Assembly (NCBI RefSeq): GCF_000372745.1
Contig: NZ_KB889719.1
Span: forward strand, 186,001 to 250,000
Direction: 5' to 3'
Source of the DNA: Embleya scabrispora DSM 41855
GTDB lineage: Bacteria; Actinomycetota; Actinomycetes; Streptomycetales; Streptomycetaceae
DNA: 64,000 nucleotides
Each line of letters opens with the position of its first letter. Within the stretch, counting starts at the first letter, position 1. This document shows positions 1 through 64,000 of this stretch, piece after piece. The position numbers and the translations under genes were made by a program. Under the pieces are notes generated by a model that saw only the letters and a program-made list of their open reading frames with translations, had not been told where the DNA came from and did no database searches.

Positions 1-66
1 GGGGTCCTGGACGGTCGCCAGCGCATCCTGGATGTCGTCCGCCGAGGGCAGGGTTGCAGAAGCCAT
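1..66 (-). CDS. 5' end of a probable Fe-S cluster carrier (Mrp/MIP18-type), partial
   Basis: Only the first 22 codons are in the window; the gene runs off the left edge. It opens with ATG at 66 on the minus strand, and the translated start ends in ALATVQDP. That resembles the start of the MIP18/DUF59 domain at the N-terminus of Mrp/NBP35-type P-loop Fe-S carrier ATPases, where a DPE-x-x-x-PI-x-x-LG-x-V motif normally follows. This is inference from a short stretch; the diagnostic part lies outside. It is divergent from the amidohydrolase at 141. No clear Shine-Dalgarno sequence precedes the ATG. Confidence 0.5.
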   Translation of the reverse strand, partial: MASATLPSADDIQDALATVQDP

Positions 67-140
67 ACCGTGAGCTTACGACGCTCACGGAAAAAGACTT
101 CGAGAGCATCGATCTCCGAGCCGGATGGGGAGGTGGCCAC

Positions 141-1025
141 GTGACCACAGTGGCCGAAGAGGCGCTGGTGGCCCGGTTCCGTCGGGAGCTGGGCCTGGTG
201 TCGCTGATCGACGTGCACACCCACTTCATGCCCAAGCGGGTGCTGGACAAGGTGTGGGCCTACTTCGACGCGGCGGGTCCGCTGCTCGGCCGGCCCTGGC
301 CGATCACCTACCGGCTCGACGAGGACGAAGGGGTCGCCGCGCTGCGCGCGTTCGGCGTCTCGGCGTTCACGTCGATGCTGTATCCGCACAAGCCCGAGAT
401 GGCCGCGTGGCTGAACGCGTGGGCGCGCGAGTTCGCCGCGCGTACCCCGGACTGCCTGCACACGGCGACCTTCTTCGCGGAACCGGGGGCGGGCAAGTAC
501 GTGCGCGAGGCGATCGAGTCGGGTGCGGTCGTGTTCAAGGCGCACGTCCAGGTCGGTGGGTACGACCCGACCGATCCGCTCCTGGAGGACGTGTGGGGCA
601 CACTCGCGGACGCGGGGGTGCCGGTGGTCGCGCACTGCGGTTCGGGGCCGGTGCCGGGGGCGCACACCGGGCCCGGCCCCATCGCCCGGGTGCTGGCCCG
701 ACACCCGCGGCTGCGACTGATCGTCGCGCACATGGGGATGCCGGAGTACGGCGAGTTCCTGGACCTCGCGGACCGCCACGAGGGCGTGCACCTGGACACC
801 ACGATGGCCTTCACCGACTTCGTCGAGGAGTTCACCCCCTTCCCGCCCGCCGACCGCGCCCGGCTGCGGGACGTCGCGGATCGCATCCTGTGGGGCAGCG
901 ACTTCCCGAACATCCCCTACGGCTACATACACGCGCTGGACGCGTTGACCCGGCTCGACCTGGGCGACGACTGGCTGCGGGCGGTCTGCCACGACAACGC
1001 GGCCCGCCTGTTCGGCCGGCCGTGA
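141..1025 (+). CDS. amidohydrolase family protein (Amidohydro_2, TIM barrel)
   Basis: A 294-residue metal-dependent hydrolase or decarboxylase of the amidohydrolase superfamily. Visible landmarks are the N-terminal metal motif VDVHTHF (about residues 25-29), VAHCGSG (about 164), the strand LIVAHMGMPE (about 194-203) and ILWGSDFP (about 249-256), whose Asp is the usual last metal ligand. The open frame extends upstream to 54, but the GTG at 141 is preceded by GGGGAGG at 127-133, so I start there. The substrate cannot be deduced; relatives include ACMSD-like decarboxylases and lactone hydrolases. It is followed after 62 bases by a macro-domain gene in the same direction, which may be co-transcribed. 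Confidence 0.85.
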   Translation: MTTVAEEALVARFRRELGLVSLIDVHTHFMPKRVLDKVWAYFDAAGPLLGRPWPITYRLDEDEGVAALRAFGVSAFTSMLYPHKPEMAAWLNAWAREFAARTPDCLHTATFFAEPGAGKYVREAIESGAVVFKAHVQVGGYDPTDPLLEDVWGTLADAGVPVVAHCGSGPVPGAHTGPGPIARVLARHPRLRLIVAHMGMPEYGEFLDLADRHEGVHLDTTMAFTDFVEEFTPFPPADRARLRDVADRILWGSDFPNIPYGYIHALDALTRLDLGDDWLRAVCHDNAARLFGRP

Positions 1026-1087
1026 GGGTCGCCGACCCGGGGTAAACGAGTGTCGGTGCGAAACGGCGGCCGGTTACCGTGCCGCGC

Positions 1088-1564
1088 ATGGCGACCGTCA
1101 CGTATGTCAGGGGAGACGCCACCACGCCGCTGGGCAAGGGTGTCAAGGTGATCGCCCACGTGTGCAACGACCAGGGCGGCTGGGGCAAGGGCTTCGTGCT
1201 CGCGCTGTCTCGGCGATGGCCCGAGCCGGAGGCCGACTATCGGCGGTGGCATCGCGAGCGGGCGCACAACGATTTCGGGCTCGGCGCGGTGCGGCTGGTC
1301 CGCGTCGACACCTACCTGTGGGTGGCCAACATGATCGGCCAGCACGGCATGCGGACCGGCAGCAAGGGGCCGCCGGTGCGCTATGAGGCGATCGATCGGG
1401 CGCTGACCGAACTCGGGCACCGGGCGCTCGAACTCGATGCCTCGGTCCACATGCCGCGAATTGGCTGTGGTCTGGCGGGGGGCAACTGGGGCAGGGTGGA
1501 GCCGCTCGTCCTCGAACGGTTGAGCGCGTGCGGTGTCCAGGTCACCGTCTACGACCACGATTGA
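1088..1564 (+). CDS. macro-domain protein (ADP-ribose binding)
   Basis: A 158-residue single macro domain of the ALC1/TARG1-like or phage Appr-1'-p type. The start MATVTYVRGDAT leads into the first strand and the conserved GDAT loop. VIAHVCNDQGGWGKGF is the ADP-ribose-binding loop, with Asn/Asp and a glycine-rich stretch, and MPRIGCGLAGGNWG is the second phosphate-binding loop. The family binds or removes ADP-ribose from proteins or related metabolites. A GTG nine bases upstream (1079) is an alternative start; neither has a strong ribosome-binding site. The downstream transporter starts 19 bases after its stop, so the two are probably on one transcript. Confidence 0.82.
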   Translation: MATVTYVRGDATTPLGKGVKVIAHVCNDQGGWGKGFVLALSRRWPEPEADYRRWHRERAHNDFGLGAVRLVRVDTYLWVANMIGQHGMRTGSKGPPVRYEAIDRALTELGHRALELDASVHMPRIGCGLAGGNWGRVEPLVLERLSACGVQVTVYDHD

Positions 1565-1583
1565 CCACGAGGCGAGGCGCCGG

Positions 1584-2822
1584 GTGAGTACGGGGATCAC
1601 GACGAACACCGAGCCGGCGCCGCCCGCGACCGCGCCGAACCTGTGGCGGGACGCGTCCTTGTCGGCCGTGCTCGCCGGCCTGATCGCGGTGCTGGTCTCC
1701 TACTCGGGGCCGCTGGTGATCGTGCTGACCGCGGCGTCCGCCGGCGGACTGACCCGGGAGCAGACCGGCTCGTGGGTCTGGGCGCTGTCCATCGGCAGCG
1801 GGCTGACCTGCCTGGGCCTGAGCCTGTACACCCGGATGCCGATCGTCACCGCGTGGTCCACGCCGGGCGCCGCGCTGCTGGTGACCAGCCTGGGCTCGTA
1901 CTCGTATCCCGAGGCGATCGGCGCGTTCGTGGTCACCGGCGTGCTGATCACCGTGATCGGGGTGACCGGCGTGTTCGGCCGGCTGATTCGCCGGGTGCCC
2001 GCCGCGGTGGTGTCCGCGATGCTGGCCGGGATCCTGTTCTCGTTCGGTACCGGGGTGTTCACGTCGGTCAAGACCGCGCCCTGGATCGCCGGCGGCGTGC
2101 TGCTCGCCTATCTGGTCGGCAAGCGGTTCCTCCCGCGCTACGCGGTTCTGGCCGCGCTCGTGGTCGGGGTGGTCTGCGCGGCGGCGACCTCACGGCTGCA
2201 CGTGCGCATCGACGCGTTCGAGATCGCCCGCCCGGAGTGGACCACGCCGCACCTGTCGGTGCCGGCCCTGATCGGGATCGCGGTGCCGCTCCTGGTGGCC
2301 ACCCTCGCGTCGCAGAACGCCCCCGGAATGGGGGTGCTGGCCGCGTCCGGCTACGCGCCGAACGACCGGGTGCTGATCGGTTCGACCGGGGCGGTCTCCA
2401 CGTTGCTGGCGCCGTTCGGGTCGCACGCGATCAACCTGGCCGCGATCACCGCCGCGATCTGCACCGGCCCCGAGGCGCACCGCGACCCCCGCAGGCGCTA
2501 CGTCGCGGGGGTCTCGTGCGGGGCCTTCTACCTGGTCGTGGGCATGTTCGGGTCGACGCTGGTGGCCCTGTTCGCGGGCCTGCCCAAGGAGCTGGTCGCC
2601 GCGGTCGCGGGCGTGGCGCTGTTCGGCGCGCTGGCGAGCGGCCTCACCGGCGCGATGGCCGACGACGAACACCGCGAGGCGGCGCTGATCACCTTCCTGG
2701 CCACCGCGTCCGGGGTCACCATCGGCGGCATCGGGTCCGCGTTCTGGGGGCTGATCGCGGGCGTCCTGGCCCACCTGGTGCTGTCCGGCGGCCGGTTCAG
2801 CCGGTCGGGTGCGCGGTCATGA
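1584..2822 (+). CDS. benzoate/H+ symporter-like membrane transporter (BenE family)
   Basis: A 412-residue polytopic membrane protein with about 12 hydrophobic segments. The TRMPIVTAWSTPGAALL segment, the repeated inner halves, and ASQNAPGMGVL with GSHAINLAAITAAI match the BenE family, whose characterised member imports benzoate with protons. The open frame reaches back into the macro gene, but the GTG at 1584 (VSTGITT) gives a normal N-terminus. It ends 26 bases inside the convergent TetR gene, so the 3' ends overlap tail to tail. The substrate in this organism is not shown by the sequence. Confidence 0.85.
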   Translation: MSTGITTNTEPAPPATAPNLWRDASLSAVLAGLIAVLVSYSGPLVIVLTAASAGGLTREQTGSWVWALSIGSGLTCLGLSLYTRMPIVTAWSTPGAALLVTSLGSYSYPEAIGAFVVTGVLITVIGVTGVFGRLIRRVPAAVVSAMLAGILFSFGTGVFTSVKTAPWIAGGVLLAYLVGKRFLPRYAVLAALVVGVVCAAATSRLHVRIDAFEIARPEWTTPHLSVPALIGIAVPLLVATLASQNAPGMGVLAASGYAPNDRVLIGSTGAVSTLLAPFGSHAINLAAITAAICTGPEAHRDPRRRYVAGVSCGAFYLVVGMFGSTLVALFAGLPKELVAAVAGVALFGALASGLTGAMADDEHREAALITFLATASGVTIGGIGSAFWGLIAGVLAHLVLSGGRFSRSGARS

Positions 2823-3378
2823 GCACGCGCATGCCCTCGGCGAGATCGCGGCCCGTGGGGGCGTTCTCCGGAGCGAACATCCACTGGCTGACCACGCCCA
2901 CCAGGAGCGCCTGACACAGCGCTCCCACCGTGCCGGTGAGGTGCTCGTTGCCCTCCTCGGGCACACCCAGGAAGATCGAGGCCAGTCCGGAGCGGCCGTC
3001 GTTCTGCGCTGCGGCGAGCACCTTGTGGATCTCCGGCAGCTCGTCGAGATGGGCCAGGATCTCGAAGTTGGCCGCCCACATCATCCGGTGCGACTCCATC
3101 AGGTCGATCACCCGCGTCCAGATCGCCTCGAAGCGCTCCAGCGGCGCGGTCTCACTGCCGACCGCGTCGGCCAGCGCGTTGCTCAGTTCCGTGCCCCACC
3201 CCTCGATCGACTCCAGCAGCGCCTGCTGCATCAGTGCGTCCTTGGACCCGTAGTGATAGCCGATCGATCCGAGGTTGGTTCCCGACGCGGCGACGATGTC
3301 GCGCGCGGTGGTGCGCATGTAGCCCTTCTCGTACAGACAACGTTTGGCTCCGGCCAGCAGGTCTTCGCGGTGTCCCAT
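2797..3378 (-). CDS. TetR-family transcriptional regulator
   Basis: A 193-residue one-domain repressor. The N-terminal helix-turn-helix is readable as YMRTTARDIVAASGTNLGSIGYHYGSKDAL (about residues 22-50), with the typical GYHYGSK recognition helix. The ligand domain is helical and rich in Met/Trp (SHRMMWAANFEIL). The ATG at 3378 (MGHRED) fits the family better than the in-frame GTG/ATG codons upstream. It converges on the BenE-type transporter, overlapping its 3' end, and may control it, although the transporter promoter is not adjacent. A palindrome just upstream (3401-3412) suggests autoregulation. Confidence 0.85.
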   Translation of the reverse strand: MGHREDLLAGAKRCLYEKGYMRTTARDIVAASGTNLGSIGYHYGSKDALMQQALLESIEGWGTELSNALADAVGSETAPLERFEAIWTRVIDLMESHRMMWAANFEILAHLDELPEIHKVLAAAQNDGRSGLASIFLGVPEEGNEHLTGTVGALCQALLVGVVSQWMFAPENAPTGRDLAEGMRVLMTAHPTG

Positions 3379-3400
3379 GAGGCGATCGTAACCCCGCATT

Positions 3401-3440
3401 AGACAAATGTCTTATACGAACGACTCATACGTCTGTATAA
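3401..3440 (-). promoter_or_regulatory. candidate TetR operator and promoter region
   Basis: Two inverted repeats lie 23-62 bases upstream of the TetR start. AGACAAATGTCT (3401-3412) has 5-bp arms with a 2-base centre, and TTATAC (3413-3418) pairs with GTATAA (3435-3440). Position and symmetry fit autoregulation by the adjacent TetR protein; binding is inferred. Confidence 0.5.
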
Positions 3441-3474
3441 AAAGGGTCCGTCGAACCCTCGCCCGGCTCCGACC

Positions 3475-4059
3475 TCAGGAGTGCTCCGGGTCCGGCGGGT
3501 GCTGCTGCCGGGTCAGGTGCGCGTCGGTCACGTTGCGGCCCATCAGCCACCCGTCGGTTTCCCGGCGTTCGTCCAACTCCTTGAGCATGGACTGGAGTTC
3601 CGAGCGCAGGAAGTCCCGGGTGGCGACCTCGCCCAAGGCGATCCGCAGCGCCGCGACCTCGCGGGTCAGATACTCGGTGTCCGCGATGTTGCGCTCGTTG
3701 CGGGCCCGGTCCTGTTCCAGGTTGACCCGATCCCGGTCGTCCTGCCGGTTTTGCGCGAGCAGGATCAGCGGTGCCGCGTAGGACGCCTGCAGGGACAGCA
3801 CCAGGGTCAGGAAGATGAACGGATACTCGTCGAAGCGCAGCGCCGGCGGCACGAAGATGTTCCAGCCGATCCACACGATCACCGTGGCGGTCATGTAGAC
3901 CAGGAACCGGCCGGTGCCCAGGAAACGGGCGATCCGCTCGGAGAACCGACCGAACGCCTCCGGGTCGTACGCGGGCAGCAGCGGACGACGCCCCGGGTCG
4001 CGCGGTTGATCCAGGCGCGGGCGGCGGCGCTTTTCGGTGCTCGTGCTCTCACGTGCCAC
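3475..4059 (-). CDS. DUF1003 family membrane protein
   Basis: A 194-residue protein of the DUF1003 family. After a basic N-terminus it shows FSERIARFLGTGRFLVYMTATVIVWIGWN (about residues 38-66) and FIFLTLVLSLQASYAAPLILLAQNRQDDRDR (about 80-110), the two membrane segments and the invariant-looking QASYAAPLILLAQNRQ motif, followed by a charged coiled-coil-like tail. Function is unknown in the family. Its GTG start (4059) overlaps the stop of the upstream CBS gene by 11 bases, so the two are translationally coupled, suggesting a joint role with the soluble MgtE_N/CBS protein. Confidence 0.85.
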   Translation of the reverse strand: MARESTSTEKRRRPRLDQPRDPGRRPLLPAYDPEAFGRFSERIARFLGTGRFLVYMTATVIVWIGWNIFVPPALRFDEYPFIFLTLVLSLQASYAAPLILLAQNRQDDRDRVNLEQDRARNERNIADTEYLTREVAALRIALGEVATRDFLRSELQSMLKELDERRETDGWLMGRNVTDAHLTRQQHPPDPEHS

Positions 4060-5323
4060 GACGGACTCCCCCGTCTCCGTGTATGGCGCCCTCGCGCCAG
4101 TCCTCGGGCAGCAGGTGGTCGAGCACGTCGTCGACGGTGACCGCGCCGAGCAGGTGGTCGTCCTCGTCCACCACGGGCGCGGCGACCATGTTGTACGCGG
4201 CCAGGAAACTGGTCACCTCGGCCAGCGGGGTGTCCGGCCGCAGCGGCATCAGGTCGGTGTCCAGGACCGCGCCGACCAGGGTGAACGGCGGATCGCGCAG
4301 CAGCCGCTGGAAGTGCACCGTGCCCAGGTACTTGCCGGTCGGCGTCTCGGTCGGCGGCCGGCAGACGTAGACCTGACTGGCCAGGGCGGGCGACAGGTCG
4401 GAGTTGCGTACGTGCGCGAGCGCCTCGGCGATCGTGGCGCCCGGCTCCAGCACGATCGGCTCGGTGGTCATCATGCCGCCGGCGGTGTCCTCGACGTAGG
4501 TCAGCAGGCGGCGCACGTCCTCCGCCTCCTCGGGCTCCATCAGGCCGAGCAGGCGTTCCGCGGTCTCCTCGGGCAACTCGGAGATCAGGTCGGCCGCGTC
4601 GTCCGGGTCCATCGCCTCCAGCACGTCGGCCGCGCGCTCCTCCTGGAGCTGGCCCAGGATCTCGACCTGGTCGTCCTCGGGCAGTTCCTCCAGCACGTCC
4701 GCGAGCCGGTCGTCGTCCAGTGCCGCGGCCACCTCGGCGCGGCGCTTGGCGGACAGGTTGTGCAGCACGTTGGCCAGGTCGGCGGGCCGCAACTGCTCGA
4801 AGGTGGCGAGCAGGTTGGCCGCGCCCTGCTGGTCCTCCGGGCGTTCGAAGCCGATCACCGCGTTCCAGTCGACGGTGATCGTCTCGCCGCGCCGCCGGCG
4901 CAGCCCGGAGGTGCCGCCCTTTTGCACGAACAACTTGGAGATCAGCCAGTCGCGACCGCGCCCGAGCGCCATCGCGACGTCCAGGACGGTCACCGCCTCG
5001 TCGGTCTCGGCGAGGGTCACCCGGCGGTCCAGCATCTCGGCGAGCACCAGCGTCTCGCTCGGCCGCTGCTCGAAGCGGCGCATGTTGACCAGCCCCGTGG
5101 TGATCACCTCGCCGGTCTCCACGCTGGTCACCCGGGTCATCGGGACGAAGATCCGCCGGCGGGTGGCCACCTCGACGACCAGGCCGAGCACGCGCGGGGG
5201 GAGCTGGGCGGTGCGCAGCATCACCACCACGTCGCGCAGCCGGCCGACGTGGTCGCCGTTGGGGTCGAACACGGCCACGCCCGCGAGGTGCGAGATGAAC
5301 ACCCGCCCGGATGACGCACTCAT
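4049..5323 (-). CDS. MgtE_N/CBS-domain protein lacking the MgtE channel domain
   Basis: A 424-residue soluble protein. The N-terminus (about residues 4-110) resembles PRC-barrel-type segments (VFISHLAGVAVFDPNGDHVGRL). Residues about 160-275 contain the acidic helical repeats of the MgtE N domain (LAEVLEELPEDDQ-like units such as VLEAMDPDDAADLISELP), and about 275-415 carry two CBS motifs. The transmembrane Mg2+ channel domain of true MgtE is absent. I start at ATG 5323 (MSASSGRVF) because upstream sequence is arginine-rich and unlike the family. It is coupled to the DUF1003 membrane protein downstream, which could supply the membrane part. A divalent-cation or nucleotide sensing role is inferred. 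Confidence 0.8.
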   Translation of the reverse strand: MSASSGRVFISHLAGVAVFDPNGDHVGRLRDVVVMLRTAQLPPRVLGLVVEVATRRRIFVPMTRVTSVETGEVITTGLVNMRRFEQRPSETLVLAEMLDRRVTLAETDEAVTVLDVAMALGRGRDWLISKLFVQKGGTSGLRRRRGETITVDWNAVIGFERPEDQQGAANLLATFEQLRPADLANVLHNLSAKRRAEVAAALDDDRLADVLEELPEDDQVEILGQLQEERAADVLEAMDPDDAADLISELPEETAERLLGLMEPEEAEDVRRLLTYVEDTAGGMMTTEPIVLEPGATIAEALAHVRNSDLSPALASQVYVCRPPTETPTGKYLGTVHFQRLLRDPPFTLVGAVLDTDLMPLRPDTPLAEVTSFLAAYNMVAAPVVDEDDHLLGAVTVDDVLDHLLPEDWREGAIHGDGGVRRGT

Positions 5324-5465
5324 GCCGTGGTCCCTCCGTCGCCGATGTGTACGTCCGCGTTGGCCGATCCGCGCGGTCTCGCCGCGGGTGCCCCGGACGG
5401 TCAGGCTACCGGTGAAGGTGGGCATGATCACGACACCCGGTGCCGGGCTCAGTACAGTGCCGCCC

Positions 5466-6233
5466 GTGCGCTTGCCTCAGACGAAGACCACGATCGCCCT
5501 CCTGGCCGCCTGCGTCCTCACCGGCACGGCGTGTTCGAAGGCGGAGACCGGGCTCGGTGCGGAGTCCGCGGACTCCATAGCCGGCAAGTCCAAGACCGCG
5601 GCCGCCGGAGCCGGCGCCGTACACGTGCAGGGCGTGTGGAAGATCCAGAGCCAGCAGTTCCGGATCGACCTGCGGCTCAAGCGCGAGGGCGGGGTGGGCA
5701 CCGTGGTCACCGCGGACAGCACCATCGAACTGCTGCGGATCGGCGAGGACCTGTTCGTGCGCGGCGACGCCCGGCTCTACCAGGGTCGGGACGGGCGTGG
5801 CGGCGCCGATGTGGAACAGTCGGCCCAAGCGCTGCGGGACAAGTTCGTCAAGGTTCCGCCCGCCGATCCCAGTTATGCCCGACTGTCCGGGTTTACCCGG
5901 ATGCAGGACATGATCACCGATCTGATCCGTCTCAACGGCAAGCTCAAGAAGGACGGCCGGGAGAACGTGCGCGGCGCCGAGTCGCTCAAGGTGGTGGCGG
6001 ATCGAGGTCGCGGCGGCGAACTGCGGGTGGCCCTGCACGGGATCCCGTTCCCGCTCAAGTACATTCCGTCGCCGAACGGCGGAGCGCTCGAACTCTTCGA
6101 ATACAACCAGGACTTCCCGCTGGTGCTGCCCAAGCCCGAGGACGTGGTCGACTACGGCACGCTGACCGACGGCAAGGAACCGTCGGGCAAGCCGTCGGAC
6201 AAGCCCGGCGGGCCGGTACCCGGCACCGACTGA
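5466..6233 (+). CDS. LppX/LprG-like lipoprotein (paralogue 1)
   Basis: A 255-residue exported lipoprotein. A basic start (MRLPQTK), a short hydrophobic stretch and two candidate lipobox cysteines follow: LLAAC at about residue 16 and TGTAC at about residue 25. The body contains VHVQGVWKIQSQQFRIDLRL and the LRIGEDLFVRGDARLY motif seen in LppX_LprAFG/LolA-like lipid-binding folds. The same pattern recurs in the next gene (VHVKGE, VWFRGDAKFW), so the two are paralogues in tandem, 109 bases apart. The C-terminus is a low-complexity Gly/Pro/Lys tail. The start is GTG at 5466; no strong ribosome-binding site is visible. A role in envelope lipid handling is a family-level inference. Confidence 0.72.
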   Translation: MRLPQTKTTIALLAACVLTGTACSKAETGLGAESADSIAGKSKTAAAGAGAVHVQGVWKIQSQQFRIDLRLKREGGVGTVVTADSTIELLRIGEDLFVRGDARLYQGRDGRGGADVEQSAQALRDKFVKVPPADPSYARLSGFTRMQDMITDLIRLNGKLKKDGRENVRGAESLKVVADRGRGGELRVALHGIPFPLKYIPSPNGGALELFEYNQDFPLVLPKPEDVVDYGTLTDGKEPSGKPSDKPGGPVPGTD

Positions 6234-6342
6234 GGCGGGCGATTCCGGCTCCGGGATACCGTTTCCGGCAGGACGGCGACCGGGCGGGCGTCGATTCAGG
6301 TCAGCGAACCAACGAGACATCGAACGACGAGGGAACCCAACG

Positions 6343-7290
6343 GTGGATCACGTGCGGCGCGGCTTCGTGGTGGCTACGGCTGTATCGGTCACGGTGCTGG
6401 CCGCCGGGTGCAGTGCGGGACGACCCGCACACCGCTCGTGGCAGGCCCCGGTGGACGAACCGATGGCCGGTGCGCCGCTGGGCAACCAGGTGGACGGCCT
6501 GGACCCGGCGGCCATCCTGCAGCGTGCCCAGGCCGCGACGGCCGGGGCGAAATCGGTGCACGTCAAGGGCGAGTTGGCGGTCCCGGGCACGGCCGGCAAG
6601 CCGGCCAAGCCGTTCAGTGTGGACATGCGCTTCACCAGCACCGGCAGCGAGGGCCAGATCGTCGAGGACAGCACGACCGCCTACGTCACCCGGGTGCAGA
6701 ACCAGGTCTGGTTCCGGGGCGACGCGAAGTTCTGGTCCAAGGTCGAGGGCACCAGCACCGAGGTGGCCAACCACGAGAAGTACGTACAGGTCCCCTCCGG
6801 TGACAAGAAGTACGACGGCATCGTGGAGAACACCTATGTCGAGCGGCTGACCAACAAGCTGATGGGCAAGCCGGGCAAGCTGGAGAAGGGCCCGGTCAAG
6901 CAGGTCAACGGGCACAAGGCGATCGCGCTGGAGAACCGGACACCGGGCGCGGGCGGCACCATCTGGGTGGCCACCGAGGGCGCTCCGTACCTGTTGCGGA
7001 TGGAGTCGGCCCCGGACGCCAGGCAGGCCGGCGCGTTCGACTTCCTCGGCTACGGCGAGCGGGTCGACGTGCACGCGCCGGATCCCAGGGAGGTGGTGGA
7101 CAAGGGACTGACCCCCCAGGGTCGTCCGACCGGCAGCAACGGTTCCTCGTCCGGCCCCGGCGGCGCCTCGACGCGGCCCACCAACGGCGGCACGCCCTCC
7201 ACCTCCACCACGCGCCGTTCCGACATCGGCCGGATGAGCAAGCCGCCGGTGCCCGGCGGCCTCAGGAACGACCCGCTGTTGTTCTCCTGA
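6343..7290 (+). CDS. LppX/LprG-like lipoprotein (paralogue 2)
   Basis: A 315-residue lipoprotein with a canonical signal: MDHVRRGF, a hydrophobic run and the lipobox VLAAGC (Cys about residue 23). The mature part shows SVHVKGELAV, VTRVQNQVWFRGDAKFWSK and GGTIWVATEGAPYLLRMES, the strand pattern of the LppX_LprAFG fold, and ends in a Gly/Ser/Thr-rich disordered tail with a basic RRSDIGR segment. The start is GTG 6343 with GAGGGA about 10 bases upstream. It is tandem to its paralogue and probably co-transcribed. Confidence 0.74.
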   Translation: MDHVRRGFVVATAVSVTVLAAGCSAGRPAHRSWQAPVDEPMAGAPLGNQVDGLDPAAILQRAQAATAGAKSVHVKGELAVPGTAGKPAKPFSVDMRFTSTGSEGQIVEDSTTAYVTRVQNQVWFRGDAKFWSKVEGTSTEVANHEKYVQVPSGDKKYDGIVENTYVERLTNKLMGKPGKLEKGPVKQVNGHKAIALENRTPGAGGTIWVATEGAPYLLRMESAPDARQAGAFDFLGYGERVDVHAPDPREVVDKGLTPQGRPTGSNGSSSGPGGASTRPTNGGTPSTSTTRRSDIGRMSKPPVPGGLRNDPLLFS

Positions 7291-7336
7291 CGCACCCTGG
7301 TGCCCGCCGCGGACGGACCGAAGTGGCGACCCGGTC

Positions 7337-7942
7337 TCAGTCGCGTCGGCGCAGGCGGCCGATCGACAGGTTGAACGGCGACGCCCCGCGCGTCACCGCG
7401 GGTGAGCCGATCGGCACCGTGCGGCCCGCGTCCCGGGGTACCGACCGGGCCGAGCCGGTCGGGGTGAGCCGGATCAGGTCGCACTCGCGCGCCCAGCGGG
7501 CCGGCTGCTCCTCGCCGTCCGGCGCATTCAACCGGGCCGCGTGCAGGGCCAGGACGGCCGGCTCGTACGTTGGGTCGTCCGGCGTGACCACGGTGACCTC
7601 GGCGGTCCACCCGGGCAGCCGGCCGCCCTTGTCCTTGCTGCGCATGTCCACGAGCGCCCGCCCGGCCTCGGCCAGGCCGGGCACGAACTGCTCGACGGCA
7701 CCGTCCTCGCGGGCGGTCATCAGCCACGACGAGCCGTCCAGCCACACGTGCCAGACCGGGCGGGGCGGCGCGGTGCCGACGGTGAGCCAGAGCAGGCCGG
7801 ACTTCTTCGCGCCTTCTTCGAGCAGCGCGCTTTCCTCAAGCAGCGCGCCTTCTTCACGCAGCGTGCCTTCCCCGGGCTGTGCGCCTTCCGCGCCCCGCTC
7901 GCGCGGCGCGTCCGCTCCCGAGAGTGCGTCGGTGTCCGTCAT
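7337..7942 (-). CDS. hypothetical protein, possible FMN split-barrel-like fold
   Basis: A 201-residue protein of unknown function. After an acidic N-terminal segment with three imperfect six-residue repeats (EEGALL, EESALL, EEGTLR, encoded by an 18-bp DNA repeat at 7812-7865) comes a beta-rich core: SGLLWLTVGTAPPRPVWHVWLDGSSWLMTA and VRSKDKGGRLPGW-like strands, then PTYEPAVLALHAARLNAPDGE and RECDLIRLTPTGS. The strand order and the GSSWLMT motif recall pyridoxamine-phosphate-oxidase/deazaflavin-type split barrels. That is weak inference. It converges with the lipoprotein gene and diverges from the CoA lyase. Confidence 0.65.
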   Translation of the reverse strand: MTDTDALSGADAPRERGAEGAQPGEGTLREEGALLEESALLEEGAKKSGLLWLTVGTAPPRPVWHVWLDGSSWLMTAREDGAVEQFVPGLAEAGRALVDMRSKDKGGRLPGWTAEVTVVTPDDPTYEPAVLALHAARLNAPDGEEQPARWARECDLIRLTPTGSARSVPRDAGRTVPIGSPAVTRGASPFNLSIGRLRRRD

Positions 7943-8057
7943 GCGCCACAGCGTCCCACAACGGGCGGGCGCGGAACGTGCGCCACCTCATAGCCCGGGT
8001 GGGGTGACCCGTCGGTAACCTGACCGCACGATCCGCAGCACTGGGAGGACCAGACAC

Positions 8058-9026
8058 ATGGCCGCCACATCGCGTAGCTTGCGTTCCCGCCGTTCCTGTA
8101 TGGCTGTGCCCGGCAGCAACCCGCGCTTCATCGAGAAGGCGCAGGGGCTTCCGGTCGACCAGGTGTTCCTCGACCTCGAGGACGCCTGCGCCCCGCTCGC
8201 GAAGGAGGGCGCGCGACACACGATCGTCGACGCGCTGAACACCGGCGACTGGGGGAATCGGATCCGCGTCGTGCGGGTCAACGACTGGACCACGCACTGG
8301 ACCTACCGCGACGTGGTCACCGTCGTGGAGGGCGCGGGGGCCAACCTCGACGCCATCATGCTGCCGAAGGTCCAGGACGCCGGCCAGGTCAAGGCCCTGG
8401 ATCTGCTGCTCACCCAGATCGAGAAGACGGTCGGCCTGGAGGTCGGCCGGATCGGCATCGAGGCGCAGATCGAGAACGCCCGCGGCCTGGTGAACGTGGA
8501 CGAGATCGCCGCCGCGTCGCCGCGCGTGGAGACGATCATCTTCGGCCCGGCCGACTTCATGGCGTCGATCAACATGAAGTCGCTCGTGGTCGGCGAGCAG
8601 CCCCCGGGCTACGACACCGGCGACGCGTACCACTACATCCTGATGCGCATTTTGATGGCCGCGCGAGCCAACGACCTGCAGGCGATCGACGGCCCCTACC
8701 TGCAAATCAAGGACGTGGACGGGTTCCGTCGGGTGGCCGGCCGCTCGGCCGCGCTGGGCTTCGACGGCAAGTGGGTGCTGCACCCCGGCCAGATCGACGC
8801 CGCGAACGAGCTGTACTCGCCGACCCAGGCCGACTACGACCACGCCGAGATGATTCTCGACGCGTACGACTGGTGCACCTCGGCCGAGGGCGGGATGAAG
8901 GGCGCCGCGATGCTCGGCGACGAGATGATCGACGAGGCGTCGCGCAAGATGGCCCTGGTGATCTCGGCCAAGGGTCGCGCCGCGGGCATGCAGCGGACCC
9001 AGAAGTTCGAGGCCCCCAAGGGCTGA
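8058..9026 (+). CDS. CoA-ester lyase, HpcH/HpaI (Mcl/CitE) family
   Basis: A 322-residue TIM-barrel C-C lyase. Diagnostic stretches are SCMAVPGSNPRFIEKA (CoA/substrate end), QVFLDLEDACAPLAK (the metal-binding LDLED), IRVVRVND, DAIMLPKVQD, GIEAQIENARGLVN (Glu metal ligand), IIFGPADFMASI and GFDGKWVLHPGQI. In actinomycetes this subgroup is malyl-CoA/beta-methylmalyl-CoA lyase of the ethylmalonyl-CoA pathway, which I consider the likely role; citryl-CoA-type activity is the alternative. The start ATG 8058 is backed by GGGAGGA about 10 bases upstream. It is followed by a perfect palindromic terminator shared with the convergent sigma gene. Confidence 0.88.
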   Translation: MAATSRSLRSRRSCMAVPGSNPRFIEKAQGLPVDQVFLDLEDACAPLAKEGARHTIVDALNTGDWGNRIRVVRVNDWTTHWTYRDVVTVVEGAGANLDAIMLPKVQDAGQVKALDLLLTQIEKTVGLEVGRIGIEAQIENARGLVNVDEIAAASPRVETIIFGPADFMASINMKSLVVGEQPPGYDTGDAYHYILMRILMAARANDLQAIDGPYLQIKDVDGFRRVAGRSAALGFDGKWVLHPGQIDAANELYSPTQADYDHAEMILDAYDWCTSAEGGMKGAAMLGDEMIDEASRKMALVISAKGRAAGMQRTQKFEAPKG

Positions 9027-9057
9027 GGCGGCACCTCCCCGGTCCGGGCCCCGGACC

Positions 9058-9111
9058 GGGGAAACGCCGAGGGGCGGGAGGCGATCGCCTCCCGCCCCTC
9101 GGCGTTTCCCC
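9058..9111. terminator. perfect palindrome, bidirectional terminator
   Basis: A 54-base perfect inverted repeat with 27-base arms and no loop (centre at 9084/9085) lies between the convergent CoA-lyase and sigma-factor genes, 31 bases after one stop and 21 before the other. The arms begin GGGGAAACGCCGAGGGGCGG. Confidence 0.9.
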
Positions 9112-9132
9112 GCGGCTGGGTGTGGGCCCGGC

Positions 9133-10035
9133 TCAGCTCTCGGTGAGCAGGCCCGCGCGCAGCGTGCCGAGCGTGCGCGAGAGCAGTCGGGAGACGTGCA
9201 TCTGGGAGATGCCCAGTTGCTCGCCGATCTCGGCCTGCGTCTTGCCGCCGAAGAAACGCAGCAGCAGGATGTGCTTCTCGCGCGGCGGGAGCGCGGCGAT
9301 CAGCGGCTTGAGCGACTCGCGATTCTCCACGAGTTCGATCGCGTCGTCGTCCGCGCCGAGCCGGTCCATCGGGGCCGCCGCGTCGTCGCCGCCGGCACCG
9401 CCGGCGGGCGCGTCCAGCGAGGACGCGCTGTAGCCGTTGGAGGCGATCATGCCCTCGACGACCTCTTCGCGGGAGACGTCCAGGAAGGCCGCGAGTTCGG
9501 CGACGGTGGGCGCCCGGTCCAGCCGCTGCCCCAGCTCCTCGCTCGCCTTGGCCAACCGCAGTCGCAGTTCCTGGAGCCGTCGCGGTACCCGGACCGACCA
9601 TGTGGTGTCCCGGAAGAAGCGCTTGATCTCGCCCAGGATGGTCGGCATCGCAAAGGTCGGGAACTCGACCTCGCGCTCGGTGTCGAAACGATCGATCGCC
9701 TTGATCAGGCCGATCGTGCCGACCTGGACGATGTCCTCCAACGGTTCGCTGCGGGCGCGAAACCGCCCCGCGGCGAAACGCACCAGGGGCAGGTTGAGTT
9801 CTATGAGGGTATTGCGCACGTACTGGTACTCGTGCGTGCCCTCCTCCAGTCGGCTCAGGCGCCGAAACAGCGTCCTGGACAGGGCGCGGGCATCCGTGGC
9901 GCCCATCGACCCGATCTCGTCCTCGTCGAACTCGTGGTGGAGCCCGTACAGGTTCAGCTCTTCTGCCCCGGTGTCCATTACCGGTGGCCGCTGCGACCCC
10001 CGGACCTGCATCTCGGCTTCGAGCTGTACCGCCAT
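9133..10035 (-). CDS. RNA polymerase sigma factor, SigB/SigF family
   Basis: A 300-residue group 3 sigma factor. Region 2 reads LIELNLPLVRFAAGRF, EDIVQVGTIGLIKAIDRFDTEREVEF and PTFAMPTILGEIKRFFRDTTWSVRVPRRLQEL (about residues 75-160); region 3 is about 165-225; region 4 helix-turn-helix is KTQAEIGEQLGISQMHVSRLLSRTL (about 265-290). This is the general stress/development SigB type controlled by anti-sigma kinases. The ATG at 10035 has GAGGGGGAGG immediately upstream. It is divergent from a STAS antagonist and an anti-sigma kinase, its likely controllers, and preceded by a promoter of the type it should itself recognise (10078-10101). Confidence 0.92.
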   Translation of the reverse strand: MAVQLEAEMQVRGSQRPPVMDTGAEELNLYGLHHEFDEDEIGSMGATDARALSRTLFRRLSRLEEGTHEYQYVRNTLIELNLPLVRFAAGRFRARSEPLEDIVQVGTIGLIKAIDRFDTEREVEFPTFAMPTILGEIKRFFRDTTWSVRVPRRLQELRLRLAKASEELGQRLDRAPTVAELAAFLDVSREEVVEGMIASNGYSASSLDAPAGGAGGDDAAAPMDRLGADDDAIELVENRESLKPLIAALPPREKHILLLRFFGGKTQAEIGEQLGISQMHVSRLLSRTLGTLRAGLLTES

Positions 10036-10077
10036 GCCTCCCCCTCGTGACGCGTTGTGAGGTCTCCCCCCTGCGCC

Positions 10078-10101
10078 TAACCCGGATGGGGAAGGGCAAA
10101 C
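10078..10101 (-). promoter_or_regulatory. SigB-type promoter of the sigma gene
   Basis: Reading the minus strand, GTTT (10101-10098), 14 bases, then GGGTTA (10083-10078) matches the actinobacterial SigB-class consensus GTTT-N14-17-GGGTA/TA. It sits 43 bases upstream of the sigma start codon, implying positive autoregulation. Confidence 0.7.
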
Positions 10102-10216
10102 ACGATCCACTCGAAAAAGTTTGTGTGCGCCGGCCGATCCCCAACGTCGGGGGGCGGTCGTCTATCGTGTGCCCGGGCCGGATTACTCGGTGGGCAAAGG
10201 GCAGCAGGAGGCTGGC

Positions 10217-10558
10217 ATGCAGGGCGGCTTGACGGTGTCGGTGAGCACCAATGGCACCTCTGCGATCGTTACGGTCGCCGGTGAGATCGACGTGGACAGC
10301 GCCGACGCGGTGCGGGATCGTCTGTTCGAGTGCGTCGAGCAGGGCAGTACGCGCCTGGTGATCGACTGCTCGGAGCTCGATTTTTGCGATTCGACCGGAC
10401 TGAACGCGTTCCTCGGTGCCCGCCTGCGCGCGCAGGCCGCAGGAGGAGCGGTCCACCTCGTGGGCGTTCAACCTGCCGTTGCGCGGGTATTTGAGATCAC
10501 CGGTGCGGTACAGGGGTTCACTTTCCACGAGACCCTGGCAGAGGCGGTCGGAGAGTAG
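10217..10558 (+). CDS. anti-sigma factor antagonist (STAS domain)
   Basis: A 113-residue single STAS domain of the RsbV/SpoIIAA/BldG type. Visible: VTVAGEIDVDSADAVRDRL, LVIDCSELDFCDSTGLNAFLGA (the Asp-Ser-Thr-Gly motif whose Ser is phosphorylated by the partner kinase, about residue 57) and a C-terminal helix. Unphosphorylated protein should sequester the anti-sigma kinase and release the sigma factor. ATG 10217 is preceded by GCAGGAGG. It is followed by the kinase gene and is divergent from the SigB-type sigma gene, completing a partner-switching module. Confidence 0.9.
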   Translation: MQGGLTVSVSTNGTSAIVTVAGEIDVDSADAVRDRLFECVEQGSTRLVIDCSELDFCDSTGLNAFLGARLRAQAAGGAVHLVGVQPAVARVFEITGAVQGFTFHETLAEAVGE

Positions 10559-10635
10559 CTCGTGACTTCTGGTGTCCTCCAGCGGGATGCGGGCAACTAT
10601 CACCGCGTAGCAGCGTGAGCGAGGTGAGCCAGTAG

Positions 10636-11112
10636 ATGTGCGCCATGCGATCGCAGGCGTCCGGCGACGGGGGTGCCTGTTTCTCCACCCCACCGCTTCG
10701 TCAGGTGCGGAGATTGCCGTTCGAGGGCGCGACGGGGGCGGTGGCGCGGTCCAGGACGTTCATCCGCAACACGCTCCACGCGTACGGATGGTCGGGGTCC
10801 GACGACGAACAGGTGATGCTGACGTCCGACGATGTCCTGCTTGTCGCGGTCGAATTGGTCACCAACGCGTGCCTGCACGCGGGCGGTCCGGTCGAGCTGC
10901 GCGTCGTGCGGACGAGCGATCTGATCCGGATCGAGGTGGACGACCGCAGCGAGGAGTCCCCGCAGGCGCGAGCGCCGCACTCGGGAACACGACCGGGCGG
11001 ACACGGACTGCACATCATTCGGCGCTTGACGCTGGACTGGGGCGTGGTCGTGCACCAGGGCGACGGCAAGACGGTGTGGGTGGACATGCCCGTCCCGGAG
11101 GTCATGCGCTGA
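10636..11112 (+). CDS. anti-sigma regulatory kinase (RsbW-like HATPase)
   Basis: A 158-residue histidine-kinase-like ATPase domain protein. The N box is [23 protein letters not shown] (about residues 71-93), with Glu, Asn and His in the usual places; the G1 box [13 protein letters not shown] and the G2 box [12 protein letters not shown] follow. These are the ATP-binding signatures of the RsbW/SpoIIAB-type serine kinases that bind sigma factors and phosphorylate STAS antagonists. A 77-base gap separates it from the STAS gene. GAGGTG lies 12 bases before ATG 10636. The partner sigma is probably the adjacent SigB-type factor, inferred from proximity only. Confidence 0.85.
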
Positions 11113-11215
11113 GCCGGGAGCCTCGGGGGGTGTAGGCAAAGGCGGGGTACAAGGGTCGTGCGTCGAGTCGGGTGCCGGCCCGAACCCGGCCCGCTCGGCG
11201 GATACCCTGGAGCAC

Positions 11216-12634
11216 ATGTCTGCCTCTTCGGTTCGTGTTCGCTTCGCTCCCTCTCCCACCGGCATGTTCCACGTCGGTGGCGCTCGTTCCGCGCTGTACA
11301 ACTGGGCCGTCGCGCACAAGGCCGGCGGCACGTTCGTGCTGCGGGTCGAGGACACCGACGAGGCGCGGAACCGGCCGGAGTGGACCGAGGGCATCATCAG
11401 CGCGCTCGCGGCGATCGGCATCAACGCGTCCGCCCCGGCCTTCGAGGGCCCGTACTTCCAGTCGCAGAACACCACGCTGCACCGCGAGTCGGCGGTCAAG
11501 CTCTTCGACGCGGGCCGTGCGTACTACTGCGACTGCACCCGTGAGGACCTGGAGGCCCGCACCGGCTCCAAGCACCTGGGCTACGACGGCTTCTGCCGGG
11601 ACCGCGGCCTGGCCGCGGGCGAGGGGCGCGCGCTGCGCTTTCGTACGCCGGACGAGGGCGTCACGGTCGTGGCCGACCTGGTGCGCGGCGACACCGAGTT
11701 CCCGAACGCCTCGCTGGAGGACTTCGTGGTGGCCCGGGGCAACGGCTCGGCGGTGTTCCTGCTGGCGAACGTGGTCGACGACGTCGACCAGAGGATCACC
11801 ATCGTGATCCGCGGCGAGGAGCACCTGTCCAACGCGGCCAAGCAGCAGTTGTTGTGGGAGGCGCTCGGCGCGACCCCGCCGCAGTGGGCGCACCTGCCGG
11901 TGATCGTGAACGAGAAGCGGCAGAAGTTGTCCAAGCGCCGGGACAAGGTGGCCCTGGAGTCCTACCTGGACGAGGGCTACCTGCCCGAGGCGCTGGTGAA
12001 CTACCTCTTCCTGCTCGGCTGGGGCCCGAAGGACGACATCGAGATCCGGCCGTACGCGGAGCTGGAGCAGCTCTTCGATCTGCGGGACGTGAACAAGTCG
12101 TCGGCGTTCTTCGACGTCAAGAAGCTCTCCTCGTTCAACGCGGACTACATTCGCGCCCTCGACGCGGAGGCGTTCGTGCGGGCCTGTGAACCGTGGGTGC
12201 TCGGATCGAAGGCGCCGTGGGCGAAGGAGGCGTACGACCCGGCCGTGTTCGCCGAGGTCGCGCCGCTGGTGCAGACCCGGATCACGGTGCTCGACGAGGT
12301 CCCGATGTACGTGGACTTCCTGTTCCTGGACACGCCCGCCGAGGACGAGGCGGCCTGGGCCAAGGCGATGAAGCCGGGCGCCGCGGACGTACTGGCCAGT
12401 GCCCGCACGGAGCTCGCGGGTGCAGAGTGGAACGTGGACGCGCTCAAGGCCGCGGTCGAGGCCGCGGGCGCCGCGCACGGCCTGAAGTTGTCCAAGTCGC
12501 AGGCCCCGGTGCGGGTCGCGGTGACCGGCCGCACGATCGGCCTGCCCCTGTTCGAGTCGCTCCAGGTGCTCGGCCGCGACCGGGTGCTGGCCCGCGTCGA
12601 CGCGGCACTGGAGCGGCTGACGACGGCGCAGTAG
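11216..12634 (+). CDS. gltX: glutamyl-tRNA synthetase
   Basis: A 472-residue class I aminoacyl-tRNA synthetase. The HIGH-type motif is [22 protein letters not shown] (about residues 9-30), with HVGG in place of HIGH, and the KMSKS-type motif is [14 protein letters not shown] (about 228-241). [17 protein letters not shown] and [14 protein letters not shown] are also typical of GluRS. Length matches the bacterial family. It charges tRNA-Glu, and in actinobacteria usually also tRNA-Gln for amidation. ATG 11216 follows GGAG at close spacing. It is the last housekeeping gene before the surface-protein cluster. Confidence 0.95.
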
Positions 12635-12688
12635 CCGCCGGATTCGAACGCGAGGGCCCGAACAACGAGACGGACCCGAACGAGACGC

Positions 12689-12716
12689 GCCCGCACACCG
12701 CAATCGGTGTGCGGGC
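12689..12716. terminator. hairpin between gltX and the first WxL-like gene
   Basis: GCCCGCACACCG, loop CAAT, CGGTGTGCGGGC: a perfect 12-bp stem 55 bases after the gltX stop and 24 bases below the stop of the convergent gene. It can serve both. Confidence 0.85.
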
Positions 12717-12739
12717 CCGCCGTGTTGCCGGGTGCCGCT

Positions 12740-14062
12740 TCAGCTGATCGAGAGGGTCAGCGTGGCGTTGTAGGTGCCGGGCTTTTGATAGGCGGGCAAC
12801 GCCACCGCGATCGCGGCGCCGGCGGTGAAGGTGCCGCCCGTGTGTGGCGCGGGCGGGGCGGAGGCGAGCGTCGAGCCGCCGGCTATGGAGCCGGGAGCGC
12901 CCGGAACGGCGGTGCTCGGGGAAGCCGGATCGGCCTGGACCGAGGGCTTCCAGGTGAATCGGTCGGCCGGAATCCGGCCGCCCTCGGGCGAGGTGAAGTC
13001 GGAGATGTCCGCGGTCAGCGCCCAACCGAGCGAGCCGCCGCGCACGTCGGTGACGGTGACGGGGTTGAGGGCGCCGGTCATGGACTGCGGGGTGCCGTCG
13101 AGGGTGACGTCGGAAAGCTTTATCGCGCTTGCTTGTTGATGGAGGGTCAGGCTGCCGGGGGTCACCGAGCCGGTGATGTCCGTGCTGCTCGTTCCCGGCG
13201 AACCCTTGCGCACCAGGGTGAGTTCGCGACTCGCGCCGGACGAGCCCACGGAGACGAGCAGGAACACGGTGTCGCCCGGCGGCGGCAGGGGGAGGGAACG
13301 GGGGTTCTCGGAGAGCGTCACGGAGCCTGTCAGATGTCCCGCTCGGGCACTGCCGGTGGCTGAGCTCGCCCACTCGGGAGGGCAGCCGCCGGTAGGTGAT
13401 CCGCACACCTGGACCCTCGCGTCGCCCTCCGGCCAGCCCTCGCCGGTGAATTCGATGCGATCACCCGGGACCACGCGGGTCGGGGTGGCGCTCAGGGTCG
13501 GTCCGGGTCCGATCTCCAGGGTGCGAGAGACGGCCGGCGGTGTGGTGGGGGCGCACTGGACCACGGGCACGGGAGAGAGGCCCTCGGTCAGCGAGTAGGC
13601 GCCGGGAGTCAGGGTGATCGGTCCGCTCGCGGGGAGCCGGAGCGTGCCCTGGAGGTCCCACAGATCGACGGTCGCTTCCGGTCCGGCGGGCTGAGAACGC
13701 GGTTGGCCGTACGCGGTGAACGTGTTCGACTGGGTTCCCCCGACCCGGATATCGGCGATGGCGCGCAACGTGGCGGCACGCGGTGGGACGGGGATCGACG
13801 GGCGAGTCCGCCAATGCCACGTCACGGTGACCTGTTCGCCGGCACTGTAGACGGCTTTCTCCGGGAAGACGGTCAGGTCGACCTTGATTTCGTCGGCTGC
13901 CCATATCGGAGAGGGCGCACCGACGAGGCGACAACTCTCCGGGAACGCCACTTCCGCCGCCGTCGCCGGGGCGGACGCGGCCACGAGGCCGGTGGTCGCG
14001 GCGATGATCGTCGTTGCGCAACCCGCCGTGACGCGACGGGTGATGTGCTTGATTCGGCGCAC
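12740..14062 (-). CDS. secreted WxL-like domain protein (T1-Ig-WxL)
   Basis: A 440-residue exported protein. The signal peptide covers residues 1-35 (VRRIKHITRR, hydrophobic, ending ATA-A). The T1 module (about 38-185) has an opening Cys (ESCRL), YSAGEQVTVTWHWRT and a closing Cys (VQCAPTT). The Ig/neocarzinostatin-like module (about 190-295) has VQVCGSPTGGC. There is no IPT module. The WxL-like module (about 300-440) contains MTGALNPVTVTDVRGGSLGW, ALT and the C-terminus YNATLTLSIS. GTG 14062 is preceded by AAGGAG. The last 40 coding bases are identical to those of the next gene, showing recent paralogy. Confidence 0.82.
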   Translation of the reverse strand: MRRIKHITRRVTAGCATTIIAATTGLVAASAPATAAEVAFPESCRLVGAPSPIWAADEIKVDLTVFPEKAVYSAGEQVTVTWHWRTRPSIPVPPRAATLRAIADIRVGGTQSNTFTAYGQPRSQPAGPEATVDLWDLQGTLRLPASGPITLTPGAYSLTEGLSPVPVVQCAPTTPPAVSRTLEIGPGPTLSATPTRVVPGDRIEFTGEGWPEGDARVQVCGSPTGGCPPEWASSATGSARAGHLTGSVTLSENPRSLPLPPPGDTVFLLVSVGSSGASRELTLVRKGSPGTSSTDITGSVTPGSLTLHQQASAIKLSDVTLDGTPQSMTGALNPVTVTDVRGGSLGWALTADISDFTSPEGGRIPADRFTWKPSVQADPASPSTAVPGAPGSIAGGSTLASAPPAPHTGGTFTAGAAIAVALPAYQKPGTYNATLTLSIS

Positions 14063-14278
14063 GAATCTCCTTGCCGGGGTTCGGAGTTGATAGCCACCTA
14101 TAGCTCGCGACGGGTGTCGGGCGAGCAACCCGAGTGGATGGACACCGTCGCGATGCTTGGCAGGATCAATGATTCCGGACCGCAGCCTTGAACGCACGCG
14201 GATTCGGACGCCGATTCGTGGTTGGAGCAGCGCTGTCGGCGGTGCGCCGACCTGGTTTCGGATCTTCGTGCGCAAAGA

Positions 14279-14314
14279 GGGCGGCCCCCGCGACTGTCGT
14301 CGCGGGGGCCGCCC
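14279..14314 (-). terminator. terminator of the 14353-15954 gene
   Basis: GGGCGGCCCCCGCGAC, loop TGTC, GTCGCGGGGGCCGCCC: a perfect 16-bp stem 39 bases past the stop of the minus-strand gene. Confidence 0.85.
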
Positions 14315-14352
14315 CGGGAGCTCGTACCGTCCGTGCCGTGCGTGCCGCTACG

Positions 14353-15954
14353 TCAGCTGATCGAGAGGGTCAGCGTGGCGTTGTAGGTGCCGACCGTCTG
14401 GTACGCCGGAACGGCGAGCGAGAGGTCCGCGCCGGCGGCGAAGGTGCCGCCGGTGGTGGCGGCGTTCGGAGCGGATGCCAGGGTGGCGCCGGTGCCGATC
14501 GGGCCGGCGCTACCGGGCACCGCGACGCTGGGCGAACCCGGGCCCGCGGTGACCTTCGGCGTCCAGGTGAACTTGTCGGCGTCGATCCTGCCGCCGGTGC
14601 CGTTGGTGAAGTCGGACACCGAGCCGGTGAGGGTCCACCCGGTGTCGCCGCTGCGGAAGTCCTTCACGGTGACGGTGTTCAGCGCGCCGGTCATGTTCTG
14701 CGCCTGGCCGTTGATCGTGATGTCCGACAGCTTGATGGCGCCGGCTTCCTGCGAGATGGTCAGCCCGCCGGCCACCACGTTGCCGGTCGCCGTCTGGTCC
14801 AGGCCGCTGCCCGGGACGGTGATGCGGAACGGGGCGATGGTCGCGGTCGTTTCGTCCGTGCCCTCGGTCACGCGGATCGCCGCGATGGACGGGTCGCTCG
14901 CGACGAAGTCGGGGATGACCACCGTGCCGTCGGGTCCGGAGTCGGCGTACGCCATGGTCTCATCCAACACGTAGCCCGTCGCGGTTTGGCCGCGCGCGAT
15001 GACCGTGAGGTTCGGGGTGAAGTTCTTCCCGGTGACCTTGACCGTGGTGCCCACGGGACCACTGGTCGGATCGAGGGTGAGCAGGCGCGCCGTGGCGTTG
15101 ATCCTGATCGGGGCGAGCGCCTCCGCGGCGCCGACCTTGACCTTGATCCTGTAGTTGCCCGCAGGCACGGTGGCGACCGTGGCGACGTTGCCGGTGAGCG
15201 CGCCGTCGGCCACCGCGAGGGTGTTGCCGGGAGCGATCCTGGCCGCGTCGCACGCTGCGCCGGAGGCGTCGCACAGTTCGACAGTGGGGCTGCCGGCCGG
15301 CCAGTGCGCACCGGTCAGCGCGATCGGCGCGCCGGCGTCGGCCTCGGCCGGCGCGGTCAGCGTGGCGGGTTCCTGCGAGGTGCCTTCAACCTTGATGGTG
15401 CGCGAGACGGGAACCGGGGTCACGGGCGTGCACTTGGTCTCGACGTCGAAGCCCAGTGCGTGGGTCCACGTCGAGTAGTCGCCCGGCGTCAGCTTTACGT
15501 CGCCGGCGGTGCTCAGGGTGAACCTGCCCTCGCCGTTGCCGAGGATCAGCGGTTGGCTCGGCAGGGTCTCCGGGTTGTCGGCGGCACCCTGGACCGGGAC
15601 GGTGCCGGTCTGGGCGCCGCTCAGGTTGATCGCGCCCTTCAGGTAGGTCGAATTCGCGGGCACCTTCCCGACGACCGGGATCTCGGCCGGAGCCAGCGGG
15701 TGGACGACCCACTTCCAGGTGACCGAGACTTCTTCGCCCACGGCGTACGTGGCCTTCTCGGGAGTGACCACCGTATCCACCTGGATGTGGCCGTCCGGCG
15801 GATTCGAGAACGGGTTGGTGCAGTGGGTCGAGTAATCCACCGGTGCCGCCTGTGCGGACGGGGTGAGGACCACGAGACCGCCGGTCGCCGCGACGGCGGC
15901 CACGGCTGTCGAGGCGATCAGCCTGCGGGACGAGATTCTTCGCATTCGGGACAC
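14353..15954 (-). CDS. secreted WxL-like domain protein (T1-Ig-IPT-WxL)
   Basis: A 533-residue exported protein with the full four-module plan. The signal peptide is residues 1-36 (MSRMRRISSRR ... AQA-A). T1 (about 38-190) runs from THCTNPF through YAVGEEVSVTWKW to ETKCTPVT. Ig-like (about 195-290) carries VELCDASGAACDA. IPT/TIG-like (about 290-380) opens LTLDPTSGPVGTTVKVTGKNF. WxL-like (about 385-533) has MTGALNTVTVKDFRSGDTGW, TLTGSVSDF and terminal YNATLTLSIS. GTG 15954 has GAGGAG at good spacing. WxL domains of Firmicutes bind the cell wall non-covalently; the same is inferred here. Its closest relative by eye is the 18140-19744 gene. Confidence 0.85.
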   Translation of the reverse strand: MSRMRRISSRRLIASTAVAAVAATGGLVVLTPSAQAAPVDYSTHCTNPFSNPPDGHIQVDTVVTPEKATYAVGEEVSVTWKWVVHPLAPAEIPVVGKVPANSTYLKGAINLSGAQTGTVPVQGAADNPETLPSQPLILGNGEGRFTLSTAGDVKLTPGDYSTWTHALGFDVETKCTPVTPVPVSRTIKVEGTSQEPATLTAPAEADAGAPIALTGAHWPAGSPTVELCDASGAACDAARIAPGNTLAVADGALTGNVATVATVPAGNYRIKVKVGAAEALAPIRINATARLLTLDPTSGPVGTTVKVTGKNFTPNLTVIARGQTATGYVLDETMAYADSGPDGTVVIPDFVASDPSIAAIRVTEGTDETTATIAPFRITVPGSGLDQTATGNVVAGGLTISQEAGAIKLSDITINGQAQNMTGALNTVTVKDFRSGDTGWTLTGSVSDFTNGTGGRIDADKFTWTPKVTAGPGSPSVAVPGSAGPIGTGATLASAPNAATTGGTFAAGADLSLAVPAYQTVGTYNATLTLSIS

Positions 15955-16051
15955 TGTTCTCCTCGCTGGGATGGAGTCGACAATGCGTTCGTTCGGCGCC
16001 TTATTCGGCCGGTAATCGCCGATACCGTCGATGCGTCGGGAAAAGAAAAGT

Positions 16052-16083
16052 GGGGCCGCATATCCGAGGGGATATGCGGCCCC
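16052..16083 (-). terminator. terminator of the 16129-17838 gene
   Basis: GGGGCCGCATATCC, loop GAGG, GGATATGCGGCCCC: a perfect 14-bp stem 46 bases below the stop. Confidence 0.85.
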
Positions 16084-16128
16084 GCCTTGTCGGTTCGTCA
16101 GCGGTGGTTCGGATTGCCCCGGATCAGG

Positions 16129-17838
16129 TCAGGGGGTGACGGTCCACGCGGTCGACGCCTTGCGGTCGGGGTGGAAGGTCTCCGACGCGACGATGCCGGT
16201 GTTGTCGCCGCGCGTCATCCAGATCCAGATGCAGAAGTCACCGTTCGGCAGCGCCCACGCGCCGGCCCAGTCGCTCGTCTTGCCGCCCGAGGCGTTGAGG
16301 CCGTTCACGTTGATCCAGACCGAGGAGCCGAAGCCGTGGCCCGAGACCTTGACCCACGAGCCCGCCGAGCCCGAGGTCTTGTCCAGCTCGATCCAGCGGC
16401 GCTGGACCGAGAGCGGGGTGGACGCGGTGCCGGTGCCGTCGGTCAGCTTGAGGACGTACTGGCCGTCCGCGATGCCCGAGGAGGCCAGCTTGACGGTGCC
16501 GTTGAGGTTCCCGTTCGCGTCGGCCGCACCCGGGCCCTGGGCGATCTGCGCCGAGGAGCAGGTGGCGCCGTTCGGGGTGCACAGCTGGGCGGTGACGGTC
16601 GCGTTCGGCGTCCAGTTCGCGCCGGTCACCGTGACGCTGCCACCGGGGTGGCTGGTGGTCGGCGAGGCGGACACCGTCGGCGGGTCGGTGGCGACGGTGA
16701 ACGGCGCCGAGGCGAAGGGGGTGCTGCCGGACCAGGAGCCCGTCCAGGCAAGCACAGCGGAAGCCGTGTCGAAGTAGATCGGGATGGTGCCGGTGAAGGT
16801 GCCGTCCGGGGTGCTGGTGGCGTAGTACGACTCGTCCGGAACGCCGCCGGTGTCGGTGAGCGCGTAGGAAACGGTCGCGTTGGCGGGGAAGTTCTTGCCC
16901 GACACGGTGACCTCGGTGCCGACCGGGCCACGGTTCGGGGTGATCGAGATCTGCAACGGGCCGCTGGGGACGTACTTCTTGACGGTGATCGGGGCGGTCG
17001 CCTCCTTCGTACCGTCCAACACCTTGATTCGGTAGCTGCCGTCGGCGGTCGTGCCCGCGAGGGTCGCGGTGCCGCTCAGGTTGCCGGCCGCGTCGATGAC
17101 CAGGGACTTGGCCGTGAAGCCGCCGGGGTTGCAACCGCCACCGGAGGAGTCGCACAACTGTACGTTGGCCGTCGCGTTGGGCGTCCAGACGGCGCCCGAC
17201 AGCGGTACGGCGGTGCCCGGGCGCACGTCGGTGGTCGGCGCGTCCAGCGTGGCCGGCGTACCGGGGCCACCGGTCACGGTGATGCTGCCGACGGCGCCGC
17301 CGCCGGAGGTGATGTCACAGGGTGTCTCGTAGTTGGAACCGAGCACCTTCGTGTACGTCAGCGTGCGGATCGGGCTGAAGGTGACCGGGCCGGCCGCGTT
17401 CGTGGGCACCACGAACGTGCCCGAGTACGGCGGAGTCTGGATCGGCGTGTTCGCCTGCACCGGGATTTGCAGCAGCGGCCCGACGATCGTCACCGTGCCG
17501 GTGGCGCCACCCGACATCGCCAGGTCGATGGTGGGCGTGGTCGGCACCGTCAGGGAGAGCGGGCTGGTCGCCGGGCTCGGTCCCAGGGTCACCTTCGCGG
17601 TCACGGTGGCGCCGGGAGCGGCGACGGCCGGGGTGAAGGCGACGTCCATTGCCTGCACACCGGTGGCTGTGCCCTGACCGGCGGGCAGACTGCACTTCAC
17701 CGTGGGATTGATCTGTGTGGCCGAGGCGGAGGGAGCGAGTGCCGCCAGGCCGGTGATTGCCAATGCCGTCCCGGCGAATGCGGCGGTCAGCCGGCGTCCG
17801 GTTCTCGTCGCGGTGGTGGATCTGCGCGCTACGCGCAT
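16129..17838 (-). CDS. secreted T2-Ig-IPT-Ig-IPT surface protein without WxL module
   Basis: A 569-residue exported protein. The signal peptide is residues 1-41 (MRVARRSTTATRTGRRL ... ASA-T). T2 (about 42-175) has VKCSLPAGQG, LGPSPATSPL, LAMSGGATGTV and closing ETPCDITSG. Ig-like 1 (about 190-280) has VQLCDSSGGGCNP; IPT-like (about 285-370) opens ISITPNRGPVGTEVTVSGKNF; Ig-like 2 (about 380-470) has AQLCTPNGATCSS. The C-terminal IPT-like unit (about 475-569) opens IELDKTSGSAGSWVKVSGHG and ends in a Trp-rich stretch (DFCIWIWMTRGDN). It has no WxL-like, LPXTG or membrane anchor, so it is either released or held by partners. ATG 17838 is preceded by GGAGGAACCAC. Confidence 0.78.
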   Translation of the reverse strand: MRVARRSTTATRTGRRLTAAFAGTALAITGLAALAPSASATQINPTVKCSLPAGQGTATGVQAMDVAFTPAVAAPGATVTAKVTLGPSPATSPLSLTVPTTPTIDLAMSGGATGTVTIVGPLLQIPVQANTPIQTPPYSGTFVVPTNAAGPVTFSPIRTLTYTKVLGSNYETPCDITSGGGAVGSITVTGGPGTPATLDAPTTDVRPGTAVPLSGAVWTPNATANVQLCDSSGGGCNPGGFTAKSLVIDAAGNLSGTATLAGTTADGSYRIKVLDGTKEATAPITVKKYVPSGPLQISITPNRGPVGTEVTVSGKNFPANATVSYALTDTGGVPDESYYATSTPDGTFTGTIPIYFDTASAVLAWTGSWSGSTPFASAPFTVATDPPTVSASPTTSHPGGSVTVTGANWTPNATVTAQLCTPNGATCSSAQIAQGPGAADANGNLNGTVKLASSGIADGQYVLKLTDGTGTASTPLSVQRRWIELDKTSGSAGSWVKVSGHGFGSSVWINVNGLNASGGKTSDWAGAWALPNGDFCIWIWMTRGDNTGIVASETFHPDRKASTAWTVTP

Positions 17839-17954
17839 GTGGTTCCTCCATGGTCGGGGGTGCGATCGCCCGGGGAAGGTCGGTCGCGGCGCGGAAGAAA
17901 ACCGCCATAAAGGACCGTGGCGGCATGGGTCACGCAAGTCGAGAGTTCAGGAGA

Positions 17955-18028
17955 GAATTCATCTCCTAATGGATGAGAAGTCAATAGTGAACAATGGGTT
18001 TCTTGTTTGACACGTGTCACCAAGATCA
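17955..18028 (-). promoter_or_regulatory. promoter of the 16129-17838 gene with upstream palindrome
   Basis: On the minus strand: TGATCTTGGTGACACGTGTC (palindrome TGACACGTGTCA at 18008-18019), then 23 bases on TTGACT (17984-17979), then a TGAATT/GAATTC -10 after 17-18 bases. The same 20-base upstream block recurs before the 18140-19744 gene. Confidence 0.6.
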
Positions 18029-18074
18029 TTTCTTTAGGCGGCGGAATCCGAGATTTGAATACGCCTCGATAAAG

Positions 18075-18118
18075 CGGTCCGGCCCCGGAACGAATTTCTT
18101 CGTTCCGGGGCCGGACCG
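18075..18118 (-). terminator. terminator of the 18140-19744 gene
   Basis: Perfect 20-bp arms (CGGTCCGGCCCCGGAACGAA and its complement) around a TTTC loop, 22 bases below the stop. Confidence 0.88.
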
Positions 18119-18139
18119 GGTGGGCGGGTTGGTGCGGCG

Positions 18140-19744
18140 TCAGCTGATGGAGAGCGTCAGCGTGGCGCTGTAGGTGCCGATCTTCTGGTACGCCGGAACG
18201 GCGAGCGAGAGGTCGGCGTCGGCGGTGAAGGTGCCGCCGGTGACCGCCGCGTTGGGCGCGGAGGCCAGGGTGGCGCCGGAGCCGATCGGACCGGCGGCGC
18301 CGGCCACGGCGACGCTCGGGGAGCCCGGCCCGGCCGCGACCTTCGGAGTCCAGGAGAACTTGTCGGCGGCGATGGTGCCACCGTCACCGTTGGTGAACGG
18401 GGTGACCGCACCGGTGAGCGTCCAGCCGGTCGCGCCGCCGCGGAAGTCCTTGACGGTGACCGGGTTCAGCGCGCCGGTCATGTTCTGCGCCTGGCCGTTG
18501 AGGGTGATGTCGGACAGCTTGATGGCCGAGGCCTGCTGCGTGATGGTCAGGGCGCCGGGGGTCACGGCGCCGGTGATCGTCTGCTCGAGGCCGCCGGTGG
18601 GCGGCTCGGTGACCCGGAACGGGAGGTGCTTGATGGGGTTCGAGCCCCACGCGCCCGTCTCGGTCACCATGAGCTGCGTGAAGCCCTCGAAGTACATCTC
18701 CGTGGTGGCGGTGAACGAACCCGAGGCGTCCGCGGTGACGTATGAGGTCTCGTCCGGTACGTCGGAGGCGTCGGACCAGGCGAACTGGACTCCGCCGTTG
18801 GGTGCGAAGCCCGTACCGGTGATCGTGACCGAGGTGCCGACCGGACCGTGGTCGGGGCTGATCGTGACCGTCCGCACGGCGGCGGGGGTGACCTTGATCG
18901 GCGTGCTCGCCGAGGCGCCGCCGTTGCTGACCTTGATCACGTAGTCGCCGGGTGCGACCGCGTCCGCGATGCTCACGTTGCCGGTGAGCGCACCGTGCGA
19001 CACGGCGAGCGAGTTGGCCTTGATCCCGGCCGGGTCGCATGCGGTGCCGTCGGCTTTGCACAGCGACGGTGTCACCTGGCCGGAGGACCAGTTGGCGCCG
19101 GAGAGCGCGGTGGCGGCGCCGGCGGCGACGGTGGCGGGGTTGGCCGCCAGGGTCGGGGTCTGCGTGGCGCCTTCCACGGTGAGCGTCTGTGCGGCGGCCA
19201 CCGAGTTGAGCGGGGTGCAGTCGGTGAACGACTCCACCGTGCCGAACGCGATGGTGCTGGTGTTGTACGCGGCCGGGGTGAGCGTGACCTGGCCGGCCGT
19301 GGTCAGGGTGAACTGGCCCACGGGGTTGGTCAGGATCAGGTCCTCGCCGGCGAGCGCGGCGGGGTTGATCCGCTGGCCCTTCAGCTCGACCTTGTTGGTC
19401 ATCGCCCCGCCGAGCTGGACGTTGGTGGTCGGCAGGGTGGAGTCCTTGTCGACGCCCGGGGTGTACGGGTTCTTCGGAACCTTGGCGTGGGTCTTCCACT
19501 GCCACTCGACGTTGACGACGTCGCCCACCTGGTAGGTCGCCTTGGCGGGCGTGACGACCAGGTCCAGCTTCAGGTTCGTGTCCGGAATTTCCAGCGAGGG
19601 GAGCGTCCGGTTCACGCATCGTGCGTTGTAGTCGACCTCGGCGGCCAGCGCCGACGGCGCGAGCACCACCAGGCCGGTGGTGCCGAGGACGATCGCGGCG
19701 CCGAGAGCGACGGTGATCTTTCCTGGAGCGAATCTGGAGGGCAC
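18140..19744 (-). CDS. secreted WxL-like domain protein (T1-Ig-IPT-WxL)
   Basis: A 534-residue exported protein. Signal peptide residues 1-34 (MPSRFAPGKIT ... ALA-A). T1 (about 36-190): ARCVNRT, YQVGDVVNVEWQWKTH, closing TDCTPLN. Ig-like (about 195-290): PSLCKADGTACDP. IPT-like (about 290-385): VTISPDHGPVGTSVTITGTGF. WxL-like (about 390-534): MTGALNPVTVKDFRGGATGW, TLTGAVTPF, terminal YSATLTLSIS. GTG 19744 has AAAGGAG at the right distance. DNA of the last module is closely similar to the 14353-15954 gene. It is divergent from the small secreted protein at 20241. Confidence 0.85.
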   Translation of the reverse strand: MPSRFAPGKITVALGAAIVLGTTGLVVLAPSALAAEVDYNARCVNRTLPSLEIPDTNLKLDLVVTPAKATYQVGDVVNVEWQWKTHAKVPKNPYTPGVDKDSTLPTTNVQLGGAMTNKVELKGQRINPAALAGEDLILTNPVGQFTLTTAGQVTLTPAAYNTSTIAFGTVESFTDCTPLNSVAAAQTLTVEGATQTPTLAANPATVAAGAATALSGANWSSGQVTPSLCKADGTACDPAGIKANSLAVSHGALTGNVSIADAVAPGDYVIKVSNGGASASTPIKVTPAAVRTVTISPDHGPVGTSVTITGTGFAPNGGVQFAWSDASDVPDETSYVTADASGSFTATTEMYFEGFTQLMVTETGAWGSNPIKHLPFRVTEPPTGGLEQTITGAVTPGALTITQQASAIKLSDITLNGQAQNMTGALNPVTVKDFRGGATGWTLTGAVTPFTNGDGGTIAADKFSWTPKVAAGPGSPSVAVAGAAGPIGSGATLASAPNAAVTGGTFTADADLSLAVPAYQKIGTYSATLTLSIS

Positions 19745-19885
19745 CGGACTCCTTTCGAAGTTGCGTGGGTCGCGTTCCCGTTCGGGAGGGCGCGCTCCGG
19801 GGTTCGACGAGGCCCCTGGCGGGTCCCGCGCGGCCGAAGCCGCGGGCCGGGCATCCGGGTCGGATCCTCTTATGTCTTCGCGCGT

Positions 19886-19961
19886 TATTTAGCTATGGCT
19901 ATTCAAAGAAGTCAATGGAAATCCGGGCCCCGGAAAGGTCGACACGTGTCACCAAGATCAT
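19886..19961 (-). promoter_or_regulatory. promoter of the 18140-19744 gene with upstream palindrome
   Basis: Minus strand: TTGACT (19915-19910), 18 bases, TAAATA (19891-19886). GACACGTGTC (19941-19950) lies 25 bases upstream of the -35 and is embedded in the same 20-base block, TGATCTTGGTGACACGTGTC, as the promoter at 17955-18028. Confidence 0.62.
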
Positions 19962-20020
19962 GTCGGAACAGGGATCTTTCGAAGGGTTTGGATTTCATGA
20001 TCGACTGCGCTTCCGATGCG

Positions 20021-20095
20021 TCACGTGTCAGTCTGTCGACAAGAAGAAAAGTCCCTAGATGGGCATTGACTGTTACCGGAAGGCTTGATTCACTC
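20021..20095 (+). promoter_or_regulatory. promoter of the small secreted-protein gene
   Basis: TTGACT at 20066-20071 with a weak -10 (TTCACT/TCACTC) after 17-18 bases. TCACGTGTCA, a one-sided variant of the GACACGTGTC palindrome, lies 36 bases upstream. Confidence 0.45.
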
Positions 20096-20240
20096 TGGCT
20101 GCGGCGAGGGCGTTACGCCCCGACTGCTTCTTTATCGGCGACTTGTCGCCTGTTCGGTTCGAACACCCCTTATGGGCTTGCCCTCGGGGGTGCAGCGAGA
20201 GACGTGTCAGTCCCCAACCGATCGAAGGAGCACAACCGAA

Positions 20241-20774
20241 ATGTCGAAGTCCAAGATTCTTACCCTCGGTTCGGTCTGCGTTGCCGGCGCTGTCGCCGCC
20301 ACTCTGGGCCTCGGTGGCACAGCGTTCGCCGGTGGCCCGGTCTCGACGACCTACAACTGCCAGGACCTGACGCTCGGGACCACCTACACGGGCGTGACCG
20401 GCACCCTGTCCACCACCGCGACGCACAAGCTGCGGTTCGTCACGGCGCTCAACATGCCCACCGCGGTCGCCGCGAACCAGCTGATCACCACCGCCAAGCT
20501 CGACTCGACCAGCGGTGCGACCCAGTTCGCGGGCCAGTTCAACGACCCGATCGCCGCGGGCAGCCCCTCGACCGTCGGCCTGGGCGCGCTGCCCAAGACC
20601 AGCGGCACGATCACCTCGGGCACGCTCACCACCCCGCTCGGCACCGGTGCCACGCCGACCGTCCCGAGCGCGACCAACTGGAGCGTGCAGATCAACGTCA
20701 CCGCCGTGTCCGGCATCCCGAACCACAACATCGCGTGTGTGCTCGCCGGTTCGCAGGTGTCGCTCGCCTACTGA
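20241..20774 (+). CDS. small secreted T2-like protein
   Basis: A 177-residue exported protein with signal peptide residues 1-30 (MSKSKILTLGSV ... AFA-G). The mature part is one beta-rich module starting TTYNCQDLTLG and ending PNHNIACVLAGSQVSLAY. The Cys pair near each end and overall size match the T2 module of its larger neighbours, without Ig, IPT or WxL-like parts. ATG 20241 follows GAAGGAG. It is the only plus-strand gene inside the minus-strand half of the cluster. No anchor is visible, so it is probably released or held by other surface proteins. Confidence 0.7.
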   Translation: MSKSKILTLGSVCVAGAVAATLGLGGTAFAGGPVSTTYNCQDLTLGTTYTGVTGTLSTTATHKLRFVTALNMPTAVAANQLITTAKLDSTSGATQFAGQFNDPIAAGSPSTVGLGALPKTSGTITSGTLTTPLGTGATPTVPSATNWSVQINVTAVSGIPNHNIACVLAGSQVSLAY

Positions 20775-20802
20775 CCCGCCGGGCAGTAGCGATCCGTTCG
20801 AC

Positions 20803-20835
20803 AAGCCCGCCCCACCGTGCCGGTGGGGCGGGCTT
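20803..20835 (+). terminator. terminator of the small secreted-protein gene
   Basis: AAGCCCGCCCCACCG, loop TGC, CGGTGGGGCGGGCTT: a perfect 15-bp stem 29 bases after the stop. Confidence 0.88.
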
Positions 20836-21255
20836 TGCCGTGCTCCGGGTCGGCTGTGACGAATACGGCCGGGTCGAGCCCGGTCGTGTGACATGCGGTC
20901 GAGTCGGATCCAGGGCAACCACGAGTTGTCGAACGATCGCTCCAGGTGATCGACGGAAACGGTTGAGGAATGTGGGGCGTTCGTTGCCGACGCGTGTGTC
21001 GGGATTGCTTTCCGGGACCCATGGGAAACCGGCCGCAGCAATTCGTGCGGTGGATATCGATACCCCGGCCCGATTGTCACGAGTCACCAAGATCACGACG
21101 CGTGTCGAGTGGTCCCGACGATTATCGGACGGTCGGTTTTATTTCTCGCCGCTGTCTCTGTCGTGCCGTCGGCGCGAGGAACGGAAGTCGTCAATCGACC
21201 AAAGGTCGAAATCCGGGAGGGCTGAGGGACGCCGGATTCCCCGGCCGGAGCACGC
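20836..21255. other. 420-base interval with an orphan upstream-element copy
   Basis: It lies between two terminators, so no flanking gene needs a promoter here. It nevertheless contains GAGTCACCAAGATCA (21081-21095), a partial copy of the block that precedes the promoters at 17955 and 19886, and CGCGTGTCGAG beside it. No TTGACT or gene follows. I read it as a remnant of a lost cluster gene; this is inference. Confidence 0.45.
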
Positions 21256-21295
21256 GAAGGGGCGGGAACCATCGATCGATGGTTCCCGCCCCTTC
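21256..21295 (-). terminator. terminator of the 21326-22453 gene
   Basis: A 40-base perfect palindrome with 20-base arms (GAAGGGGCGGGAACCATCGA) and no loop, 30 bases below the stop. Confidence 0.88.
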
Positions 21296-21325
21296 CGGTG
21301 CCCCAGGCGCCCTTGTGGGCGCCGT

Positions 21326-22453
21326 CTACTTCACCGTGATGCCGGCCATGCCGAGCTTGTCGAACTTGAAGCTCGTGTCGATCTCGACCGCCGTGATGCC
21401 GGTGGTCTTCTTGCTCGTCACCAGGATCCACGAGCTGAACTTGCCGTTGCGGTCGGTCCAGGCGAGGCCGAAGTTGAAGGTCGGGTTCGCGCCCTCCACG
21501 CCCGCGAGGGCGATCAGCGTGTTCGGGGTGAAGTTCTCGCCGGACACCTTCACGAACGTCCACGGGCGGACCGTGCTCTTGCTCAGCGTCACCTTGCGCT
21601 GCACGACCGGGACGTCGGCCTTCTTGACCGTCAGCGGCGTGGACGCGGTGCGGCTGCCGTCGGTGACCTTGACGCTGTACGCGCCGTCGGCGGTGCCGGG
21701 GGCGACCGTCACGCCGCCGGAGAGCACGCCGTCGGCGCCGATCCGCAGGCTGTTGGCGGAGATGCCGGCCGGGTTGCACGCGCTGCCGTCCGCGGCGCAC
21801 AGGGACGGCGTGGCGGTGCCGCCCTTGGTCCAGTTGGTACCGGAGAGCGCGGTCTCCTTGCCGGCCTCCACGGTGCCCGGGGACGCGCTCAGGGTGGCCG
21901 TCTCCGGCGTGCTCTGCACGGTGATGCTCTGCACGACGCCCGAGCCGCCGGTGACCGCGCACGGCGTGGTGAAGTTGCCGTACGGCGTCACCGTGGCGGT
22001 GGTGGTCTTGGTCGGCGTCAGGTCGACCGTGCCGGTCGCGGTGGCCGGGACCTGCAGCTTGACCGTGAACGGCGGGCTCTGGATCGGCGTGTTCGCCGGG
22101 ATGTCGATCGTGGTCTCGGCTCCGGCGAGGGTGACCGAGCCGGTGGCTCCGCCGGACAGGGCGAAGTCGATCGACGGCGTCATCTTGATGCCGTTGAGTG
22201 CGGCGGGGCTGGTCGCCGGGCTCGCGCCGAGGGTGATCTTGAGGTCGATCGTCTCGCCGGGCTTGGCGGTGGTCGGGCCGTCCACGGTCACCGACATCGG
22301 CCCGGTCTTCTCACCCTGACCCAGCGGCAGCGAACAGGTGACGGTGGGCGTCGCGGTGCCGGCGACGGCGGCCGGCGCGGCGGCGAGGAATCCGGTGATC
22401 GCCAGTGTGCCGACGCCGAGTCCGGCGGCCAGGCGCATGGTGCGTTGCTTCAT
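21326..22453 (-). CDS. secreted T2-Ig-IPT surface protein
   Basis: A 375-residue exported protein. Signal peptide residues 1-31 (MKQRTMRLAAG ... AVA-G). T2 (about 33-165): VTCSLPLGQGEKTG, LGASPATSPAAL, FALSGGATGSV, closing TTPCAVTGG. Ig-like (about 175-270): PSLCAADGSACNP. The final IPT-like unit (about 280-375) opens VTLSKSTVRPWTFVKVSGENF. No WxL-like module and no anchor. The module order matches the first two thirds of the 16129-17838 protein. ATG 22453 is preceded by GGGAGCAGCACCTC. Its promoter has the cluster-type operator at 22541-22554. Confidence 0.78.
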   Translation of the reverse strand: MKQRTMRLAAGLGVGTLAITGFLAAAPAAVAGTATPTVTCSLPLGQGEKTGPMSVTVDGPTTAKPGETIDLKITLGASPATSPAALNGIKMTPSIDFALSGGATGSVTLAGAETTIDIPANTPIQSPPFTVKLQVPATATGTVDLTPTKTTTATVTPYGNFTTPCAVTGGSGVVQSITVQSTPETATLSASPGTVEAGKETALSGTNWTKGGTATPSLCAADGSACNPAGISANSLRIGADGVLSGGVTVAPGTADGAYSVKVTDGSRTASTPLTVKKADVPVVQRKVTLSKSTVRPWTFVKVSGENFTPNTLIALAGVEGANPTFNFGLAWTDRNGKFSSWILVTSKKTTGITAVEIDTSFKFDKLGMAGITVK

Positions 22454-22540
22454 GAGGTGCTGCTCCCTGTCCTGCGTTCCTTGCCGGCGACGGGCGTTGG
22501 CGTCGCGTCGGCGGCATGGGGCGGATACGCGCGTGCTAAG

Positions 22541-22600
22541 TGGAACGTGTTACAGAAGTGGGGCGGGTCACATTGATGCGCTTTCATCCGGTGAAGTCAA
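22541..22600 (-). promoter_or_regulatory. cluster-type promoter and operator, 21326-22453 gene
   Basis: Minus strand: TTGACT (22600-22595), 18 bases, TCAATG (22576-22571), 16 bases, then the palindrome read on plus as TGGAACGTGTTACA (22541-22554), which overlaps the expected start of transcription. Confidence 0.68.
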
Positions 22601-22660
22601 GAGGCGCCAAGGGCACATGTGACCGGCGGGTATGCCTTCGCCGGGCTGCTGACCTGCAGT

Positions 22661-22696
22661 GACACGTGTCGTTCCGAAATGGTGGAACAAGTTCCA
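22661..22696. promoter_or_regulatory. distal operator pair: GACACGTGTC and perfect TGGAACAAGTTCCA
   Basis: GACACGTGTC (22661-22670) and the exact palindrome TGGAACAAGTTCCA (22683-22696, extending to GTGGAAC..GTTCCAC) lie 60 and 83 bases upstream of the -35 at 22600. The second is the best-formed copy of the operator found at the start sites of the cluster promoters. Confidence 0.6.
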
Positions 22697-22732
22697 CTTC
22701 TTGGTGCACGCGGGTGCCGTGGCAATGCGAAC

Positions 22733-22775
22733 GGGGCGCCCACCGACACCTTGGGAAGGTGTCGGTGGGCGCCCC
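22733..22775 (-). terminator. terminator of the 22795-25164 gene
   Basis: GGGGCGCCCACCGACACCTT and its exact complement around a GGG loop; 20-bp stem, 20 bases below the stop. Confidence 0.88.
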
Positions 22776-22794
22776 GGACAGGGCTGATGCGCCG

Positions 22795-25164
22795 TCAGGA
22801 GACGGTGAGCGTCAGGGTTCCCGTGTAGGTGCCGGCCGCCTGGTACGCCGGGATCGCGAGGGACAGGCCCGCGTTCGCGGTGAATACGCCACCGGTCTTG
22901 TGCGCCGGGTCCGTCGACGCCGCCGAGCTGCACAGCAGCCCGCCGTTGACGGTACCCGCCGAGCCGGTCACGACCTGGCTCGCCGAGTTCGGCTCGGCCA
23001 CGCACCGGGGCGTCCAGGACAACGCGGAGGCGGGCAGCGAGTTGCCGCCCTCCGCCTTGAAGTCCGAGACGGAACCGGTGAGTTGCCAACCGAGGGTGCC
23101 CTTGCGGGCATCGGTGACGGTGACCGCGTTCAGCGCGCCCGTCATCGACTGCTCACGGTTCGCGAACGGGACGTCCGCGAGCACGACGCCGTTGCCGGCC
23201 TGGGTCATCGACAGCGTCCCCGGCTCCTCACCGGGACCGCCGCCACCTTCGAAGGTGAACGCGGCGAGTGCCATCTTGTTGCGGTCGCTCTTCTCGGATG
23301 CCCGGATCTGCGTCGTGCCGGGCTTGGTCACCGTCAGATCGACGGCGAACGTACCGTCCGCGGTCGCGGTGGCCTCCACCGTGTCGCCGGTGGCACCGAG
23401 GGCCGCGTCCAGGGTCTCCAGCACGACGGCCGCGCCGGGGGTGAAGTTCTTCCCCGTCACATGTGCCTTCGTACCCGAGGGGCCCCGGTTCGGCGTGGCG
23501 GCGATCTCGCGCGGCAGTACGACCGCCGAGGTGATCGTGACCGGCGCCGTCAACGAGGTGACTCCGACGGTGACCTTGACCAGGTACTTGCCCGGCGTCA
23601 CCTGCGCGCCGAGCGTGGCCTGCGCGGTGAGCGCGCCGCCCTGTGCCACCGAGCCGGACCCGGCGACGAACGCCGAGCCGGAGCAGTCCGAACCGTCCTC
23701 CGCACACAGCTGGACCTGCGGATTGCCCTGGCCGGTCGGCCAGTTCGCCCCGGACAGCTTCACGACGTCACCCGGCTCGAGCAGGCTCTGATCCACGATC
23801 AGATTTGCCTGGTCGGGTCGGCCGACCGCGATCGAGTGCGAGACCTCCGGAGTTCCGGTGGGTACGCCGCTCGACGAGATGGTGATGACCTTCAAGCCGT
23901 ATCCGGCGGGAGCCAGATCGATGCGGCCCGCCTTGGTGATCTTGAAGGTGCCCTTCATGTCGCCGACCTTGAGCACCTCGCCGCCCGGAGTGGCCGGGTT
24001 GCCCTTGGGCCCGCTGACCGACACGTCGCCGGTCTGCGCGCCGGAGAGCTTCACGGTGCCGCTGGGCGTCACCGTGTCCTTGAGCGCGACCACCCAGCTG
24101 GAGGGGTTGCGCGGGTAGCCGATCCACTTCCAGTCGACGGTGACCTCGTCGCCGATCTCGTACCACGGCTTCGCCGGGGACACCGAGAGCGCGACCTGGG
24201 GTTCCCAGGCGAAGACGGGGCCGTTGCCCCACGCCGGGGTGTAGCGCACGCCGTACGTGACCGGCTCGGAGTGTCGCAGCGCGTCCTTGGTGACCGAGAT
24301 CGGCACCAGGACCGACGCGGTACCCGAGGTGATCCGGAGCTGGCGTACCGCGTCCGACAACCCGGCGGCCACTCGGACCTGGCCCGACAACTTTCCGGAG
24401 GCGTCGACGGTGAGGGTGGAGCCCGACGCCCCTTCCGCCGCACAGGCTTTGCCGTTCAGGTCGCACAATTCGACGTTGACACCGCTCGCGCCGACCGGCC
24501 AGTTCTCCCCGGTCGCGTCGACGGCCGCGCCCGGCCGGACCACGTTCCAGCCCAATGCCACGGTCGCCGGCTTGACCGTGCCGTCCACCGCGAGTGTCGC
24601 GCCCACACCCGGGGTGCCGTTGGGCGTGCACGGCGTGTCCCAACTGCCGAACATGTTCGCGGTGCTCGTGTAGCCGCCGGGGGAGAGCTTCAGTTCGCCC
24701 GGCTTGGCGATCTTCAACTTGCCCGTCATGGTCGACAGCCACAACTTCTCGCCGCCGGGGGTCTGCGCGTTCTTCTGCGGACCCTCCATGGCGATCTCGC
24801 CACCCTGCGCGCCGGAGACCAGGACCTTGCCCCGCGGCTTGACCGCGTCGGCGTTGACGGTCACGGAGGAAGGGTTCTTCGCCGCGTCCTTCCAGGTCCA
24901 GGTGACGGTGACCTCGTCGCCCACGTTGTACTTGGGCTTGACCGGATCGACCGTGAGGTCGACCTGGGCGTCGAAGTCGAACGGACCGCCACCGACGCTC
25001 GGCGGTATGCAGTGCACGTTGTACGTCACAGGAGCCGCGCTCGCGGACTGTGCCCCCGCGCCCACGCCCAGGGCACCGGCCACGAGGGCGGTACCGAGCA
25101 CGCCGGCCACACGCTTGTTGCGGAGTCTGGACCCAGTGCTTTCCCTGGTTCTTGGTCTGAGCAT
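22795..25164 (-). CDS. large secreted WxL-like protein with duplicated T1-Ig (T1-Ig-T1-Ig-IPT-WxL)
   Basis: A 789-residue exported protein, the largest of the cluster. Signal peptide residues 1-42 (MLRPRTRESTGSRLRNKR ... ASA-A). T1a (about 44-175): VHCIPPSVG, YNVGDEVTVTWTW, DTPCTPNG. Ig-a (about 185-280): VELCDLNGKACAA. T1b (about 290-420): EIGDEVTVDWKW and the same GTVKLSGAQTG...NPATPGGE run, but without either Cys. Ig-b (about 430-525): VQLCAEDGSDCSG. IPT-like (about 530-625): IAATPNRGPSGTKAHVTGKNF. WxL-like (about 640-789): MTGALNAVTVTDARKGTLGW, QLTGSVSDF, terminal YTGTLTLTVS. ATG 25164 follows GAGGAGGGACAGCACCAC. Confidence 0.83.
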   Translation of the reverse strand: MLRPRTRESTGSRLRNKRVAGVLGTALVAGALGVGAGAQSASAAPVTYNVHCIPPSVGGGPFDFDAQVDLTVDPVKPKYNVGDEVTVTWTWKDAAKNPSSVTVNADAVKPRGKVLVSGAQGGEIAMEGPQKNAQTPGGEKLWLSTMTGKLKIAKPGELKLSPGGYTSTANMFGSWDTPCTPNGTPGVGATLAVDGTVKPATVALGWNVVRPGAAVDATGENWPVGASGVNVELCDLNGKACAAEGASGSTLTVDASGKLSGQVRVAAGLSDAVRQLRITSGTASVLVPISVTKDALRHSEPVTYGVRYTPAWGNGPVFAWEPQVALSVSPAKPWYEIGDEVTVDWKWIGYPRNPSSWVVALKDTVTPSGTVKLSGAQTGDVSVSGPKGNPATPGGEVLKVGDMKGTFKITKAGRIDLAPAGYGLKVITISSSGVPTGTPEVSHSIAVGRPDQANLIVDQSLLEPGDVVKLSGANWPTGQGNPQVQLCAEDGSDCSGSAFVAGSGSVAQGGALTAQATLGAQVTPGKYLVKVTVGVTSLTAPVTITSAVVLPREIAATPNRGPSGTKAHVTGKNFTPGAAVVLETLDAALGATGDTVEATATADGTFAVDLTVTKPGTTQIRASEKSDRNKMALAAFTFEGGGGPGEEPGTLSMTQAGNGVVLADVPFANREQSMTGALNAVTVTDARKGTLGWQLTGSVSDFKAEGGNSLPASALSWTPRCVAEPNSASQVVTGSAGTVNGGLLCSSAASTDPAHKTGGVFTANAGLSLAIPAYQAAGTYTGTLTLTVS

Positions 25165-25364
25165 GTGGTGCTGTCCCTCCTCGGGATGCCTGCCTGGCCC
25201 GCCGGGGGAGCGGGCAGTCGAACACCACACCGGGACCGGTCCGCCGCCGTCGGTGACCCGCGCGGCGCGGGGCGGTCGATTCGGTGCCGTGCGCCGATTC
25301 GACGTCGGCGGGGTGACACCCGACCCCACCGTTGTCACCCGGTCGTTCTGCTGATGCCCTCTCC

Positions 25365-25423
25365 TGAAACCTGTTCCAGAAAACAGCGCCTCCCATTGAG
25401 CCCGGGGGCGTTTGCGAAGTCAA
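25365..25423 (-). promoter_or_regulatory. cluster-type promoter and operator, 22795-25164 gene
   Basis: Minus strand: TTGACT (25423-25418), 18 bases, TCAATG (25399-25394), 15 bases, then the palindrome read on plus as TGAAACCTGTTCCA (25365-25378). Confidence 0.7.
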
Positions 25424-25495
25424 CAGCGGAACGCGATCCGACGACAACGATTTGTGTGCGCACTCGCCGGGCGTTCGACGGGTGGGAATGGGCGA

Positions 25496-25538
25496 CGGGA
25501 CGCCCACCGCGCAGTGAGGGAATGCGGCGGACGCCCCG
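25496..25538 (-). terminator. probable terminator of the 25562-26884 gene
   Basis: CGGGACGCCCACCGC (25496-25510) faces GCGGCGGACGCCCCG (25524-25538). The three non-Watson-Crick positions become G-U pairs only in minus-strand RNA, which is the direction of the gene ending 24 bases above. Confidence 0.6.
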
Positions 25539-25561
25539 TGCCGATGAACCGATGCCTACTG

Positions 25562-26884
25562 TCAGGAAACCGACAGGGTCAGCGTCGCGCTGTAGTCGCC
25601 GGCGCCCTGGTAGGCCGGAACCTTCAGGTCGATGTCGGCGTCGGCGGAGAAGGTGCCACCGGTGTTGGTCGTGCCCTGGGCGACCGAGGCCAGGGTCGCG
25701 CCCGAGCCGATGGTGCCCGCGCTGCCCGCGACCGGGGTGCCCTTGGACTTCTCGTCGGCCTTTGCCGCCTTGGGCTTCCAGGAGAAGTTGTCGGCGGGGA
25801 TGGTCTCGCCGGCCTGGGTGGCGAACTCGGTGATCGAACCGGTCAGCGTCCAGCCGGCGTTGCCGCCGCGCAGGTCGGTCACGGTGACCGTGTTGAGCTT
25901 GCCGGTCATGGTCTGGTCCTGCGCGCTCACGCCGACCTCGGACAGCCGGATGCCGCCGGACTGCTGGCTGATGGACAGCGCGCCCGCGGTGATCGTGCCG
26001 TCCAGCTTCTGGGTCAGGTCGCCGGGCTCGGTCGGGTCGACCTTCTTGCGCACGAGCAACTGCGCCTGGCCGCTGTTGCCTTCGGCGTCGGCCACGGCGA
26101 GGGTGTGGATGCCGTTGGCGACGTTGTCGGCCAGCTTGACGTTGCCGGTCAGGTTGCCGGACGCGTCCACGGCGAGCGTGGAGGCGGCGATTTTGGCGGC
26201 GTCGCCGTCCAGCGTCGCGGTGACCGCACCGGGCGCGAACTTGCTCCCGGTCAGGGCCACTTCACTGCCGGGCTCGACCGCGGTGGAGGGCGCGTTCAGC
26301 ACCGGCTTGTCGGCCGCGCCGACCTTGAGCGTGGCCGAGGGGGCGACCGCGGTGACCGGGTTGCACTTGGTCTCGGCGTCCAGGCCGAACGCCTTGGTGA
26401 AGGTCGAGTACAGGCCCGGGGTCAGCGTCACGTCGCCGGCCTGGGTCAGCTTGACCTTGCCGGTCATGTTGGTGAGCACGAGCTCCTGGCCCGGCAGGGT
26501 TTCCGGGTTGATCCGCTGGCCCTCGACCGCGACCGCGCCGGTGGCCGCGCCGCCCAGGGTGACGCTGCCCTTGGGCAGGGTGGAGTCCTTGTCCACCTTG
26601 CCGACCACGGGGATCTCCGGCGGCGCCTTCGGGTACGACTTCCAGGTCCAGGTGACGGTGACCTCTTCGCCGATGTCGTAGCGCGCCTTGGCGGGCGCCA
26701 CCGACAGGTCGATCTTGAGGTCGCCATCCGGGATGACCAGGTTCGGGACGATCTGGTTGACGCAGTGCGAGGTGTAGTTCACATCGGCCGCGTTCGCGGT
26801 GGGCGCGAGGGCCACCATGCCGACGGTGCCGGCGATCGTCACGACGCCGAGCGACGCGGCGAGTTGCCTGTTTGCCTTGAACAT
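25562..26884 (-). CDS. secreted WxL-like domain protein (T1-Ig-WxL, cysteine-less Ig)
   Basis: A 440-residue exported protein. Signal peptide residues 1-31 (MFKANRQLAASLG ... ANA-A). T1 (about 33-185): SHCVNQI, YDIGEEVTVTWTWKS, closing ETKCNPVT. Ig-like (about 195-275) keeps the strand pattern (STAVEPGSEVALTGSKFAPG ... VTATLDGDAAKIA) but has lost both cysteines. A short charged linker (RKKVDPTEPGDLTQ) replaces the IPT module. WxL-like (about 300-440): MTGKLNTVTVTDLRGGNAGW, TLTGSITEF, terminal YSATLTLSVS. ATG 26884 follows AAAAGGAACGCACC. Confidence 0.82.
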   Translation of the reverse strand: MFKANRQLAASLGVVTIAGTVGMVALAPTANAADVNYTSHCVNQIVPNLVIPDGDLKIDLSVAPAKARYDIGEEVTVTWTWKSYPKAPPEIPVVGKVDKDSTLPKGSVTLGGAATGAVAVEGQRINPETLPGQELVLTNMTGKVKLTQAGDVTLTPGLYSTFTKAFGLDAETKCNPVTAVAPSATLKVGAADKPVLNAPSTAVEPGSEVALTGSKFAPGAVTATLDGDAAKIAASTLAVDASGNLTGNVKLADNVANGIHTLAVADAEGNSGQAQLLVRKKVDPTEPGDLTQKLDGTITAGALSISQQSGGIRLSEVGVSAQDQTMTGKLNTVTVTDLRGGNAGWTLTGSITEFATQAGETIPADNFSWKPKAAKADEKSKGTPVAGSAGTIGSGATLASVAQGTTNTGGTFSADADIDLKVPAYQGAGDYSATLTLSVS

Positions 26885-27059
26885 ATGGTGCGTTCCTTTT
26901 CTCGGATACCGCTCTGCCGGCGCCGGGGAGGGCGGGGCAGCCGAAACATCACTTCGAGCGACCGGGCGCGCCGCCGGGCATGGACATGCCGTGCGGGGCC
27001 TCGGTGCCTCGTGCATGGCCGGGCGGGTGCCGCCGTGAGGTGCGGCCCTGCCGAGCGGG

Positions 27060-27118
27060 TGGAACGTGTTACAGAAATCGTGCGTGATCATTCCGCTTCA
27101 CGTAGATCGCAAAGTCAA
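27060..27118 (-). promoter_or_regulatory. cluster-type promoter and operator, 25562-26884 gene
   Basis: Minus strand: TTGACT (27118-27113), 18 bases, GGAATG (27094-27089), 15 bases, then the palindrome read on plus as TGGAACGTGTTACA (27060-27073), identical to the copy at 22541. Confidence 0.66.
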
Positions 27119-27142
27119 GGGCTTCACCCGTGGAAACGAAAA

Positions 27143-27177
27143 GGACGCCCTCCTCGCACGATGCGAGGAGGGCGTCC
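27143..27177 (-). terminator. terminator of the 27195-28457 gene
   Basis: GGACGCCCTCCTCGCA, loop CGA, TGCGAGGAGGGCGTCC: a perfect 16-bp stem 18 bases below the stop. Confidence 0.88.
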
Positions 27178-27194
27178 CGGTCTCTGACGGTGAC

Positions 27195-28457
27195 TCAGCT
27201 CAGACTGAGCGTCAGGTTCCCGGTGTAGGCGTCGGAGCGCGAGCCGCCGGGGAGCGACAGGTTCAGCAGGGCGTTCGCCTCGAACGCCCCACCGGTGACC
27301 GCGCCGGTGCTCGGGTTCTGCCGACACAGCACTTCGGCGCTGCCGCCGACCGTGCCGGGCACTCCGGTGCCGACGGTGGCGGGCGGGCCCTCGACGGTGG
27401 TGCAGGCGGGGATCCAGGTGAGCCGCTGGGCCGGGACGATCTCGCCGCCCTGGCCGACGAAGTCACTGGCCTGCGCGGTCAGCGTCCAGCCGAGTGTGCT
27501 GCCGCGCCGGTCCAGGATGGACACCGGATTGAGCCGCCCCTCCAACTGCTGCGCGTCGCCGCTGGGTTGGAACTGCGGCATGGTCACGCCGGCCGAGTTC
27601 TGGCGCATGAACAGCGGTCCGGCCACGGTGTCCACGGGGGTCTGCGGCACCTGGCCTGCGGGCGGCGGCGGAAGCGGCGGTGTGCTCGGGGGAGGCGCGG
27701 TCGCCCCGGTGGATGGGCCGGGAGTGGCGCCGGTTCCGCCGAGGGTGGGATCGCCGGTGGCGCCCACGGTGCCGGCGGTCGGGTCGATCGTGGCGCCGCC
27801 GGAGGGTGGGGCGGTGGGCGTGCCCGGGGTGGTGCCGTTGCCGGAGGAGCCGCCGTTGGCGGAGCCACCGCCCGCGCTCTGGCCCGGGGTCTGGGTCATG
27901 CCGACCTGGATGCTCGCCGACACCGGCAGCCGGTCCGGATGGACCGGGGTGCATGGGGAGTCCCGGACCGCGAGCTGCTTGAGCACGTACGCGCCGGGGG
28001 CGAGGTCGATGCGACCCTCGGCGGCGATGGTGAACCGGCCGGTCATGTCCGCGACCGGGAGCGGTTGTGAGCCGCCGACGCTCGGGTGCTTCGCGGGGCC
28101 GGTGAGCACGATGTCGCCGACCTGGGCGTTGGAGAGCTTGACCATGGCATCCGGCGTCTCGGCGTTGGCGGGTACGTCGATCCACGCCCAGGGGTTGCGT
28201 GGCGGCGTGGCCCAGTGCCAGGTGACGGTCACCTCCTCGCCGACCTTGTACGTGCCCTGCTTGGGTGCCGACACGGACAACTCGATCCTGGGCTTCCAGG
28301 TGAAGTCGGGACCGGCCGCGATCGGCGGTCGGCAACTCACCTCGTGCTCCACGGGCGCCGCCTGGGCCCCGGGTGCGACCGCCGTGAGACCTGCCGCGCC
28401 GGCGGCGAGCACGCCCGCCCCCAGCATCGCGAACAGCCTCCTGCGGGGTGGAACCAT
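27195..28457 (-). CDS. secreted WxL-like domain protein (T1-linker-WxL)
   Basis: A 420-residue exported protein. Signal peptide residues 1-34 (MVPPRRRLFAML ... AQA-A). T1 (about 36-185): VSCRPPIAAG, YKVGEEVTVTWHWAT, closing DSPCTPVH. Ig and IPT modules are replaced by a Gly/Pro/Thr/Ser-rich linker (about 190-265) that probably spans the wall. WxL-like (about 270-420): LEGRLNPVSILDRRGSTLGW, TLTAQASDF, two Cys (PACTTV, VLCRQN) and terminal YTGNLTLSLS. ATG 28457 is chosen because the signal peptide starts there; AAGGGAG lies 11 bases upstream. Confidence 0.8.
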   Translation of the reverse strand: MVPPRRRLFAMLGAGVLAAGAAGLTAVAPGAQAAPVEHEVSCRPPIAAGPDFTWKPRIELSVSAPKQGTYKVGEEVTVTWHWATPPRNPWAWIDVPANAETPDAMVKLSNAQVGDIVLTGPAKHPSVGGSQPLPVADMTGRFTIAAEGRIDLAPGAYVLKQLAVRDSPCTPVHPDRLPVSASIQVGMTQTPGQSAGGGSANGGSSGNGTTPGTPTAPPSGGATIDPTAGTVGATGDPTLGGTGATPGPSTGATAPPPSTPPLPPPPAGQVPQTPVDTVAGPLFMRQNSAGVTMPQFQPSGDAQQLEGRLNPVSILDRRGSTLGWTLTAQASDFVGQGGEIVPAQRLTWIPACTTVEGPPATVGTGVPGTVGGSAEVLCRQNPSTGAVTGGAFEANALLNLSLPGGSRSDAYTGNLTLSLS

Positions 28458-28534
28458 GCGCGGGACGCTCCCTTCCCTGTTCTTTGTTCTCGGGGTCCGG
28501 CCGGACCCCGGATCGTTCAGCCTCGGGGATGGCC

Positions 28535-28596
28535 TGAAACGTGTTCCATAAATGGACCAAATGCCCATTGATTCCGCTTGCCTGACGTGGTGTCAA
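28535..28596 (-). promoter_or_regulatory. cluster-type promoter and operator, 27195-28457 gene
   Basis: Minus strand: TTGACA (28596-28591), 18-19 bases, ATCAAT/TCAATG (28572-28566), 17 bases, then the palindrome read on plus as TGAAACGTGTTCCA (28535-28548). Confidence 0.7.
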
Positions 28597-28786
28597 GGGA
28601 TCTCGGCCGGCTGTGACGGGTTCGAGAAGCGCCGGCACGGAGCGTCGCCGTCGACGCGGCCGAGTGTCACGCTCGGGGCCCTTGGTCACCCGCGTTCCGT
28701 ATTCCAGGCGGGGCGGCTCGAGTTCCGTCGGCCGTCACGGCCGCGGTGGTCATCCCCTGGGCGACGCCGAACCGTACGCGCGGTGG

Positions 28787-28813
28787 AGCTCCGGGCGATT
28801 TTTGCCCGGAGCT
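28787..28813. terminator. orphan terminator-like hairpin
   Basis: AGCTCCGGGC, loop GATTTTT, GCCCGGAGCT: a perfect 10-bp stem far from any stop codon. It resembles the gene-end hairpins of the cluster but serves no gene I can identify. Confidence 0.5.
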
Positions 28814-28980
28814 TCGTGGTTTGGGGGCCTTTCGCGCCGTACTTGTACGCGACACGTGTCGAGTTTGTGGGGGCCCGTCAACCGTCTTGTCGACACAGTG
28901 ATTTCGCTGGTCCGCGCGATATGGAACCGTGTCCGACGGATGCAGGTTTTCTGCTTTTCGCTGTTGTCCGCTCATGCCAC

Positions 28981-29036
28981 TTGTCGTACCGTCACCCGAA
29001 GATCTGACGTGACATCAAGTACTGGAACAGTCTCGA
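28981..29036 (+). promoter_or_regulatory. weak cluster-type promoter, 29304-30206 gene
   Basis: TTGTCG (28981-28986), 18 bases, TGACGT (29005-29010), 12 bases, then TGGAACAGTCTCGA (29023-29036), a half-conserved operator. The geometry matches the other cluster promoters but each element is degenerate. Confidence 0.35.
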
Positions 29037-29303
29037 TGTCTCCCGGATGCGCCAAGGGAAGCCCCCTCCAGGGAACGCGAGGCGTGTCCCACCGGTGCTT
29101 GCGTGGTCCGGTTTCCCGCCCGGTCCGCGCCTCGAAAGGGGGAAGTCGGGTGTGGCGACCGCGTGTACCCGATGCGTCGGGGCGCGTGCCGGGTCGGTGC
29201 AGGCCGACACGCCGGAACGGCCCTGCTGAGCGCGCGTCGCTCCGGCCGTTTCGATCAGGACTTCTCGACGAGCAAGAAATCCCCCCGAAGGGAGAACCAC
29301 CGT

Positions 29304-30206
29304 ATGGTCAGGCCCTATAAGCGAACCGCGGGCGGCTTGGCGGCGTTCGCCGTCATGGCGGGCGGCATGCTGGCGTTCGCGCCGCAGGCCGGCGCCGCGC
29401 CGGTCACCACGCAGGTGAAGTGTGACTTCACCGACGATCTGGTCATCAAGGCGATGGACAACAAGACGTCGGTCTCCGGCGCGCAGCCCTTCACGATCAC
29501 CGGCCCCGCCGACGCGACGGCCGGCAAGTCGATTCAACTCGCCATCGACCCGGGTGTCAGCCCCGCGTCCTCCCCGCTCAAGGCCCCCATCAAGATCACC
29601 CCCACGGTCGTCTTCGACGCGAAGTCCGACGGTGGGACCGCGACGCTGACGGCGGTGGGCGCGACCAGCACCATCACGGTGGAGGCGAAGGTCGGGATCG
29701 ACGTTCCGAAGTTCAACGCCAACGTGCAGTTGCCGAGCAATGCCAAGGGCAAGGTCGAGCTGAGCCCCAAGAAGTTCTCGCTGAAGATCGAGGTCATCGA
29801 CCCGCCGCTGGAGTTCACGGTGCCGTGCAACATGACCTCGACGGCGGTTGCCTACTCGGTCACCACCCCGGGCGCCTCGACGAGCAGCGGCTCCACCTCG
29901 GGCACCACGAGCGGCTCCACCTCGGGCACCACGAGCGGCACGACCTCGGGCACCACGAGCGGCACGACCTCGGGCACGACGAGCGGCACGACCTCGGGTA
30001 CCACGAGTGGTACCACCACAGGGACCACGAGTGGCACGAGCTCGGGCACGACGGCCGGCACCACCACCGGCTCGGGCACGCTGCCCAAGACCGGACCGCT
30101 GGACGACGCGCTGTCGATGGGTCTGCTCGGTGGGACCGTCGGGCTGCTCGGCGTCGGCGGGGTGTTGCTCGCGACCCGACGGGTGCGGTCCTCGCGCAAC
30201 GCCTGA
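29304..30206 (+). CDS. sortase-anchored T2 surface protein with TSG-repeat stalk (LPKTG)
   Basis: A 300-residue wall protein. Signal peptide residues 1-31 (MVRPYKRTAGGLA ... AGA-A). T2 (about 33-185): VKCDFTDDLV, DPGVSPASSPLKAP, closing VPCNMTST. Then a stalk of about 65 residues, almost only Thr, Ser and Gly (TSGT repeats, about 190-256). The C-terminus is a classical sorting signal: LPKTG (about residues 258-262), hydrophobic segment MGLLGGTVGLLGVGGVLLA, and RRVRSSR tail. Covalent attachment by a sortase is inferred; no sortase gene is in the window. ATG 29304 follows GAAGGGAG. Confidence 0.88.
   Translation: MVRPYKRTAGGLAAFAVMAGGMLAFAPQAGAAPVTTQVKCDFTDDLVIKAMDNKTSVSGAQPFTITGPADATAGKSIQLAIDPGVSPASSPLKAPIKITPTVVFDAKSDGGTATLTAVGATSTITVEAKVGIDVPKFNANVQLPSNAKGKVELSPKKFSLKIEVIDPPLEFTVPCNMTSTAVAYSVTTPGASTSSGSTSGTTSGSTSGTTSGTTSGTTSGTTSGTTSGTTSGTTSGTTTGTTSGTSSGTTAGTTTGSGTLPKTGPLDDALSMGLLGGTVGLLGVGGVLLATRRVRSSRNA
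29875..30078 (+). repeat. tandem 12-base repeats coding the TSG stalk
   Basis: Imperfect 12-base units of the form ACCTCGGGCACG / ACGAGCGGCACC encode Thr-Ser-Gly-Thr/Ser. About 15 units can be read. The tract is likely to change length by slippage and to be hard to assemble. Confidence 0.8.
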
Positions 30207-30220
30207 CCAAAGCTCGCGGA

Positions 30221-30252
30221 CGGTCGGCCTTCCGGCTTCGGGAGGCCGACCG
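30221..30252 (+). terminator. terminator of the LPKTG-protein gene
   Basis: CGGTCGGCCT (30221-30230) pairs with AGGCCGACCG (30243-30252), extended inward by TCC/GGG; 15 bases after the stop. Confidence 0.78.
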
Positions 30253-30271
30253 CGGCGCTTGCCGGCGGCTA

Positions 30272-30328
30272 TTGACTATGCGGCGGGATCGCGCGTGAAT
30301 GGCACGCCAGAATCTGTAACAGGTTTCA
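30272..30328 (+). promoter_or_regulatory. cluster-type promoter and operator, 30548-32146 gene
   Basis: TTGACT (30272-30277), 18 bases, TGAATG (30296-30301), 13 bases, then TGTAACAGGTTTCA (30315-30328). This is the plus-strand copy of the promoter architecture seen on the minus strand at 22541, 25365, 27060 and 28535. Confidence 0.7.
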
Positions 30329-30547
30329 ATTCGCAGCACACGATCCGTGTCCCGCAGGGGATCGACGGACAGTGAGACGGCCGCCTCGGTCGCGTGCAAC
30401 GAATCTCGAGTGAGGCGTCCGCCCCAGGTACGGCACCGGAGCGCCGGGCCCACGGCAGCGCCACGCTCCTCGGCACCCGCTCCGGTGTGGTGTTCGACCA
30501 CTCCGCCCCCGGCGGCCGGTGGTAACCCCTGAAGGGAGCAGCACCAC

Positions 30548-32146
30548 ATGTTCAAACCCAGCAAGAAGGTCGTTGCGACGTTCGGCGTCGCGATGATCGC
30601 AGGTACCGCCGGCTTGGTCGCGGGAGCGCCGGCGGCGTTCGCCGGGTCGGTCAACCCGGACCTGCGCTGCACCGAGCCGATCTTGCATTGGAACAAGACC
30701 GGCAAGCAGACGTTCGACGCGACCCTGACGCCGGCCACCGGCAACGCGCCGGGCACGGTGAAGATCAAGATCGACGCGGGGGAGAACCCGCTGCGTCCCG
30801 ACAGTGACTTCGAGAACATCGGATTCGTCGGCAAGTACACCTTCACCTTGAGTACCGGCGGCGAAGTAACCGTGGTCGCCCCGGAGTTCAAGGCGAAGAT
30901 CGGCCCCAACACCGGCATCAACCCGCCGGAGTTCACGGCCGACCTGGCGATCCCGCAGGCCGCGCCCGGGACGCAGATCGATCTCACGCTCAAGACGTTC
31001 GCACTGGACGTCAACGTGCCCGGTCTGCCGGCCCCCACCACCACGGCCACGTGTGAGGTCACCGGCAGCAACGGCGTTATCGCCTCCTACAAGGTCGCCG
31101 AGGCCCCGCCGCAGGACCCGACCCTGACCACCACGCCCGGACAGGTCAAGCCCGGCGGTGCCCTCACCGTCGCCGGGACGAACTGGCCGGCCGGTACGCC
31201 CACGGTCGAACTGTGCGACGCGAGCGGCAACGCCTGCGACGCGACCAAGGTCACCGGCGCGCTCACGGTCACGGATGGCGCGCTCGCCGGTACCGCGACG
31301 ATCGGCGCGACCGTCGCGGACGGCTCGTACCAGCTCAAGGTCACCGTCGGCGACAAGTCCAAGACGTCGAACGTCTCGGTCAAGGCCGATGTGCCGAGCA
31401 ACCCGCGCAAGCTCGTGCTGAACCCGACCCACGGGCCGGTCGGTACCGAGGTCACCGTCGCCGGCGAGGGCTACACGCCCGGCGCGGATGTGTACGTGAT
31501 CCCGACCAACGCCGCTCAGCAGCCGGACGTTCCCGGTCTGGTGATGGCGAAGGCGGGCACCGACGGCAAGTTCACCGCCAAGGTGAAGGTCAACAAGGCC
31601 GACACCACGCTGATCGCGGCGTCCGAGGACACCACCGGCACGCTGTCCGCCGGTGCGCCGTTCACGGTCGACGGCAACCCCCCGGCCGGCTCGCTCAAGC
31701 AGGACCTCACCGGCACGATCGCCGGCGGCGCCCTGACGATCTCTCAGGAGAACGGCGGGATCAAGCTCTCCGACGTGACCCTGAACGGCACCGAGCAGAA
31801 CATGACCGGCGCGCTCAACACGGTGACGGTCAAGGACTACCGCGGTGGCGCCACCGGTTGGACGCTGACCGGTGCGGTGACCGACTTCAGCAACGGCGCG
31901 GGCGGCACCATCCCGGCGGAGAAGTTCTCCTGGGTCCCGAAGATCACTCCGGGCGAGGGTTCGCCGAGCCAGGCCGTCGCCGGTAGCGCGGGCCCGATCG
32001 GCAAGACCGGCGCCACCCTGGCCTCCGCGCCCAACGCGGACGTCACCGGCGGCACGTTCAAGGCCGACGCGGGTCTGGCCCTGGCGGTCCCGGCCTACCA
32101 GGCGCCCGGCAACTACAGCGGGACGCTCACTCTCTCCATCTCCTGA
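30548..32146 (+). CDS. secreted WxL-like domain protein (T2-Ig-IPT-WxL)
   Basis: A 532-residue exported protein. Signal peptide residues 1-32 (MFKPSKKVVATFG ... AFA-G). It combines a T2 N-terminus (about 35-180; LRCTEPILHW ... ATCEVTGS) with the Ig/IPT/WxL back end of the T1 proteins: Ig-like (about 190-280) with VELCDASGNACDA, IPT-like (about 285-375) opening LVLNPTHGPVGTEVTVAGEGY, and WxL-like (about 385-532) with MTGALNTVTVKDYRGGATGW, TLTGAVTDF and terminal YSGTLTLSIS. ATG 30548 follows AAGGGAGCAGCACC. It shows that front and back modules are exchanged between cluster genes. Confidence 0.85.
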   Translation: MFKPSKKVVATFGVAMIAGTAGLVAGAPAAFAGSVNPDLRCTEPILHWNKTGKQTFDATLTPATGNAPGTVKIKIDAGENPLRPDSDFENIGFVGKYTFTLSTGGEVTVVAPEFKAKIGPNTGINPPEFTADLAIPQAAPGTQIDLTLKTFALDVNVPGLPAPTTTATCEVTGSNGVIASYKVAEAPPQDPTLTTTPGQVKPGGALTVAGTNWPAGTPTVELCDASGNACDATKVTGALTVTDGALAGTATIGATVADGSYQLKVTVGDKSKTSNVSVKADVPSNPRKLVLNPTHGPVGTEVTVAGEGYTPGADVYVIPTNAAQQPDVPGLVMAKAGTDGKFTAKVKVNKADTTLIAASEDTTGTLSAGAPFTVDGNPPAGSLKQDLTGTIAGGALTISQENGGIKLSDVTLNGTEQNMTGALNTVTVKDYRGGATGWTLTGAVTDFSNGAGGTIPAEKFSWVPKITPGEGSPSQAVAGSAGPIGKTGATLASAPNADVTGGTFKADAGLALAVPAYQAPGNYSGTLTLSIS

Positions 32147-32209
32147 TCGAAATCTCCCGACCGGACCCGTCCGGCGCGGAGACCTCGAACGGCCTCGACA
32201 CCAGGGGCC

Positions 32210-32241
32210 CGTGCGCCACGGAAAACCATCCGTGGCGCACG
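32210..32241 (+). terminator. terminator of the 30548-32146 gene
   Basis: CGTGCGCCACGG, loop AAAACCAT, CCGTGGCGCACG: a perfect 12-bp stem 64 bases after the stop, separating it from the coupled trio that follows. Confidence 0.82.
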
Positions 32242-32429
32242 GTCCGCCGGAGCGGGCCGCTGCGGATCGACGCAGAGCGGAGGGTGGGGCGGGCAGCCGG
32301 CCCGTCCCGCCCACACCGCACTCGCGCGATCCGCGCACGCACCACCCAGGCACACAGCGCGGGCCCTTCGGATCCGCTCCCGAAGCCGGCCCTTTCGATC
32401 CGCAGCACACAGACCAGCTGGAGACACCG

Positions 32430-34277
32430 ATGACGGGCACCCCGGCCCCCCCGAGCCGCCGGCAAGGCGGACGAATCCGATCCCTGGCCACTCTGTTCGC
32501 GGTGCTGGCCACGCTGTTCGCGTCCCTGACGCTGGTCGCGCCGACCCCCGCGTCCGCCGCGGGCAACGGCGAATGGTCGGTCGACCCGTACGTGCCCGAC
32601 GGCACGAGCCAGAACGCCCGTCGCTACTTCTTCCTCGAAGGCGCCGCCGGCACCACCGTCCCCGACGTGGTGACCCTGCACAACACGAGCCAGGCGCCGC
32701 TCACCATGAAGCTGTTCGGCGCGGACGCGTACAACACGCCGCGCGACGGCGGCTTCGCGCTGCGCACGGTCACCGACAAGCAGAAGGACGTCGGTACCTG
32801 GATCCAGGTGGCGCCGGAGAACCAGACGCTGACCCTGCAGCCGGGGGAGAAGCGTCAGGTCCCGTTCAACATCGTCATCCCGCCCAACGCGACGCCCGGT
32901 GACCACCCCGGCGCCATCGTCGCGCTCAACACCGCGATCGAGGGCACCCAGCAGCAGGGCCAGATAAAGGTCAACATCCAGCGCCAGATCGGCGCCCGGG
33001 TGTACCTGCGGGTGCAGGGCGACGCGCTGCCGGCGATGGACATCCAAAAGGTCGAGGTCAAGCGGGACGCGGGCTTCCACGAGTTCTTCGGTTCGAGCAA
33101 GGCGAAGATCACCTACCGGATCATCAACCGGGGCAACGTGATCCTGCGCCCCAAGTTCCGGCTCAAGGCCGAGGGCCTGTTCGGCCGCGAGCTGATGAGC
33201 AAGGCCGACGAAGGCGCCGAGATCCTCCCCGGGTCGACCGTGGAGAAGGTCGTCGAGTGGAAGGACGCGCCGCGGCTGGACCACGTCACCGTCAAGGTCG
33301 ACGGCGTCGTCGCGGACCAGAACCTCAAGGACGACGCGAGCGCTTCGTACACGGCCGTGCCGTGGCCCAGCCTGCTCACCCTGGCCGCCATCCTGCTGGT
33401 GGCGGGCGTCGGGTGGGGCCTGTGGCGCAACGGACGCAAGGGCAAGGGCAACGGCGGAGACCCGGCCGAGCCCGGCGGCCCGGTGGGGCCGACCGACGAC
33501 ACGACCGTGCTGCCGCCGATCCCGGCCGCGTCCGCACCGACCGGCGAGGCCGTTGCCGAGCACGCACAGCCCGCGTCCGCGCCGGCGGCGGAGCAGGTGC
33601 CGGCCGAACCCGCGAAGGCGGCGGCGTCGGCGGAGACTTCCGGTGAGGCCGCGGACGCCGAAGTGGCGGGCGAGAAGTCCGCGGCGGAGGCCGACGAGGC
33701 GCCGGTCGACAGCGGGCCGGTCGTGATCGCGAAGGATGCGAAGGCGGAGCAGGCCGAGGAGAAGCCGGCCGACGTCGTGGTGGGTGAAAACGAGTCGGCT
33801 GTGGCCGAACAAGCCGACGACAAGCAGGTCGATGCCGAGGCGAACGCGGCGCCGGCGACCGAGGACGCCGCAGCCGACGGCAAGGCCGACGAGGCCGAGT
33901 CGGCCGATGGTGCGGCTGTGGTGAGCACCGATGCCGAGGTAACTCCCGCTGTGGACAAGCCCGCCGGGGAGGCTTCCACCGATGCGGAGGCGGCCCCGGA
34001 TACGGCTGCCGAGGCCGAGGCCGACGCTGCATCCGCCGCACCGGTTGCCGAGCAGTCGGCCGTCACCGAGCCGGTGGCCGAGGCCGAGTCCGCTCCCACT
34101 GAGCCTGCCCCCACTGAGTCGCCGGCCGAGGCCGAGGCCGAGCCGGCCGTCGAGCCCGCCGCCGCGCCCGCGAAGAAGGCCGCCAAGCGCCCGAAGGGCA
34201 AGCAGCCCCCGGCCCGCCCGCGCGCGGACGCCCCGGCAGCCGAGGACTCCGCCGATTCCGCGGGGGTCGGCCGTTGA
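32430..34277 (+). CDS. DUF916/WxL-interacting-type membrane protein with long acidic tail
   Basis: A 615-residue type I membrane protein. Signal peptide residues 1-44 (ends ASA-A). The extracellular part (about 45-305) opens EWSVDPYVPDGTSQNARRYFFLEGAAGTTV, then LHNTSQAPLTMKLFGADAYNTPRDGGFAL and VPFNIVIPPNATPGDHPGAIVA, the pattern of the DUF916 peptidoglycan-binding domain, followed by a DUF3324-like beta domain (YRIINRGNVILRPKFRL). One membrane helix is about 312-332 (SLLTLAAILLVAGVGWGLW). The remaining 283 residues are a cytoplasmic Ala/Glu/Asp tail ending in a basic KKAAKRPKGK patch. In Firmicutes such proteins hold WxL proteins at the wall. TTGA overlap couples it to the next gene. ATG 32430 follows GGAG. 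Confidence 0.85.
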   Translation: MTGTPAPPSRRQGGRIRSLATLFAVLATLFASLTLVAPTPASAAGNGEWSVDPYVPDGTSQNARRYFFLEGAAGTTVPDVVTLHNTSQAPLTMKLFGADAYNTPRDGGFALRTVTDKQKDVGTWIQVAPENQTLTLQPGEKRQVPFNIVIPPNATPGDHPGAIVALNTAIEGTQQQGQIKVNIQRQIGARVYLRVQGDALPAMDIQKVEVKRDAGFHEFFGSSKAKITYRIINRGNVILRPKFRLKAEGLFGRELMSKADEGAEILPGSTVEKVVEWKDAPRLDHVTVKVDGVVADQNLKDDASASYTAVPWPSLLTLAAILLVAGVGWGLWRNGRKGKGNGGDPAEPGGPVGPTDDTTVLPPIPAASAPTGEAVAEHAQPASAPAAEQVPAEPAKAAASAETSGEAADAEVAGEKSAAEADEAPVDSGPVVIAKDAKAEQAEEKPADVVVGENESAVAEQADDKQVDAEANAAPATEDAAADGKADEAESADGAAVVSTDAEVTPAVDKPAGEASTDAEAAPDTAAEAEADAASAAPVAEQSAVTEPVAEAESAPTEPAPTESPAEAEAEPAVEPAAAPAKKAAKRPKGKQPPARPRADAPAAEDSADSAGVGR

Positions 34278-35485
34278 TCGTGGTCGACCGGGTTCGTCAC
34301 GCGGCTCGGGCCGGCCGCGCCCGCGGTGCCGCCCTCGCGCTGATCGCCGTGCTGCTCTCGGGGCTGGTCGCCCTGGGCGGCACGGCGCCCGCGCGTGCGG
34401 CGGACCCGGCACCGGCCGCGGGCCCGAGCGCGTCGATCGACCCGGGCAAGGTCGCGGCCGGGGACAAGGTCTCGGTCGTCGGTGGTGACTGGACCCCCGG
34501 CTCCCTCGTCCAGGCGAGCATCTGCGGGGAGAACGGTCTGCGCGGCACGGTCAACTGTGCCGCGGCCAGTGCCGCGAGTGGGACCGTGGACGCCGGCGGC
34601 AACGTCTCGATCACCCTGACCGCCGCCGTCCCGCCGTCCCCGTGCCCGTGCGTGGTGCGGATCGCGGTGATCATGAACGGGCCGCCGAAGGACGCGAGCG
34701 TGCCGCTGGAGATCGACGGCGCGCCGTACGCTCCGCTGCCGGCGACGGTCAAGACGCCCGGTCGGCTCGTCTTCATCGACAGTGCCATGGCCGGCGAGGA
34801 CTCGATCTTCACCTGGTTCGGCTCGCCCGTGCAGCGCCGGTTCCGGATCGAGGTGGGCAACATGGGGCAATCGCCCATCGTCAACCCCACCTTCCGGATC
34901 GGCTTCTACGAAGGGGTCTACGCCCCGACCTGGGAAGACTACGAGTCGCACGTCACCATCCCGCCGGGCAAGCGCACCACCATCTCGCTCCCGGTGGAAC
35001 TGAAACCCCGTCAGCACGGCACCTTCAGTTGGCGGGTGACCTACGACAACCAGGTCGTGGACGAACAGGCCCTGGAGGTCGGCCGTCCGTGGGGCGTCTA
35101 CATCTTCGGCGCGCTCCTGGTGATCGTGGTCCCGGTGGCGGCCTGGCGGCTGTTCCTGCGGGTCGTCGAACTGATCGGCGAGCAGCGGGCCCGCCGTACG
35201 AGCGAGCGCGAGCGCGAAGTCGGGCTGGCCGAGGCGCCGTCCCGGCTGACCCGGGACGACAAGAACCGAAGGTCCGCCGAGGACAGGGCGGATGACGGTG
35301 AGTCGGATTCCAGGACCGCGAACAGACGCCCGACCGATTCCTCGGCCGCACCGGTGGACCTGAGCAAGCGCCCGGTCCGCTCGATGGTCGAGACGATGGT
35401 GATCGGCGGTCCGCTGTACGCGGGTTCCGAGCCCGGCGAGGACGACCACCCCCGCGCCGGCGAGTCAGGGGGGCCCGAACGATGA
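34274..35485 (+). CDS. membrane protein with neocarzinostatin-like and Ig-like ectodomain
   Basis: A 403-residue type I membrane protein. Signal peptide residues 1-42 (ends ARA-A). The first domain (about 50-145), SIDPGKVAAGDKVSVVGGDW, TPGSLVQASIC and NCAAASAASGTV, matches the neocarzinostatin-like Ig fold also used in the cluster's secreted proteins; PSPCPC adds a further Cys pair. A second beta domain follows (about 180-265; FRIEVGNMGQSPIVNPTFRIGFYEG). Membrane helix about 273-295, then a charged 108-residue cytoplasmic tail. TTG 34274 overlaps the upstream stop (GTG 34280 is the alternative), and its stop overlaps the next start (ATGA), so all three are translationally coupled. A receptor or scaffold role is inferred. 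Confidence 0.78.
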   Translation: MIVVDRVRHAARAGRARGAALALIAVLLSGLVALGGTAPARAADPAPAAGPSASIDPGKVAAGDKVSVVGGDWTPGSLVQASICGENGLRGTVNCAAASAASGTVDAGGNVSITLTAAVPPSPCPCVVRIAVIMNGPPKDASVPLEIDGAPYAPLPATVKTPGRLVFIDSAMAGEDSIFTWFGSPVQRRFRIEVGNMGQSPIVNPTFRIGFYEGVYAPTWEDYESHVTIPPGKRTTISLPVELKPRQHGTFSWRVTYDNQVVDEQALEVGRPWGVYIFGALLVIVVPVAAWRLFLRVVELIGEQRARRTSEREREVGLAEAPSRLTRDDKNRRSAEDRADDGESDSRTANRRPTDSSAAPVDLSKRPVRSMVETMVIGGPLYAGSEPGEDDHPRAGESGGPER

Positions 35486-36258
35486 GCGCGCGACCCGGCA
35501 GGGGGCTCGGCGCCCTGATCGCGACGACCGCCGTCGTCGGCACCGTGCTCGTGTTCTATTACGGGCCGGGCGGCGGCGAGTTCGGCCCGTCGCACACCAA
35601 CGTCACCGATCAGGCGGGCCCCAGCGGCGGCGGCACCTTCCGGCCGACTCCGACCACCGCCGGTGACGACACGAACTCCGCTCCGCCGAACGACGCTTCA
35701 GCCGGCCCGAACACGTCCGGGTCCGGCGGGAGCGACGGCGGCGGATCGGCCCCCGGCGCGGGAGACCTCGACTGGGACACGAAGATCGAGCAACCCAGCT
35801 CTCCGGCCCGGGTGGACGGCAACGTCAACCCGGGTGTTCTGGCGGTCAGTACACCGAACGCCGGACACAGCCGGCTCACCGTGGACCGGGCCGGCGGCAC
35901 CGCCAAGGGTGTGCTGAATCCGATGCTGGTCCAGGACTTTCGCGGGTCGCGCAACGGGTGGACCCTCACCGGCGCGATGTCCGACTTCCGGGCGGAGGAC
36001 GGAACCCGGATCGAGGCGCACAACCTCGTCTGGGATCCGTACTGCACACCGCACCCGGGACGCGGCCCCTATCCCAGCTCGGCGAAGCCCGGGAACCGGG
36101 CGCAGTCGAGCCGTACGGCGACCCTGTGCTCGACATCGTCATCACCGAGCGTCACGGGGGGTGAATTCGACGTCGGCGCGGAGCTGACCCTGCGGCTGCC
36201 CGACCGGAACACAACCGCCGAGAGCTACTCGGCGACGTTGACGCTCACGCTCAGCTGA
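35482..36258 (+). CDS. membrane-anchored minimal WxL-like protein
   Basis: A 258-residue protein. An N-terminal hydrophobic segment (GALIATTAVVGTVLVFYYG, about residues 10-28) lacks a cleavage motif and should act as an uncleaved anchor. A disordered Gly/Ser/Pro/Thr linker (about 30-95) leads to a single WxL-like module (about 100-258): GVLNPMLVQDFRGSRNGW, TLTGAMSDF, a Cys pair (DPYCTPHPG, ATLCSTSS) and terminal YSATLTLTLS. Its ATG overlaps the upstream stop as ATGA. Being the only WxL-like protein coupled to the DUF916 protein and tied to the membrane, it may be the nucleating partner for the secreted ones; inference. Confidence 0.8.
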   Translation: MSARPGRGLGALIATTAVVGTVLVFYYGPGGGEFGPSHTNVTDQAGPSGGGTFRPTPTTAGDDTNSAPPNDASAGPNTSGSGGSDGGGSAPGAGDLDWDTKIEQPSSPARVDGNVNPGVLAVSTPNAGHSRLTVDRAGGTAKGVLNPMLVQDFRGSRNGWTLTGAMSDFRAEDGTRIEAHNLVWDPYCTPHPGRGPYPSSAKPGNRAQSSRTATLCSTSSSPSVTGGEFDVGAELTLRLPDRNTTAESYSATLTLTLS

Positions 36259-36305
36259 CCAACACGACGGGGTGAGTCCCGCCCCGACGAAGGGAGCACA
36301 ACCTG

Positions 36306-37604
36306 ATGAAGCGCCATATCACGCGTACCGCGATGGCGGGGGCTGCGGCCCTGGCCATTGCGTCCGGCGGCCTGCTCGGCCTGTCCGGAACGGCGGTCGC
36401 CGCCGAGGTGGTCGTGCCCGACACCTGCAAGCTGCCGCCCCTCGCCGGCGGCCAGGACGTCACGAACGACCAGAAGATCGAACTTGTGATGCCGACGGGT
36501 GCGGTCAAGCCCGGCAACGTCGCGACGGTCGGGGTCAAGATGGGCCCGACCGGGCAGAAGGCGCCGGCCAAGCTCAACAACGACTTCACCTTCTCCATGA
36601 CCTTCGAGGTCGGCGGGGGCGGCGGCACCACCAAGGAGGTGAAGCTCGAAGGCGGTGGGAAGCTCGTCGCCGAGAGCGGGGGGGATGTCGCGCTCCCGCA
36701 GTTCGACGGCAAGATCACGATCCCCGCCGACCTCAAGAGCGACATCACGCTCAAGCCGAAGGAATGGACGACGGTCGTCAAGATCCTCGGCGATCAGGTG
36801 ACGGTGTGCAAGCCGACCGGGACGGCACCTGACCTCGGCACGCTCAAGATCAGCGAGGACGGCGGCGGCGACCCGCCCGCCGGCGCCCCGAACGGCAAGG
36901 ACGTCACGGTCGACTACACCTGTGACATCTACCTGGGCAGCGACAAGTTCGGCGATCCGCTGCCGCTGAAGTCGACCATCAAGGTGATCGTGCCCAGTGC
37001 CGCCAAGCCGAACGAAAAGGTGGCGGTCCAGGCGAAGTTCAAGGACGACATCCTGGGGACCGCCCCCTCGATCACGCCGGCGAACGGGGTCGAGGCGACC
37101 GTTACCCCGACCCTCACCATCGACACCACGGGCGGCGACAAGAAGCCGTTCAACGTCGCGCTGCCGGCCAAGAAGGTCAGCATCAAGCCGGGTGACCAGA
37201 TCAAGGCGGCCGGACCGCTCACAGGTGAGTTCACGGTCGGCGCGGCGGGCGACTACACGTTCAGCCCGGGCGCGTTCAACCTGGGTCTGGAGATCCCGGG
37301 CGAGCAGGTGATCAAGGTCGATCTCAAGTGCAAGGCCACCAAGACCGATGTCTCGGCCACCCTCAAGGCGAAGGGCGATGGTGGCACCTCGTCCGGGAAC
37401 GTCACCCAGACCCCCACGGGCAACGTCGGCAGTGACGGCGGCAGCACCACCACCAACGGCGGCGCCACCGGCGACCTCGCGCACACCGGCGCCTCCGGCG
37501 GCGGCATGACCGCGTTCGCGATGGCGGCCGGCACCGCCGTGCTCGGTGCGATCGCGCTGATGTTGTTCGTGCCCTACCGGCGGCGGATCCGCAACCAGGT
37601 CTGA
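36306..37604 (+). CDS. sortase-anchored surface protein with two T2-like modules (LAHTG)
   Basis: A 432-residue wall protein 47 bases after the coupled trio and probably in the same operon. Signal peptide residues 1-33 (MKRHITRTAMAG ... AVA-A). Two T2-like modules follow: about 35-165 (PDTCKLPP ... VTVCKPTG) and about 200-350 (DYTCDIYLG ... VDLKCKAT), each with one Cys near either end. A Gly/Thr/Asn-rich linker leads to LAHTG (about residues 396-400), a hydrophobic segment (AFAMAAGTAVLGAIALMLFV) and a RRRIR tail, the class E-type LAXTG sorting signal usual in streptomycetes. ATG 36306 follows GAAGGGAG. Confidence 0.86.
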   Translation: MKRHITRTAMAGAAALAIASGGLLGLSGTAVAAEVVVPDTCKLPPLAGGQDVTNDQKIELVMPTGAVKPGNVATVGVKMGPTGQKAPAKLNNDFTFSMTFEVGGGGGTTKEVKLEGGGKLVAESGGDVALPQFDGKITIPADLKSDITLKPKEWTTVVKILGDQVTVCKPTGTAPDLGTLKISEDGGGDPPAGAPNGKDVTVDYTCDIYLGSDKFGDPLPLKSTIKVIVPSAAKPNEKVAVQAKFKDDILGTAPSITPANGVEATVTPTLTIDTTGGDKKPFNVALPAKKVSIKPGDQIKAAGPLTGEFTVGAAGDYTFSPGAFNLGLEIPGEQVIKVDLKCKATKTDVSATLKAKGDGGTSSGNVTQTPTGNVGSDGGSTTTNGGATGDLAHTGASGGGMTAFAMAAGTAVLGAIALMLFVPYRRRIRNQV

Positions 37605-37675
37605 CATCCGGCCCGCGCGCGGCGCCAACTCGGCGTCGTAGCGGCTGTGATGGCTGAACCCAGTTGATCCGAATG

Positions 37676-37720
37676 CGAAGGGTCCCCTTGCCGGTCCTCA
37701 CCCGGCCGGGGGACCCTTCG
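37676..37720 (+). terminator. terminator of the DUF916/WxL operon
   Basis: CGAAGGGTCCCC (37676-37687) pairs with GGGGACCCTTCG (37709-37720), with a second small stem (GCCGG/CCGGC) in the loop; 72 bases after the stop. Confidence 0.82.
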
Positions 37721-37833
37721 GCTATGTTCCGCCGCGGGACACAACCGAAGCCGCCGCACCCCACTTCCTCACCCGACCTCACCTCGTCCCTCCCTCACCG
37801 ATTCCGCCACCCACGAGAAGGAACGCGACTCCG

Positions 37834-38694
37834 ATGGCTCTCTGGGCTCCACGCATGGCGAGCGCCGTCCTCGCCCTGGGCTGCACGGTCGGCTCGGCGC
37901 TCGTGCTCGCTCCGCCCGCCGGTGCGGCGGAACCGCTGATCGTGCAGGTGCACTGCGTCATCCCGCTGGACCAGCCCGCCGTGGACGGTCCGCAGCAGAT
38001 CTCGCTGGACGCGCCGACCGATCCGGTCCGGCCCGGCGACAAGGTGAAGATCAAGGTCACCCTCGGCGGCAGCCCCGCGACCAGCCCGCTGCCCTTCCCG
38101 GGGACCCCGTTGACTCCGTCGATCCAGCTCATCCTGTCCGGTGGCGCGAGCGGTGAACTCACGCTCCAGGGGCCGAAGATGCGTGTCGACATCCCGGGTA
38201 CGCCCACGCAGATCGTGGTGCCGCCCTACGAGGGCGAGATCACCGTGCCGCTCGATGCCAGGGGCGACATCAGGATCGCGCCGGGCAAGATGGTCACCAG
38301 TACCGCGATCTTCGGCGACCAGATCACCACGTGCTTCCCGACCGCTCCCGCGCCGCCCGCGACGACCCTCAAGGTCGACGTGGCGGGAAGGGCCCCGGAG
38401 GGGCCGCAGGGCACTTCGACGGGTCCGGGTGCCGGGCAACCTCCGGCATCGGGCGAGGCGTCCGTACAGACCGCGCCACAGCGTGCGGAGAGCCCGGCCG
38501 CGAGCCCGGGCGGTGCCGCCGGGGAGGGGGCCAAGGCGAGCGGGGTCGACATCGGGACGGCGAGCCGCGGCGAGGACGACGGAGACGTCTCCGGCGGGAC
38601 GATCGTGCTGATCGTGGTCGGCGTACTGATCCTGGTGATGGCGGCGGCCACGATGTTGTACTCGTGGCGTCGACACGAGGACGACGAATGGTGA
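37834..38694 (+). CDS. membrane-anchored T2 surface protein
   Basis: A 286-residue type I membrane protein. Signal peptide residues 1-32 (MALWAPRMASAV ... AGA-A). T2 (about 34-175): VHCVIPLDQPAVDG, LGGSPATSPLPFPGTPLTPSI, LILSGGASGEL, closing TTCFPT. This is the same motif series as in the 16129 and 21326 proteins. A disordered Pro/Gly/Ala-rich linker follows (about 180-248), then one membrane helix (TIVLIVVGVLILVMAAATML, about 253-272) and a short basic/acidic tail (WRRHEDDEW). It is the last module-sharing gene of the cluster; the two-component genes start 166 bases later. Confidence 0.82.
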   Translation: MALWAPRMASAVLALGCTVGSALVLAPPAGAAEPLIVQVHCVIPLDQPAVDGPQQISLDAPTDPVRPGDKVKIKVTLGGSPATSPLPFPGTPLTPSIQLILSGGASGELTLQGPKMRVDIPGTPTQIVVPPYEGEITVPLDARGDIRIAPGKMVTSTAIFGDQITTCFPTAPAPPATTLKVDVAGRAPEGPQGTSTGPGAGQPPASGEASVQTAPQRAESPAASPGGAAGEGAKASGVDIGTASRGEDDGDVSGGTIVLIVVGVLILVMAAATMLYSWRRHEDDEW

Positions 38695-38860
38695 TCGCGC
38701 GTCGATACCTCGACCGGGCCACGATCCCCCGATCGCTCCGCGTGTCCCGGTCGCTCGGAGTCCCTCGACGAAGGAAAAATTCCCCTCGATTCCCGGCCCT
38801 CGCAGGTCTGTCGGGTAGAGCTCGTCAACCTCGCGCCCACGGCTCAGTAACATCAAGGTC

Positions 38861-39532
38861 ATGACCCGCGTACTGCTCGCCGAGGACGACGCATCCATCT
38901 CCGAACCGCTCGCGCGTGCGTTGCGCCGAGAGGGCTACGAGGTCGAGGTGCGCGAGGACGGTCCAAGCGCTCTCGAATGCGCCGCGCAGAGCGGGGTGGA
39001 CCTGCTCGTCCTGGACCTCGGTCTGCCCGGGATGGACGGCCTGGAGGTGTGCCGGCGGCTGCGTGCCGAAGGGCACGGCTTCCCGGTTCTGGTCCTGACC
39101 GCGCGCGCCGACGAAGTGGACACAGTGGTCGGCCTCGACGCCGGCGCCGACGACTACGTCACCAAACCCTTCCGGCTCGCCGAGCTGCTCGCCCGGGTGC
39201 GCGCGCTGCTCCGGCGCGGCGCGGCCGACGTCGGTCAGGGGGTGCACGGCGTGCGGATCGACGTCGACTCGCATCGCGCCTGGATCGGCGAGGAGGAGCT
39301 TCAGCTCACCGCCAAGGAGTTCGACCTGCTCCGGGTGCTGGTGCGCGACGCCGGCCGGGTGGTCACCCGCGACCAACTGATGCGCGAGGTGTGGGACACC
39401 ACGTGGTGGAGTTCCACCAAGACGCTGGACATGCACATCTCGTGGCTGCGCAAGAAGCTCGGTGACGACGCGGGCAACCCCCGTTACATCACCACCGTGC
39501 GCGGCGTGGGCTTTCGCTTCGAGAAGAGCTGA
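38861..39532 (+). CDS. OmpR/PhoB-family response regulator
   Basis: A 223-residue two-domain regulator. The receiver domain (residues 1-115) has VLLAEDDASIS (acidic pocket), LLVLDLGLPGMDGLEV (phospho-Asp about residue 51), VLVLTARADEVD and DDYVTKPFRLAELLARV (Lys 101 region). The winged-helix output domain (about 128-220) reads LTAKEFDLLRVLVRDAGRVVTRDQLMREVW and LDMHISWLRKKLGDD with RYITTVRGVGFRF. It is paired with the histidine kinase 83 bases downstream. Position directly after the surface-protein cluster makes that cluster a candidate target, inferred only. ATG 38861 follows AAGGTC. Confidence 0.93.
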   Translation: MTRVLLAEDDASISEPLARALRREGYEVEVREDGPSALECAAQSGVDLLVLDLGLPGMDGLEVCRRLRAEGHGFPVLVLTARADEVDTVVGLDAGADDYVTKPFRLAELLARVRALLRRGAADVGQGVHGVRIDVDSHRAWIGEEELQLTAKEFDLLRVLVRDAGRVVTRDQLMREVWDTTWWSSTKTLDMHISWLRKKLGDDAGNPRYITTVRGVGFRFEKS

Positions 39533-39615
39533 CCTCGGGCGGCCGGGCCGACTTCGCGGGTGCCGATCTCGGAGCCGACCTCAGAGCCGACCTCGGAAAG
39601 CTGACGGGACCAACC

Positions 39616-40881
39616 TTGCGTCGCAGGCTCATCAACACCACGCTCGGCGTGGTTCTGGTCGTGGTGGCCGTGCTCGGCGTGCCGTTGGCGTTCGTGGAGA
39701 CCCACGCGATCGAGAACAGCGCGGGTGACAGCCTCAAGGCCGAGGCCGCGCGCATCCTGGAGGTCGTCGAGCTGCGCATGGCCTCCGGCGAACGTTCGGA
39801 CGCGGAACTGCTGCATCGGCAGATCGAACCGCATCGCTACGCGATCGTGCGACTGTCGGGGGAGCCCCCGCTGGTGATCGGCGACAAGCCGAGCGGCCGG
39901 GTATTCGAGAAGGACATGCACGGCGAGATGGGCGACTCGGTCACCGTCGGCGAACCGCGCGGTCGGGTCACCGGCAAGATCCGCGAATCCCTCCTGCTCA
40001 TCCTGGGGGTGGCGCTGCTCGCCGTCGCCGCGGCCGCCGCCCTCGCGGTGTGGCAGGCCCGCCGGCTCGCCCGCCCGCTGACCGACCTGGCCGAGACCGC
40101 CGAACGGCTCGGCTCCGGTGACCCCCGGCCCCGACACCGCCGGTACGGCGTGCCCGAGCTGGATCGCGTCGCCGAGGTGCTGGACCAGAGCGCCGAGCGG
40201 GTCGCGAGGATGCTCACCGCCGAGCGCCGGCTCGCCGCGGACGCCTCCCACCAACTGCGCACGCCGCTCACGGCGCTGTCCATGCGGCTGGAGGAGATCA
40301 TCGCGACCGAGGACCCGGAGATCGTCAAGGAGGAGGCCGCGATTGCGTTGTCCCAGGTCGAGCGGCTGACCGACGTGGTGCAGCGGCTGCTGACCAGCAG
40401 TCGGCGCGGCAGCGGCGGGCGCGACCCGCGCAACATGTCCGCGGTCACCGTCCGGGTGGACGATGTGATCCAACAGCAGATCGACGAGTGGCGACCCAAC
40501 TTCCGCGAGGCCGGACGCAGCATCCGGGTCGAGGGGGAGCGCGGGCTGACCGCCGTGGCCACCCCCGGGGCGCTGTCCCAGGTGCTGGCGACGCTGGTCG
40601 AGAACACGCTCATGCACGGTGCGGGCGGGGTGAACATCCGCACGCGTACCACCGGCACCTCGGTGGTGGTCGAGGTCGAGGACGAGGGCACGGGAGTGCC
40701 GGACGAGCTGGGTGCGCGGGTGTTCGAACGGGCGGTCAGCGGCCACAACTCGACCGGCCTGGGACTCGCGGTCGCCCGGGACCTGGCCGAGGCGGACGGC
40801 GGCCGGCTGGAGCTGCTCCAACAGCGCCCACCGGTGTTCGCGGTGTTCCTGGCGGCGCACCCGGAGGAGCCGCCCGGGTGA
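39616..40881 (+). CDS. sensor histidine kinase
   Basis: A 421-residue membrane kinase. TM1 is about 8-28 (TLGVVLVVVAVLGVPLAFV); the periplasmic sensor is about 30-122; TM2 is about 123-147 (LLLILGVALLAVAAAAALAV). A HAMP-like linker (ARRLARPLTDLAETAERLGSG) follows, then the H box AADASHQLRTPLTALSMRLEE (His about residue 213), the N box LATLVENTLMHGAGG, and the G boxes VEDEGTGVPDELGARVF and STGLGLAVARDLAEADGG. The start is TTG at 39616; no better codon gives the leading MRRRLIN before TM1. It pairs with the upstream response regulator. Confidence 0.9.
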   Translation: MRRRLINTTLGVVLVVVAVLGVPLAFVETHAIENSAGDSLKAEAARILEVVELRMASGERSDAELLHRQIEPHRYAIVRLSGEPPLVIGDKPSGRVFEKDMHGEMGDSVTVGEPRGRVTGKIRESLLLILGVALLAVAAAAALAVWQARRLARPLTDLAETAERLGSGDPRPRHRRYGVPELDRVAEVLDQSAERVARMLTAERRLAADASHQLRTPLTALSMRLEEIIATEDPEIVKEEAAIALSQVERLTDVVQRLLTSSRRGSGGRDPRNMSAVTVRVDDVIQQQIDEWRPNFREAGRSIRVEGERGLTAVATPGALSQVLATLVENTLMHGAGGVNIRTRTTGTSVVVEVEDEGTGVPDELGARVFERAVSGHNSTGLGLAVARDLAEADGGRLELLQQRPPVFAVFLAAHPEEPPG

Positions 40882-40911
40882 GGGGCGCGGGGCCGGGGCC
40901 CCGCGGGTGGA

Positions 40912-41496
40912 TCAGGCCCGGGAGGTCTCGCTCTCGTCCTCGACCAGGCGGGCGGCCTCGGTGTCCAGGCGGGCCCTGCCGGAGGGCGCCGGTCGGTCGG
41001 GCTCGGTGTTGTCTTCGGTGCTCGGCGGCGCGACGACCCGCACCGACTTGCGGTCGACGTGGTGTGTACCGGTGAAGACCCACGTGCGGTAGGACCAGAA
41101 GCGGAACAGGGTGCCCAGCGGCAGGCCGACGGCGTACTTCGCGACGTTGTCGGCGAGCAGCGAGGGGTAGCCGAGCCAGTAGTGCGAGATGGCCACGGTG
41201 CCGGCCTCGATCGCCATGCCGACCCCGCTGAACGCCATGAACAGCACGAACTCGCGTCGACTGTCCTCGGACGTACGGTGCCGGAAGGCCCAGTAGCGGT
41301 TGCCGAGGTAGTTCACCATGATCGCGAGCGCGGTCGAGATCACCGACGAGCGCACCGAGGCCAGGCCCAGGTGGTTACGGCAGATGTTGAACACGATCAC
41401 GTTGACGATCACGCCGAATCCGCCGACGGCGCCGAACTTCAGCGTCTCGTGCAGCAGGTGTCCGACTCGGTCGTGCCAATTTCGGAGCGCCTTCAC
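40912..41496 (-). CDS. GtrA-family membrane protein (flippase-like), copy 1
   Basis: A 194-residue protein with four membrane segments and the GtrA pattern: LKFGAVGGFGVIVNVIVFNICRN, VISTALAIMVNYLGNRYWAFRHR, the LLADNVAKYAVGLPLGTLFRFWSYRTWVF ending, then a charged tail of about 50 residues. The GTG start at 41496 overlaps the upstream GtrA stop as GTGA, so the two paralogues are translationally coupled. GtrA proteins are thought to move polyprenyl-linked sugars across the membrane or to support wall glycosylation. Together with the UDP-glucose dehydrogenase and LCP genes nearby this points to cell-wall glycopolymer synthesis. Confidence 0.85.
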   Translation of the reverse strand: MKALRNWHDRVGHLLHETLKFGAVGGFGVIVNVIVFNICRNHLGLASVRSSVISTALAIMVNYLGNRYWAFRHRTSEDSRREFVLFMAFSGVGMAIEAGTVAISHYWLGYPSLLADNVAKYAVGLPLGTLFRFWSYRTWVFTGTHHVDRKSVRVVAPPSTEDNTEPDRPAPSGRARLDTEAARLVEDESETSRA

Positions 41497-41990
41497 GACA
41501 TGCCACCTTCGACGACCGGCGCGCCCGCGGGTCGTTTGTGCTTGAACACCCACGTGCGGAACGCCCAGAAGCGGAACAGCGTGCCGAGAGCCATACCGAC
41601 GATGTTCGCCGAGATGTTGTCGGCGAGCTTGCTCTCGTAACCCATCAGGGTGTGCGAGACGAACACGCTCGACGCCTGGATGCCCGCGGCGATCGCGCTG
41701 AAGACGAAGAAGAGCGTGTACTCACGCCCGACGCCGGTGCGGTCCCGATGCCGATAGGTCCAGTATCGGTTACCGACGTAGGCCACGATGGTCGCGGGGA
41801 TCGAGGAGACGATCTTCGCCGCGACTCCGCCCATGCCGAGTGAGAGGCCGAGGTTGAAGACCAGGACGTCCACCGCGTAGGCGAGCCCGCCCGCGACCAG
41901 GAATTGGGTGACCTCGGAGCGGAAGCGGGCGACCCGGCCGGTCGGCGATCCGACGGTGGGGTCGGTGGGGGCGCCGACAGGCGAAGACAC
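41493..41990 (-). CDS. GtrA-family membrane protein (flippase-like), copy 2
   Basis: A 165-residue protein, four membrane segments: VTQFLVAGGLAYAVDVLVFNLGLS, SIPATIVAYVGNRYWTYRHRDR, YTLFFVFSAIAAGIQASSVFV, and NIVGMALGTLFRFWAFRTWVFKHKRPAG. NRYWTYRHR and GTLFRFWAFRTWVF are the family motifs, and parallel those of the next gene. The GTG at 41990 (VSSPVGAPTD) has AGAGGAG at ideal spacing, so the longer open frame above is not used. It is divergent from purK, about 230 bases away. Confidence 0.85.
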   Translation of the reverse strand: MSSPVGAPTDPTVGSPTGRVARFRSEVTQFLVAGGLAYAVDVLVFNLGLSLGMGGVAAKIVSSIPATIVAYVGNRYWTYRHRDRTGVGREYTLFFVFSAIAAGIQASSVFVSHTLMGYESKLADNISANIVGMALGTLFRFWAFRTWVFKHKRPAGAPVVEGGMS

Positions 41991-42219
41991 GGACGCTCCT
42001 CTGGCACCACTGGGGCTACGGGCAAGACGACTCACTCGACGAGGGTAGCCGCCGCGGCCGCTCGGCATCGGCGCGCGGTCTCCCTCCTGTTGCAGACTCT
42101 TTACCGGAACATCTCCCATCACGTGTGGCACATGTCGTTCCGGCGGTCCCGGCTCGCCCGGGAGCCGCCCGCGATGCCCACCGCCACAGCCGCGCGCGTC
42201 GGGTCGGTACCCTTCCCCC

Positions 42220-43359
42220 GTGACGTTCCCAGTCGTCGGCATGGTCGGCGGCGGCCAGCTCGCCCGCATGACGCACCAGGCCGCAATCCCGCTCGGCGCC
42301 CGCTTTCGCGTACTCGCCGCATCCCCGTCCGAATCCGCGGCCCAGGTCGTGGGCGACGTCGTGCTCGGCAGTGAGGACGACCTCGCCGACCTGCGCCGCT
42401 TCGCGCAGGGCTGTGACGTGGTCACCTTCGACCACGAGCAGGTCCCCACCGCGCTCCTGGAGGCTCTGGAGGCCGACGGCGTCGCCGTTCGGCCGAGCCC
42501 GCAGGCCCTCGTGCACGCCCAGGACAAGGGCGTGATGCGGGCCAGGCTGGCCGAGATCGGTGTCCCGTGCCCGCGCAACCGGATCGTGGCCGATCCGGCG
42601 GACGTGGCGGCGTTCGCGGCCGAGGTGGGCGGCTGGCCGGTGGTGCTCAAGACCACGCGCGGCGGCTACGACGGCAAGGGCGTGTGGATCGTGCGCGGCG
42701 AGCAGGAGGCCGCGGTGCCGTTCGCGGCGGGCGTGCCGGTGCTCGCCGAGGAGAAGGTGGACTTCACCCGCGAGCTGGCGGCGTGCGTGGTGCGCTCGCC
42801 GCACGGGCAGGCGGTGGCCTATCCCGTGGTCGAGTCGATCCAGGTGGACGGCGTGTGCCGCGAGGTGATCGCGCCCGCGCCGAACCTGGCCGAGGAGCTC
42901 GCGGTCCGGGCGCAGCGGATCGCGCTGTCGATCGCGGGCGAGCTGGGCGTGACCGGACACCTCGCGGTCGAACTGTTCGAGACCGTCGACGGGCGGATCC
43001 TGGTCAACGAGCTGGCCATGCGCCCGCACAACAGCGGGCACTGGAGCATCGACGGCGCGATCACCTCGCAGTTCGAGAACCACCTGCGCGCGGTGCTCGA
43101 CCTGCCGCTGGGCGACCCGCGCGCCCGGGCGCCGTGGACCGTGATGGTCAACGTGCTCGGCGGCGACTATCCGGACATGTACCGTCCGTACCTGCACGTG
43201 ATGGCCCGCGATCCCGGGGTCAAGGTGCACATGTACGGCAAGGATGTGAAGCCCGGCCGCAAGGTCGGCCACGTCACCGTGTGCGGCGACGATCTGGACG
43301 AGGTGCGCGAGCGCGCCCGGCACGCCGCCGACTACCTCCGAGGGGACATCACCGAATGA
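42220..43359 (+). CDS. purK: N5-carboxyaminoimidazole ribonucleotide synthase
   Basis: A 379-residue ATP-grasp enzyme of purine synthesis that converts AIR, bicarbonate and ATP to N5-[21 protein letters not shown] is the N-terminal Rossmann-like GGGQLARM motif, followed by TFDHEQVP, the ATP-grasp core [18 protein letters not shown], and the catalytic C-terminal part [29 protein letters not shown]. Length is typical. The start is GTG 42220 ([13 protein letters not shown]). Its stop overlaps the purE start as ATGA, a coupled purKE pair. Confidence 0.95.
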
Positions 43360-43859
43360 GTACGCAGCCCGTCGTCGGCATCGTCATGGGGTCCGACTCG
43401 GACTGGCCGGTGATGGAGCTCGCCGCGCAGGTCATGGACGAATTCGGGATCGGGTACGAGGCCGACGTGGTCTCCGCGCACCGGATGCCGCAGGAGATGA
43501 TCGAGTACGGCACGACCGCTGCCGAACGTGGTCTCAAGGTGATCATCGCGGGCGCGGGCGGCGCCGCGCACCTGCCCGGGATGCTCGCGTCGGTCACCCC
43601 GCTGCCGGTGATCGGGGTACCGGTGCCGCTGAAGTACCTGGACGGCATGGACTCGCTGCTGTCGATCGTGCAGATGCCAGCCGGGGTGCCGGTCGCCACC
43701 GTCTCGATCGGCGGCGCGCGCAACGCCGGGCTGCTCGCGGTGCGGATGCTGGCGGCGCACGATCCGGCGCTGCTCGCGCGGATGACCGCGTTCCAGGCCG
43801 AGCTGAAGGCGCAGGCGACCGAGAAGGGGCGCAAGCTGCGCGAGCGGATCGGGTCCTAG
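43356..43859 (+). CDS. purE: N5-carboxyaminoimidazole ribonucleotide mutase
   Basis: A 167-residue class I PurE that converts N5-CAIR to [18 protein letters not shown] is the substrate-binding SDSDWP motif with its Ser/Asp residues, [11 protein letters not shown] carries the catalytic His, and [27 protein letters not shown] completes the active site. It starts at ATG 43356 inside the purK stop. The ending gene faces a convergent CoA-binding protein across a shared hairpin. Confidence 0.96.
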
Positions 43860-43876
43860 GACCCGAGGTCATGGGC

Positions 43877-43902
43877 GGGGCCCGACGGATTGCTCGGGCC
43901 CC
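43877..43902. terminator. hairpin between purE and the CoA-binding gene
   Basis: GGGGCCCGA and TCGGGCCCC around an 8-base loop, 17 bases after the purE stop and 11 below the stop of the convergent gene; can act in both directions. Confidence 0.75.
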
Positions 43903-43913
43903 GGCTCCCGGGG

Positions 43914-44339
43914 TCAGGCTTGGCCCGCGCCCGTCATGGTGATCCGCTGGAGTTCCACCGCGGAGCACCGGTCCATCACCATGTCCAGGCCCGCGTCGCG
44001 GACTCGTTGGTAGGCGCTCTCGTCGATCACGTCCAACTGGAACCAGACCGCCTTCGCGCCGATCTTCACGGCCTGGTCGGCGATGTCGCCGGCTTGTTCC
44101 GAGTTGACGAACACGTCTACCACGTCCACCGGGAACGGGATCTCGGCGAGCGTGGCATACCCGTGTTCGCCGTGCACGGTCTCCGCCTTCGGATGCACGG
44201 GCACGACGCGCTTTCCCCACTGGCGGAGGAACGCGGCTACTCCATATGCGGCGCGGTGGGAGTTGGTGCTGAGCCCCACAACGGCCCACGTGTGCGTGTC
44301 GAGGATCCGTCGGATCGTGGCCTCGTTGCCGTACGGCAT
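43914..44339 (-). CDS. CoA-binding domain protein (YccU-like)
   Basis: A 141-residue stand-alone CoA-binding (succinyl-CoA-synthetase-alpha N-terminal-like) Rossmann domain. IRRILDTHTWAVVGLSTNSHRAAYGVAAFLRQWGKRVVPVHP is the nucleotide-binding region. VDVVDVFVNSEQAGDIADQAVKIGAKAVWFQLDVID corresponds to the conserved second half, and DAGLDMVMDRCSAVE to the conserved MDRC ending. The biological role of YccU-type proteins is not well established. ATG 44339 is the natural start. It is convergent with purE. Confidence 0.88.
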   Translation of the reverse strand: MPYGNEATIRRILDTHTWAVVGLSTNSHRAAYGVAAFLRQWGKRVVPVHPKAETVHGEHGYATLAEIPFPVDVVDVFVNSEQAGDIADQAVKIGAKAVWFQLDVIDESAYQRVRDAGLDMVMDRCSAVELQRITMTGAGQA

Positions 44340-44445
44340 GCTGATGACCTCGCAGTCCTTGTCTCGCTGCTCGCGGTGCCCCCCGACAGACGGACGGCGC
44401 GGCGCCGTCAGCCGGGTGAGTGTGCCCCCGAGGCGGGCCGGCTAC

Positions 44446-45774
44446 TCAGGGACGACCGAGTGCCCGGTACGTCCATCCTGCGCCGCGCCAGCGCACCGGG
44501 TCGAGGGCGTTGCGCCCGTCGAGTACCCGCCGCTCGGCAACGATCTCGCCCAGCACGGCCGGATCCATCTCGCGAAACTCCGACCACTCGGTCAGGTGCA
44601 GCACCACGTGCGCGCCGCGGGCGGCGTCGAAGGCGGTGTCGGCGTAGGTCAGGCCCGGGTACATCTTCCGGGCGTTGTCCATCGCCTTGGGGTCGTACAC
44701 GGTCACCTCGCCGCCCTGGAGCTGCACCTGGGCGGCGACGTTGAGCGCGGGCGAGTCGCGGATGTCGTCCGAGTTTGGCTTGAAGGCGGCGCCGAAGACG
44801 GCGACCCGGCGGCCCAGGAAGCTGCCGTCGCACTGTTCGCGGGCGAGATCGACCATCCGGAACCGGCGGCGCATGTTGATCGCGTCCACCTCGCGCAGGA
44901 AGGTGAGCGCCTGGTCGGCGCCCAGTTCACCCGCTCGGGCCATGAACGCGCGGATGTCCTTGGGCAGGCAGCCGCCGCCGAAGCCGAGCCCGGCCTTGAG
45001 GAAGCGGCCGTTGATCCGCGGGTCGAAGGCGAGCGCCTGGGACAACTGCTCGACATCGGCGCCGGCCGCCTCGCAGACCTCGGCCATCGCGTTGATGAAC
45101 GAGATCTTGGTGGCCAGGAACGAGTTGGCGGCGGTCTTGACCAGCTCGGAGGTGGCGAAGTCGGTCACCACGAGCGGGACACCCTCGTCGAGCAGGCCGG
45201 CATACACCTCGCGCAGTGTGTCCTCGGCCCGCTGCGAGCGCACGCCGATCACCAGCCGGTCCGGGTGCAGGGTGTCCTGGACGGCGTAGCCCTCGCGCAG
45301 GAACTCGGGGTTCCAGGCCAGCTCGGCCTCGGCGCCCACCGGCGCCAGCTCGGCGATCCGGGTGGTCAGCCGCTCGGCGGTGCCGACCGGGACGGTGGAC
45401 TTGCCCACGACCAGGCACGGGCGGTGCAGCAGCGGGGCGAGCGCGTCCACGGCGGCGTCGACGTAGGACACGTCGGCGGCGAACTCGCCCTTGCGCTGCG
45501 GCGTGTTCACGCACACGAAGTGCACGTCGCCGAACTCGGCGATCTCGGCGATGTCGGTGGTGAAGCGCAGCCGCCCCGATGCCACGTGCGGGGCCATCAG
45601 CTCTTCGAGCTCGGGCTCCCAGAACGGCGTCCGACCGCTCGCGAGGGTGGCCACCTTGTCGGGATCCACGTCCATCCCGAGGACCTCGAAGCCCAGCTCG
45701 GCCATGCACGCCGCGTGCGTGGCGCCCAGGTAGCCGGTACCGATGACCGTGATGCGGGGTGCCACGTACGTCAC
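44446..45774 (-). CDS. UDP-glucose 6-dehydrogenase family protein
   Basis: A 442-residue NAD-dependent dehydrogenase that oxidises UDP-glucose to UDP-glucuronate. ITVIGTGYLGATHAACMAELG is the Rossmann motif, CVNTPQRKGEFAADVSYVDAAV and GKSTVPVGTAERL are family signatures, WNPEFLREGYAVQD precedes the central helix, and GFGGGCLPKDIRAF contains the catalytic Cys (about residue 271). C-terminal domain: VAVFGAAFKPNSDDIRDSPAL. GDP-mannose dehydrogenase is less likely. GTG 45774 is used (GAAGAAG upstream); GTG 45765 is an alternative. Product could feed wall or capsule glycans with the nearby GtrA and LCP proteins. Confidence 0.9.
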   Translation of the reverse strand: MTYVAPRITVIGTGYLGATHAACMAELGFEVLGMDVDPDKVATLASGRTPFWEPELEELMAPHVASGRLRFTTDIAEIAEFGDVHFVCVNTPQRKGEFAADVSYVDAAVDALAPLLHRPCLVVGKSTVPVGTAERLTTRIAELAPVGAEAELAWNPEFLREGYAVQDTLHPDRLVIGVRSQRAEDTLREVYAGLLDEGVPLVVTDFATSELVKTAANSFLATKISFINAMAEVCEAAGADVEQLSQALAFDPRINGRFLKAGLGFGGGCLPKDIRAFMARAGELGADQALTFLREVDAINMRRRFRMVDLAREQCDGSFLGRRVAVFGAAFKPNSDDIRDSPALNVAAQVQLQGGEVTVYDPKAMDNARKMYPGLTYADTAFDAARGAHVVLHLTEWSEFREMDPAVLGEIVAERRVLDGRNALDPVRWRGAGWTYRALGRP

Positions 45775-45909
45775 CTGACTTCTTCGTCGTGGGAATGGGG
45801 CGTGACCTGGATCGTATCGGCCGGGGTCGGGGCGCCGTCGCCGAACCGTGGCCGAGCCGGTGCGAGCCCGAACGGGGTGCGGCTGAATAATTGTGGACGC
45901 CAGTGTTGT

Positions 45910-45923
45910 TTACTGAGCGGTAA
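45910..45923. promoter_or_regulatory. candidate operator upstream of acyl-CoA dehydrogenase
   Basis: TTACTGAGCGGTAA is a 14-base palindrome with one mismatched pair, 57 bases before the acyl-CoA dehydrogenase start, in an AT-rich patch (TAATAAAACA). Form and size suit a TetR-type fatty-acid-degradation repressor; identity is inferred. Confidence 0.45.
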
Positions 45924-45980
45924 TAAAACACTGCATACTCAGCTGCTGCACACTCTTCTTCTGTTGAGAGGTAGGCACCC

Positions 45981-47141
45981 GTGGCCGGACGAAAAGACTT
46001 CGACTTCTTCCGCGTTTCCGAGGAGCACGACATGCTCCGCGAGTCGGTCCGCGCCCTCGCGGAGGCGAAGATCGCCCCGTTCGCCGCCGAGGTCGACGAG
46101 CAGTCCCGATTCCCGCAGGAGGCGCTGGACGCGCTCAGCGCCAACGACCTCCATGCGGTGCACATACCGGAGGAGTACGGCGGCGCCGGCGCCGACGCGC
46201 TGGCCACCGTGATCGTGATCGAGGAGGTCGCCCGTGTGTGCGCGTCCTCGTCGCTGATCCCGGCGGTCAACAAGCTCGGCACCATGCCGCTGATGCTGTC
46301 CGGCTCCGAGGACCTCAAGCGGCGCTACCTGGGCGCCGTCGCCCGCGGTGACGGGATGTTCTCGTACTGCCTGTCCGAGCCCGAGGCGGGCTCGGACGCC
46401 GCCGCGATGAAGACCCGCGCGGTGCGCGACGGCGACTCGTGGGTGCTCAACGGCGTCAAGCGCTGGATCACCAACGCGGGCGTGTCCGAGTTCTACACGG
46501 TGATGGCGGTGACCGACCCGGACAAGCGCAGCAAGGGCATATCGGCCTTCGTGGTGGAGAAGTCGGACGAGGGCGTCTCGTTCGGCGCGCCGGAGAAGAA
46601 GCTCGGCATCAAGGGTTCGCCGACGCGCGAGGTCTACCTCGACAACGTTCGGATCCCGGCCGACCGGATCGTCGGCGCCGAGGGCACCGGCTTCGCCACC
46701 GCGATGAAGACCCTCGACCACACGCGCGTGACGATCGCGGCGCAGGCGCTGGGCATCGCGCAGGGGGCGCTCGACTACGCGAAGGGCTACGTGCGGGAGC
46801 GCAAGCAGTTCGGCAAGCCGATCGCGGACTTCCAGGGCATCCAGTTCATGCTCGCGGACATGGCGATGAAGCTGGAGGCGGCCCGGCAGTTGACCTACGC
46901 GGCGGCGGCCAAGTCCGAGCGCGGCGACGCGGACCTGACCTTCCACGGCGCGGCGGCCAAGTGCTTCGCGTCCGACGCGGCGATGGAGATCACGGTCGAC
47001 GCGGTCCAGCTGTTGGGCGGCTACGGCTACACCCGTGACTATCCGCTGGAGCGGATGATGCGGGACGCGAAGATCACCCAGATCTACGAGGGCACGAACC
47101 AGGTCCAGCGCATCGTGATGGCAAGGAACCTGCCGAAGTAG
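45981..47141 (+). CDS. acyl-CoA dehydrogenase
   Basis: A 386-residue flavoenzyme that introduces the alpha-beta double bond in acyl-CoAs. N-terminal helices start HDMLRESVRALAEAKIAP. FSYCLSEPEAGSDAAAMKTRAV is the substrate/FAD loop and WITNAGVSEFYTVMAV the central beta domain. The C-terminal part has LDHTRVTIAAQALGIAQGALDYAKGYV and QLLGGYGYTRDYPLERMMRDAKITQIYEGTNQVQRIVMAR, with the catalytic Glu in the YEGTNQ motif (about residue 370). Short- or medium-chain specificity cannot be fixed. GTG 45981 is preceded by GAGAGGTAGG. It diverges from the UDP-glucose dehydrogenase. Confidence 0.93.
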   Translation: MAGRKDFDFFRVSEEHDMLRESVRALAEAKIAPFAAEVDEQSRFPQEALDALSANDLHAVHIPEEYGGAGADALATVIVIEEVARVCASSSLIPAVNKLGTMPLMLSGSEDLKRRYLGAVARGDGMFSYCLSEPEAGSDAAAMKTRAVRDGDSWVLNGVKRWITNAGVSEFYTVMAVTDPDKRSKGISAFVVEKSDEGVSFGAPEKKLGIKGSPTREVYLDNVRIPADRIVGAEGTGFATAMKTLDHTRVTIAAQALGIAQGALDYAKGYVRERKQFGKPIADFQGIQFMLADMAMKLEAARQLTYAAAAKSERGDADLTFHGAAAKCFASDAAMEITVDAVQLLGGYGYTRDYPLERMMRDAKITQIYEGTNQVQRIVMARNLPK

Positions 47142-47188
47142 AGCGGGCCCGCTCAAGCGCCGACGGTGGCCGGCTCTGATGTCACCGA

Positions 47189-47225
47189 CAGTCCCTCCGG
47201 CCGGATGCTTCGGTCGGAGGGACTG
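47189..47225 (+). terminator. terminator of the acyl-CoA dehydrogenase gene
   Basis: CAGTCCCTCCGGCCG (47189-47203) pairs with CGGTCGGAGGGACTG (47211-47225), the single mismatch being a G-U pair in plus-strand RNA; 48 bases after the stop. Confidence 0.8.
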
Positions 47226-47528
47226 CGCGGTTTGCGGTCGTGGCCCGTGGGCGTACGGCGGTCAGTCGTGGGCCAAGCCGGATTCCACTCGGTCGGCCGG
47301 GTTCGGCAGGCGGGATCGCCAGTCGAACGAGGGGCCCTGCGGTGCGGATGGCCGCGTGGAGGGGTCGTCGTGCGGGAAGTCGACCCAGGGTCCTGCGGAT
47401 TCCGCCGGCCGTGGGATCGATGCGGTCAACCGCCGGGCTGCCGAGCCGAGTTTGAGCAGTGCGGCGGACAGCGGGTTGCGGGGGCGTGCTCGGTATCGCA
47501 TTGCCGCCCTTCGGGATCGGTGGTCTCG

Positions 47529-47571
47529 CGGGTGGGTGGGCATCGCCTGGAATCGAGCGCCCGCCCACCCG
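47529..47571 (-). terminator. terminator of the methyltransferase gene
   Basis: CGGGTGGGTGGGC (47529-47541) against GCCCGCCCACCCG (47559-47571), one wobble position, 38 bases below the minus-strand stop. Confidence 0.7.
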
Positions 47572-47608
47572 TCGAGTGGTGAAGACTTCGTACGTCGCCG
47601 GCTCGGGG

Positions 47609-48658
47609 CTACCCGGACATCGGTCCGCAGGCCATTCGGCCGTGCGGGCCGTCGTGCCAGGCCCACTGGCCGTCCGGCGTCACGGTGATTCCGTGCTGTT
47701 CGCGAGGAGGTTCGCCGCGGCCCCGCCACGCCGTGTAGGCGCTTTCGATCTCGTCCCACAGGTCGCGTGGGCCGCCTTCGGTCACCCGGAACGAATCGGC
47801 GCCGGGTACGTGGTCGACGGATGCCCACGACCGGCCGTCGACGTACCAGGTGGTGGACTCGCCGGCCGATGGGCCGGATCCGAAGAACACCCGCTGCTCG
47901 ATGTCGGGCACGGCCAAGCCGATGGCGAAGTCAGGGTGTTCCTCGCGGAGTCGGCGCGGGTCCGTGGTGGTGTGGCGGAGTCGACCCTTGTCCGGGTCGG
48001 TGATCACGTCACCGACGAACCGGCGTCCGTCGAACGCCCGGCGTTGCGAACGGGCGTACATGAAGGCGGCGTTGCCGACGAATCGGCCCGAGGCCGTGCC
48101 GTCGTGGTCGACGACCAGGCGCAGTAGGCCGGAGTTGTTGTAGGCCGTTCCCCAGGGCGTGAGGATGACTGCGCCGGGAACCGACTGTTCGACCCACGCG
48201 TAGGGGACGTGCCGCACCGCCATGGTGGACAGGACGAGATCGTACGGCGCGCCGGGTTCGTATCCTTCGAGCCCGTCGCCGATGACCGTGGTCGGGACGG
48301 GGTAGCTGCGACCGGTCAGCGCCTTGCGAGCGGCGATTGCCACCGAGGTGTCCACCTCGACCGAGGTCACGATGCCCCCGGTCAGGGCGGTGGCCAGCAG
48401 TGCGGTGGTCCACCCGGTGCCGGTGCCGAGTTCGAGGACGTCGTGATCCCGGCGCGCGTCGAGTTGTTCGAGCATGTACCGGACCAGGGAGGGCATCGAC
48501 GCCGACGAGGTGGGAATCAGGTCGCCGCCCTCGTCGCCATCGTCCATCTGCGTGACGAGTGGGATGTCGGCACGGACGGCCCGTGTCCAGCCTTCGGGGT
48601 CGGTGCGGCGGTCGATCCGCTCGCCCCCGACCCACACGATGTCGGGGATGTTGCGCAA
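47609..48658 (-). CDS. SAM-dependent methyltransferase, peptide-maturase/PIMT-like, N-terminally short
   Basis: A protein of up to 349 residues. NIPDIVWVGGERID, PLVTQMDDGDEGGDLIPTSSASMPSLV and MLEQLDARRDHDVLELGTGTGWTTALLA (SAM-binding motif I) match the protein-L-isoaspartate-methyltransferase-like enzymes found with ATP-grasp peptide maturases in actinomycetes. The C-terminal third (GRRFVGDVITDPDKGRLRH ... AWRGRGEPPREQHGITV) is the family's extension. The N-terminal helices that usually precede FIPD-x-IW are absent: the start must be TTG 48658 or GTG 48637, because upstream DNA codes the divergent XRE gene. No ATP-grasp gene is present, so it is an orphan. Confidence 0.75.
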   Translation of the reverse strand: MRNIPDIVWVGGERIDRRTDPEGWTRAVRADIPLVTQMDDGDEGGDLIPTSSASMPSLVRYMLEQLDARRDHDVLELGTGTGWTTALLATALTGGIVTSVEVDTSVAIAARKALTGRSYPVPTTVIGDGLEGYEPGAPYDLVLSTMAVRHVPYAWVEQSVPGAVILTPWGTAYNNSGLLRLVVDHDGTASGRFVGNAAFMYARSQRRAFDGRRFVGDVITDPDKGRLRHTTTDPRRLREEHPDFAIGLAVPDIEQRVFFGSGPSAGESTTWYVDGRSWASVDHVPGADSFRVTEGGPRDLWDEIESAYTAWRGRGEPPREQHGITVTPDGQWAWHDGPHGRMACGPMSG

Positions 48659-49475
48659 TCCCGCGCATGTAGGCGCTGAGCTGCGACGACTCCGCCGGGA
48701 GGCGGGTCTGCCCATGGCGCGGGTGGCAGAGCGAGCGGGATGGGCCGAGGGCACACAGTCCCGACTTGAGACCGGGGTGACGCCGATCAAGCCGGGCCAA
48801 GTGGCTGTACTGGCCGACATTTTGCGGCTGAGTCCCGTTACCCGGATGCGCCTGGATCGGGCCCTGGGCGTGGAACGCCCGGCGGATCCATGGTGGGTGA
48901 AGTACGGGGAAGTACTGAGCCGGAACTACGAAGAATTGATCCTCATCGAGGCGCAGGCAACTTCGATGGATGTTGCGTCGACCATCATCCCTGGTCCGAT
49001 GCAAGCTCAGGGCTATGCGCGGGCAACGCTCTTGCAGTCGCCGTTCGTGCCCGATCCTGACGACGCGGAAATGCTCCTGGAGGTTCGACTGCAACGGGCG
49101 GAGATCATCACCGAGCGCGGTGTTCCAGTTTCTGCCACTCTGCCTGAGGCCGTACTCTCCGCCGGCTTCTGCGGACGGATAGCCTTGCAAGAGCAGTTGC
49201 AATACCTGCTCGACTTGAGTCGCCTAGAGAACGTGTGTCTCAGAATCCTGCCATCCGACGCCGAGGTTCATCCGTTTCTCGGTGCGGTGACAGTGCTCGA
49301 CCTGCCGGCTCTCGATGCGCCCGTTGCGTATGCCGAGTGGGAGAGCGGATCGGCGATGATCAGGGACGTGCGGACTGTTCGTCGGCACCGGAGGAACCTG
49401 GACTACCAGCGCGCGGCGGCGCTTTCGGAAGATCAGTCGCAGCGCTTGATGCAGAGCAGATTGGAAGCGCTTTGA
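48639..49475 (+). CDS. XRE-family regulator with DUF5753 domain
   Basis: A 278-residue regulator. The helix-turn-helix is AELRRLRREAGLPMARVAERAGWAEGTQSRLETGVTPI (about residues 13-50). DUF5753 follows (about 85-270): IEAQATSMDVASTIIPGPMQAQGYARATL, VRLQRAEIITERGVPVSATLPEAVL, ENVCLRILPSDAEVHPFLGAVTVLDLPA. The start is ATG 48639 or ATG 48648; neither has a ribosome-binding site, and both overlap or abut the divergent methyltransferase start. Its stop overlaps the TTG start of a DUF397 gene (TTGA). XRE-DUF5753/DUF397 pairs are abundant in streptomycetes; DUF397 partners are thought to modulate the regulator. Confidence 0.88.
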   Translation: MSGMLRNPAHVGAELRRLRREAGLPMARVAERAGWAEGTQSRLETGVTPIKPGQVAVLADILRLSPVTRMRLDRALGVERPADPWWVKYGEVLSRNYEELILIEAQATSMDVASTIIPGPMQAQGYARATLLQSPFVPDPDDAEMLLEVRLQRAEIITERGVPVSATLPEAVLSAGFCGRIALQEQLQYLLDLSRLENVCLRILPSDAEVHPFLGAVTVLDLPALDAPVAYAEWESGSAMIRDVRTVRRHRRNLDYQRAAALSEDQSQRLMQSRLEAL

Positions 49476-49654
49476 CCACCATTGACACGTACGCATGGCG
49501 TAAGGCCAGTCATTCATCGGGTAGCGAGTCGTGCGTTGAGGTAGCCCCCCTCCCGGCGTCCACAGGCATACGTGACACCAAGGACCGGGAGCGCGGTCAC
49601 CTGGAGATCGGCCCAGCCGCATGGGATGAACTGCTGCGCGCCATCCGGGACTAG
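49472..49654 (+). CDS. DUF397 protein
   Basis: A 60-residue protein starting TTG 49472, four bases inside the XRE stop. Motifs: YAWRKASHSSGSESCVEVAPL (the W-x-KSSySG-x-e-gCVEVA pattern), IRDTKDRERGHLEIGPAAWDELLRAIRD (the DSK/DTK and F-x-W-like ending). Family members act with the preceding XRE/DUF5753 regulator as a small accessory or toxin-antitoxin-like partner; exact role is unsettled. Translational coupling supports a 1:1 partnership. Confidence 0.88.
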   Translation: MTTIDTYAWRKASHSSGSESCVEVAPLPASTGIRDTKDRERGHLEIGPAAWDELLRAIRD

Positions 49655-49732
49655 GACCTGTACGAAGTGCCGGCGGCCACCGCGTCGGGTCGGGTGCGCG
49701 GTCGGCCCACCGGGCCACGCACCCGATCGGGA

Positions 49733-50947
49733 CTACCGGCCACTTTGCGGGCGGCGCCAGGGCACGGTCGGGAACACCCGGTCGACGTCGGAGCGATCGG
49801 CTCCCTCGACCGCGATGTCGCCGGCCACCGACAGGTCGAGATGAGCGAAGTATGGAGCCAGTTCCGCCAGTGCGGCCAGCGGCTCGCCGTCGACCTCGTA
49901 GCGTGAGATGTCCAGTCCCCTGATCCGCAGGGATTCGAGCTGGGGCAGGATTGACGACTTCTTCAGCGCGGCCAGCACGCCATGGTCCCCTGCGTCGAAC
50001 CGCGCCCGGCCCAGGTCCAGATTCCTCAGGCGCGGATAACCGGCGGCCTCCAACCCGTCGAGCTGCTCGATCGGGCATTCGGCGCCGTGGACGTCCGGCA
50101 GGATTTCCAGCTCCAAACTCACCAGACCCGGCAGCGTGACGAAATCCGGCTCCGAGCCGGGCAACACCGAGCCGTCGGATATGACGGCGCCCCGAAGCCG
50201 CAGATCGGTGAGCGCATCCACGCCCACCCAGTGGAACAGCAGCGCGCCCTCGATGGTCAATGACCGCAGCGACGGGAGCGACTGCCACACGGCAGCGGTC
50301 GCTGCGCCGACGAATCCCTCGTCGTAGTGGTCCATCGGGTCGATCCAGCCGCCGGTCGAGGTCGGGCCCGACTCGTACAGGTGCTGGAAGTCGTAGCCGA
50401 AGTACATGCTGATGAGCCGGTCACGCCGCCGGCCGGCCAGTGATACGGCCGCGCTCCGCGCGGAGTGGTGGTAGTCCGTGAGGTGCAGCCGCAGTCCCCG
50501 CAGTCGACCGGCGGCCGGATGCGACAACAGGGCGTCGATCAGCACACCTTCCCACTGCTCGGGGGTGACGCCGTCGACGTCCGCGGCGGGCAGGCGTTCC
50601 GCCAGGACGCGCTCGACCAGGGCCCGCCGCTGCGGCCGGGTGAGCGGAGCCGCCCGGAAGCGGGCTTTGTCGAGGAAGCCCCGTGACCACGTGAACTGCC
50701 ACGAGCCGTCCGCACGCAGACCGTCCAGCCCCCACCAGCGCTCCACCGTCCGGTAGGCATCGGCCAGTTCCGCAACGTCCGCCTGCTCCTTCCGATGGCG
50801 GTACTCCAAAAGGATCGCCGCGCCGCGGGGGTCACCCTTCTCGACCAGGCTTTGGGCATAGCCACACCAGGCGTCCCAGTCCTCGGAGGTCGGTTCGGCC
50901 GTCGTATCAGGGGGAGTCACGCCGCTGTCCTCTTCTGTCGCCGACAC
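49733..50947 (-). CDS. TIGR02996-type, leucine-rich-repeat-like protein
   Basis: A 404-residue protein probably cytosolic (no signal peptide). The N-terminal AWCGYAQSLVEKGDPRGAAILLEYRHRK (about residues 25-52) matches the repeat-companion domain TIGR02996, whose consensus has D-x-L-x-ERGDPRGEFI. The C-terminal half contains irregular leucine-rich repeats: LPSLRSLTIEGALLFHW, DALTDLRLRGAVISD, LPGLVSLELEILPDV, YPRLRNLDLGRARF, LPQLESLRIRGLDIS, APYFAHLDLSVAG. Function unknown; such pairs suggest protein-protein interaction. GTG 50947. Confidence 0.75.
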   Translation of the reverse strand: MSATEEDSGVTPPDTTAEPTSEDWDAWCGYAQSLVEKGDPRGAAILLEYRHRKEQADVAELADAYRTVERWWGLDGLRADGSWQFTWSRGFLDKARFRAAPLTRPQRRALVERVLAERLPAADVDGVTPEQWEGVLIDALLSHPAAGRLRGLRLHLTDYHHSARSAAVSLAGRRRDRLISMYFGYDFQHLYESGPTSTGGWIDPMDHYDEGFVGAATAAVWQSLPSLRSLTIEGALLFHWVGVDALTDLRLRGAVISDGSVLPGSEPDFVTLPGLVSLELEILPDVHGAECPIEQLDGLEAAGYPRLRNLDLGRARFDAGDHGVLAALKKSSILPQLESLRIRGLDISRYEVDGEPLAALAELAPYFAHLDLSVAGDIAVEGADRSDVDRVFPTVPWRRPQSGR

Positions 50948-51277
50948 GAGCAGCCATGATCGGCTGCTCCACCGACAAGCCGTGGCGGGTCCGAACGGGC
51001 GGGCGAACAGTACGTCATCAGCGCGCCGCGGGGCACGTGGGGCAAACAGCGCTCACTGCTGCGTTCCTCAAGGGGTGTACATGAACCGGCGCCCCTTGGA
51101 GGGGACTTCCGCCGGAGTATGGGCCAGGGCAGACGGGCCCATGAGGCTCTTTCGGCGCCGGCGGCGTCACCGCGTGTGGGTGTCTGTATCGACCGACCCC
51201 TGCACGCCCGAGGGCCCCACCGCATGCGCGGCGGGGCCCGAACCCGAGCTTGTCGTCGGTTTTTCGATGTGTGTGGG
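50948..51277. other. 330-base interval between two minus-strand genes
   Basis: It holds the terminator of the DUF4232 lipoprotein (51212-51239) and, presumably, the promoter of the repeat-protein gene, which I could not place. No further gene is visible. Confidence 0.5.
51212..51239 (-). terminator. terminator of the DUF4232 lipoprotein gene
   Basis: GGGCCCC (51212-51218) pairs with GGGGCCC (51233-51239) with an inner CGCATGCG palindrome; 39 bases below the stop. Confidence 0.7.
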
Positions 51278-51988
51278 TCAGCCGCCCTGGCCGGCGCTGC
51301 CGATCGGGCCGACGTTGATCGGGGAGCCGGAGCCGTCCGTGACGGCCAGCGTGGCGGCGCCGGGCCAGCGCAGGGTGACCGACTTGGTCTCTCCGGGCGG
51401 GGTCACCTTCAGGCCGGTGATGCGGACGCCGGAGCCGCCGCTGTCGTTGGTCGGGTAGTTGATGCCGAAGGACACCGACTTGTCGCTCTTGAGGGTGAAC
51501 GCGTCCGCCGGCTGGCCGGTGCGCTTCGCGGACAGCGGTCCCTGGCTGGTCTCCAGGTCGACGCCGGCGAATCCGGACATCGTGCAGTTGTGGCCGATGT
51601 TCTTGAACGTGACCGCGACGGTGCCGTTGGCGTCGCCGCCGATGGTGCTGTCCATGGCCGTGATCTTCAGGTCGTCGGTGCGGCACTTGCCGATCGAGCC
51701 GTTGTCGCCGGCGCCGGTCCCGGCGGTCGTGGTCTGTCCGCTGCTGCTCTTGCCGGCGGAGTCCTTCCCGGTGGAGTTCCCCCCGCCGCTCTGATTGCCG
51801 CCCGTACTCGTGCCCGTGCCCGCGCCGTTGCTCGCCGAGCCGGGCGGGGTGGCCGCGCCGGCGGCCGGGGGAGCGGGTGAAGAGCCCTTCGCGGCGTTGC
51901 CCGAGTCCGTGTCCTGGCACGCCGTCATCAGCATGGCGCCGACGAGGGCTGCGGAGACGAGAAGGGCCTTGCGACGGTTGCCGGACAT
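51278..51988 (-). CDS. DUF4232 lipoprotein
   Basis: A 236-residue lipoprotein. Signal MSGNRRKALLVSAALVGAML with lipobox MTAC (Cys about residue 24). A Ser/Gly/Thr/Ala-rich linker (about 27-98) leads to a DUF4232 beta domain (about 100-236): KCRTDDLKITAMDST, GTVAVTFKNIGHNCTMSGFAGVDLE (the NxGxxxCxLxGYPgv pattern with two Cys), GINYPTNDSGGSGVRI and VTLRWPGAATLAV. DUF4232 proteins are common actinobacterial surface lipoproteins of unknown function. ATG 51988 follows GGGGATC. Confidence 0.85.
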   Translation of the reverse strand: MSGNRRKALLVSAALVGAMLMTACQDTDSGNAAKGSSPAPPAAGAATPPGSASNGAGTGTSTGGNQSGGGNSTGKDSAGKSSSGQTTTAGTGAGDNGSIGKCRTDDLKITAMDSTIGGDANGTVAVTFKNIGHNCTMSGFAGVDLETSQGPLSAKRTGQPADAFTLKSDKSVSFGINYPTNDSGGSGVRITGLKVTPPGETKSVTLRWPGAATLAVTDGSGSPINVGPIGSAGQGG

Positions 51989-52633
51989 GAAAGATCCCCT
52001 GGTAGCCGGTGGTTGAGGCCGAGGCGGTTCGGCTCCTCGGTGCTTGCCTGATCACTATGGAACGGCTGTGCGCCGAGAAGATACGGGCATCGCCGTTCCA
52101 CGACACCGCTGTCGCAGACCGGTGACATGGTCACGCGAAGGAACGCGGGTCGGCCCGGTGCGCACTGTTCGGCGCCCTGGCAACGACACGTTTGCCCTGG
52201 TCACACCCATCGCGGCGGAGCTCGATGGACAGTGTTACAGGAGTCCCGCCGACCCGCGGTGCCCTCGCCGCTCCCATGGTCGGCGCAGCGATACCCAGTC
52301 CCCATCACACGTGTCTCCTCCGGACCGCCGCACCCGGACCGACACGCGGGACCGACACCTTGGCGGTTCCCGGCGGTCACGCCCGGTATCGACACGTCAC
52401 CCCTGCCTTGGCCGTCCATGCCCACGCCCACCTGACAGTGCTCCGCAAGTAACAATTCCCAAAAGGGGTTTCACCGGCGATGACGGACGACTGGCCCGGC
52501 CGGGCCTGCCCGAGATCCGCCGACCGATCGCCCGCCTCGTCCATCGGCGACCCTCGCCGTTCACGCACGTCCCGTACCGGTCCCACCGGCGACGCCGATC
52601 CCGACATCGTGCCCACTTCGGCCACTACATGGT
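51989..52633. other. 645-base intergenic region, no gene seen
   Basis: Between the DUF4232 start and the stop of the hydrolase gene. Base composition is somewhat less biased at codon third positions than in neighbours, and the open frames present are Arg/Pro/Ser-rich with no family resemblance. TGGACAGTGTTACAGG near 52227 faintly resembles the cluster operator but lacks its symmetry. I identify only the presumed promoter zone of the lipoprotein. Confidence 0.5.
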
Positions 52634-53674
52634 TCAGTCGCCCAGCTCGATCGCGCGGTGTACGTCCTCGGCATAGGCCTCGGGCTGTTCCCAGGCCGCG
52701 AAATGACCGCCGGCACCGTGCTCCACGTAGGCGCAAACGTTCAGGAACGCCTCGGCGTAGCTTCGAGGCTCCGGCTTGATGTCGCGCGGGAACACGGAGA
52801 GCACGGTCGGCGTGTCGATCCGGCCGGGGAGGGCGACCGGTTCGACATAGGTGGTGAAAGAGGTGCCGATCGTGCCGGTGACCCAGTAGGCGGTGACCCA
52901 GGTGAGGAGCTCGTCCGGGGTGAAGGCCGACTCGTCGGACCAGGACTCCAGTTTCTCGACGATCCATGCCGCGAGGCCGGCGGGTGAGTCGCCGAGGGCG
53001 ACGGCGAGCGTGTTCGGCCGCGTCGACTGCTCCGCGATGTACCCGCCCTCGGCCCGGAACCACTGCGCCGCCCGGCCGAGGTAGGCCGCCGCGTCGGGCG
53101 CGAGCTTCGCCGGGTCCGCCGTGAGCGCACGCTGCGGGGCGACGTTCGTGAGGTGCAGGGCGGCCACCCGGCCCGGGTGTTCGGCCGCGAGGAGTTCCGC
53201 GACGGTGCCACCCACGTCGCCCCCGGACACCGTGTACCGCGAGTAGCCGAGCTCCTCCAGAGCAGCCGCCACGATGCCGGCGATCCGGTTGGCCGACATA
53301 CCGGAAACGGTGAGCGGGGCCGCGAACGGGAAGCCCGGCAGCGCGGGTACCACCACGTGCGTGTCCGCGAGCAAAGGCAGGACGCGCTCGAACCGCAACA
53401 CCGAGTCCGGCCAGCCGTGCAGCAGTACGACAACCGGGGCGCCGGGATCCGCGGACCGCTGGTGGATCACCCGCAGGTCGGTGTCGCCTGCCCGTACGGT
53501 CACCCAGGGGTACTCGCCGATGCGGCGCTCGTGCACGTCCCAGTCGTACCCGTTCGTCCAGCGTTCGAGCAGTTCGTCGAGGCGCGTGCCGCCGATGCCG
53601 CGCGTCCCGTCGGCACTCCACGGGGTCGTGACACGCCGTGTCCGCCGGAGTCGGTCCCGCATCTCGTCGTTCAT
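52634..53674 (-). CDS. epoxide hydrolase-like alpha/beta hydrolase
   Basis: A 346-residue protein. The N-terminal epoxide-hydrolase-type segment (LDELLERWTNGYDWDVHERRIGEYPWVTVRAGDTDLRVIHQRS) precedes the alpha/beta hydrolase core VVVLLHGWPDSVLRFERVLPLL (oxyanion HGWPDS), YTVSGGDVGGTVAELLAAEHPGRV (nucleophile GGDVGG, Asp), a cap region, and AYVEHGAGGHFAAWEQPEAYAEDV containing the catalytic His (GGHFAA). GGDxGG with HGWP is typical of microsomal-type epoxide hydrolases. ATG 53674 lies inside an operator; ATG 53662 is an alternative. It is divergent from, and probably controlled by, the TetR at 53712. Confidence 0.85.
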   Translation of the reverse strand: MNDEMRDRLRRTRRVTTPWSADGTRGIGGTRLDELLERWTNGYDWDVHERRIGEYPWVTVRAGDTDLRVIHQRSADPGAPVVVLLHGWPDSVLRFERVLPLLADTHVVVPALPGFPFAAPLTVSGMSANRIAGIVAAALEELGYSRYTVSGGDVGGTVAELLAAEHPGRVAALHLTNVAPQRALTADPAKLAPDAAAYLGRAAQWFRAEGGYIAEQSTRPNTLAVALGDSPAGLAAWIVEKLESWSDESAFTPDELLTWVTAYWVTGTIGTSFTTYVEPVALPGRIDTPTVLSVFPRDIKPEPRSYAEAFLNVCAYVEHGAGGHFAAWEQPEAYAEDVHRAIELGD

Positions 53675-53713
53675 GTGTATCAGCGTACACATGATGTGTA
53701 TGCTCGTACACAT
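53673..53713. promoter_or_regulatory. twin TetR operators between divergent starts
   Basis: Two copies of one inverted repeat, ATGTGTA-N6-TACACAT, at 53673-53692 and 53694-53713, one base apart. The first contains the hydrolase ATG and the second the TetR ATG, so both genes are probably leaderless or nearly so and repressed together. Confidence 0.8.
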
Positions 53714-54272
53714 GACTTTGCGCAATGCGGCCGCGACCAGGCAGCGGATCCTGGAGCACGCACAACGCCAGTTCGCCCAGCGTGGGTACGCGGCGATCAC
53801 GGTCAAAGGCGTGGCCGACGCGGCCGGTGTGTCTCCGAACCTCATCACGCGTTACTTCGGCGGCAAGGACGGCCTTTTCCTGGCGGCAACCCAGGTGGAG
53901 ATCCCCGTCTCCGACTCCTTCGACGGCGACCGTTCCACACTGGGTTCGCGGCTGGCGGCAAGCATTGTCCAGCGCTGGTTCGGTACGCCCGGGGAGGATC
54001 CGCTGCTCGTGCTGCAACGCGCGTCCGGCGAACGCCGGGAGGCGGCGGAGGCGCTGGCCGCCTTCCTCGATACGAACTCGCTGGAACCGCTGCACCGTTA
54101 CCTGCGCGCCGGCGGCCTGGACGACGCGGACGCCCGCAGTCGAGCCGAAGCGATCGACGCCTTCGTGCTCGGCGTCTCGACCCGCCGCCGGGTCCTGCGT
54201 TCCGAACTCGGCGACCCCGCCGATCTCCAGGCCTGGCTGGGCGCCACCATCCAACGCCTCGCCGACGGGTGA
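53712..54272 (+). CDS. TetR-family regulator of the divergent hydrolase
   Basis: A 186-residue TetR protein. Helix-turn-helix: RQRILEHAQRQFAQRGYAAITVKGVADAAGVSPNLITRYFGGKDGLFLAA (residues about 9-58), with the NLITRYFGGK recognition helix. The C-terminal domain resembles the TetR_C_7/17-type actinomycete domain (LASIVQRWFGTPGEDPLLVLQRASGERREAAEALAAFLD). ATG 53712 overlaps the end of its own operator; an in-frame ATG at 53700 inside the operator is possible. Confidence 0.88.
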   Translation: MTLRNAAATRQRILEHAQRQFAQRGYAAITVKGVADAAGVSPNLITRYFGGKDGLFLAATQVEIPVSDSFDGDRSTLGSRLAASIVQRWFGTPGEDPLLVLQRASGERREAAEALAAFLDTNSLEPLHRYLRAGGLDDADARSRAEAIDAFVLGVSTRRRVLRSELGDPADLQAWLGATIQRLADG

Positions 54273-54466
54273 CGGCAGGAAGTCCCAAAACTCGGCTTCC
54301 AGTCGGCACCTGCGGTCCGGTCATCACATCCGCCCGAACCATGGCGATCGCGCCACTGTCGTGGTGACCGAGAAGACGAGCGCCACCCGGCCCCCGCGCG
54401 TCGACTCGGTCGGCCGCGCCCGGTCGGTGCGTGTCTTCGACCCTCTGGCTTGCGAGTTCGATCCAG

Positions 54467-54504
54467 ACAGTAGTGTATGGACGAATCCATGCAGCACTGT
54501 ATGG
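54467..54504. promoter_or_regulatory. operator pair upstream of the DUF6463-like gene
   Basis: ACAGTAGTGTATGG (54467-54480) and, inverted, CAGCACTGTATGG (54492-54504). The 11-base core ACAGTAGTGTA is identical to the element at 55530-55544 upstream of the TetR at 54943-55524, read on the opposite strand. Confidence 0.6.
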
Positions 54505-54531
54505 ACGACGATTCGAGCGAGGTGATGCGGC

Positions 54532-54924
54532 ATGTTGCCGGACACGGGCATCAACCCACGGACAATGGCGGCCGCGCGCTGGTGCGGTCGGCTGCTCATC
54601 GGCATCGGCCTGCTGCATCTGGCGTATGGGCTCGTGACCTACTGGTCGGACGCCACCGCCATTGCCGGCGGCGGTTTCGGTGGGGCGAGTGGCGACGTCG
54701 AGCACGAGCGCTTCTTCTGGTTCATGCTCGGTGGCCCGGCGATGCTCCTGGCCGGTGCCTGGGCCCGCCATGAATTCCTCCGCGCCGGACGGCTTCCGCG
54801 CATCCTCGCGTGGTACATCGCGCTGCTGGCGGCCACGGTCGTCTTCCTGCCGGACAGCGGCTTCTGGTTGTTCTGGCCGGTGGCCGCGATGGCCTTCGTA
54901 GCCTCGCCCGGGTCGCGGACATGA
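54532..54924 (+). CDS. small membrane protein, DUF6463-like
   Basis: A 130-residue protein with four membrane segments: AARWCGRLLIGIGLLHLAYGLVTYW, FFWFMLGGPAMLLAGAWARH, RILAWYIALLAATVVFLPDSGF and WLFWPVAAMAFVA. The HERFFWFMLGG motif and overall plan match small integral proteins annotated DUF6463. Function unknown. ATG 54532 has GAGGTG upstream. It converges on a TetR gene whose operator sequence recurs before this gene, so it is likely the regulated target. Confidence 0.7.
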   Translation: MLPDTGINPRTMAAARWCGRLLIGIGLLHLAYGLVTYWSDATAIAGGGFGGASGDVEHERFFWFMLGGPAMLLAGAWARHEFLRAGRLPRILAWYIALLAATVVFLPDSGFWLFWPVAAMAFVASPGSRT

Positions 54925-54942
54925 GGCCGCGACGGGCCCGGG

Positions 54943-55524
54943 TCAGTCCGCCGCGTCGATACCCAGAACCGTGGCGAGATGGGTCAGCGTGACAGCCGCC
55001 TCGGCGTCGTCGTCGGCCAGTTCGGTGACCACGCCGGCTGCGGTGCGGCGCAGCTGGAGCCAGCCGGTGTACGCGGCGTAGGCGACAACCGCCTGCCGTC
55101 GCGCGGCGGTTGGGTCGTACCCCTTGGCCCGATAGACCTCGGAGACGAACTCCACGCGCCGCGCGGTCACCCGGTGCAGCACCGGGCCGACCAGCGGGTG
55201 GTCGGTGTCCGCGGCCAGCGCGGGCTCCAGGCGCGAATAGCTGTCCGGACTCAGCGCCCGGGTGAAGAGCAGGCGCAATCGTTCACCGGGATCCGGGACT
55301 TCGCGCAGCTCGGCGATGACCATGGTGGTGGCGCTCTCCTCCCAGCTTTCCAATGCCGCGGTCAGCAACGCGTCACGGTCCTTGAAGTACCAGTAGAAGC
55401 TGCCGCGCGAGATGCCCAACCGCTTGGCCAGCACGTCCACGCGCACCGCCGCCACGCCCCCGTCGACGAGCGCCCCGACGGCAGCGTCGACCCACTCCGC
55501 CCGCGTCACCTGCGTCTTCGCCAC
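54943..55524 (-). CDS. TetR-family transcriptional regulator
   Basis: A 193-residue TetR protein. Helix-turn-helix: TRAEWVDAAVGALVDGGVAAVRVDVLAKRLGISRGSFYWYFKDRDALLTA (about residues 7-56), with the classical SRGSFYWYFKDR recognition helix. The C-terminal domain is helical (LFTRALSPDSYSRLEPALAADTDHPLVGPVLHRVTARRVEFVSEVYRAKGYD). GTG 55524 begins only five bases from its operator. It converges on the DUF6463-like gene. Confidence 0.88.
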   Translation of the reverse strand: MAKTQVTRAEWVDAAVGALVDGGVAAVRVDVLAKRLGISRGSFYWYFKDRDALLTAALESWEESATTMVIAELREVPDPGERLRLLFTRALSPDSYSRLEPALAADTDHPLVGPVLHRVTARRVEFVSEVYRAKGYDPTAARRQAVVAYAAYTGWLQLRRTAAGVVTELADDDAEAAVTLTHLATVLGIDAAD

Positions 55525-55529
55525 ATACG

Positions 55530-55544
55530 TACACTACTGTATGG
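55530..55544 (-). promoter_or_regulatory. operator upstream of the TetR gene
   Basis: TACACTACTGTATGG on plus, i.e. CCATACAGTAGTGTA in the direction of the gene. TACA/TGTA form the arms. The core is shared with 54467-54480, supporting one regulator for both promoters. Confidence 0.6.
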
Positions 55545-55765
55545 AAAGGTACGTTTACCGCCGTCAGGCCGCGCGCCCCCGAAGCGGCGGCGCTCGGACG
55601 GTCGCGCGGAGGGTCGACGCGCCGCCTCGCGTGCGGCCGCCACCGCCGCCCACCGTCTCGACCCGCGTCGTTCGGTTGCTCCGGTGCCGATGGGCGACAG
55701 TGCCGGCGATCCCTCGTTCGTATGTGTGGGCGAAACCTTTCGGGTTCGGGATCGTTGGCGACGGC

Positions 55766-56230
55766 ATGATGATCACTGTCGGCCGTACGGCCATGGCCCT
55801 GTCCGCCGGATTCGCCGGTCTCGTGCTCGCGTTCGCGCCCGTTGCCGCGCAGGCGCATACGCCGCCGCGCGGGGATGTGCGCGCCGGGGGTGACCAGGTC
55901 TCGCTCGATTGGACCGTGTGGGTGGCGGCCGACGGTGCGTTCACCCTCTCGGGTACGTACCGGTGCTCCGCCGTCCACGCCGGAGCCGTGTTGGTCGGTG
56001 GCAGCGTCAGCCAGGCCGGCCATCACGCCGTGATCGGTGGCAGCGTGGCCACCTGCGACGGCCGGACGCACACCTGGCGCAACACCGCGCCGCCGCACAT
56101 CGGCTTCGTCCCCGGGGCCGCGAGCGGCGATGCCACCCTGCTCGAACTCCGGCACGACGACAACCTGATCCCCGCGCTGCCGCACCTCCTGGCCCACGAC
56201 GCGCACGACGTGGTGATCCGGCGGCCCTGA
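55766..56230 (+). CDS. small secreted protein, DUF6299-like
   Basis: A 154-residue exported protein. Signal peptide residues 1-30 (MMITVGRTAMALSAG ... AQA-H). The mature part is beta-rich: VSLDWTVWVAADGAFTLSGTYRCSAVHAGAVLVGGSVSQ, VIGGSVATCDGRTHTWRN (one Cys in each, probably a disulfide) and ATLLELRHDDNLIPALPHLLAHDAHDVVI. The spacing resembles secreted actinobacterial proteins labelled DUF6299. No anchor is seen. ATG 55766 lacks a good ribosome-binding site. Confidence 0.68.
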   Translation: MMITVGRTAMALSAGFAGLVLAFAPVAAQAHTPPRGDVRAGGDQVSLDWTVWVAADGAFTLSGTYRCSAVHAGAVLVGGSVSQAGHHAVIGGSVATCDGRTHTWRNTAPPHIGFVPGAASGDATLLELRHDDNLIPALPHLLAHDAHDVVIRRP

Positions 56231-56245
56231 CCCCGCACTCGGCGC

Positions 56246-56285
56246 GTCCCGCCGCCCGGAGCCGCGTCACTCCGGGCGGCGGGAC
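56246..56285. terminator. bidirectional terminator
   Basis: GTCCCGCCGCCCGGAG and its exact complement CTCCGGGCGGCGGGAC around an 8-base loop, between the convergent secreted-protein and TPR-protein genes. Confidence 0.88.
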
Positions 56286-56322
56286 CGGTCGATGCTCGGC
56301 CCCGCCAGGCGAGCGCGGTCGC

Positions 56323-59235
56323 TCAGTTCTTCGCCAATTCGTTCCGCAGTTCCCTGAGGTCATCGACGGACTGGAAACCGGCCGTCCGACACACCGTGAG
56401 CGCCTCGCTCAACCGGTTCACCGCCGCCTGCCGCTGATCCAGGCCGAACGCCTCTATTCGGGCCGCCAGTTGCACCGCGTCCAGATACCCGTCGCCATCC
56501 TTTGGCAACAGCGGCACATACGCCGCCGCGGCCCGGTCGGCCGCGGTCAGCGCGGGATGCAGCCGGTCGGCGCGCGCCAGGAGGTGAGCGAGCTGGTGAT
56601 GCGTACCGGCCGTCTCGACCGCGATCATCGCGGCCACATCGTCGTCGGCGCCCGAACCCGAACCCGAACCCGAGCCCGAACCCGCCGCGCCGTTACCCGA
56701 GTCCACCGCCGAGCCCGATCCGGCCCCGGCCCCCGCCCCGGGATCGGCCTGCGTCAACTCCCGCAGCGCCTCCCCGAACAGCGCCAGTGCCCGATCCACC
56801 CCGGACGGGTCGTCCCGGTCCGTGTTGCCGGCGATGTTCCACGCCTTCGCGCGCAGTGCGCGGACCGTCTCGCGTACGTCGCCTTCGGCGCGCAGGAGTT
56901 CGATCGCGCGGCCGAATGCGGCCTGCGCCTGGGGGGCCATGCCCGCGTCGTCCAGCGCGTGTGCCGCCGCAACCGCGATCTCCGCCTGGGTCGCCCGGTC
57001 GGCGACCTTCGTCGCGGCCTCGGCGGCCATCGACAGGTGCCTGGCCGCGTCCCGGGCATCGCCCAGCCGGCGCAGGCACATGCCCAGCGCCCAACGTTCG
57101 TGCATCGCGTGCTCGGGGCCGTGGTGCGCCTCGATCTCCGGCAGCAACTCCTCCAGGATCGCCGCGGCCTCCGCGTCCCGGCCCAGGCCGAACAGCATGC
57201 CCACGGCACCCCTGCGGCAGGCCGCCGCCATCTCCGCGTCGCCCTCGTCGTCGAAGACGTGCGCGGCCTCCAGCGCGAACGGCAGCGCGTCCTCGGGCCG
57301 GTCCTGCGCGCCGAGGGTGTTGGCCAGCATGGTCAGCGCGTGGCCGACCGGGAACTGCGGCTCGGCGAAGAACGCCGCCGTCTCCAGCGCACCGCGCATG
57401 TCCGCCTCGGCCGCCGCCGGGTCGCCCGCCTGCATCCGTACCTGGCTGCGCAGGAACAGCGGTCGGCAGGCGAGCCAGGGCCGTTCCGCCTCCCGGCAGA
57501 GCGTGATGGCGGCGCTGAGATCCGCCTCGGCATCCGTCGTACGGTCCTCCTGCAGCGCCTGCTCGGCGCGCAGGTGCAGCGCCGCCGCCTGACGGTGTCC
57601 CAGCCCGTGGTCCCGGCCCAGGTCGTGCAGTTCGGTGAGGATGTCGTCCATGTCGTCCGCCCCGGTCGTCAGGGCCACGATCGCGCGGTGGTGCAACACC
57701 AGCGCCAGCGGCGCGGCGTCGTCCGGCAGGAACTCCTCGGCCTTGGCCCGAGTCGCGTCGAACAGTCCGACCGGGTCGGCCTCCTCGGCCCGGAACCGGG
57801 CCATCGCGGTGCGCACCTCGGCGCCCACCGCCCGCCCCGGCGCGTCCGCCGCCAGATAGCCGGCCGCGGCCCGGATCAGCGCCGCGATGCCGGCCGCGAA
57901 CTCGCCCTCGTCGACCAGGTCGACGCCCTCCGCCTCGGTGATCGCGGCGAGCGCGAAGGCGTCCACGTCCTGTCCCGAATCGCGCACCGCCGCTGCGTAG
58001 TCGCGCCACGCGTCATCCGACCGAGGATGTCCCCGCTCGTCCAACGCACGTGCGTAGGACAGCAGTTCCGAAACGTCGCGAGCGGCCGAAGCCGTCGCGG
58101 TCGGCGGCGGCACCGGCTCCGGCGCGGCCACCCGTGCCGATCGCAGGCCCAGCGGCAGCGACTTCGCCACCGGAGCCGCCGCCAACCGACGTCGCACCCG
58201 GGCGCTCACCGCGTCGTTCTCGTTGCGCACATCGAAGCGCGCGGCGATCTCGAACAGTTCGCGCTCGACAGTGTCGCGCAGCGCGCCGGCCGAGGTGTCC
58301 TCGAAGACCACCAACTCGGGCCCGCCGATCTCGACCAGCCGGCGCAGCAGCACCCCCACGCCGGCGAGGAAGTCGCAGTGGTCGGACGGGTCGCTCTGCG
58401 GGCGTTCCAGCCAGGCGCGGTGCTCGGCGAGGATTTCGATCCCGCGGCCCTCGTTGCCGGTCAGCGCACAGAACTCGACGTGCTCGGCGACCGCCGCGTA
58501 GGTGCTCACCTTGCCGCGCACGGACCGGTAGCCGCGCAGGTGGTGCGCCCGCGCCCGATCCGGGTCGCCCTCGCGCACGAGCGGCAACATCGACGCGGCC
58601 AGCGAGACCTGCGGCTCCTCGGCGCAGGTCAACGCGCCGTCCAGGGTGGGCGCGAGCAGTTCCAGCGCGTCCGCGTCCCGGCCCTGGGCGATCAACCAGC
58701 GGGCCTGCTCGCGCCGTTCGCACGCGTCGCAGTCGGCGAGCCGATCGCGATCGGCCGCCAGCCACGCGTCGAACGCCTCGGCGCTCTCCGCGTCGGCGCC
58801 GATGTGTCGGGCCAGATAGAACCGACTCTGATGAACCGGTCGCAGGCTGTGTCCGGCGGTGCGATAGCGGCGTTCCATGTCGGCGAGGTAGCCGCGGATC
58901 GCGGGCAGCGCCACCTCGGGCACCGCGAGCAGCGAACTGGTGATCCACTTGAGATCCCAGAACAGGTGGTGGGTCAACTGCTCGTCGAAGCCCTCCGGGT
59001 GCTCGTCCCACAGCTTGAGCAGACGGGACAGCGGAACCGGCGTACGCGGCGACTCGCCGCCGTAGTTGTAGGCGGTGATCAGCCGCAGCAGTGCCCACGC
59101 GAGGTTCTCGTCGCTGCCCATCCGCTCAGCGACCACCACCAGCTCCTCGGCGCGGGCGGTGCGCGCCTTTCCGTACGGCAGTTCCTCGTTCGCGTCCAGG
59201 GCAGCGAAGAACCCGGCGTCGTCACGGATGTCCAT
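56323..59235 (-). CDS. large TPR-type protein coupled to an Hsp90-like ATPase
   Basis: A 970-residue cytosolic protein, helical throughout. The N-terminal half (MDIRDDAGFFAALDANEELPYGKARTARAEELV ... GGESPRTPVPLSRLLKLWDEHPEGFDEQLTHHLFWDLKW) is a conserved solenoid. The C-terminal half has tetratricopeptide-like pairs: ADLSAAITLCREAERPWLA, ADMRGALETAAFFAEPQFPVG, ALPFALEAAHVFDDEGD, AARHLSMAAEAATKVAD and AAFGRAIELLRAEGD. A GSGSGSGSGSG linker encoded by CCCGAA repeats lies at about residues 847-857. ATG 59235 is eight bases after the stop of the Hsp90-like gene, so they form an operon. A co-chaperone role is inferred from TPR content and coupling. Confidence 0.82.
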   Translation of the reverse strand: MDIRDDAGFFAALDANEELPYGKARTARAEELVVVAERMGSDENLAWALLRLITAYNYGGESPRTPVPLSRLLKLWDEHPEGFDEQLTHHLFWDLKWITSSLLAVPEVALPAIRGYLADMERRYRTAGHSLRPVHQSRFYLARHIGADAESAEAFDAWLAADRDRLADCDACERREQARWLIAQGRDADALELLAPTLDGALTCAEEPQVSLAASMLPLVREGDPDRARAHHLRGYRSVRGKVSTYAAVAEHVEFCALTGNEGRGIEILAEHRAWLERPQSDPSDHCDFLAGVGVLLRRLVEIGGPELVVFEDTSAGALRDTVERELFEIAARFDVRNENDAVSARVRRRLAAAPVAKSLPLGLRSARVAAPEPVPPPTATASAARDVSELLSYARALDERGHPRSDDAWRDYAAAVRDSGQDVDAFALAAITEAEGVDLVDEGEFAAGIAALIRAAAGYLAADAPGRAVGAEVRTAMARFRAEEADPVGLFDATRAKAEEFLPDDAAPLALVLHHRAIVALTTGADDMDDILTELHDLGRDHGLGHRQAAALHLRAEQALQEDRTTDAEADLSAAITLCREAERPWLACRPLFLRSQVRMQAGDPAAAEADMRGALETAAFFAEPQFPVGHALTMLANTLGAQDRPEDALPFALEAAHVFDDEGDAEMAAACRRGAVGMLFGLGRDAEAAAILEELLPEIEAHHGPEHAMHERWALGMCLRRLGDARDAARHLSMAAEAATKVADRATQAEIAVAAAHALDDAGMAPQAQAAFGRAIELLRAEGDVRETVRALRAKAWNIAGNTDRDDPSGVDRALALFGEALRELTQADPGAGAGAGSGSAVDSGNGAAGSGSGSGSGSGADDDVAAMIAVETAGTHHQLAHLLARADRLHPALTAADRAAAAYVPLLPKDGDGYLDAVQLAARIEAFGLDQRQAAVNRLSEALTVCRTAGFQSVDDLRELRNELAKN

Positions 59236-59243
59236 CAAGGTTC

Positions 59244-61079
59244 CTATTCGGCGGGGTTCGGCTGGTGGACGGCCCGCTCCAGGAGGCCGAGGAAGGATCG
59301 GCCGAGCAGGCCGGTCTCGGCCGACGTGAGCGGGCGATGGCTGAGCAACAGAGCCTGGCCGTACAGTCCTTCGACCGCGGCCCGGGCCAGTTCGAGATCG
59401 TCGAGGCCGGCGATCCGGCGGACCAGCGGGTTGAGGTGGTTGAGCACGAGCTGCGCGCGCGGGCCCTGGCCACGCAGCGAGCCCAGGATTCCCGACCACA
59501 GGTCGTCGCCGCGGCCGGCCGCGTCCTGCTCGGCCTCGGCCCGACCACGCTCGCCGCGCGCGTCCCGCCCGTCGAGCAGCAGCACGGGCACGGTGACCGG
59601 CTGGAAGGTGCGCAGCGACACGTCGCAGGAGAGCGGCTCCAGCGCGGCCCGCGCGTGCGCGAGGAAGCTTGCCGCGGCCAGTTCGGCGCTCGGGTCGACC
59701 GAGTCCAGGTGCGCGGTGACGGTGTCCGGGTCGAGTTCGGTGACGGTGGTGCCCGGGCGGATCTCGGCCAGCCGGTGTACCAGGTCCAAGTCGTACGTGT
59801 AGCCGCCGTTGACCACGCCCAGCCCGGCCGCCGCCGCGATCGGCGCGACCTGCCGGTACTCCTCCACGGTCGGCGTCACATGTACGACCGGATGCCGGCG
59901 GGCGAACTCGTCGAGCGCGATCCGTCCGTCGGTGGTCTCGAACGGCAGCCACGGCAACACCAGTCGCAACAACTCGTCGTCATGCCGGGCGAGTGCCTTC
60001 ACACCCAGGTGATGCACACTCAGGAAGCGGGCCAGCCGCTGCTGGTCGTGCGCGGCCAATTCGGCCAGCCAGTCCCGGATGTGCCCGCCGAGCGCGTCCC
60101 GCACCCCGGCGAGCGATTCGTCGTCGTACAGGCTCTCTCGCGACGCGGTGGGTCGCAGTGTGTCGGTGTCCACGACGCAGCGCACGAAGAACGCCCAGTC
60201 GGGCAGCAGTCCATCGGCGTTCTCGGTGAGCAACATGCCCTTGAGGTGCACCCGGTGCTTGCCGCGCATCGCCGGGCTGACCGCCTCCGGCAGCACGAAC
60301 GCCGCGCCGCGCACCCCCGCGAGCGGCACGTCCAGGTCGATCACGTCCAGCGGGGTGAAGCCCAGTCGGCTCTCGCAGTACGCGGCGAGCGCGGCCCGGC
60401 GGCGCTCCGGTGTCGGGTACGGGCGATCCCAGGCCGCGGGCGTGTCGGTGATCGGTGTGTGCTCGCCGCCGGCCACGACGGTGACCGGGTACGGCAGCAA
60501 CGCGCCGAAGTCACGGGCGAGTTCGATCACCCGGTCGGCGGCGAACCACGACTCGCTGCCCCGACGCGGCGTCAGGAACACCGTGGTACCCGGCTCTTCG
60601 CGCTCCTCGCGGGCCAGGGCGCGCACCGTGTAGCGACCGTCCGCGCCGGCCTTCCACTCCACCGGCGGCGCGTCCGCCGCCTGGGCCGAGCGGGTGACCA
60701 CGGTGATCTCGTCGGCGACCACGAAGCACGCGAGCAGGCCGATGCCGAACTGGCCGATGTAGTCGCGTCGGGCGCTCTCCAGCTCGTCCCGCTTGGAACT
60801 GCGCCCGATGGTGGCCAGGAAGCGGTGCACGTCGGCCTCGGTCAGTCCGATGCCGGTGTCGGTGACCCGAAGGCCGCCGTCCTCCACCGTGATGGTGATC
60901 GCCGCGGGGGCCTGTGCGTCCGGGGCCCGCCGCGCGGTGACCGCGTCGACGCCGTTCTGCAGCAGCTCGCGCAGGTATACCCGGGGGCTGGAGTAGAGGT
61001 GGTGCGACAACAGGTCGACCAGACCGCGCAGATCGACCTGGAAGGTGTGGTCTGCGGCGGTTATCGCGGAGTCGTTCAT
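59244..61079 (-). CDS. Hsp90-family ATPase (HtpG-like)
   Basis: A 611-residue protein. The N-terminal GHKL ATPase domain shows LYSSPRVYLRELLQNGVDAVTAR (catalytic Glu and ATP-binding Asn), VTDTGIGLTEADVHRFLATIGRSSKRD (G1 box and lid) and GQFGIGLLACFVVADEI (G2 box). The middle domain includes LYDDESLAGVRD and SRESL, the family's client/ATP-arginine region (PTASRESLYDD). It is shorter than HtpG (about 620-640) and has a diverged C-terminus (LNHLNPLVRRIAGLDD). ATG 61079. The following gene, eight bases on, encodes a large TPR-type protein. Confidence 0.87.
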   Translation of the reverse strand: MNDSAITAADHTFQVDLRGLVDLLSHHLYSSPRVYLRELLQNGVDAVTARRAPDAQAPAAITITVEDGGLRVTDTGIGLTEADVHRFLATIGRSSKRDELESARRDYIGQFGIGLLACFVVADEITVVTRSAQAADAPPVEWKAGADGRYTVRALAREEREEPGTTVFLTPRRGSESWFAADRVIELARDFGALLPYPVTVVAGGEHTPITDTPAAWDRPYPTPERRRAALAAYCESRLGFTPLDVIDLDVPLAGVRGAAFVLPEAVSPAMRGKHRVHLKGMLLTENADGLLPDWAFFVRCVVDTDTLRPTASRESLYDDESLAGVRDALGGHIRDWLAELAAHDQQRLARFLSVHHLGVKALARHDDELLRLVLPWLPFETTDGRIALDEFARRHPVVHVTPTVEEYRQVAPIAAAAGLGVVNGGYTYDLDLVHRLAEIRPGTTVTELDPDTVTAHLDSVDPSAELAAASFLAHARAALEPLSCDVSLRTFQPVTVPVLLLDGRDARGERGRAEAEQDAAGRGDDLWSGILGSLRGQGPRAQLVLNHLNPLVRRIAGLDDLELARAAVEGLYGQALLLSHRPLTSAETGLLGRSFLGLLERAVHQPNPAE

Positions 61080-61201
61080 GCGGACTTCGTCACCTCGGGG
61101 CAGGATCGCCGGCCGACATCCCGGCCGAGTGCCGATGGTACGAAACGACGGGGACAGGCGGCGAATCACGTGTGCGGCCGCCGGTCCCCGCCGATCCGGG
61201 C

Positions 61202-62569
61202 TCAGCGCTTGGGCGCGTCCACGGTCCGCCCGTCGCGCAGCGCCTGGAACAGCGCCTTCGCGCCCTTGTCGTCCCACAGCACGGTGGAGCCGACGTCCTT
61301 GACTTCGTATCCGGCGTTCTTGATCGGCACCGTGGTGGTGACACCGTCACCGCCGGACAGGCTGCCCATGTCCTTGAACAGGCCGTACAGGTCGAACAGC
61401 CCGGTGTCGTCGTCCACGGTCACCGCGCCGAGCGAGGCGTCGGCCACCGGGAACGCACTGAACGGATTGAGCAGTACGCCGGCCGACTTGGCCTTCTTCG
61501 CCAACGCGCTGAGGAACTGCTGCTGATTCTCCATCCGGGCCAGGTCCGAGCGCTGGTCGTAGTAGCGGGACCGCACGAAGGCGAGCGCCTGCGCCCCGTC
61601 CAGCGTCTGGCAGCCGGCTTCCAGGTCCGCGCCGGACTTCTTGTCCTTGATCGGACCCTTGAGGCAGATGTCCACGCCGTCCATCGCGTTGACGATGTTG
61701 TTGAACCCGCCGAACCCGATCTCCGCGTAGTGGTCGAGCCGAATGCCCGTGGCCATCTCCACGGTTCGGGCGAGCAGCGGCGCGCCGCCCTTCTCGAAGG
61801 CCGCGTTCAGCTTGTTCTTCTGCGCCTTGACCGTCTTGCCGTTCTTGCTGAACGCCGGGATGTCCACGTACGAGTCGCGCGGCAGGCTGATCAGCGTGGT
61901 GCCGCCCTTGCCCTTGTGCAGCAGCATCATCGAGTCGGTGCGCTTGCCCGGGGCCTTGCCGGTGTGCAGCTTCTCGCGATCGGTGGCGTCCAGGCCCTCG
62001 CGGCTGTCCGAGCCGACGATCAGCCACGTGGTGCCCTCGGACGCGGCCGGTCGGCCCTTGTAGTTGTCCAGGACGTCCTCGTGTTGGATCTTCGAGTCGG
62101 CCCAGAAGTAGGTCACGGTGCAAAAGACCACCACGAGCGCGACGAAGACGCCGAGCCCGATCAGGATGCGCTTCTTCCAGTTGACCGGGCCGCGCGGACG
62201 CCGCGGCGGGCCGCCGGGGCCACCCGGGCCGTCGGGAGCACCGGGCCCCTCGGGCGCGCTGGGCCCGCCCTGCTGCGTGCCCGCCGGGGCGGGCGGCGCG
62301 CCGTGCGCGTCGGCGATCGGCGGCTGCGGCGGATAGGCGTCCGAACCGGGCGCCCGCTGTACGGGCGGCACGCCGGCCTGCGGTGAGTGCACCGCGGGCG
62401 CGGGCGGATACCCACCCGGCTGCTGCGGTGGGTACGCGTTCGGCGCCTGTGGCGGATGCCCGCCGGGTGCCTGCTGCGGGTAGCCGCCGGGGCGGCTCGG
62501 AATCGTTCCCGGAGGGGGCTGCTGCGGCTGTTGGTCGCCATCCGCCCACCCCGGCGGCCAATTGTTCAT
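61202..62569 (-). CDS. LytR-CpsA-Psr (LCP) family protein
   Basis: A 455-residue type II membrane protein. The cytoplasmic N-terminus (about 1-145) is rich in Pro/Gln/Gly/Tyr with PGGYPPQ-like repeats. One membrane helix follows (KKRILIGLGVFVALVVVFCTVTYFW, about 148-170). The extracellular LCP domain (about 200-440) has TWLIVGSDSREGL, RTDSMMLLHKGKGGTTLISLPRDSYVDIP (the conserved D-x-x-ML and PRD motifs with Arg) and GYCFNNIVNAMDGVDI-like FGGFNNIVNAMDGVDIC, LDGAQALAFVRSRY. LCP proteins transfer undecaprenyl-linked glycopolymers to peptidoglycan. It is followed upstream in transcription by a second LCP gene. Confidence 0.92.
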   Translation of the reverse strand: MNNWPPGWADGDQQPQQPPPGTIPSRPGGYPQQAPGGHPPQAPNAYPPQQPGGYPPAPAVHSPQAGVPPVQRAPGSDAYPPQPPIADAHGAPPAPAGTQQGGPSAPEGPGAPDGPGGPGGPPRRPRGPVNWKKRILIGLGVFVALVVVFCTVTYFWADSKIQHEDVLDNYKGRPAASEGTTWLIVGSDSREGLDATDREKLHTGKAPGKRTDSMMLLHKGKGGTTLISLPRDSYVDIPAFSKNGKTVKAQKNKLNAAFEKGGAPLLARTVEMATGIRLDHYAEIGFGGFNNIVNAMDGVDICLKGPIKDKKSGADLEAGCQTLDGAQALAFVRSRYYDQRSDLARMENQQQFLSALAKKAKSAGVLLNPFSAFPVADASLGAVTVDDDTGLFDLYGLFKDMGSLSGGDGVTTTVPIKNAGYEVKDVGSTVLWDDKGAKALFQALRDGRTVDAPKR

Positions 62570-62647
62570 GACATCGAAGCTTTCACTCGATCAGCCCCGA
62601 GGCAACCGAATGCCACCTTCATCGACCATCTGTTCCACAGTTGATGC

Positions 62648-64000
62648 TCACTTCTTACACGAGACCTCGTCACCGGATTTGGCAGAGTATGCCGGATTCG
62701 GTGTCACGGCGACGGACGGCTGCTCGGCGGGCGCGCCACCGACTCGCACGGGGGACACCCCCGCGTACGACGAACCCGCGGTCACCTCGATCGTGCGACC
62801 CAGCCCGGTGACCGGCTCCGAGGTCGCGCCCGGCAGCGCGGCCTGCACCGTCTTGACCGAGCGGTCCCACCTGGGGTCGTACCGGATGATCGTGCGCACG
62901 CCGTCGGTCGAGGCCGAGGTACGCGGCGGGCCGGCCATCTCGAAGCCGAGGCCCTTGAGGTCCTCGTGCGCGCGCGTGCCCGAGGCTGTGGCGGACGCGC
63001 CGTTGTACACCTGCACCGAGATCTCGCTGGGCGCCACCTCCACCGACACCGGGGAGGGCGCGGGGGCGCCGGTCGGGCCCGGGGTGTCGGCCTTCTTCTC
63101 CGGCGACGGCGCGATCAGGTCCTTGTCCTCGCGGATCGCCTGGAACAGGGCCGCCGCCTTGGTGTTGTCCCACAACACCGTCGAGCCCCACTCCGGGACC
63201 TGGTGGTCGATGCTCTTGAGCGGTACCTGAGCGTAGGTGACGCCGGAGTTGGAGAGGTTCCTGAGCTTGCCGCCCAACTCCAGGAAGGACTGCGGGCTCA
63301 TGCCCTGGTCCACCTTTATCGAGCCGAGTACCGCGTCCAGCACGTTCTTGAGCTTGAGCGGATCGGTCAGCGTGCCGGTCGACGTCGCCTTCGCGAGCAC
63401 CTGCGTCATGAACTTCTGCTGGCGCTGGGTGCGGCCGATGTCACCGCTCGGGTCGCTGGCGATGTACCGGGCGCGGACGAACTGCAGGGCCTTGACCCCG
63501 TCCAGCCTGCTGGTGCCGGCGGGCAGGTCGAGGCCGGACTTGGGGTCGCGCAGTGGCTTGGGCGTACACATCTCGATGCCGCCGAGGGTGTCCACGACAC
63601 TGACGAACGAGACGAAGTTGACCTCGATGTAGTGGTCGATCCGGATCCCGGTCGCCTTCTCCACGGTGGCCACCGTCAGCGGTGGGCCACCGAGTGTGTA
63701 CGCCGCGTTTATCTTGCCCTTGGACGGGCCGCGCTGCTCGCCGGTGGTCTTGTCCTTGTGCGCGGGGAAGTCCACGTAGCTGTCTCGCGGCAGGCTGGTG
63801 ATGGTCGCGCGATCCCGCTTGCCGTTGAGGTGCACGATCATCACCGTGTCGGTGCAGTCGCAGGACTCGCCGCCGGCGTGCAGTCTCTCGAGCGTGTCCT
63901 TGGAGATGCCGGCACGGTTGTCCGAGCCGACTATGAGGAAGTTGAGGTCTTTGTCGGATCCGGTGTCCGGGCGGTTGTCCAAGCCCTTGAACGCGTCTAT
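62648..64000 (-). CDS. LytR-CpsA-Psr family protein with LytR_C domain, partial
   Basis: Runs off the right edge, so the N-terminus and membrane anchor are missing; 451 codons to base 64000 are open. LCP core: LNFLIVGSDNRAGI, CTDTVMIVHLNGKRDRATITSLPRDSYVDF, VNFVSFVSVVDTLGGIEMCTPKPLRD, LDGVKALQFVRARYIASDPSGDIGRTQRQQKFM. After it, a Pro/Val linker and a LytR_C domain (ISVQVYNGASATASGTRAHEDLKGLGFEM ... TIIRYDPRWDRSV). Same enzyme class as the downstream gene at 61202-62569; the 78-base gap suggests one operon. Confidence 0.92.
   Translation of the reverse strand: MDAFKGLDNRPDTGSDKDLNFLIVGSDNRAGISKDTLERLHAGGESCDCTDTVMIVHLNGKRDRATITSLPRDSYVDFPAHKDKTTGEQRGPSKGKINAAYTLGGPPLTVATVEKATGIRIDHYIEVNFVSFVSVVDTLGGIEMCTPKPLRDPKSGLDLPAGTSRLDGVKALQFVRARYIASDPSGDIGRTQRQQKFMTQVLAKATSTGTLTDPLKLKNVLDAVLGSIKVDQGMSPQSFLELGGKLRNLSNSGVTYAQVPLKSIDHQVPEWGSTVLWDNTKAAALFQAIREDKDLIAPSPEKKADTPGPTGAPAPSPVSVEVAPSEISVQVYNGASATASGTRAHEDLKGLGFEMAGPPRTSASTDGVRTIIRYDPRWDRSVKTVQAALPGATSEPVTGLGRTIEVTAGSSYAGVSPVRVGGAPAEQPSVAVTPNPAYSAKSGDEVSCKK

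Follow-up and report, generated by a model that had tools for sequence, protein, structure and literature searches.

The locus analysed here raises the question of whether three consecutive, overlapping genes encode one core complex that receives secreted WxL-like proteins, as an earlier note had proposed, or whether a smaller unit lies at its core. The window, a 64,000-nucleotide stretch of DNA, was from Embleya (Streptomycetaceae). The three genes, with their coordinates and both four-base overlaps, were all confirmed in the sequence (Table 1), and the overlaps supported the coupled expression that had been read from them. For the second gene (MID), an alternative GTG start was present at 34280; the TTG start was kept in 4/4 Embleya while this GTG was not. 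Hydropathy showed an N-terminal signal-like segment and one C-terminal transmembrane (TM) helix each for the product of the first gene (D) and for MID. Gene 3 showed one N-terminal hydrophobic segment, either type II or an uncleaved signal, and because this lone segment is N-terminal its topology is unlike that of D and MID. The placement of beta domains on the outer side of the membrane was also supported. The two-component genes directly downstream are a possible candidate for the regulator of the cluster.

Table 1. Coordinates of the features at the D-MID locus and in the surrounding surface-gene cluster (window positions).
Feature	Position	Strand	Details or basis
Further surface-gene block	12740-28427	mostly -	Gene calls and domain matches
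Six WxL-like genes in this block	12740-14062, 14353-15903, 18140-19744, 22795-25110, 25562-26884, 27195-28427		PF13731 over cut-off at 25577-26041 and 22804-23151
S1-type secreted protein	29304-30206	+	One SEC domain, LPKTG sortase signal
Secreted long WxL-like protein	30548-32146	+	SEC domain, two MID-type Ig repeats, C-terminal WxL-like domain
D (gene 1), DUF916/WxLIP protein	32430-34277	+	Start ATG, 615 aa
Hairpin region of D, residues 167-191	32928-33002	+	Element expected to insert into WxL
MID (gene 2)	34274-35485	+	Start TTG, 403 aa
D stop/MID start overlap, TTGA	34274-34277	+	Sequence; same register in 102/106 pairs
C-P-C motif of MID, residues 124-126	34643-34651	+	114/114 MID sequences
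Gene 3, WxL-like	35482-36258	+	Start ATG, 258 aa; N-terminal membrane anchor, linker, C-terminal WxL-like domain
MID stop/gene 3 start overlap, ATGA	35482-35485	+	Sequence
S2-type protein	36306-37604	+	Two SEC domains, LAHTG sortase signal
SEC-domain protein	37834-38694	+	C-terminal TM segment
Response regulator and DraK-type histidine kinase	38861-40881	+	Pfam matches; directly downstream

D matched PF06030 with 35.2 bits, over the cut-off of 27.3, and consisted of a signal peptide, a PGBD, a second Ig domain, a TM helix (residues 312-336) and a 275-residue Ala/Glu-rich cytoplasmic tail. The best matches of the D model were the solved Enterococcus WxLIP, EfmWxLIP1 9i25_C and 9i1y_A, of which 9i25_C aligned over model residues 46-311 with a Z of 14.4, covering both domains. 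The protein that had been called DUF916 was thus a genuine WxL-interacting protein (WxLIP; DUF916-DUF3324) by both profile and fold.

The AlphaFold2 model of MID showed a signal peptide, a neocarzinostatin-fold domain (48-149), an Ig domain resembling WxLIP domain 2 (162-270) and a TM helix (273-315). The head of the model matched macromomycin (Z 12.0) and neocarzinostatin (Z 11.9) over 94-96 residues, which bore out the neocarzinostatin likeness claimed for the middle protein. The profile PF00960 gave only 16.1 bits for the MID of the window, below cut-off, but was matched by 41/43 MID relatives at E up to 0.01, and one Streptomycetaceae member passed the cut-off with 28.9 bits. By predicted fold and profile match, the MID head belongs with this family. 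Neocarzinostatin and macromomycin are enediyne carrier proteins; unlike them, MID carries a membrane anchor, a further domain and a C-P-C motif, and nothing indicates a chromophore. PF06030 had no match in MID, and the first domains of MID and D showed no profile similarity. Domain 2 of MID compared with WxLIP domain 2 at 82-92% in domain-limited comparisons and at 2% in the whole-length comparison, so the claim for this domain is kept moderate. A few members also matched the broad NEW3 family PF10633 with this domain, and the WxLIP likeness may therefore reflect a wider Ig superfamily. One pattern scan produced 487 MID relatives, of which the best 80 were kept; a search for MID on plasmids found none. 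The middle protein had been put forward as a lineage-specific subunit, and this has to be corrected since MID is widespread among actinobacteria. Its lack of a counterpart in the published Firmicutes csc/WxL clusters held, as judged from publications, in which only CscA-D are described (PMC1534035).

A comparison of 115 distinct loci showed that D and MID were direct neighbours in 106 and shared a single frame in 3, so that genes 1 and 2 stayed together in 109/115 and their adjacency in related genomes was conserved. Among the 106 adjacent pairs, the MID frame was open in the register of a four-base overlap with the D stop in 102, and the overlapping codon was ATG, GTG or TTG (an NTGA overlap) in 92; this register was commoner than chance. 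D runs on into MID with no intervening stop in S. nigrescens and S. celluloflavus, which carry natural fusions. The pair was kept across the Streptomycetaceae, in one other family of the order and in three further families of the class, and in the three families outside the order a WxL-like gene was close by in each. The pattern S1-D-MID-S2 without WxL was found in 63 loci, while five loci without D kept MID beside S1, three of them with S2 also present. A pair that receives only WxL proteins is at odds with the many Streptomyces loci that keep it without WxL nearby. Only two sister genera, Embleya and Yinghuangia, had gene 3 after MID. Because D-MID is widely conserved and gene 3 is confined to these two genera, gene order places the core of the locus in the DUF916-MID pair, not in the trio.

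Gene 3 scored 20.1 bits against PF13731, below the cut-off of 25, and other cluster members reached 42.9 bits. Its first W-x-L motif was present (GWTL) and the second was absent; the second motif was also sought in 71 actinobacterial WxL-like domains and found in none. The profile of these domains did not match the solved WxL chains by sequence.

Regarding the neighbouring secreted proteins, sortase motifs were found in 107/121 S1 ORFs and 93/96 S2 ORFs. The SEC domains had no profile similarity to WxL, DUF916 or MID domains, so by sequence they are no cryptic WxL domains. Next to MID in families f7, f19 and f39, SEC domains were weak or undetected, so that SEC cannot be the sole partner of MID there.

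Strand insertion into WxL has been predicted (PMC10599100). In the D model the hairpin region had the lowest confidence within the folded part. The hairpin was 20-25 residues long in WxL-linked DUF916 (23-25 in 26/26 WxL-linked MID-type loci) and 8-18 residues in 74/74 DUF916 loci without a WxL gene nearby, and one genome (G011) held both states. This correlation represents no more than one or two evolutionary events; two changes suffice for it on the MID tree, of which one is strongly supported, and an independent-pairs test of hairpin against WxL has no power. In the loci without WxL, DUF916 has lost the hairpin that would be expected to grip WxL, yet MID remains next to proteins with sortase signals.

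Overall, we lean towards the reading that D and MID, co-made from overlapping genes, act as one membrane-anchored holder of actinobacterial surface proteins. The two proteins would be produced together and be in physical contact, and D, as a WxLIP, would use a flexible hairpin in its first domain to insert a strand into the WxL-like domains of its secreted partners. The predicted layout of MID parallels that of D, with a head domain, here of neocarzinostatin fold, a WxLIP-like second domain and a TM helix, and MID would hold the SEC-domain proteins that carry sortase signals, S1 (LPxTG) and S2 (LAxTG). Gene 3 would be a later addition, confined to Embleya and Yinghuangia, through which a WxL-like domain stays permanently membrane-bound next to D and MID. 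Since the pair was retained where WxL was lost, it is likely to hold another kind of surface protein too; DUF916 would hold the WxL proteins and MID would probably serve the sortase-anchored SEC proteins. As a tentative and rather doubtful extension, a two-headed WxLIP and MID holder would display two groups of wall proteins, WxL through strand insertion and SEC/sortase through the neocarzinostatin-fold head, of which Streptomyces gave up the WxL side, losing hairpin and ligand jointly, and kept the MID side.

The pair could instead be a transient, membrane-tethered donor-strand chaperone that maintains the fold of secreted WxL and SEC proteins on their way to the wall or a sortase, which we regard as unlikely. 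The D model resembled the chaperone-usher chaperones Caf1M, CsuC and YadV (Z 10.4-10.5), the strand insertion predicted for WxL in PMC10599100 resembles donor-strand complementation, and the putative clients S1 and S2 bear sortase signals and need passing on. However, the same Z was equalled by many unrelated Ig-fold proteins, and a solved entry titled as WxLIP bound to a long WxL fits a stable complex. D shares with Caf1M and CsuC a two-domain Ig layout and expected strand donation, but it is membrane-anchored in a monoderm with no usher and no pilus genes seen, and the resemblance is one of fold only. Returning to the holder, its extension to an obligate core complex of all three genes that serves secreted WxL-like proteins, the model of the earlier note, is improbable: the overlaps do link all three genes and gene 3 does follow MID in Embleya and Yinghuangia, but no gene 3 follows MID outside these genera and in 74 loci DUF916 has no WxL gene nearby, so the trio is not supported as a unit. 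Least probable is a MID whose head binds a small molecule or whose C-P-C binds metal or exchanges disulfides, since the neocarzinostatin fold and the invariant motif would suit it but its Ig module also recurs, as simple repeats, in secreted proteins of the cluster, pointing to a structural function, and no ligand evidence was found.

In the Firmicutes csc/WxL clusters, CscA is the WxLIP, CscB and CscC are WxL proteins and CscD is a small LPxTG protein (PMC1534035, PMC10599100). The actinobacterial locus is similar in having a single DUF916 membrane protein per locus, with the WxLIP fold across both domains, together with secreted WxL-type proteins and an LPxTG protein in one surface cluster. 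It differs in its host phylum (Actinomycetota), in the addition of MID and the SEC-domain proteins S1 and S2, in WxL-like domains that lack the second W-x-L motif (0/71) and in the existence of WxL-free versions. A literature search found no description of a DUF916-MID system. The WxL systems in the papers found were surface systems of Firmicutes, while here they were identified in Embleya, Yinghuangia, other Streptomycetaceae and further actinobacterial families, with MID as an extra conserved subunit. The WxL-free loci amount to a deletion experiment carried out by nature, against which the hairpin mechanism proposed for WxLIP can be examined. Finally, if D and MID are read as a holder, the four-gene surface locus of many Streptomyces genomes acquires a function that can be tested.

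The conserved unit was the pair formed by the DUF916 protein (D, gene 1) and the middle membrane protein (MID, gene 2), because gene 3, the membrane-anchored WxL-like protein, followed MID only in Embleya and Yinghuangia while the D-MID pairing was wider. MID was detected in 33 of the 61 relatives searched and, across the class, in 23 of 198 genomes (E better than 1e-13 in 19 of these). Among 84,980 species genomes, a pattern scan picked up 487 MID relatives, of which the best 80 were kept for analysis (all Streptomycetaceae among those best 80). An earlier note had read D, MID and gene 3 as one coupled core complex; the adjacency was kept for D and MID, with D directly upstream in 106 of 115 distinct MID loci from related, not independent, genomes, but not for gene 3. 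D was in the same frame as MID in three further loci, one of which (L131) looked frameshifted, and one of the other six was a contig edge. In 102 of the 106 pairs, the MID frame was open in the phase that would overlap the D stop by 4 bases, and in 92 the overlapping codon could serve as a start. Both S. nigrescens (L098) and S. celluloflavus (L119) lacked any stop between the two genes. In three actinobacterial families outside the order (f7, with genomes of 1.0-1.7 Mb, f19 and f39), D and MID again occurred together, and a WxL-like gene lay nearby in each. DUF916 was more widespread than MID (55 of the 198 class genomes), and the other DUF916 locus types had other neighbours.

The source genome (11.39 Mb) belongs to Streptomycetaceae and its closest named relative among the loci compared was Embleya hyalina. 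The overlaps claimed to join the three genes were both present in the sequence, TTGA between D and MID and ATGA between MID and gene 3. The TTG start of MID was kept in four Embleya genomes and an alternative GTG at 34280 was not conserved across the same four. A 223-aa gene was located at the same place after the cluster in Embleya and Yinghuangia relatives.

Coordinates of features in the window and in compared loci
Feature	Position	Remark
Surface gene block	12740-38694	codon-usage gene caller and domain profiles
Secreted protein, four MID-type (neocarzinostatin-like) Ig repeats	16129-17649	PF00960 over cut-off, no WxL domain
S1, secreted, one SEC domain	29304-30206	LPxTG in relatives
WxL-like domain	31676-32143	among the 71 examined
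D (gene 1)	32430-34277	
Ala/Glu-rich cytoplasmic tail of D	33453-34274	275 residues
MID (gene 2)	34274-35485	
Gene 3	35482-36258	
WxL-like domain	35797-36255	among the 71 examined
S2, two SEC domains	36306-37604	LAxTG in relatives
Response regulator and DraK-type histidine kinase	38861-40881	directly 3' of cluster
Second WxL-DUF916 locus of the same genome	L059 7982-12105	contig C187
Streptomyces flaveolus DUF916 gene, apparently frameshifted, with MID intact	L131 8657-11053 and 9378-9929	
Sortase-domain proteins just 3' of DUF916/WxL genes	L159 3552-4679, L160 1942-3180, L162 4223-5170	another locus type
Further such proteins	L163 7633-8580, L167 2405-3493, L168 5029-6099	same locus type

By the order of its domains, its fold and a TM helix at the C-terminus, D is a WxL-interacting protein (WxLIP), with putative WxL binding. 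The PF06030 (WxLIP_PGBD) match exceeded its cut-off, and the two best PDB matches of the AlphaFold2 model (mean pLDDT 79.8, 29 sequences) were the Enterococcus faecium WxLIP structures 9i25_C (Z 14.4) and 9i1y_A (Z 13.7), over 238 residues with rmsd 5.6-5.7. The same chains were also matched at sequence level by a profile of the actinobacterial proteins (E 2e-4). Of the relatives inspected, those outside Embleya had a much shorter cytoplasmic tail on D.

For the WxLIP of Firmicutes, AlphaFold2 predicted insertion of a long hairpin from the first domain into the WxL sandwich as one of its strands (PMC10599100). We read residues 167-191 of D as this hairpin; they align with a 21-residue segment of EfmWxLIP1 and formed two short strands with the lowest confidence within the folded part of the model. 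Where the locus carried a WxL-like gene (26 DUF916 genes), the hairpin always had 23-25 residues; in the 74 DUF916 genes from loci lacking one, it always had 8-18, most often 11 (a few loci represent the same genome twice). In the 20 DUF916 genes from the other types of locus, nearly all of which had an adjacent WxL-like gene, its length was 20-23 residues. Genome G011 had both kinds, L050 with neither WxL nor hairpin and L164 with both. On the MID tree two changes were required for the WxL trait, one of them imposed by strongly supported branches, and two for the hairpin; the correlation therefore represents one or two natural experiments rather than a hundred.

MID consisted of a signal peptide, two domains (48-149 and 162-270) and a helix (273-315) containing the TM segment, with a C-P-C motif in 114/114 sequences. 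As the earlier note had proposed, the modelled first domain has the neocarzinostatin fold: it matched macromomycin (Z 12.0) and neocarzinostatin (Z 11.9) over 94-96 residues at rmsd 1.9-2.2, both scoring higher than the hits that followed in the fold search, and PF00960 matched 41/43 relatives. The second domain resembled DUF916 domain 2 with profile probabilities of 87-92% in the first alignments and 82-84% in deeper ones (reversed and column-shuffled controls <1%). This sequence likeness is only moderately supported, because it was not seen in the whole-length comparison of two other alignments (2%) and some members matched the NEW3 family PF10633.

In gene 3 a low-complexity linker joins a single N-terminal hydrophobic segment to a WxL-like domain, which scored 20.1 bits against PF13731, under cut-off. 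None of the 71 WxL-like domains examined from actinobacteria, gene 3 included, had the second W-x-L motif; the C-terminus read TLTLTL in its place.

One pattern, shared by 63 loci and most frequent in Streptomyces, had the order S1-D-MID-S2 and no WxL gene. Sortase-like motifs were present in 107/121 single-SEC ORFs (S1, mostly LPxTG) and 93/96 multi-SEC ORFs (S2, mostly LAxTG), and the differing signals suggest two sortases. Five loci lacked D (L057, L101, L117, L136, L142) and kept MID next to S1, three of them also with S2. SEC domains were weak or undetected in f7, f19 and f39, which leaves the connection between MID and SEC proteins as an inference from Streptomycetaceae loci.

In the second locus of the source genome, the place of MID after DUF916 was taken by a protein that carries a sortase signal (LPLTG) and an Ig domain like that of MID. 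The sortase-domain proteins of another locus type (PF04203 over cut-off in the three tested) had VTADGP- or VTTSGN-like residues at the expected place of the catalytic TLxTC and, by eye, look catalytically dead.

The closest systems on record are the Firmicutes csc/WxL clusters, which comprise four families (CscA-D), none equivalent to MID (PMC1534035); this agrees with the note's view that the middle protein has no known counterpart in Firmicutes WxL loci. Both kinds of cluster share a WxLIP, an LPxTG protein and long WxL proteins. MID and the SEC domains set the actinobacterial loci apart, as do the WxL-free versions and the lack of a second WxL motif. A paper from 2025 mentions DUF916 genes in the neighbourhood of a metalloprotein family (PMC12537917). 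Within 5.39 million open papers, no account of the system turned up in connection with WxL or DUF916 in Actinobacteria, Streptomyces included; its novelty is provisional, as mainly open literature was covered.

The main rival reading is that D-MID is a transient chaperone. In the working model, which as a whole probably holds, D and MID would be produced together through translational coupling, and each would cross the membrane once and sit side by side, as overlap, adjacency and fusions suggest. The hairpin of D would clasp WxL-like domains of secreted proteins, and MID, with the same plan but another head, would serve SEC-domain proteins, which sortase would tie to the wall at a later stage. 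In Embleya and Yinghuangia, gene 3 would contribute a fixed membrane WxL-like domain.
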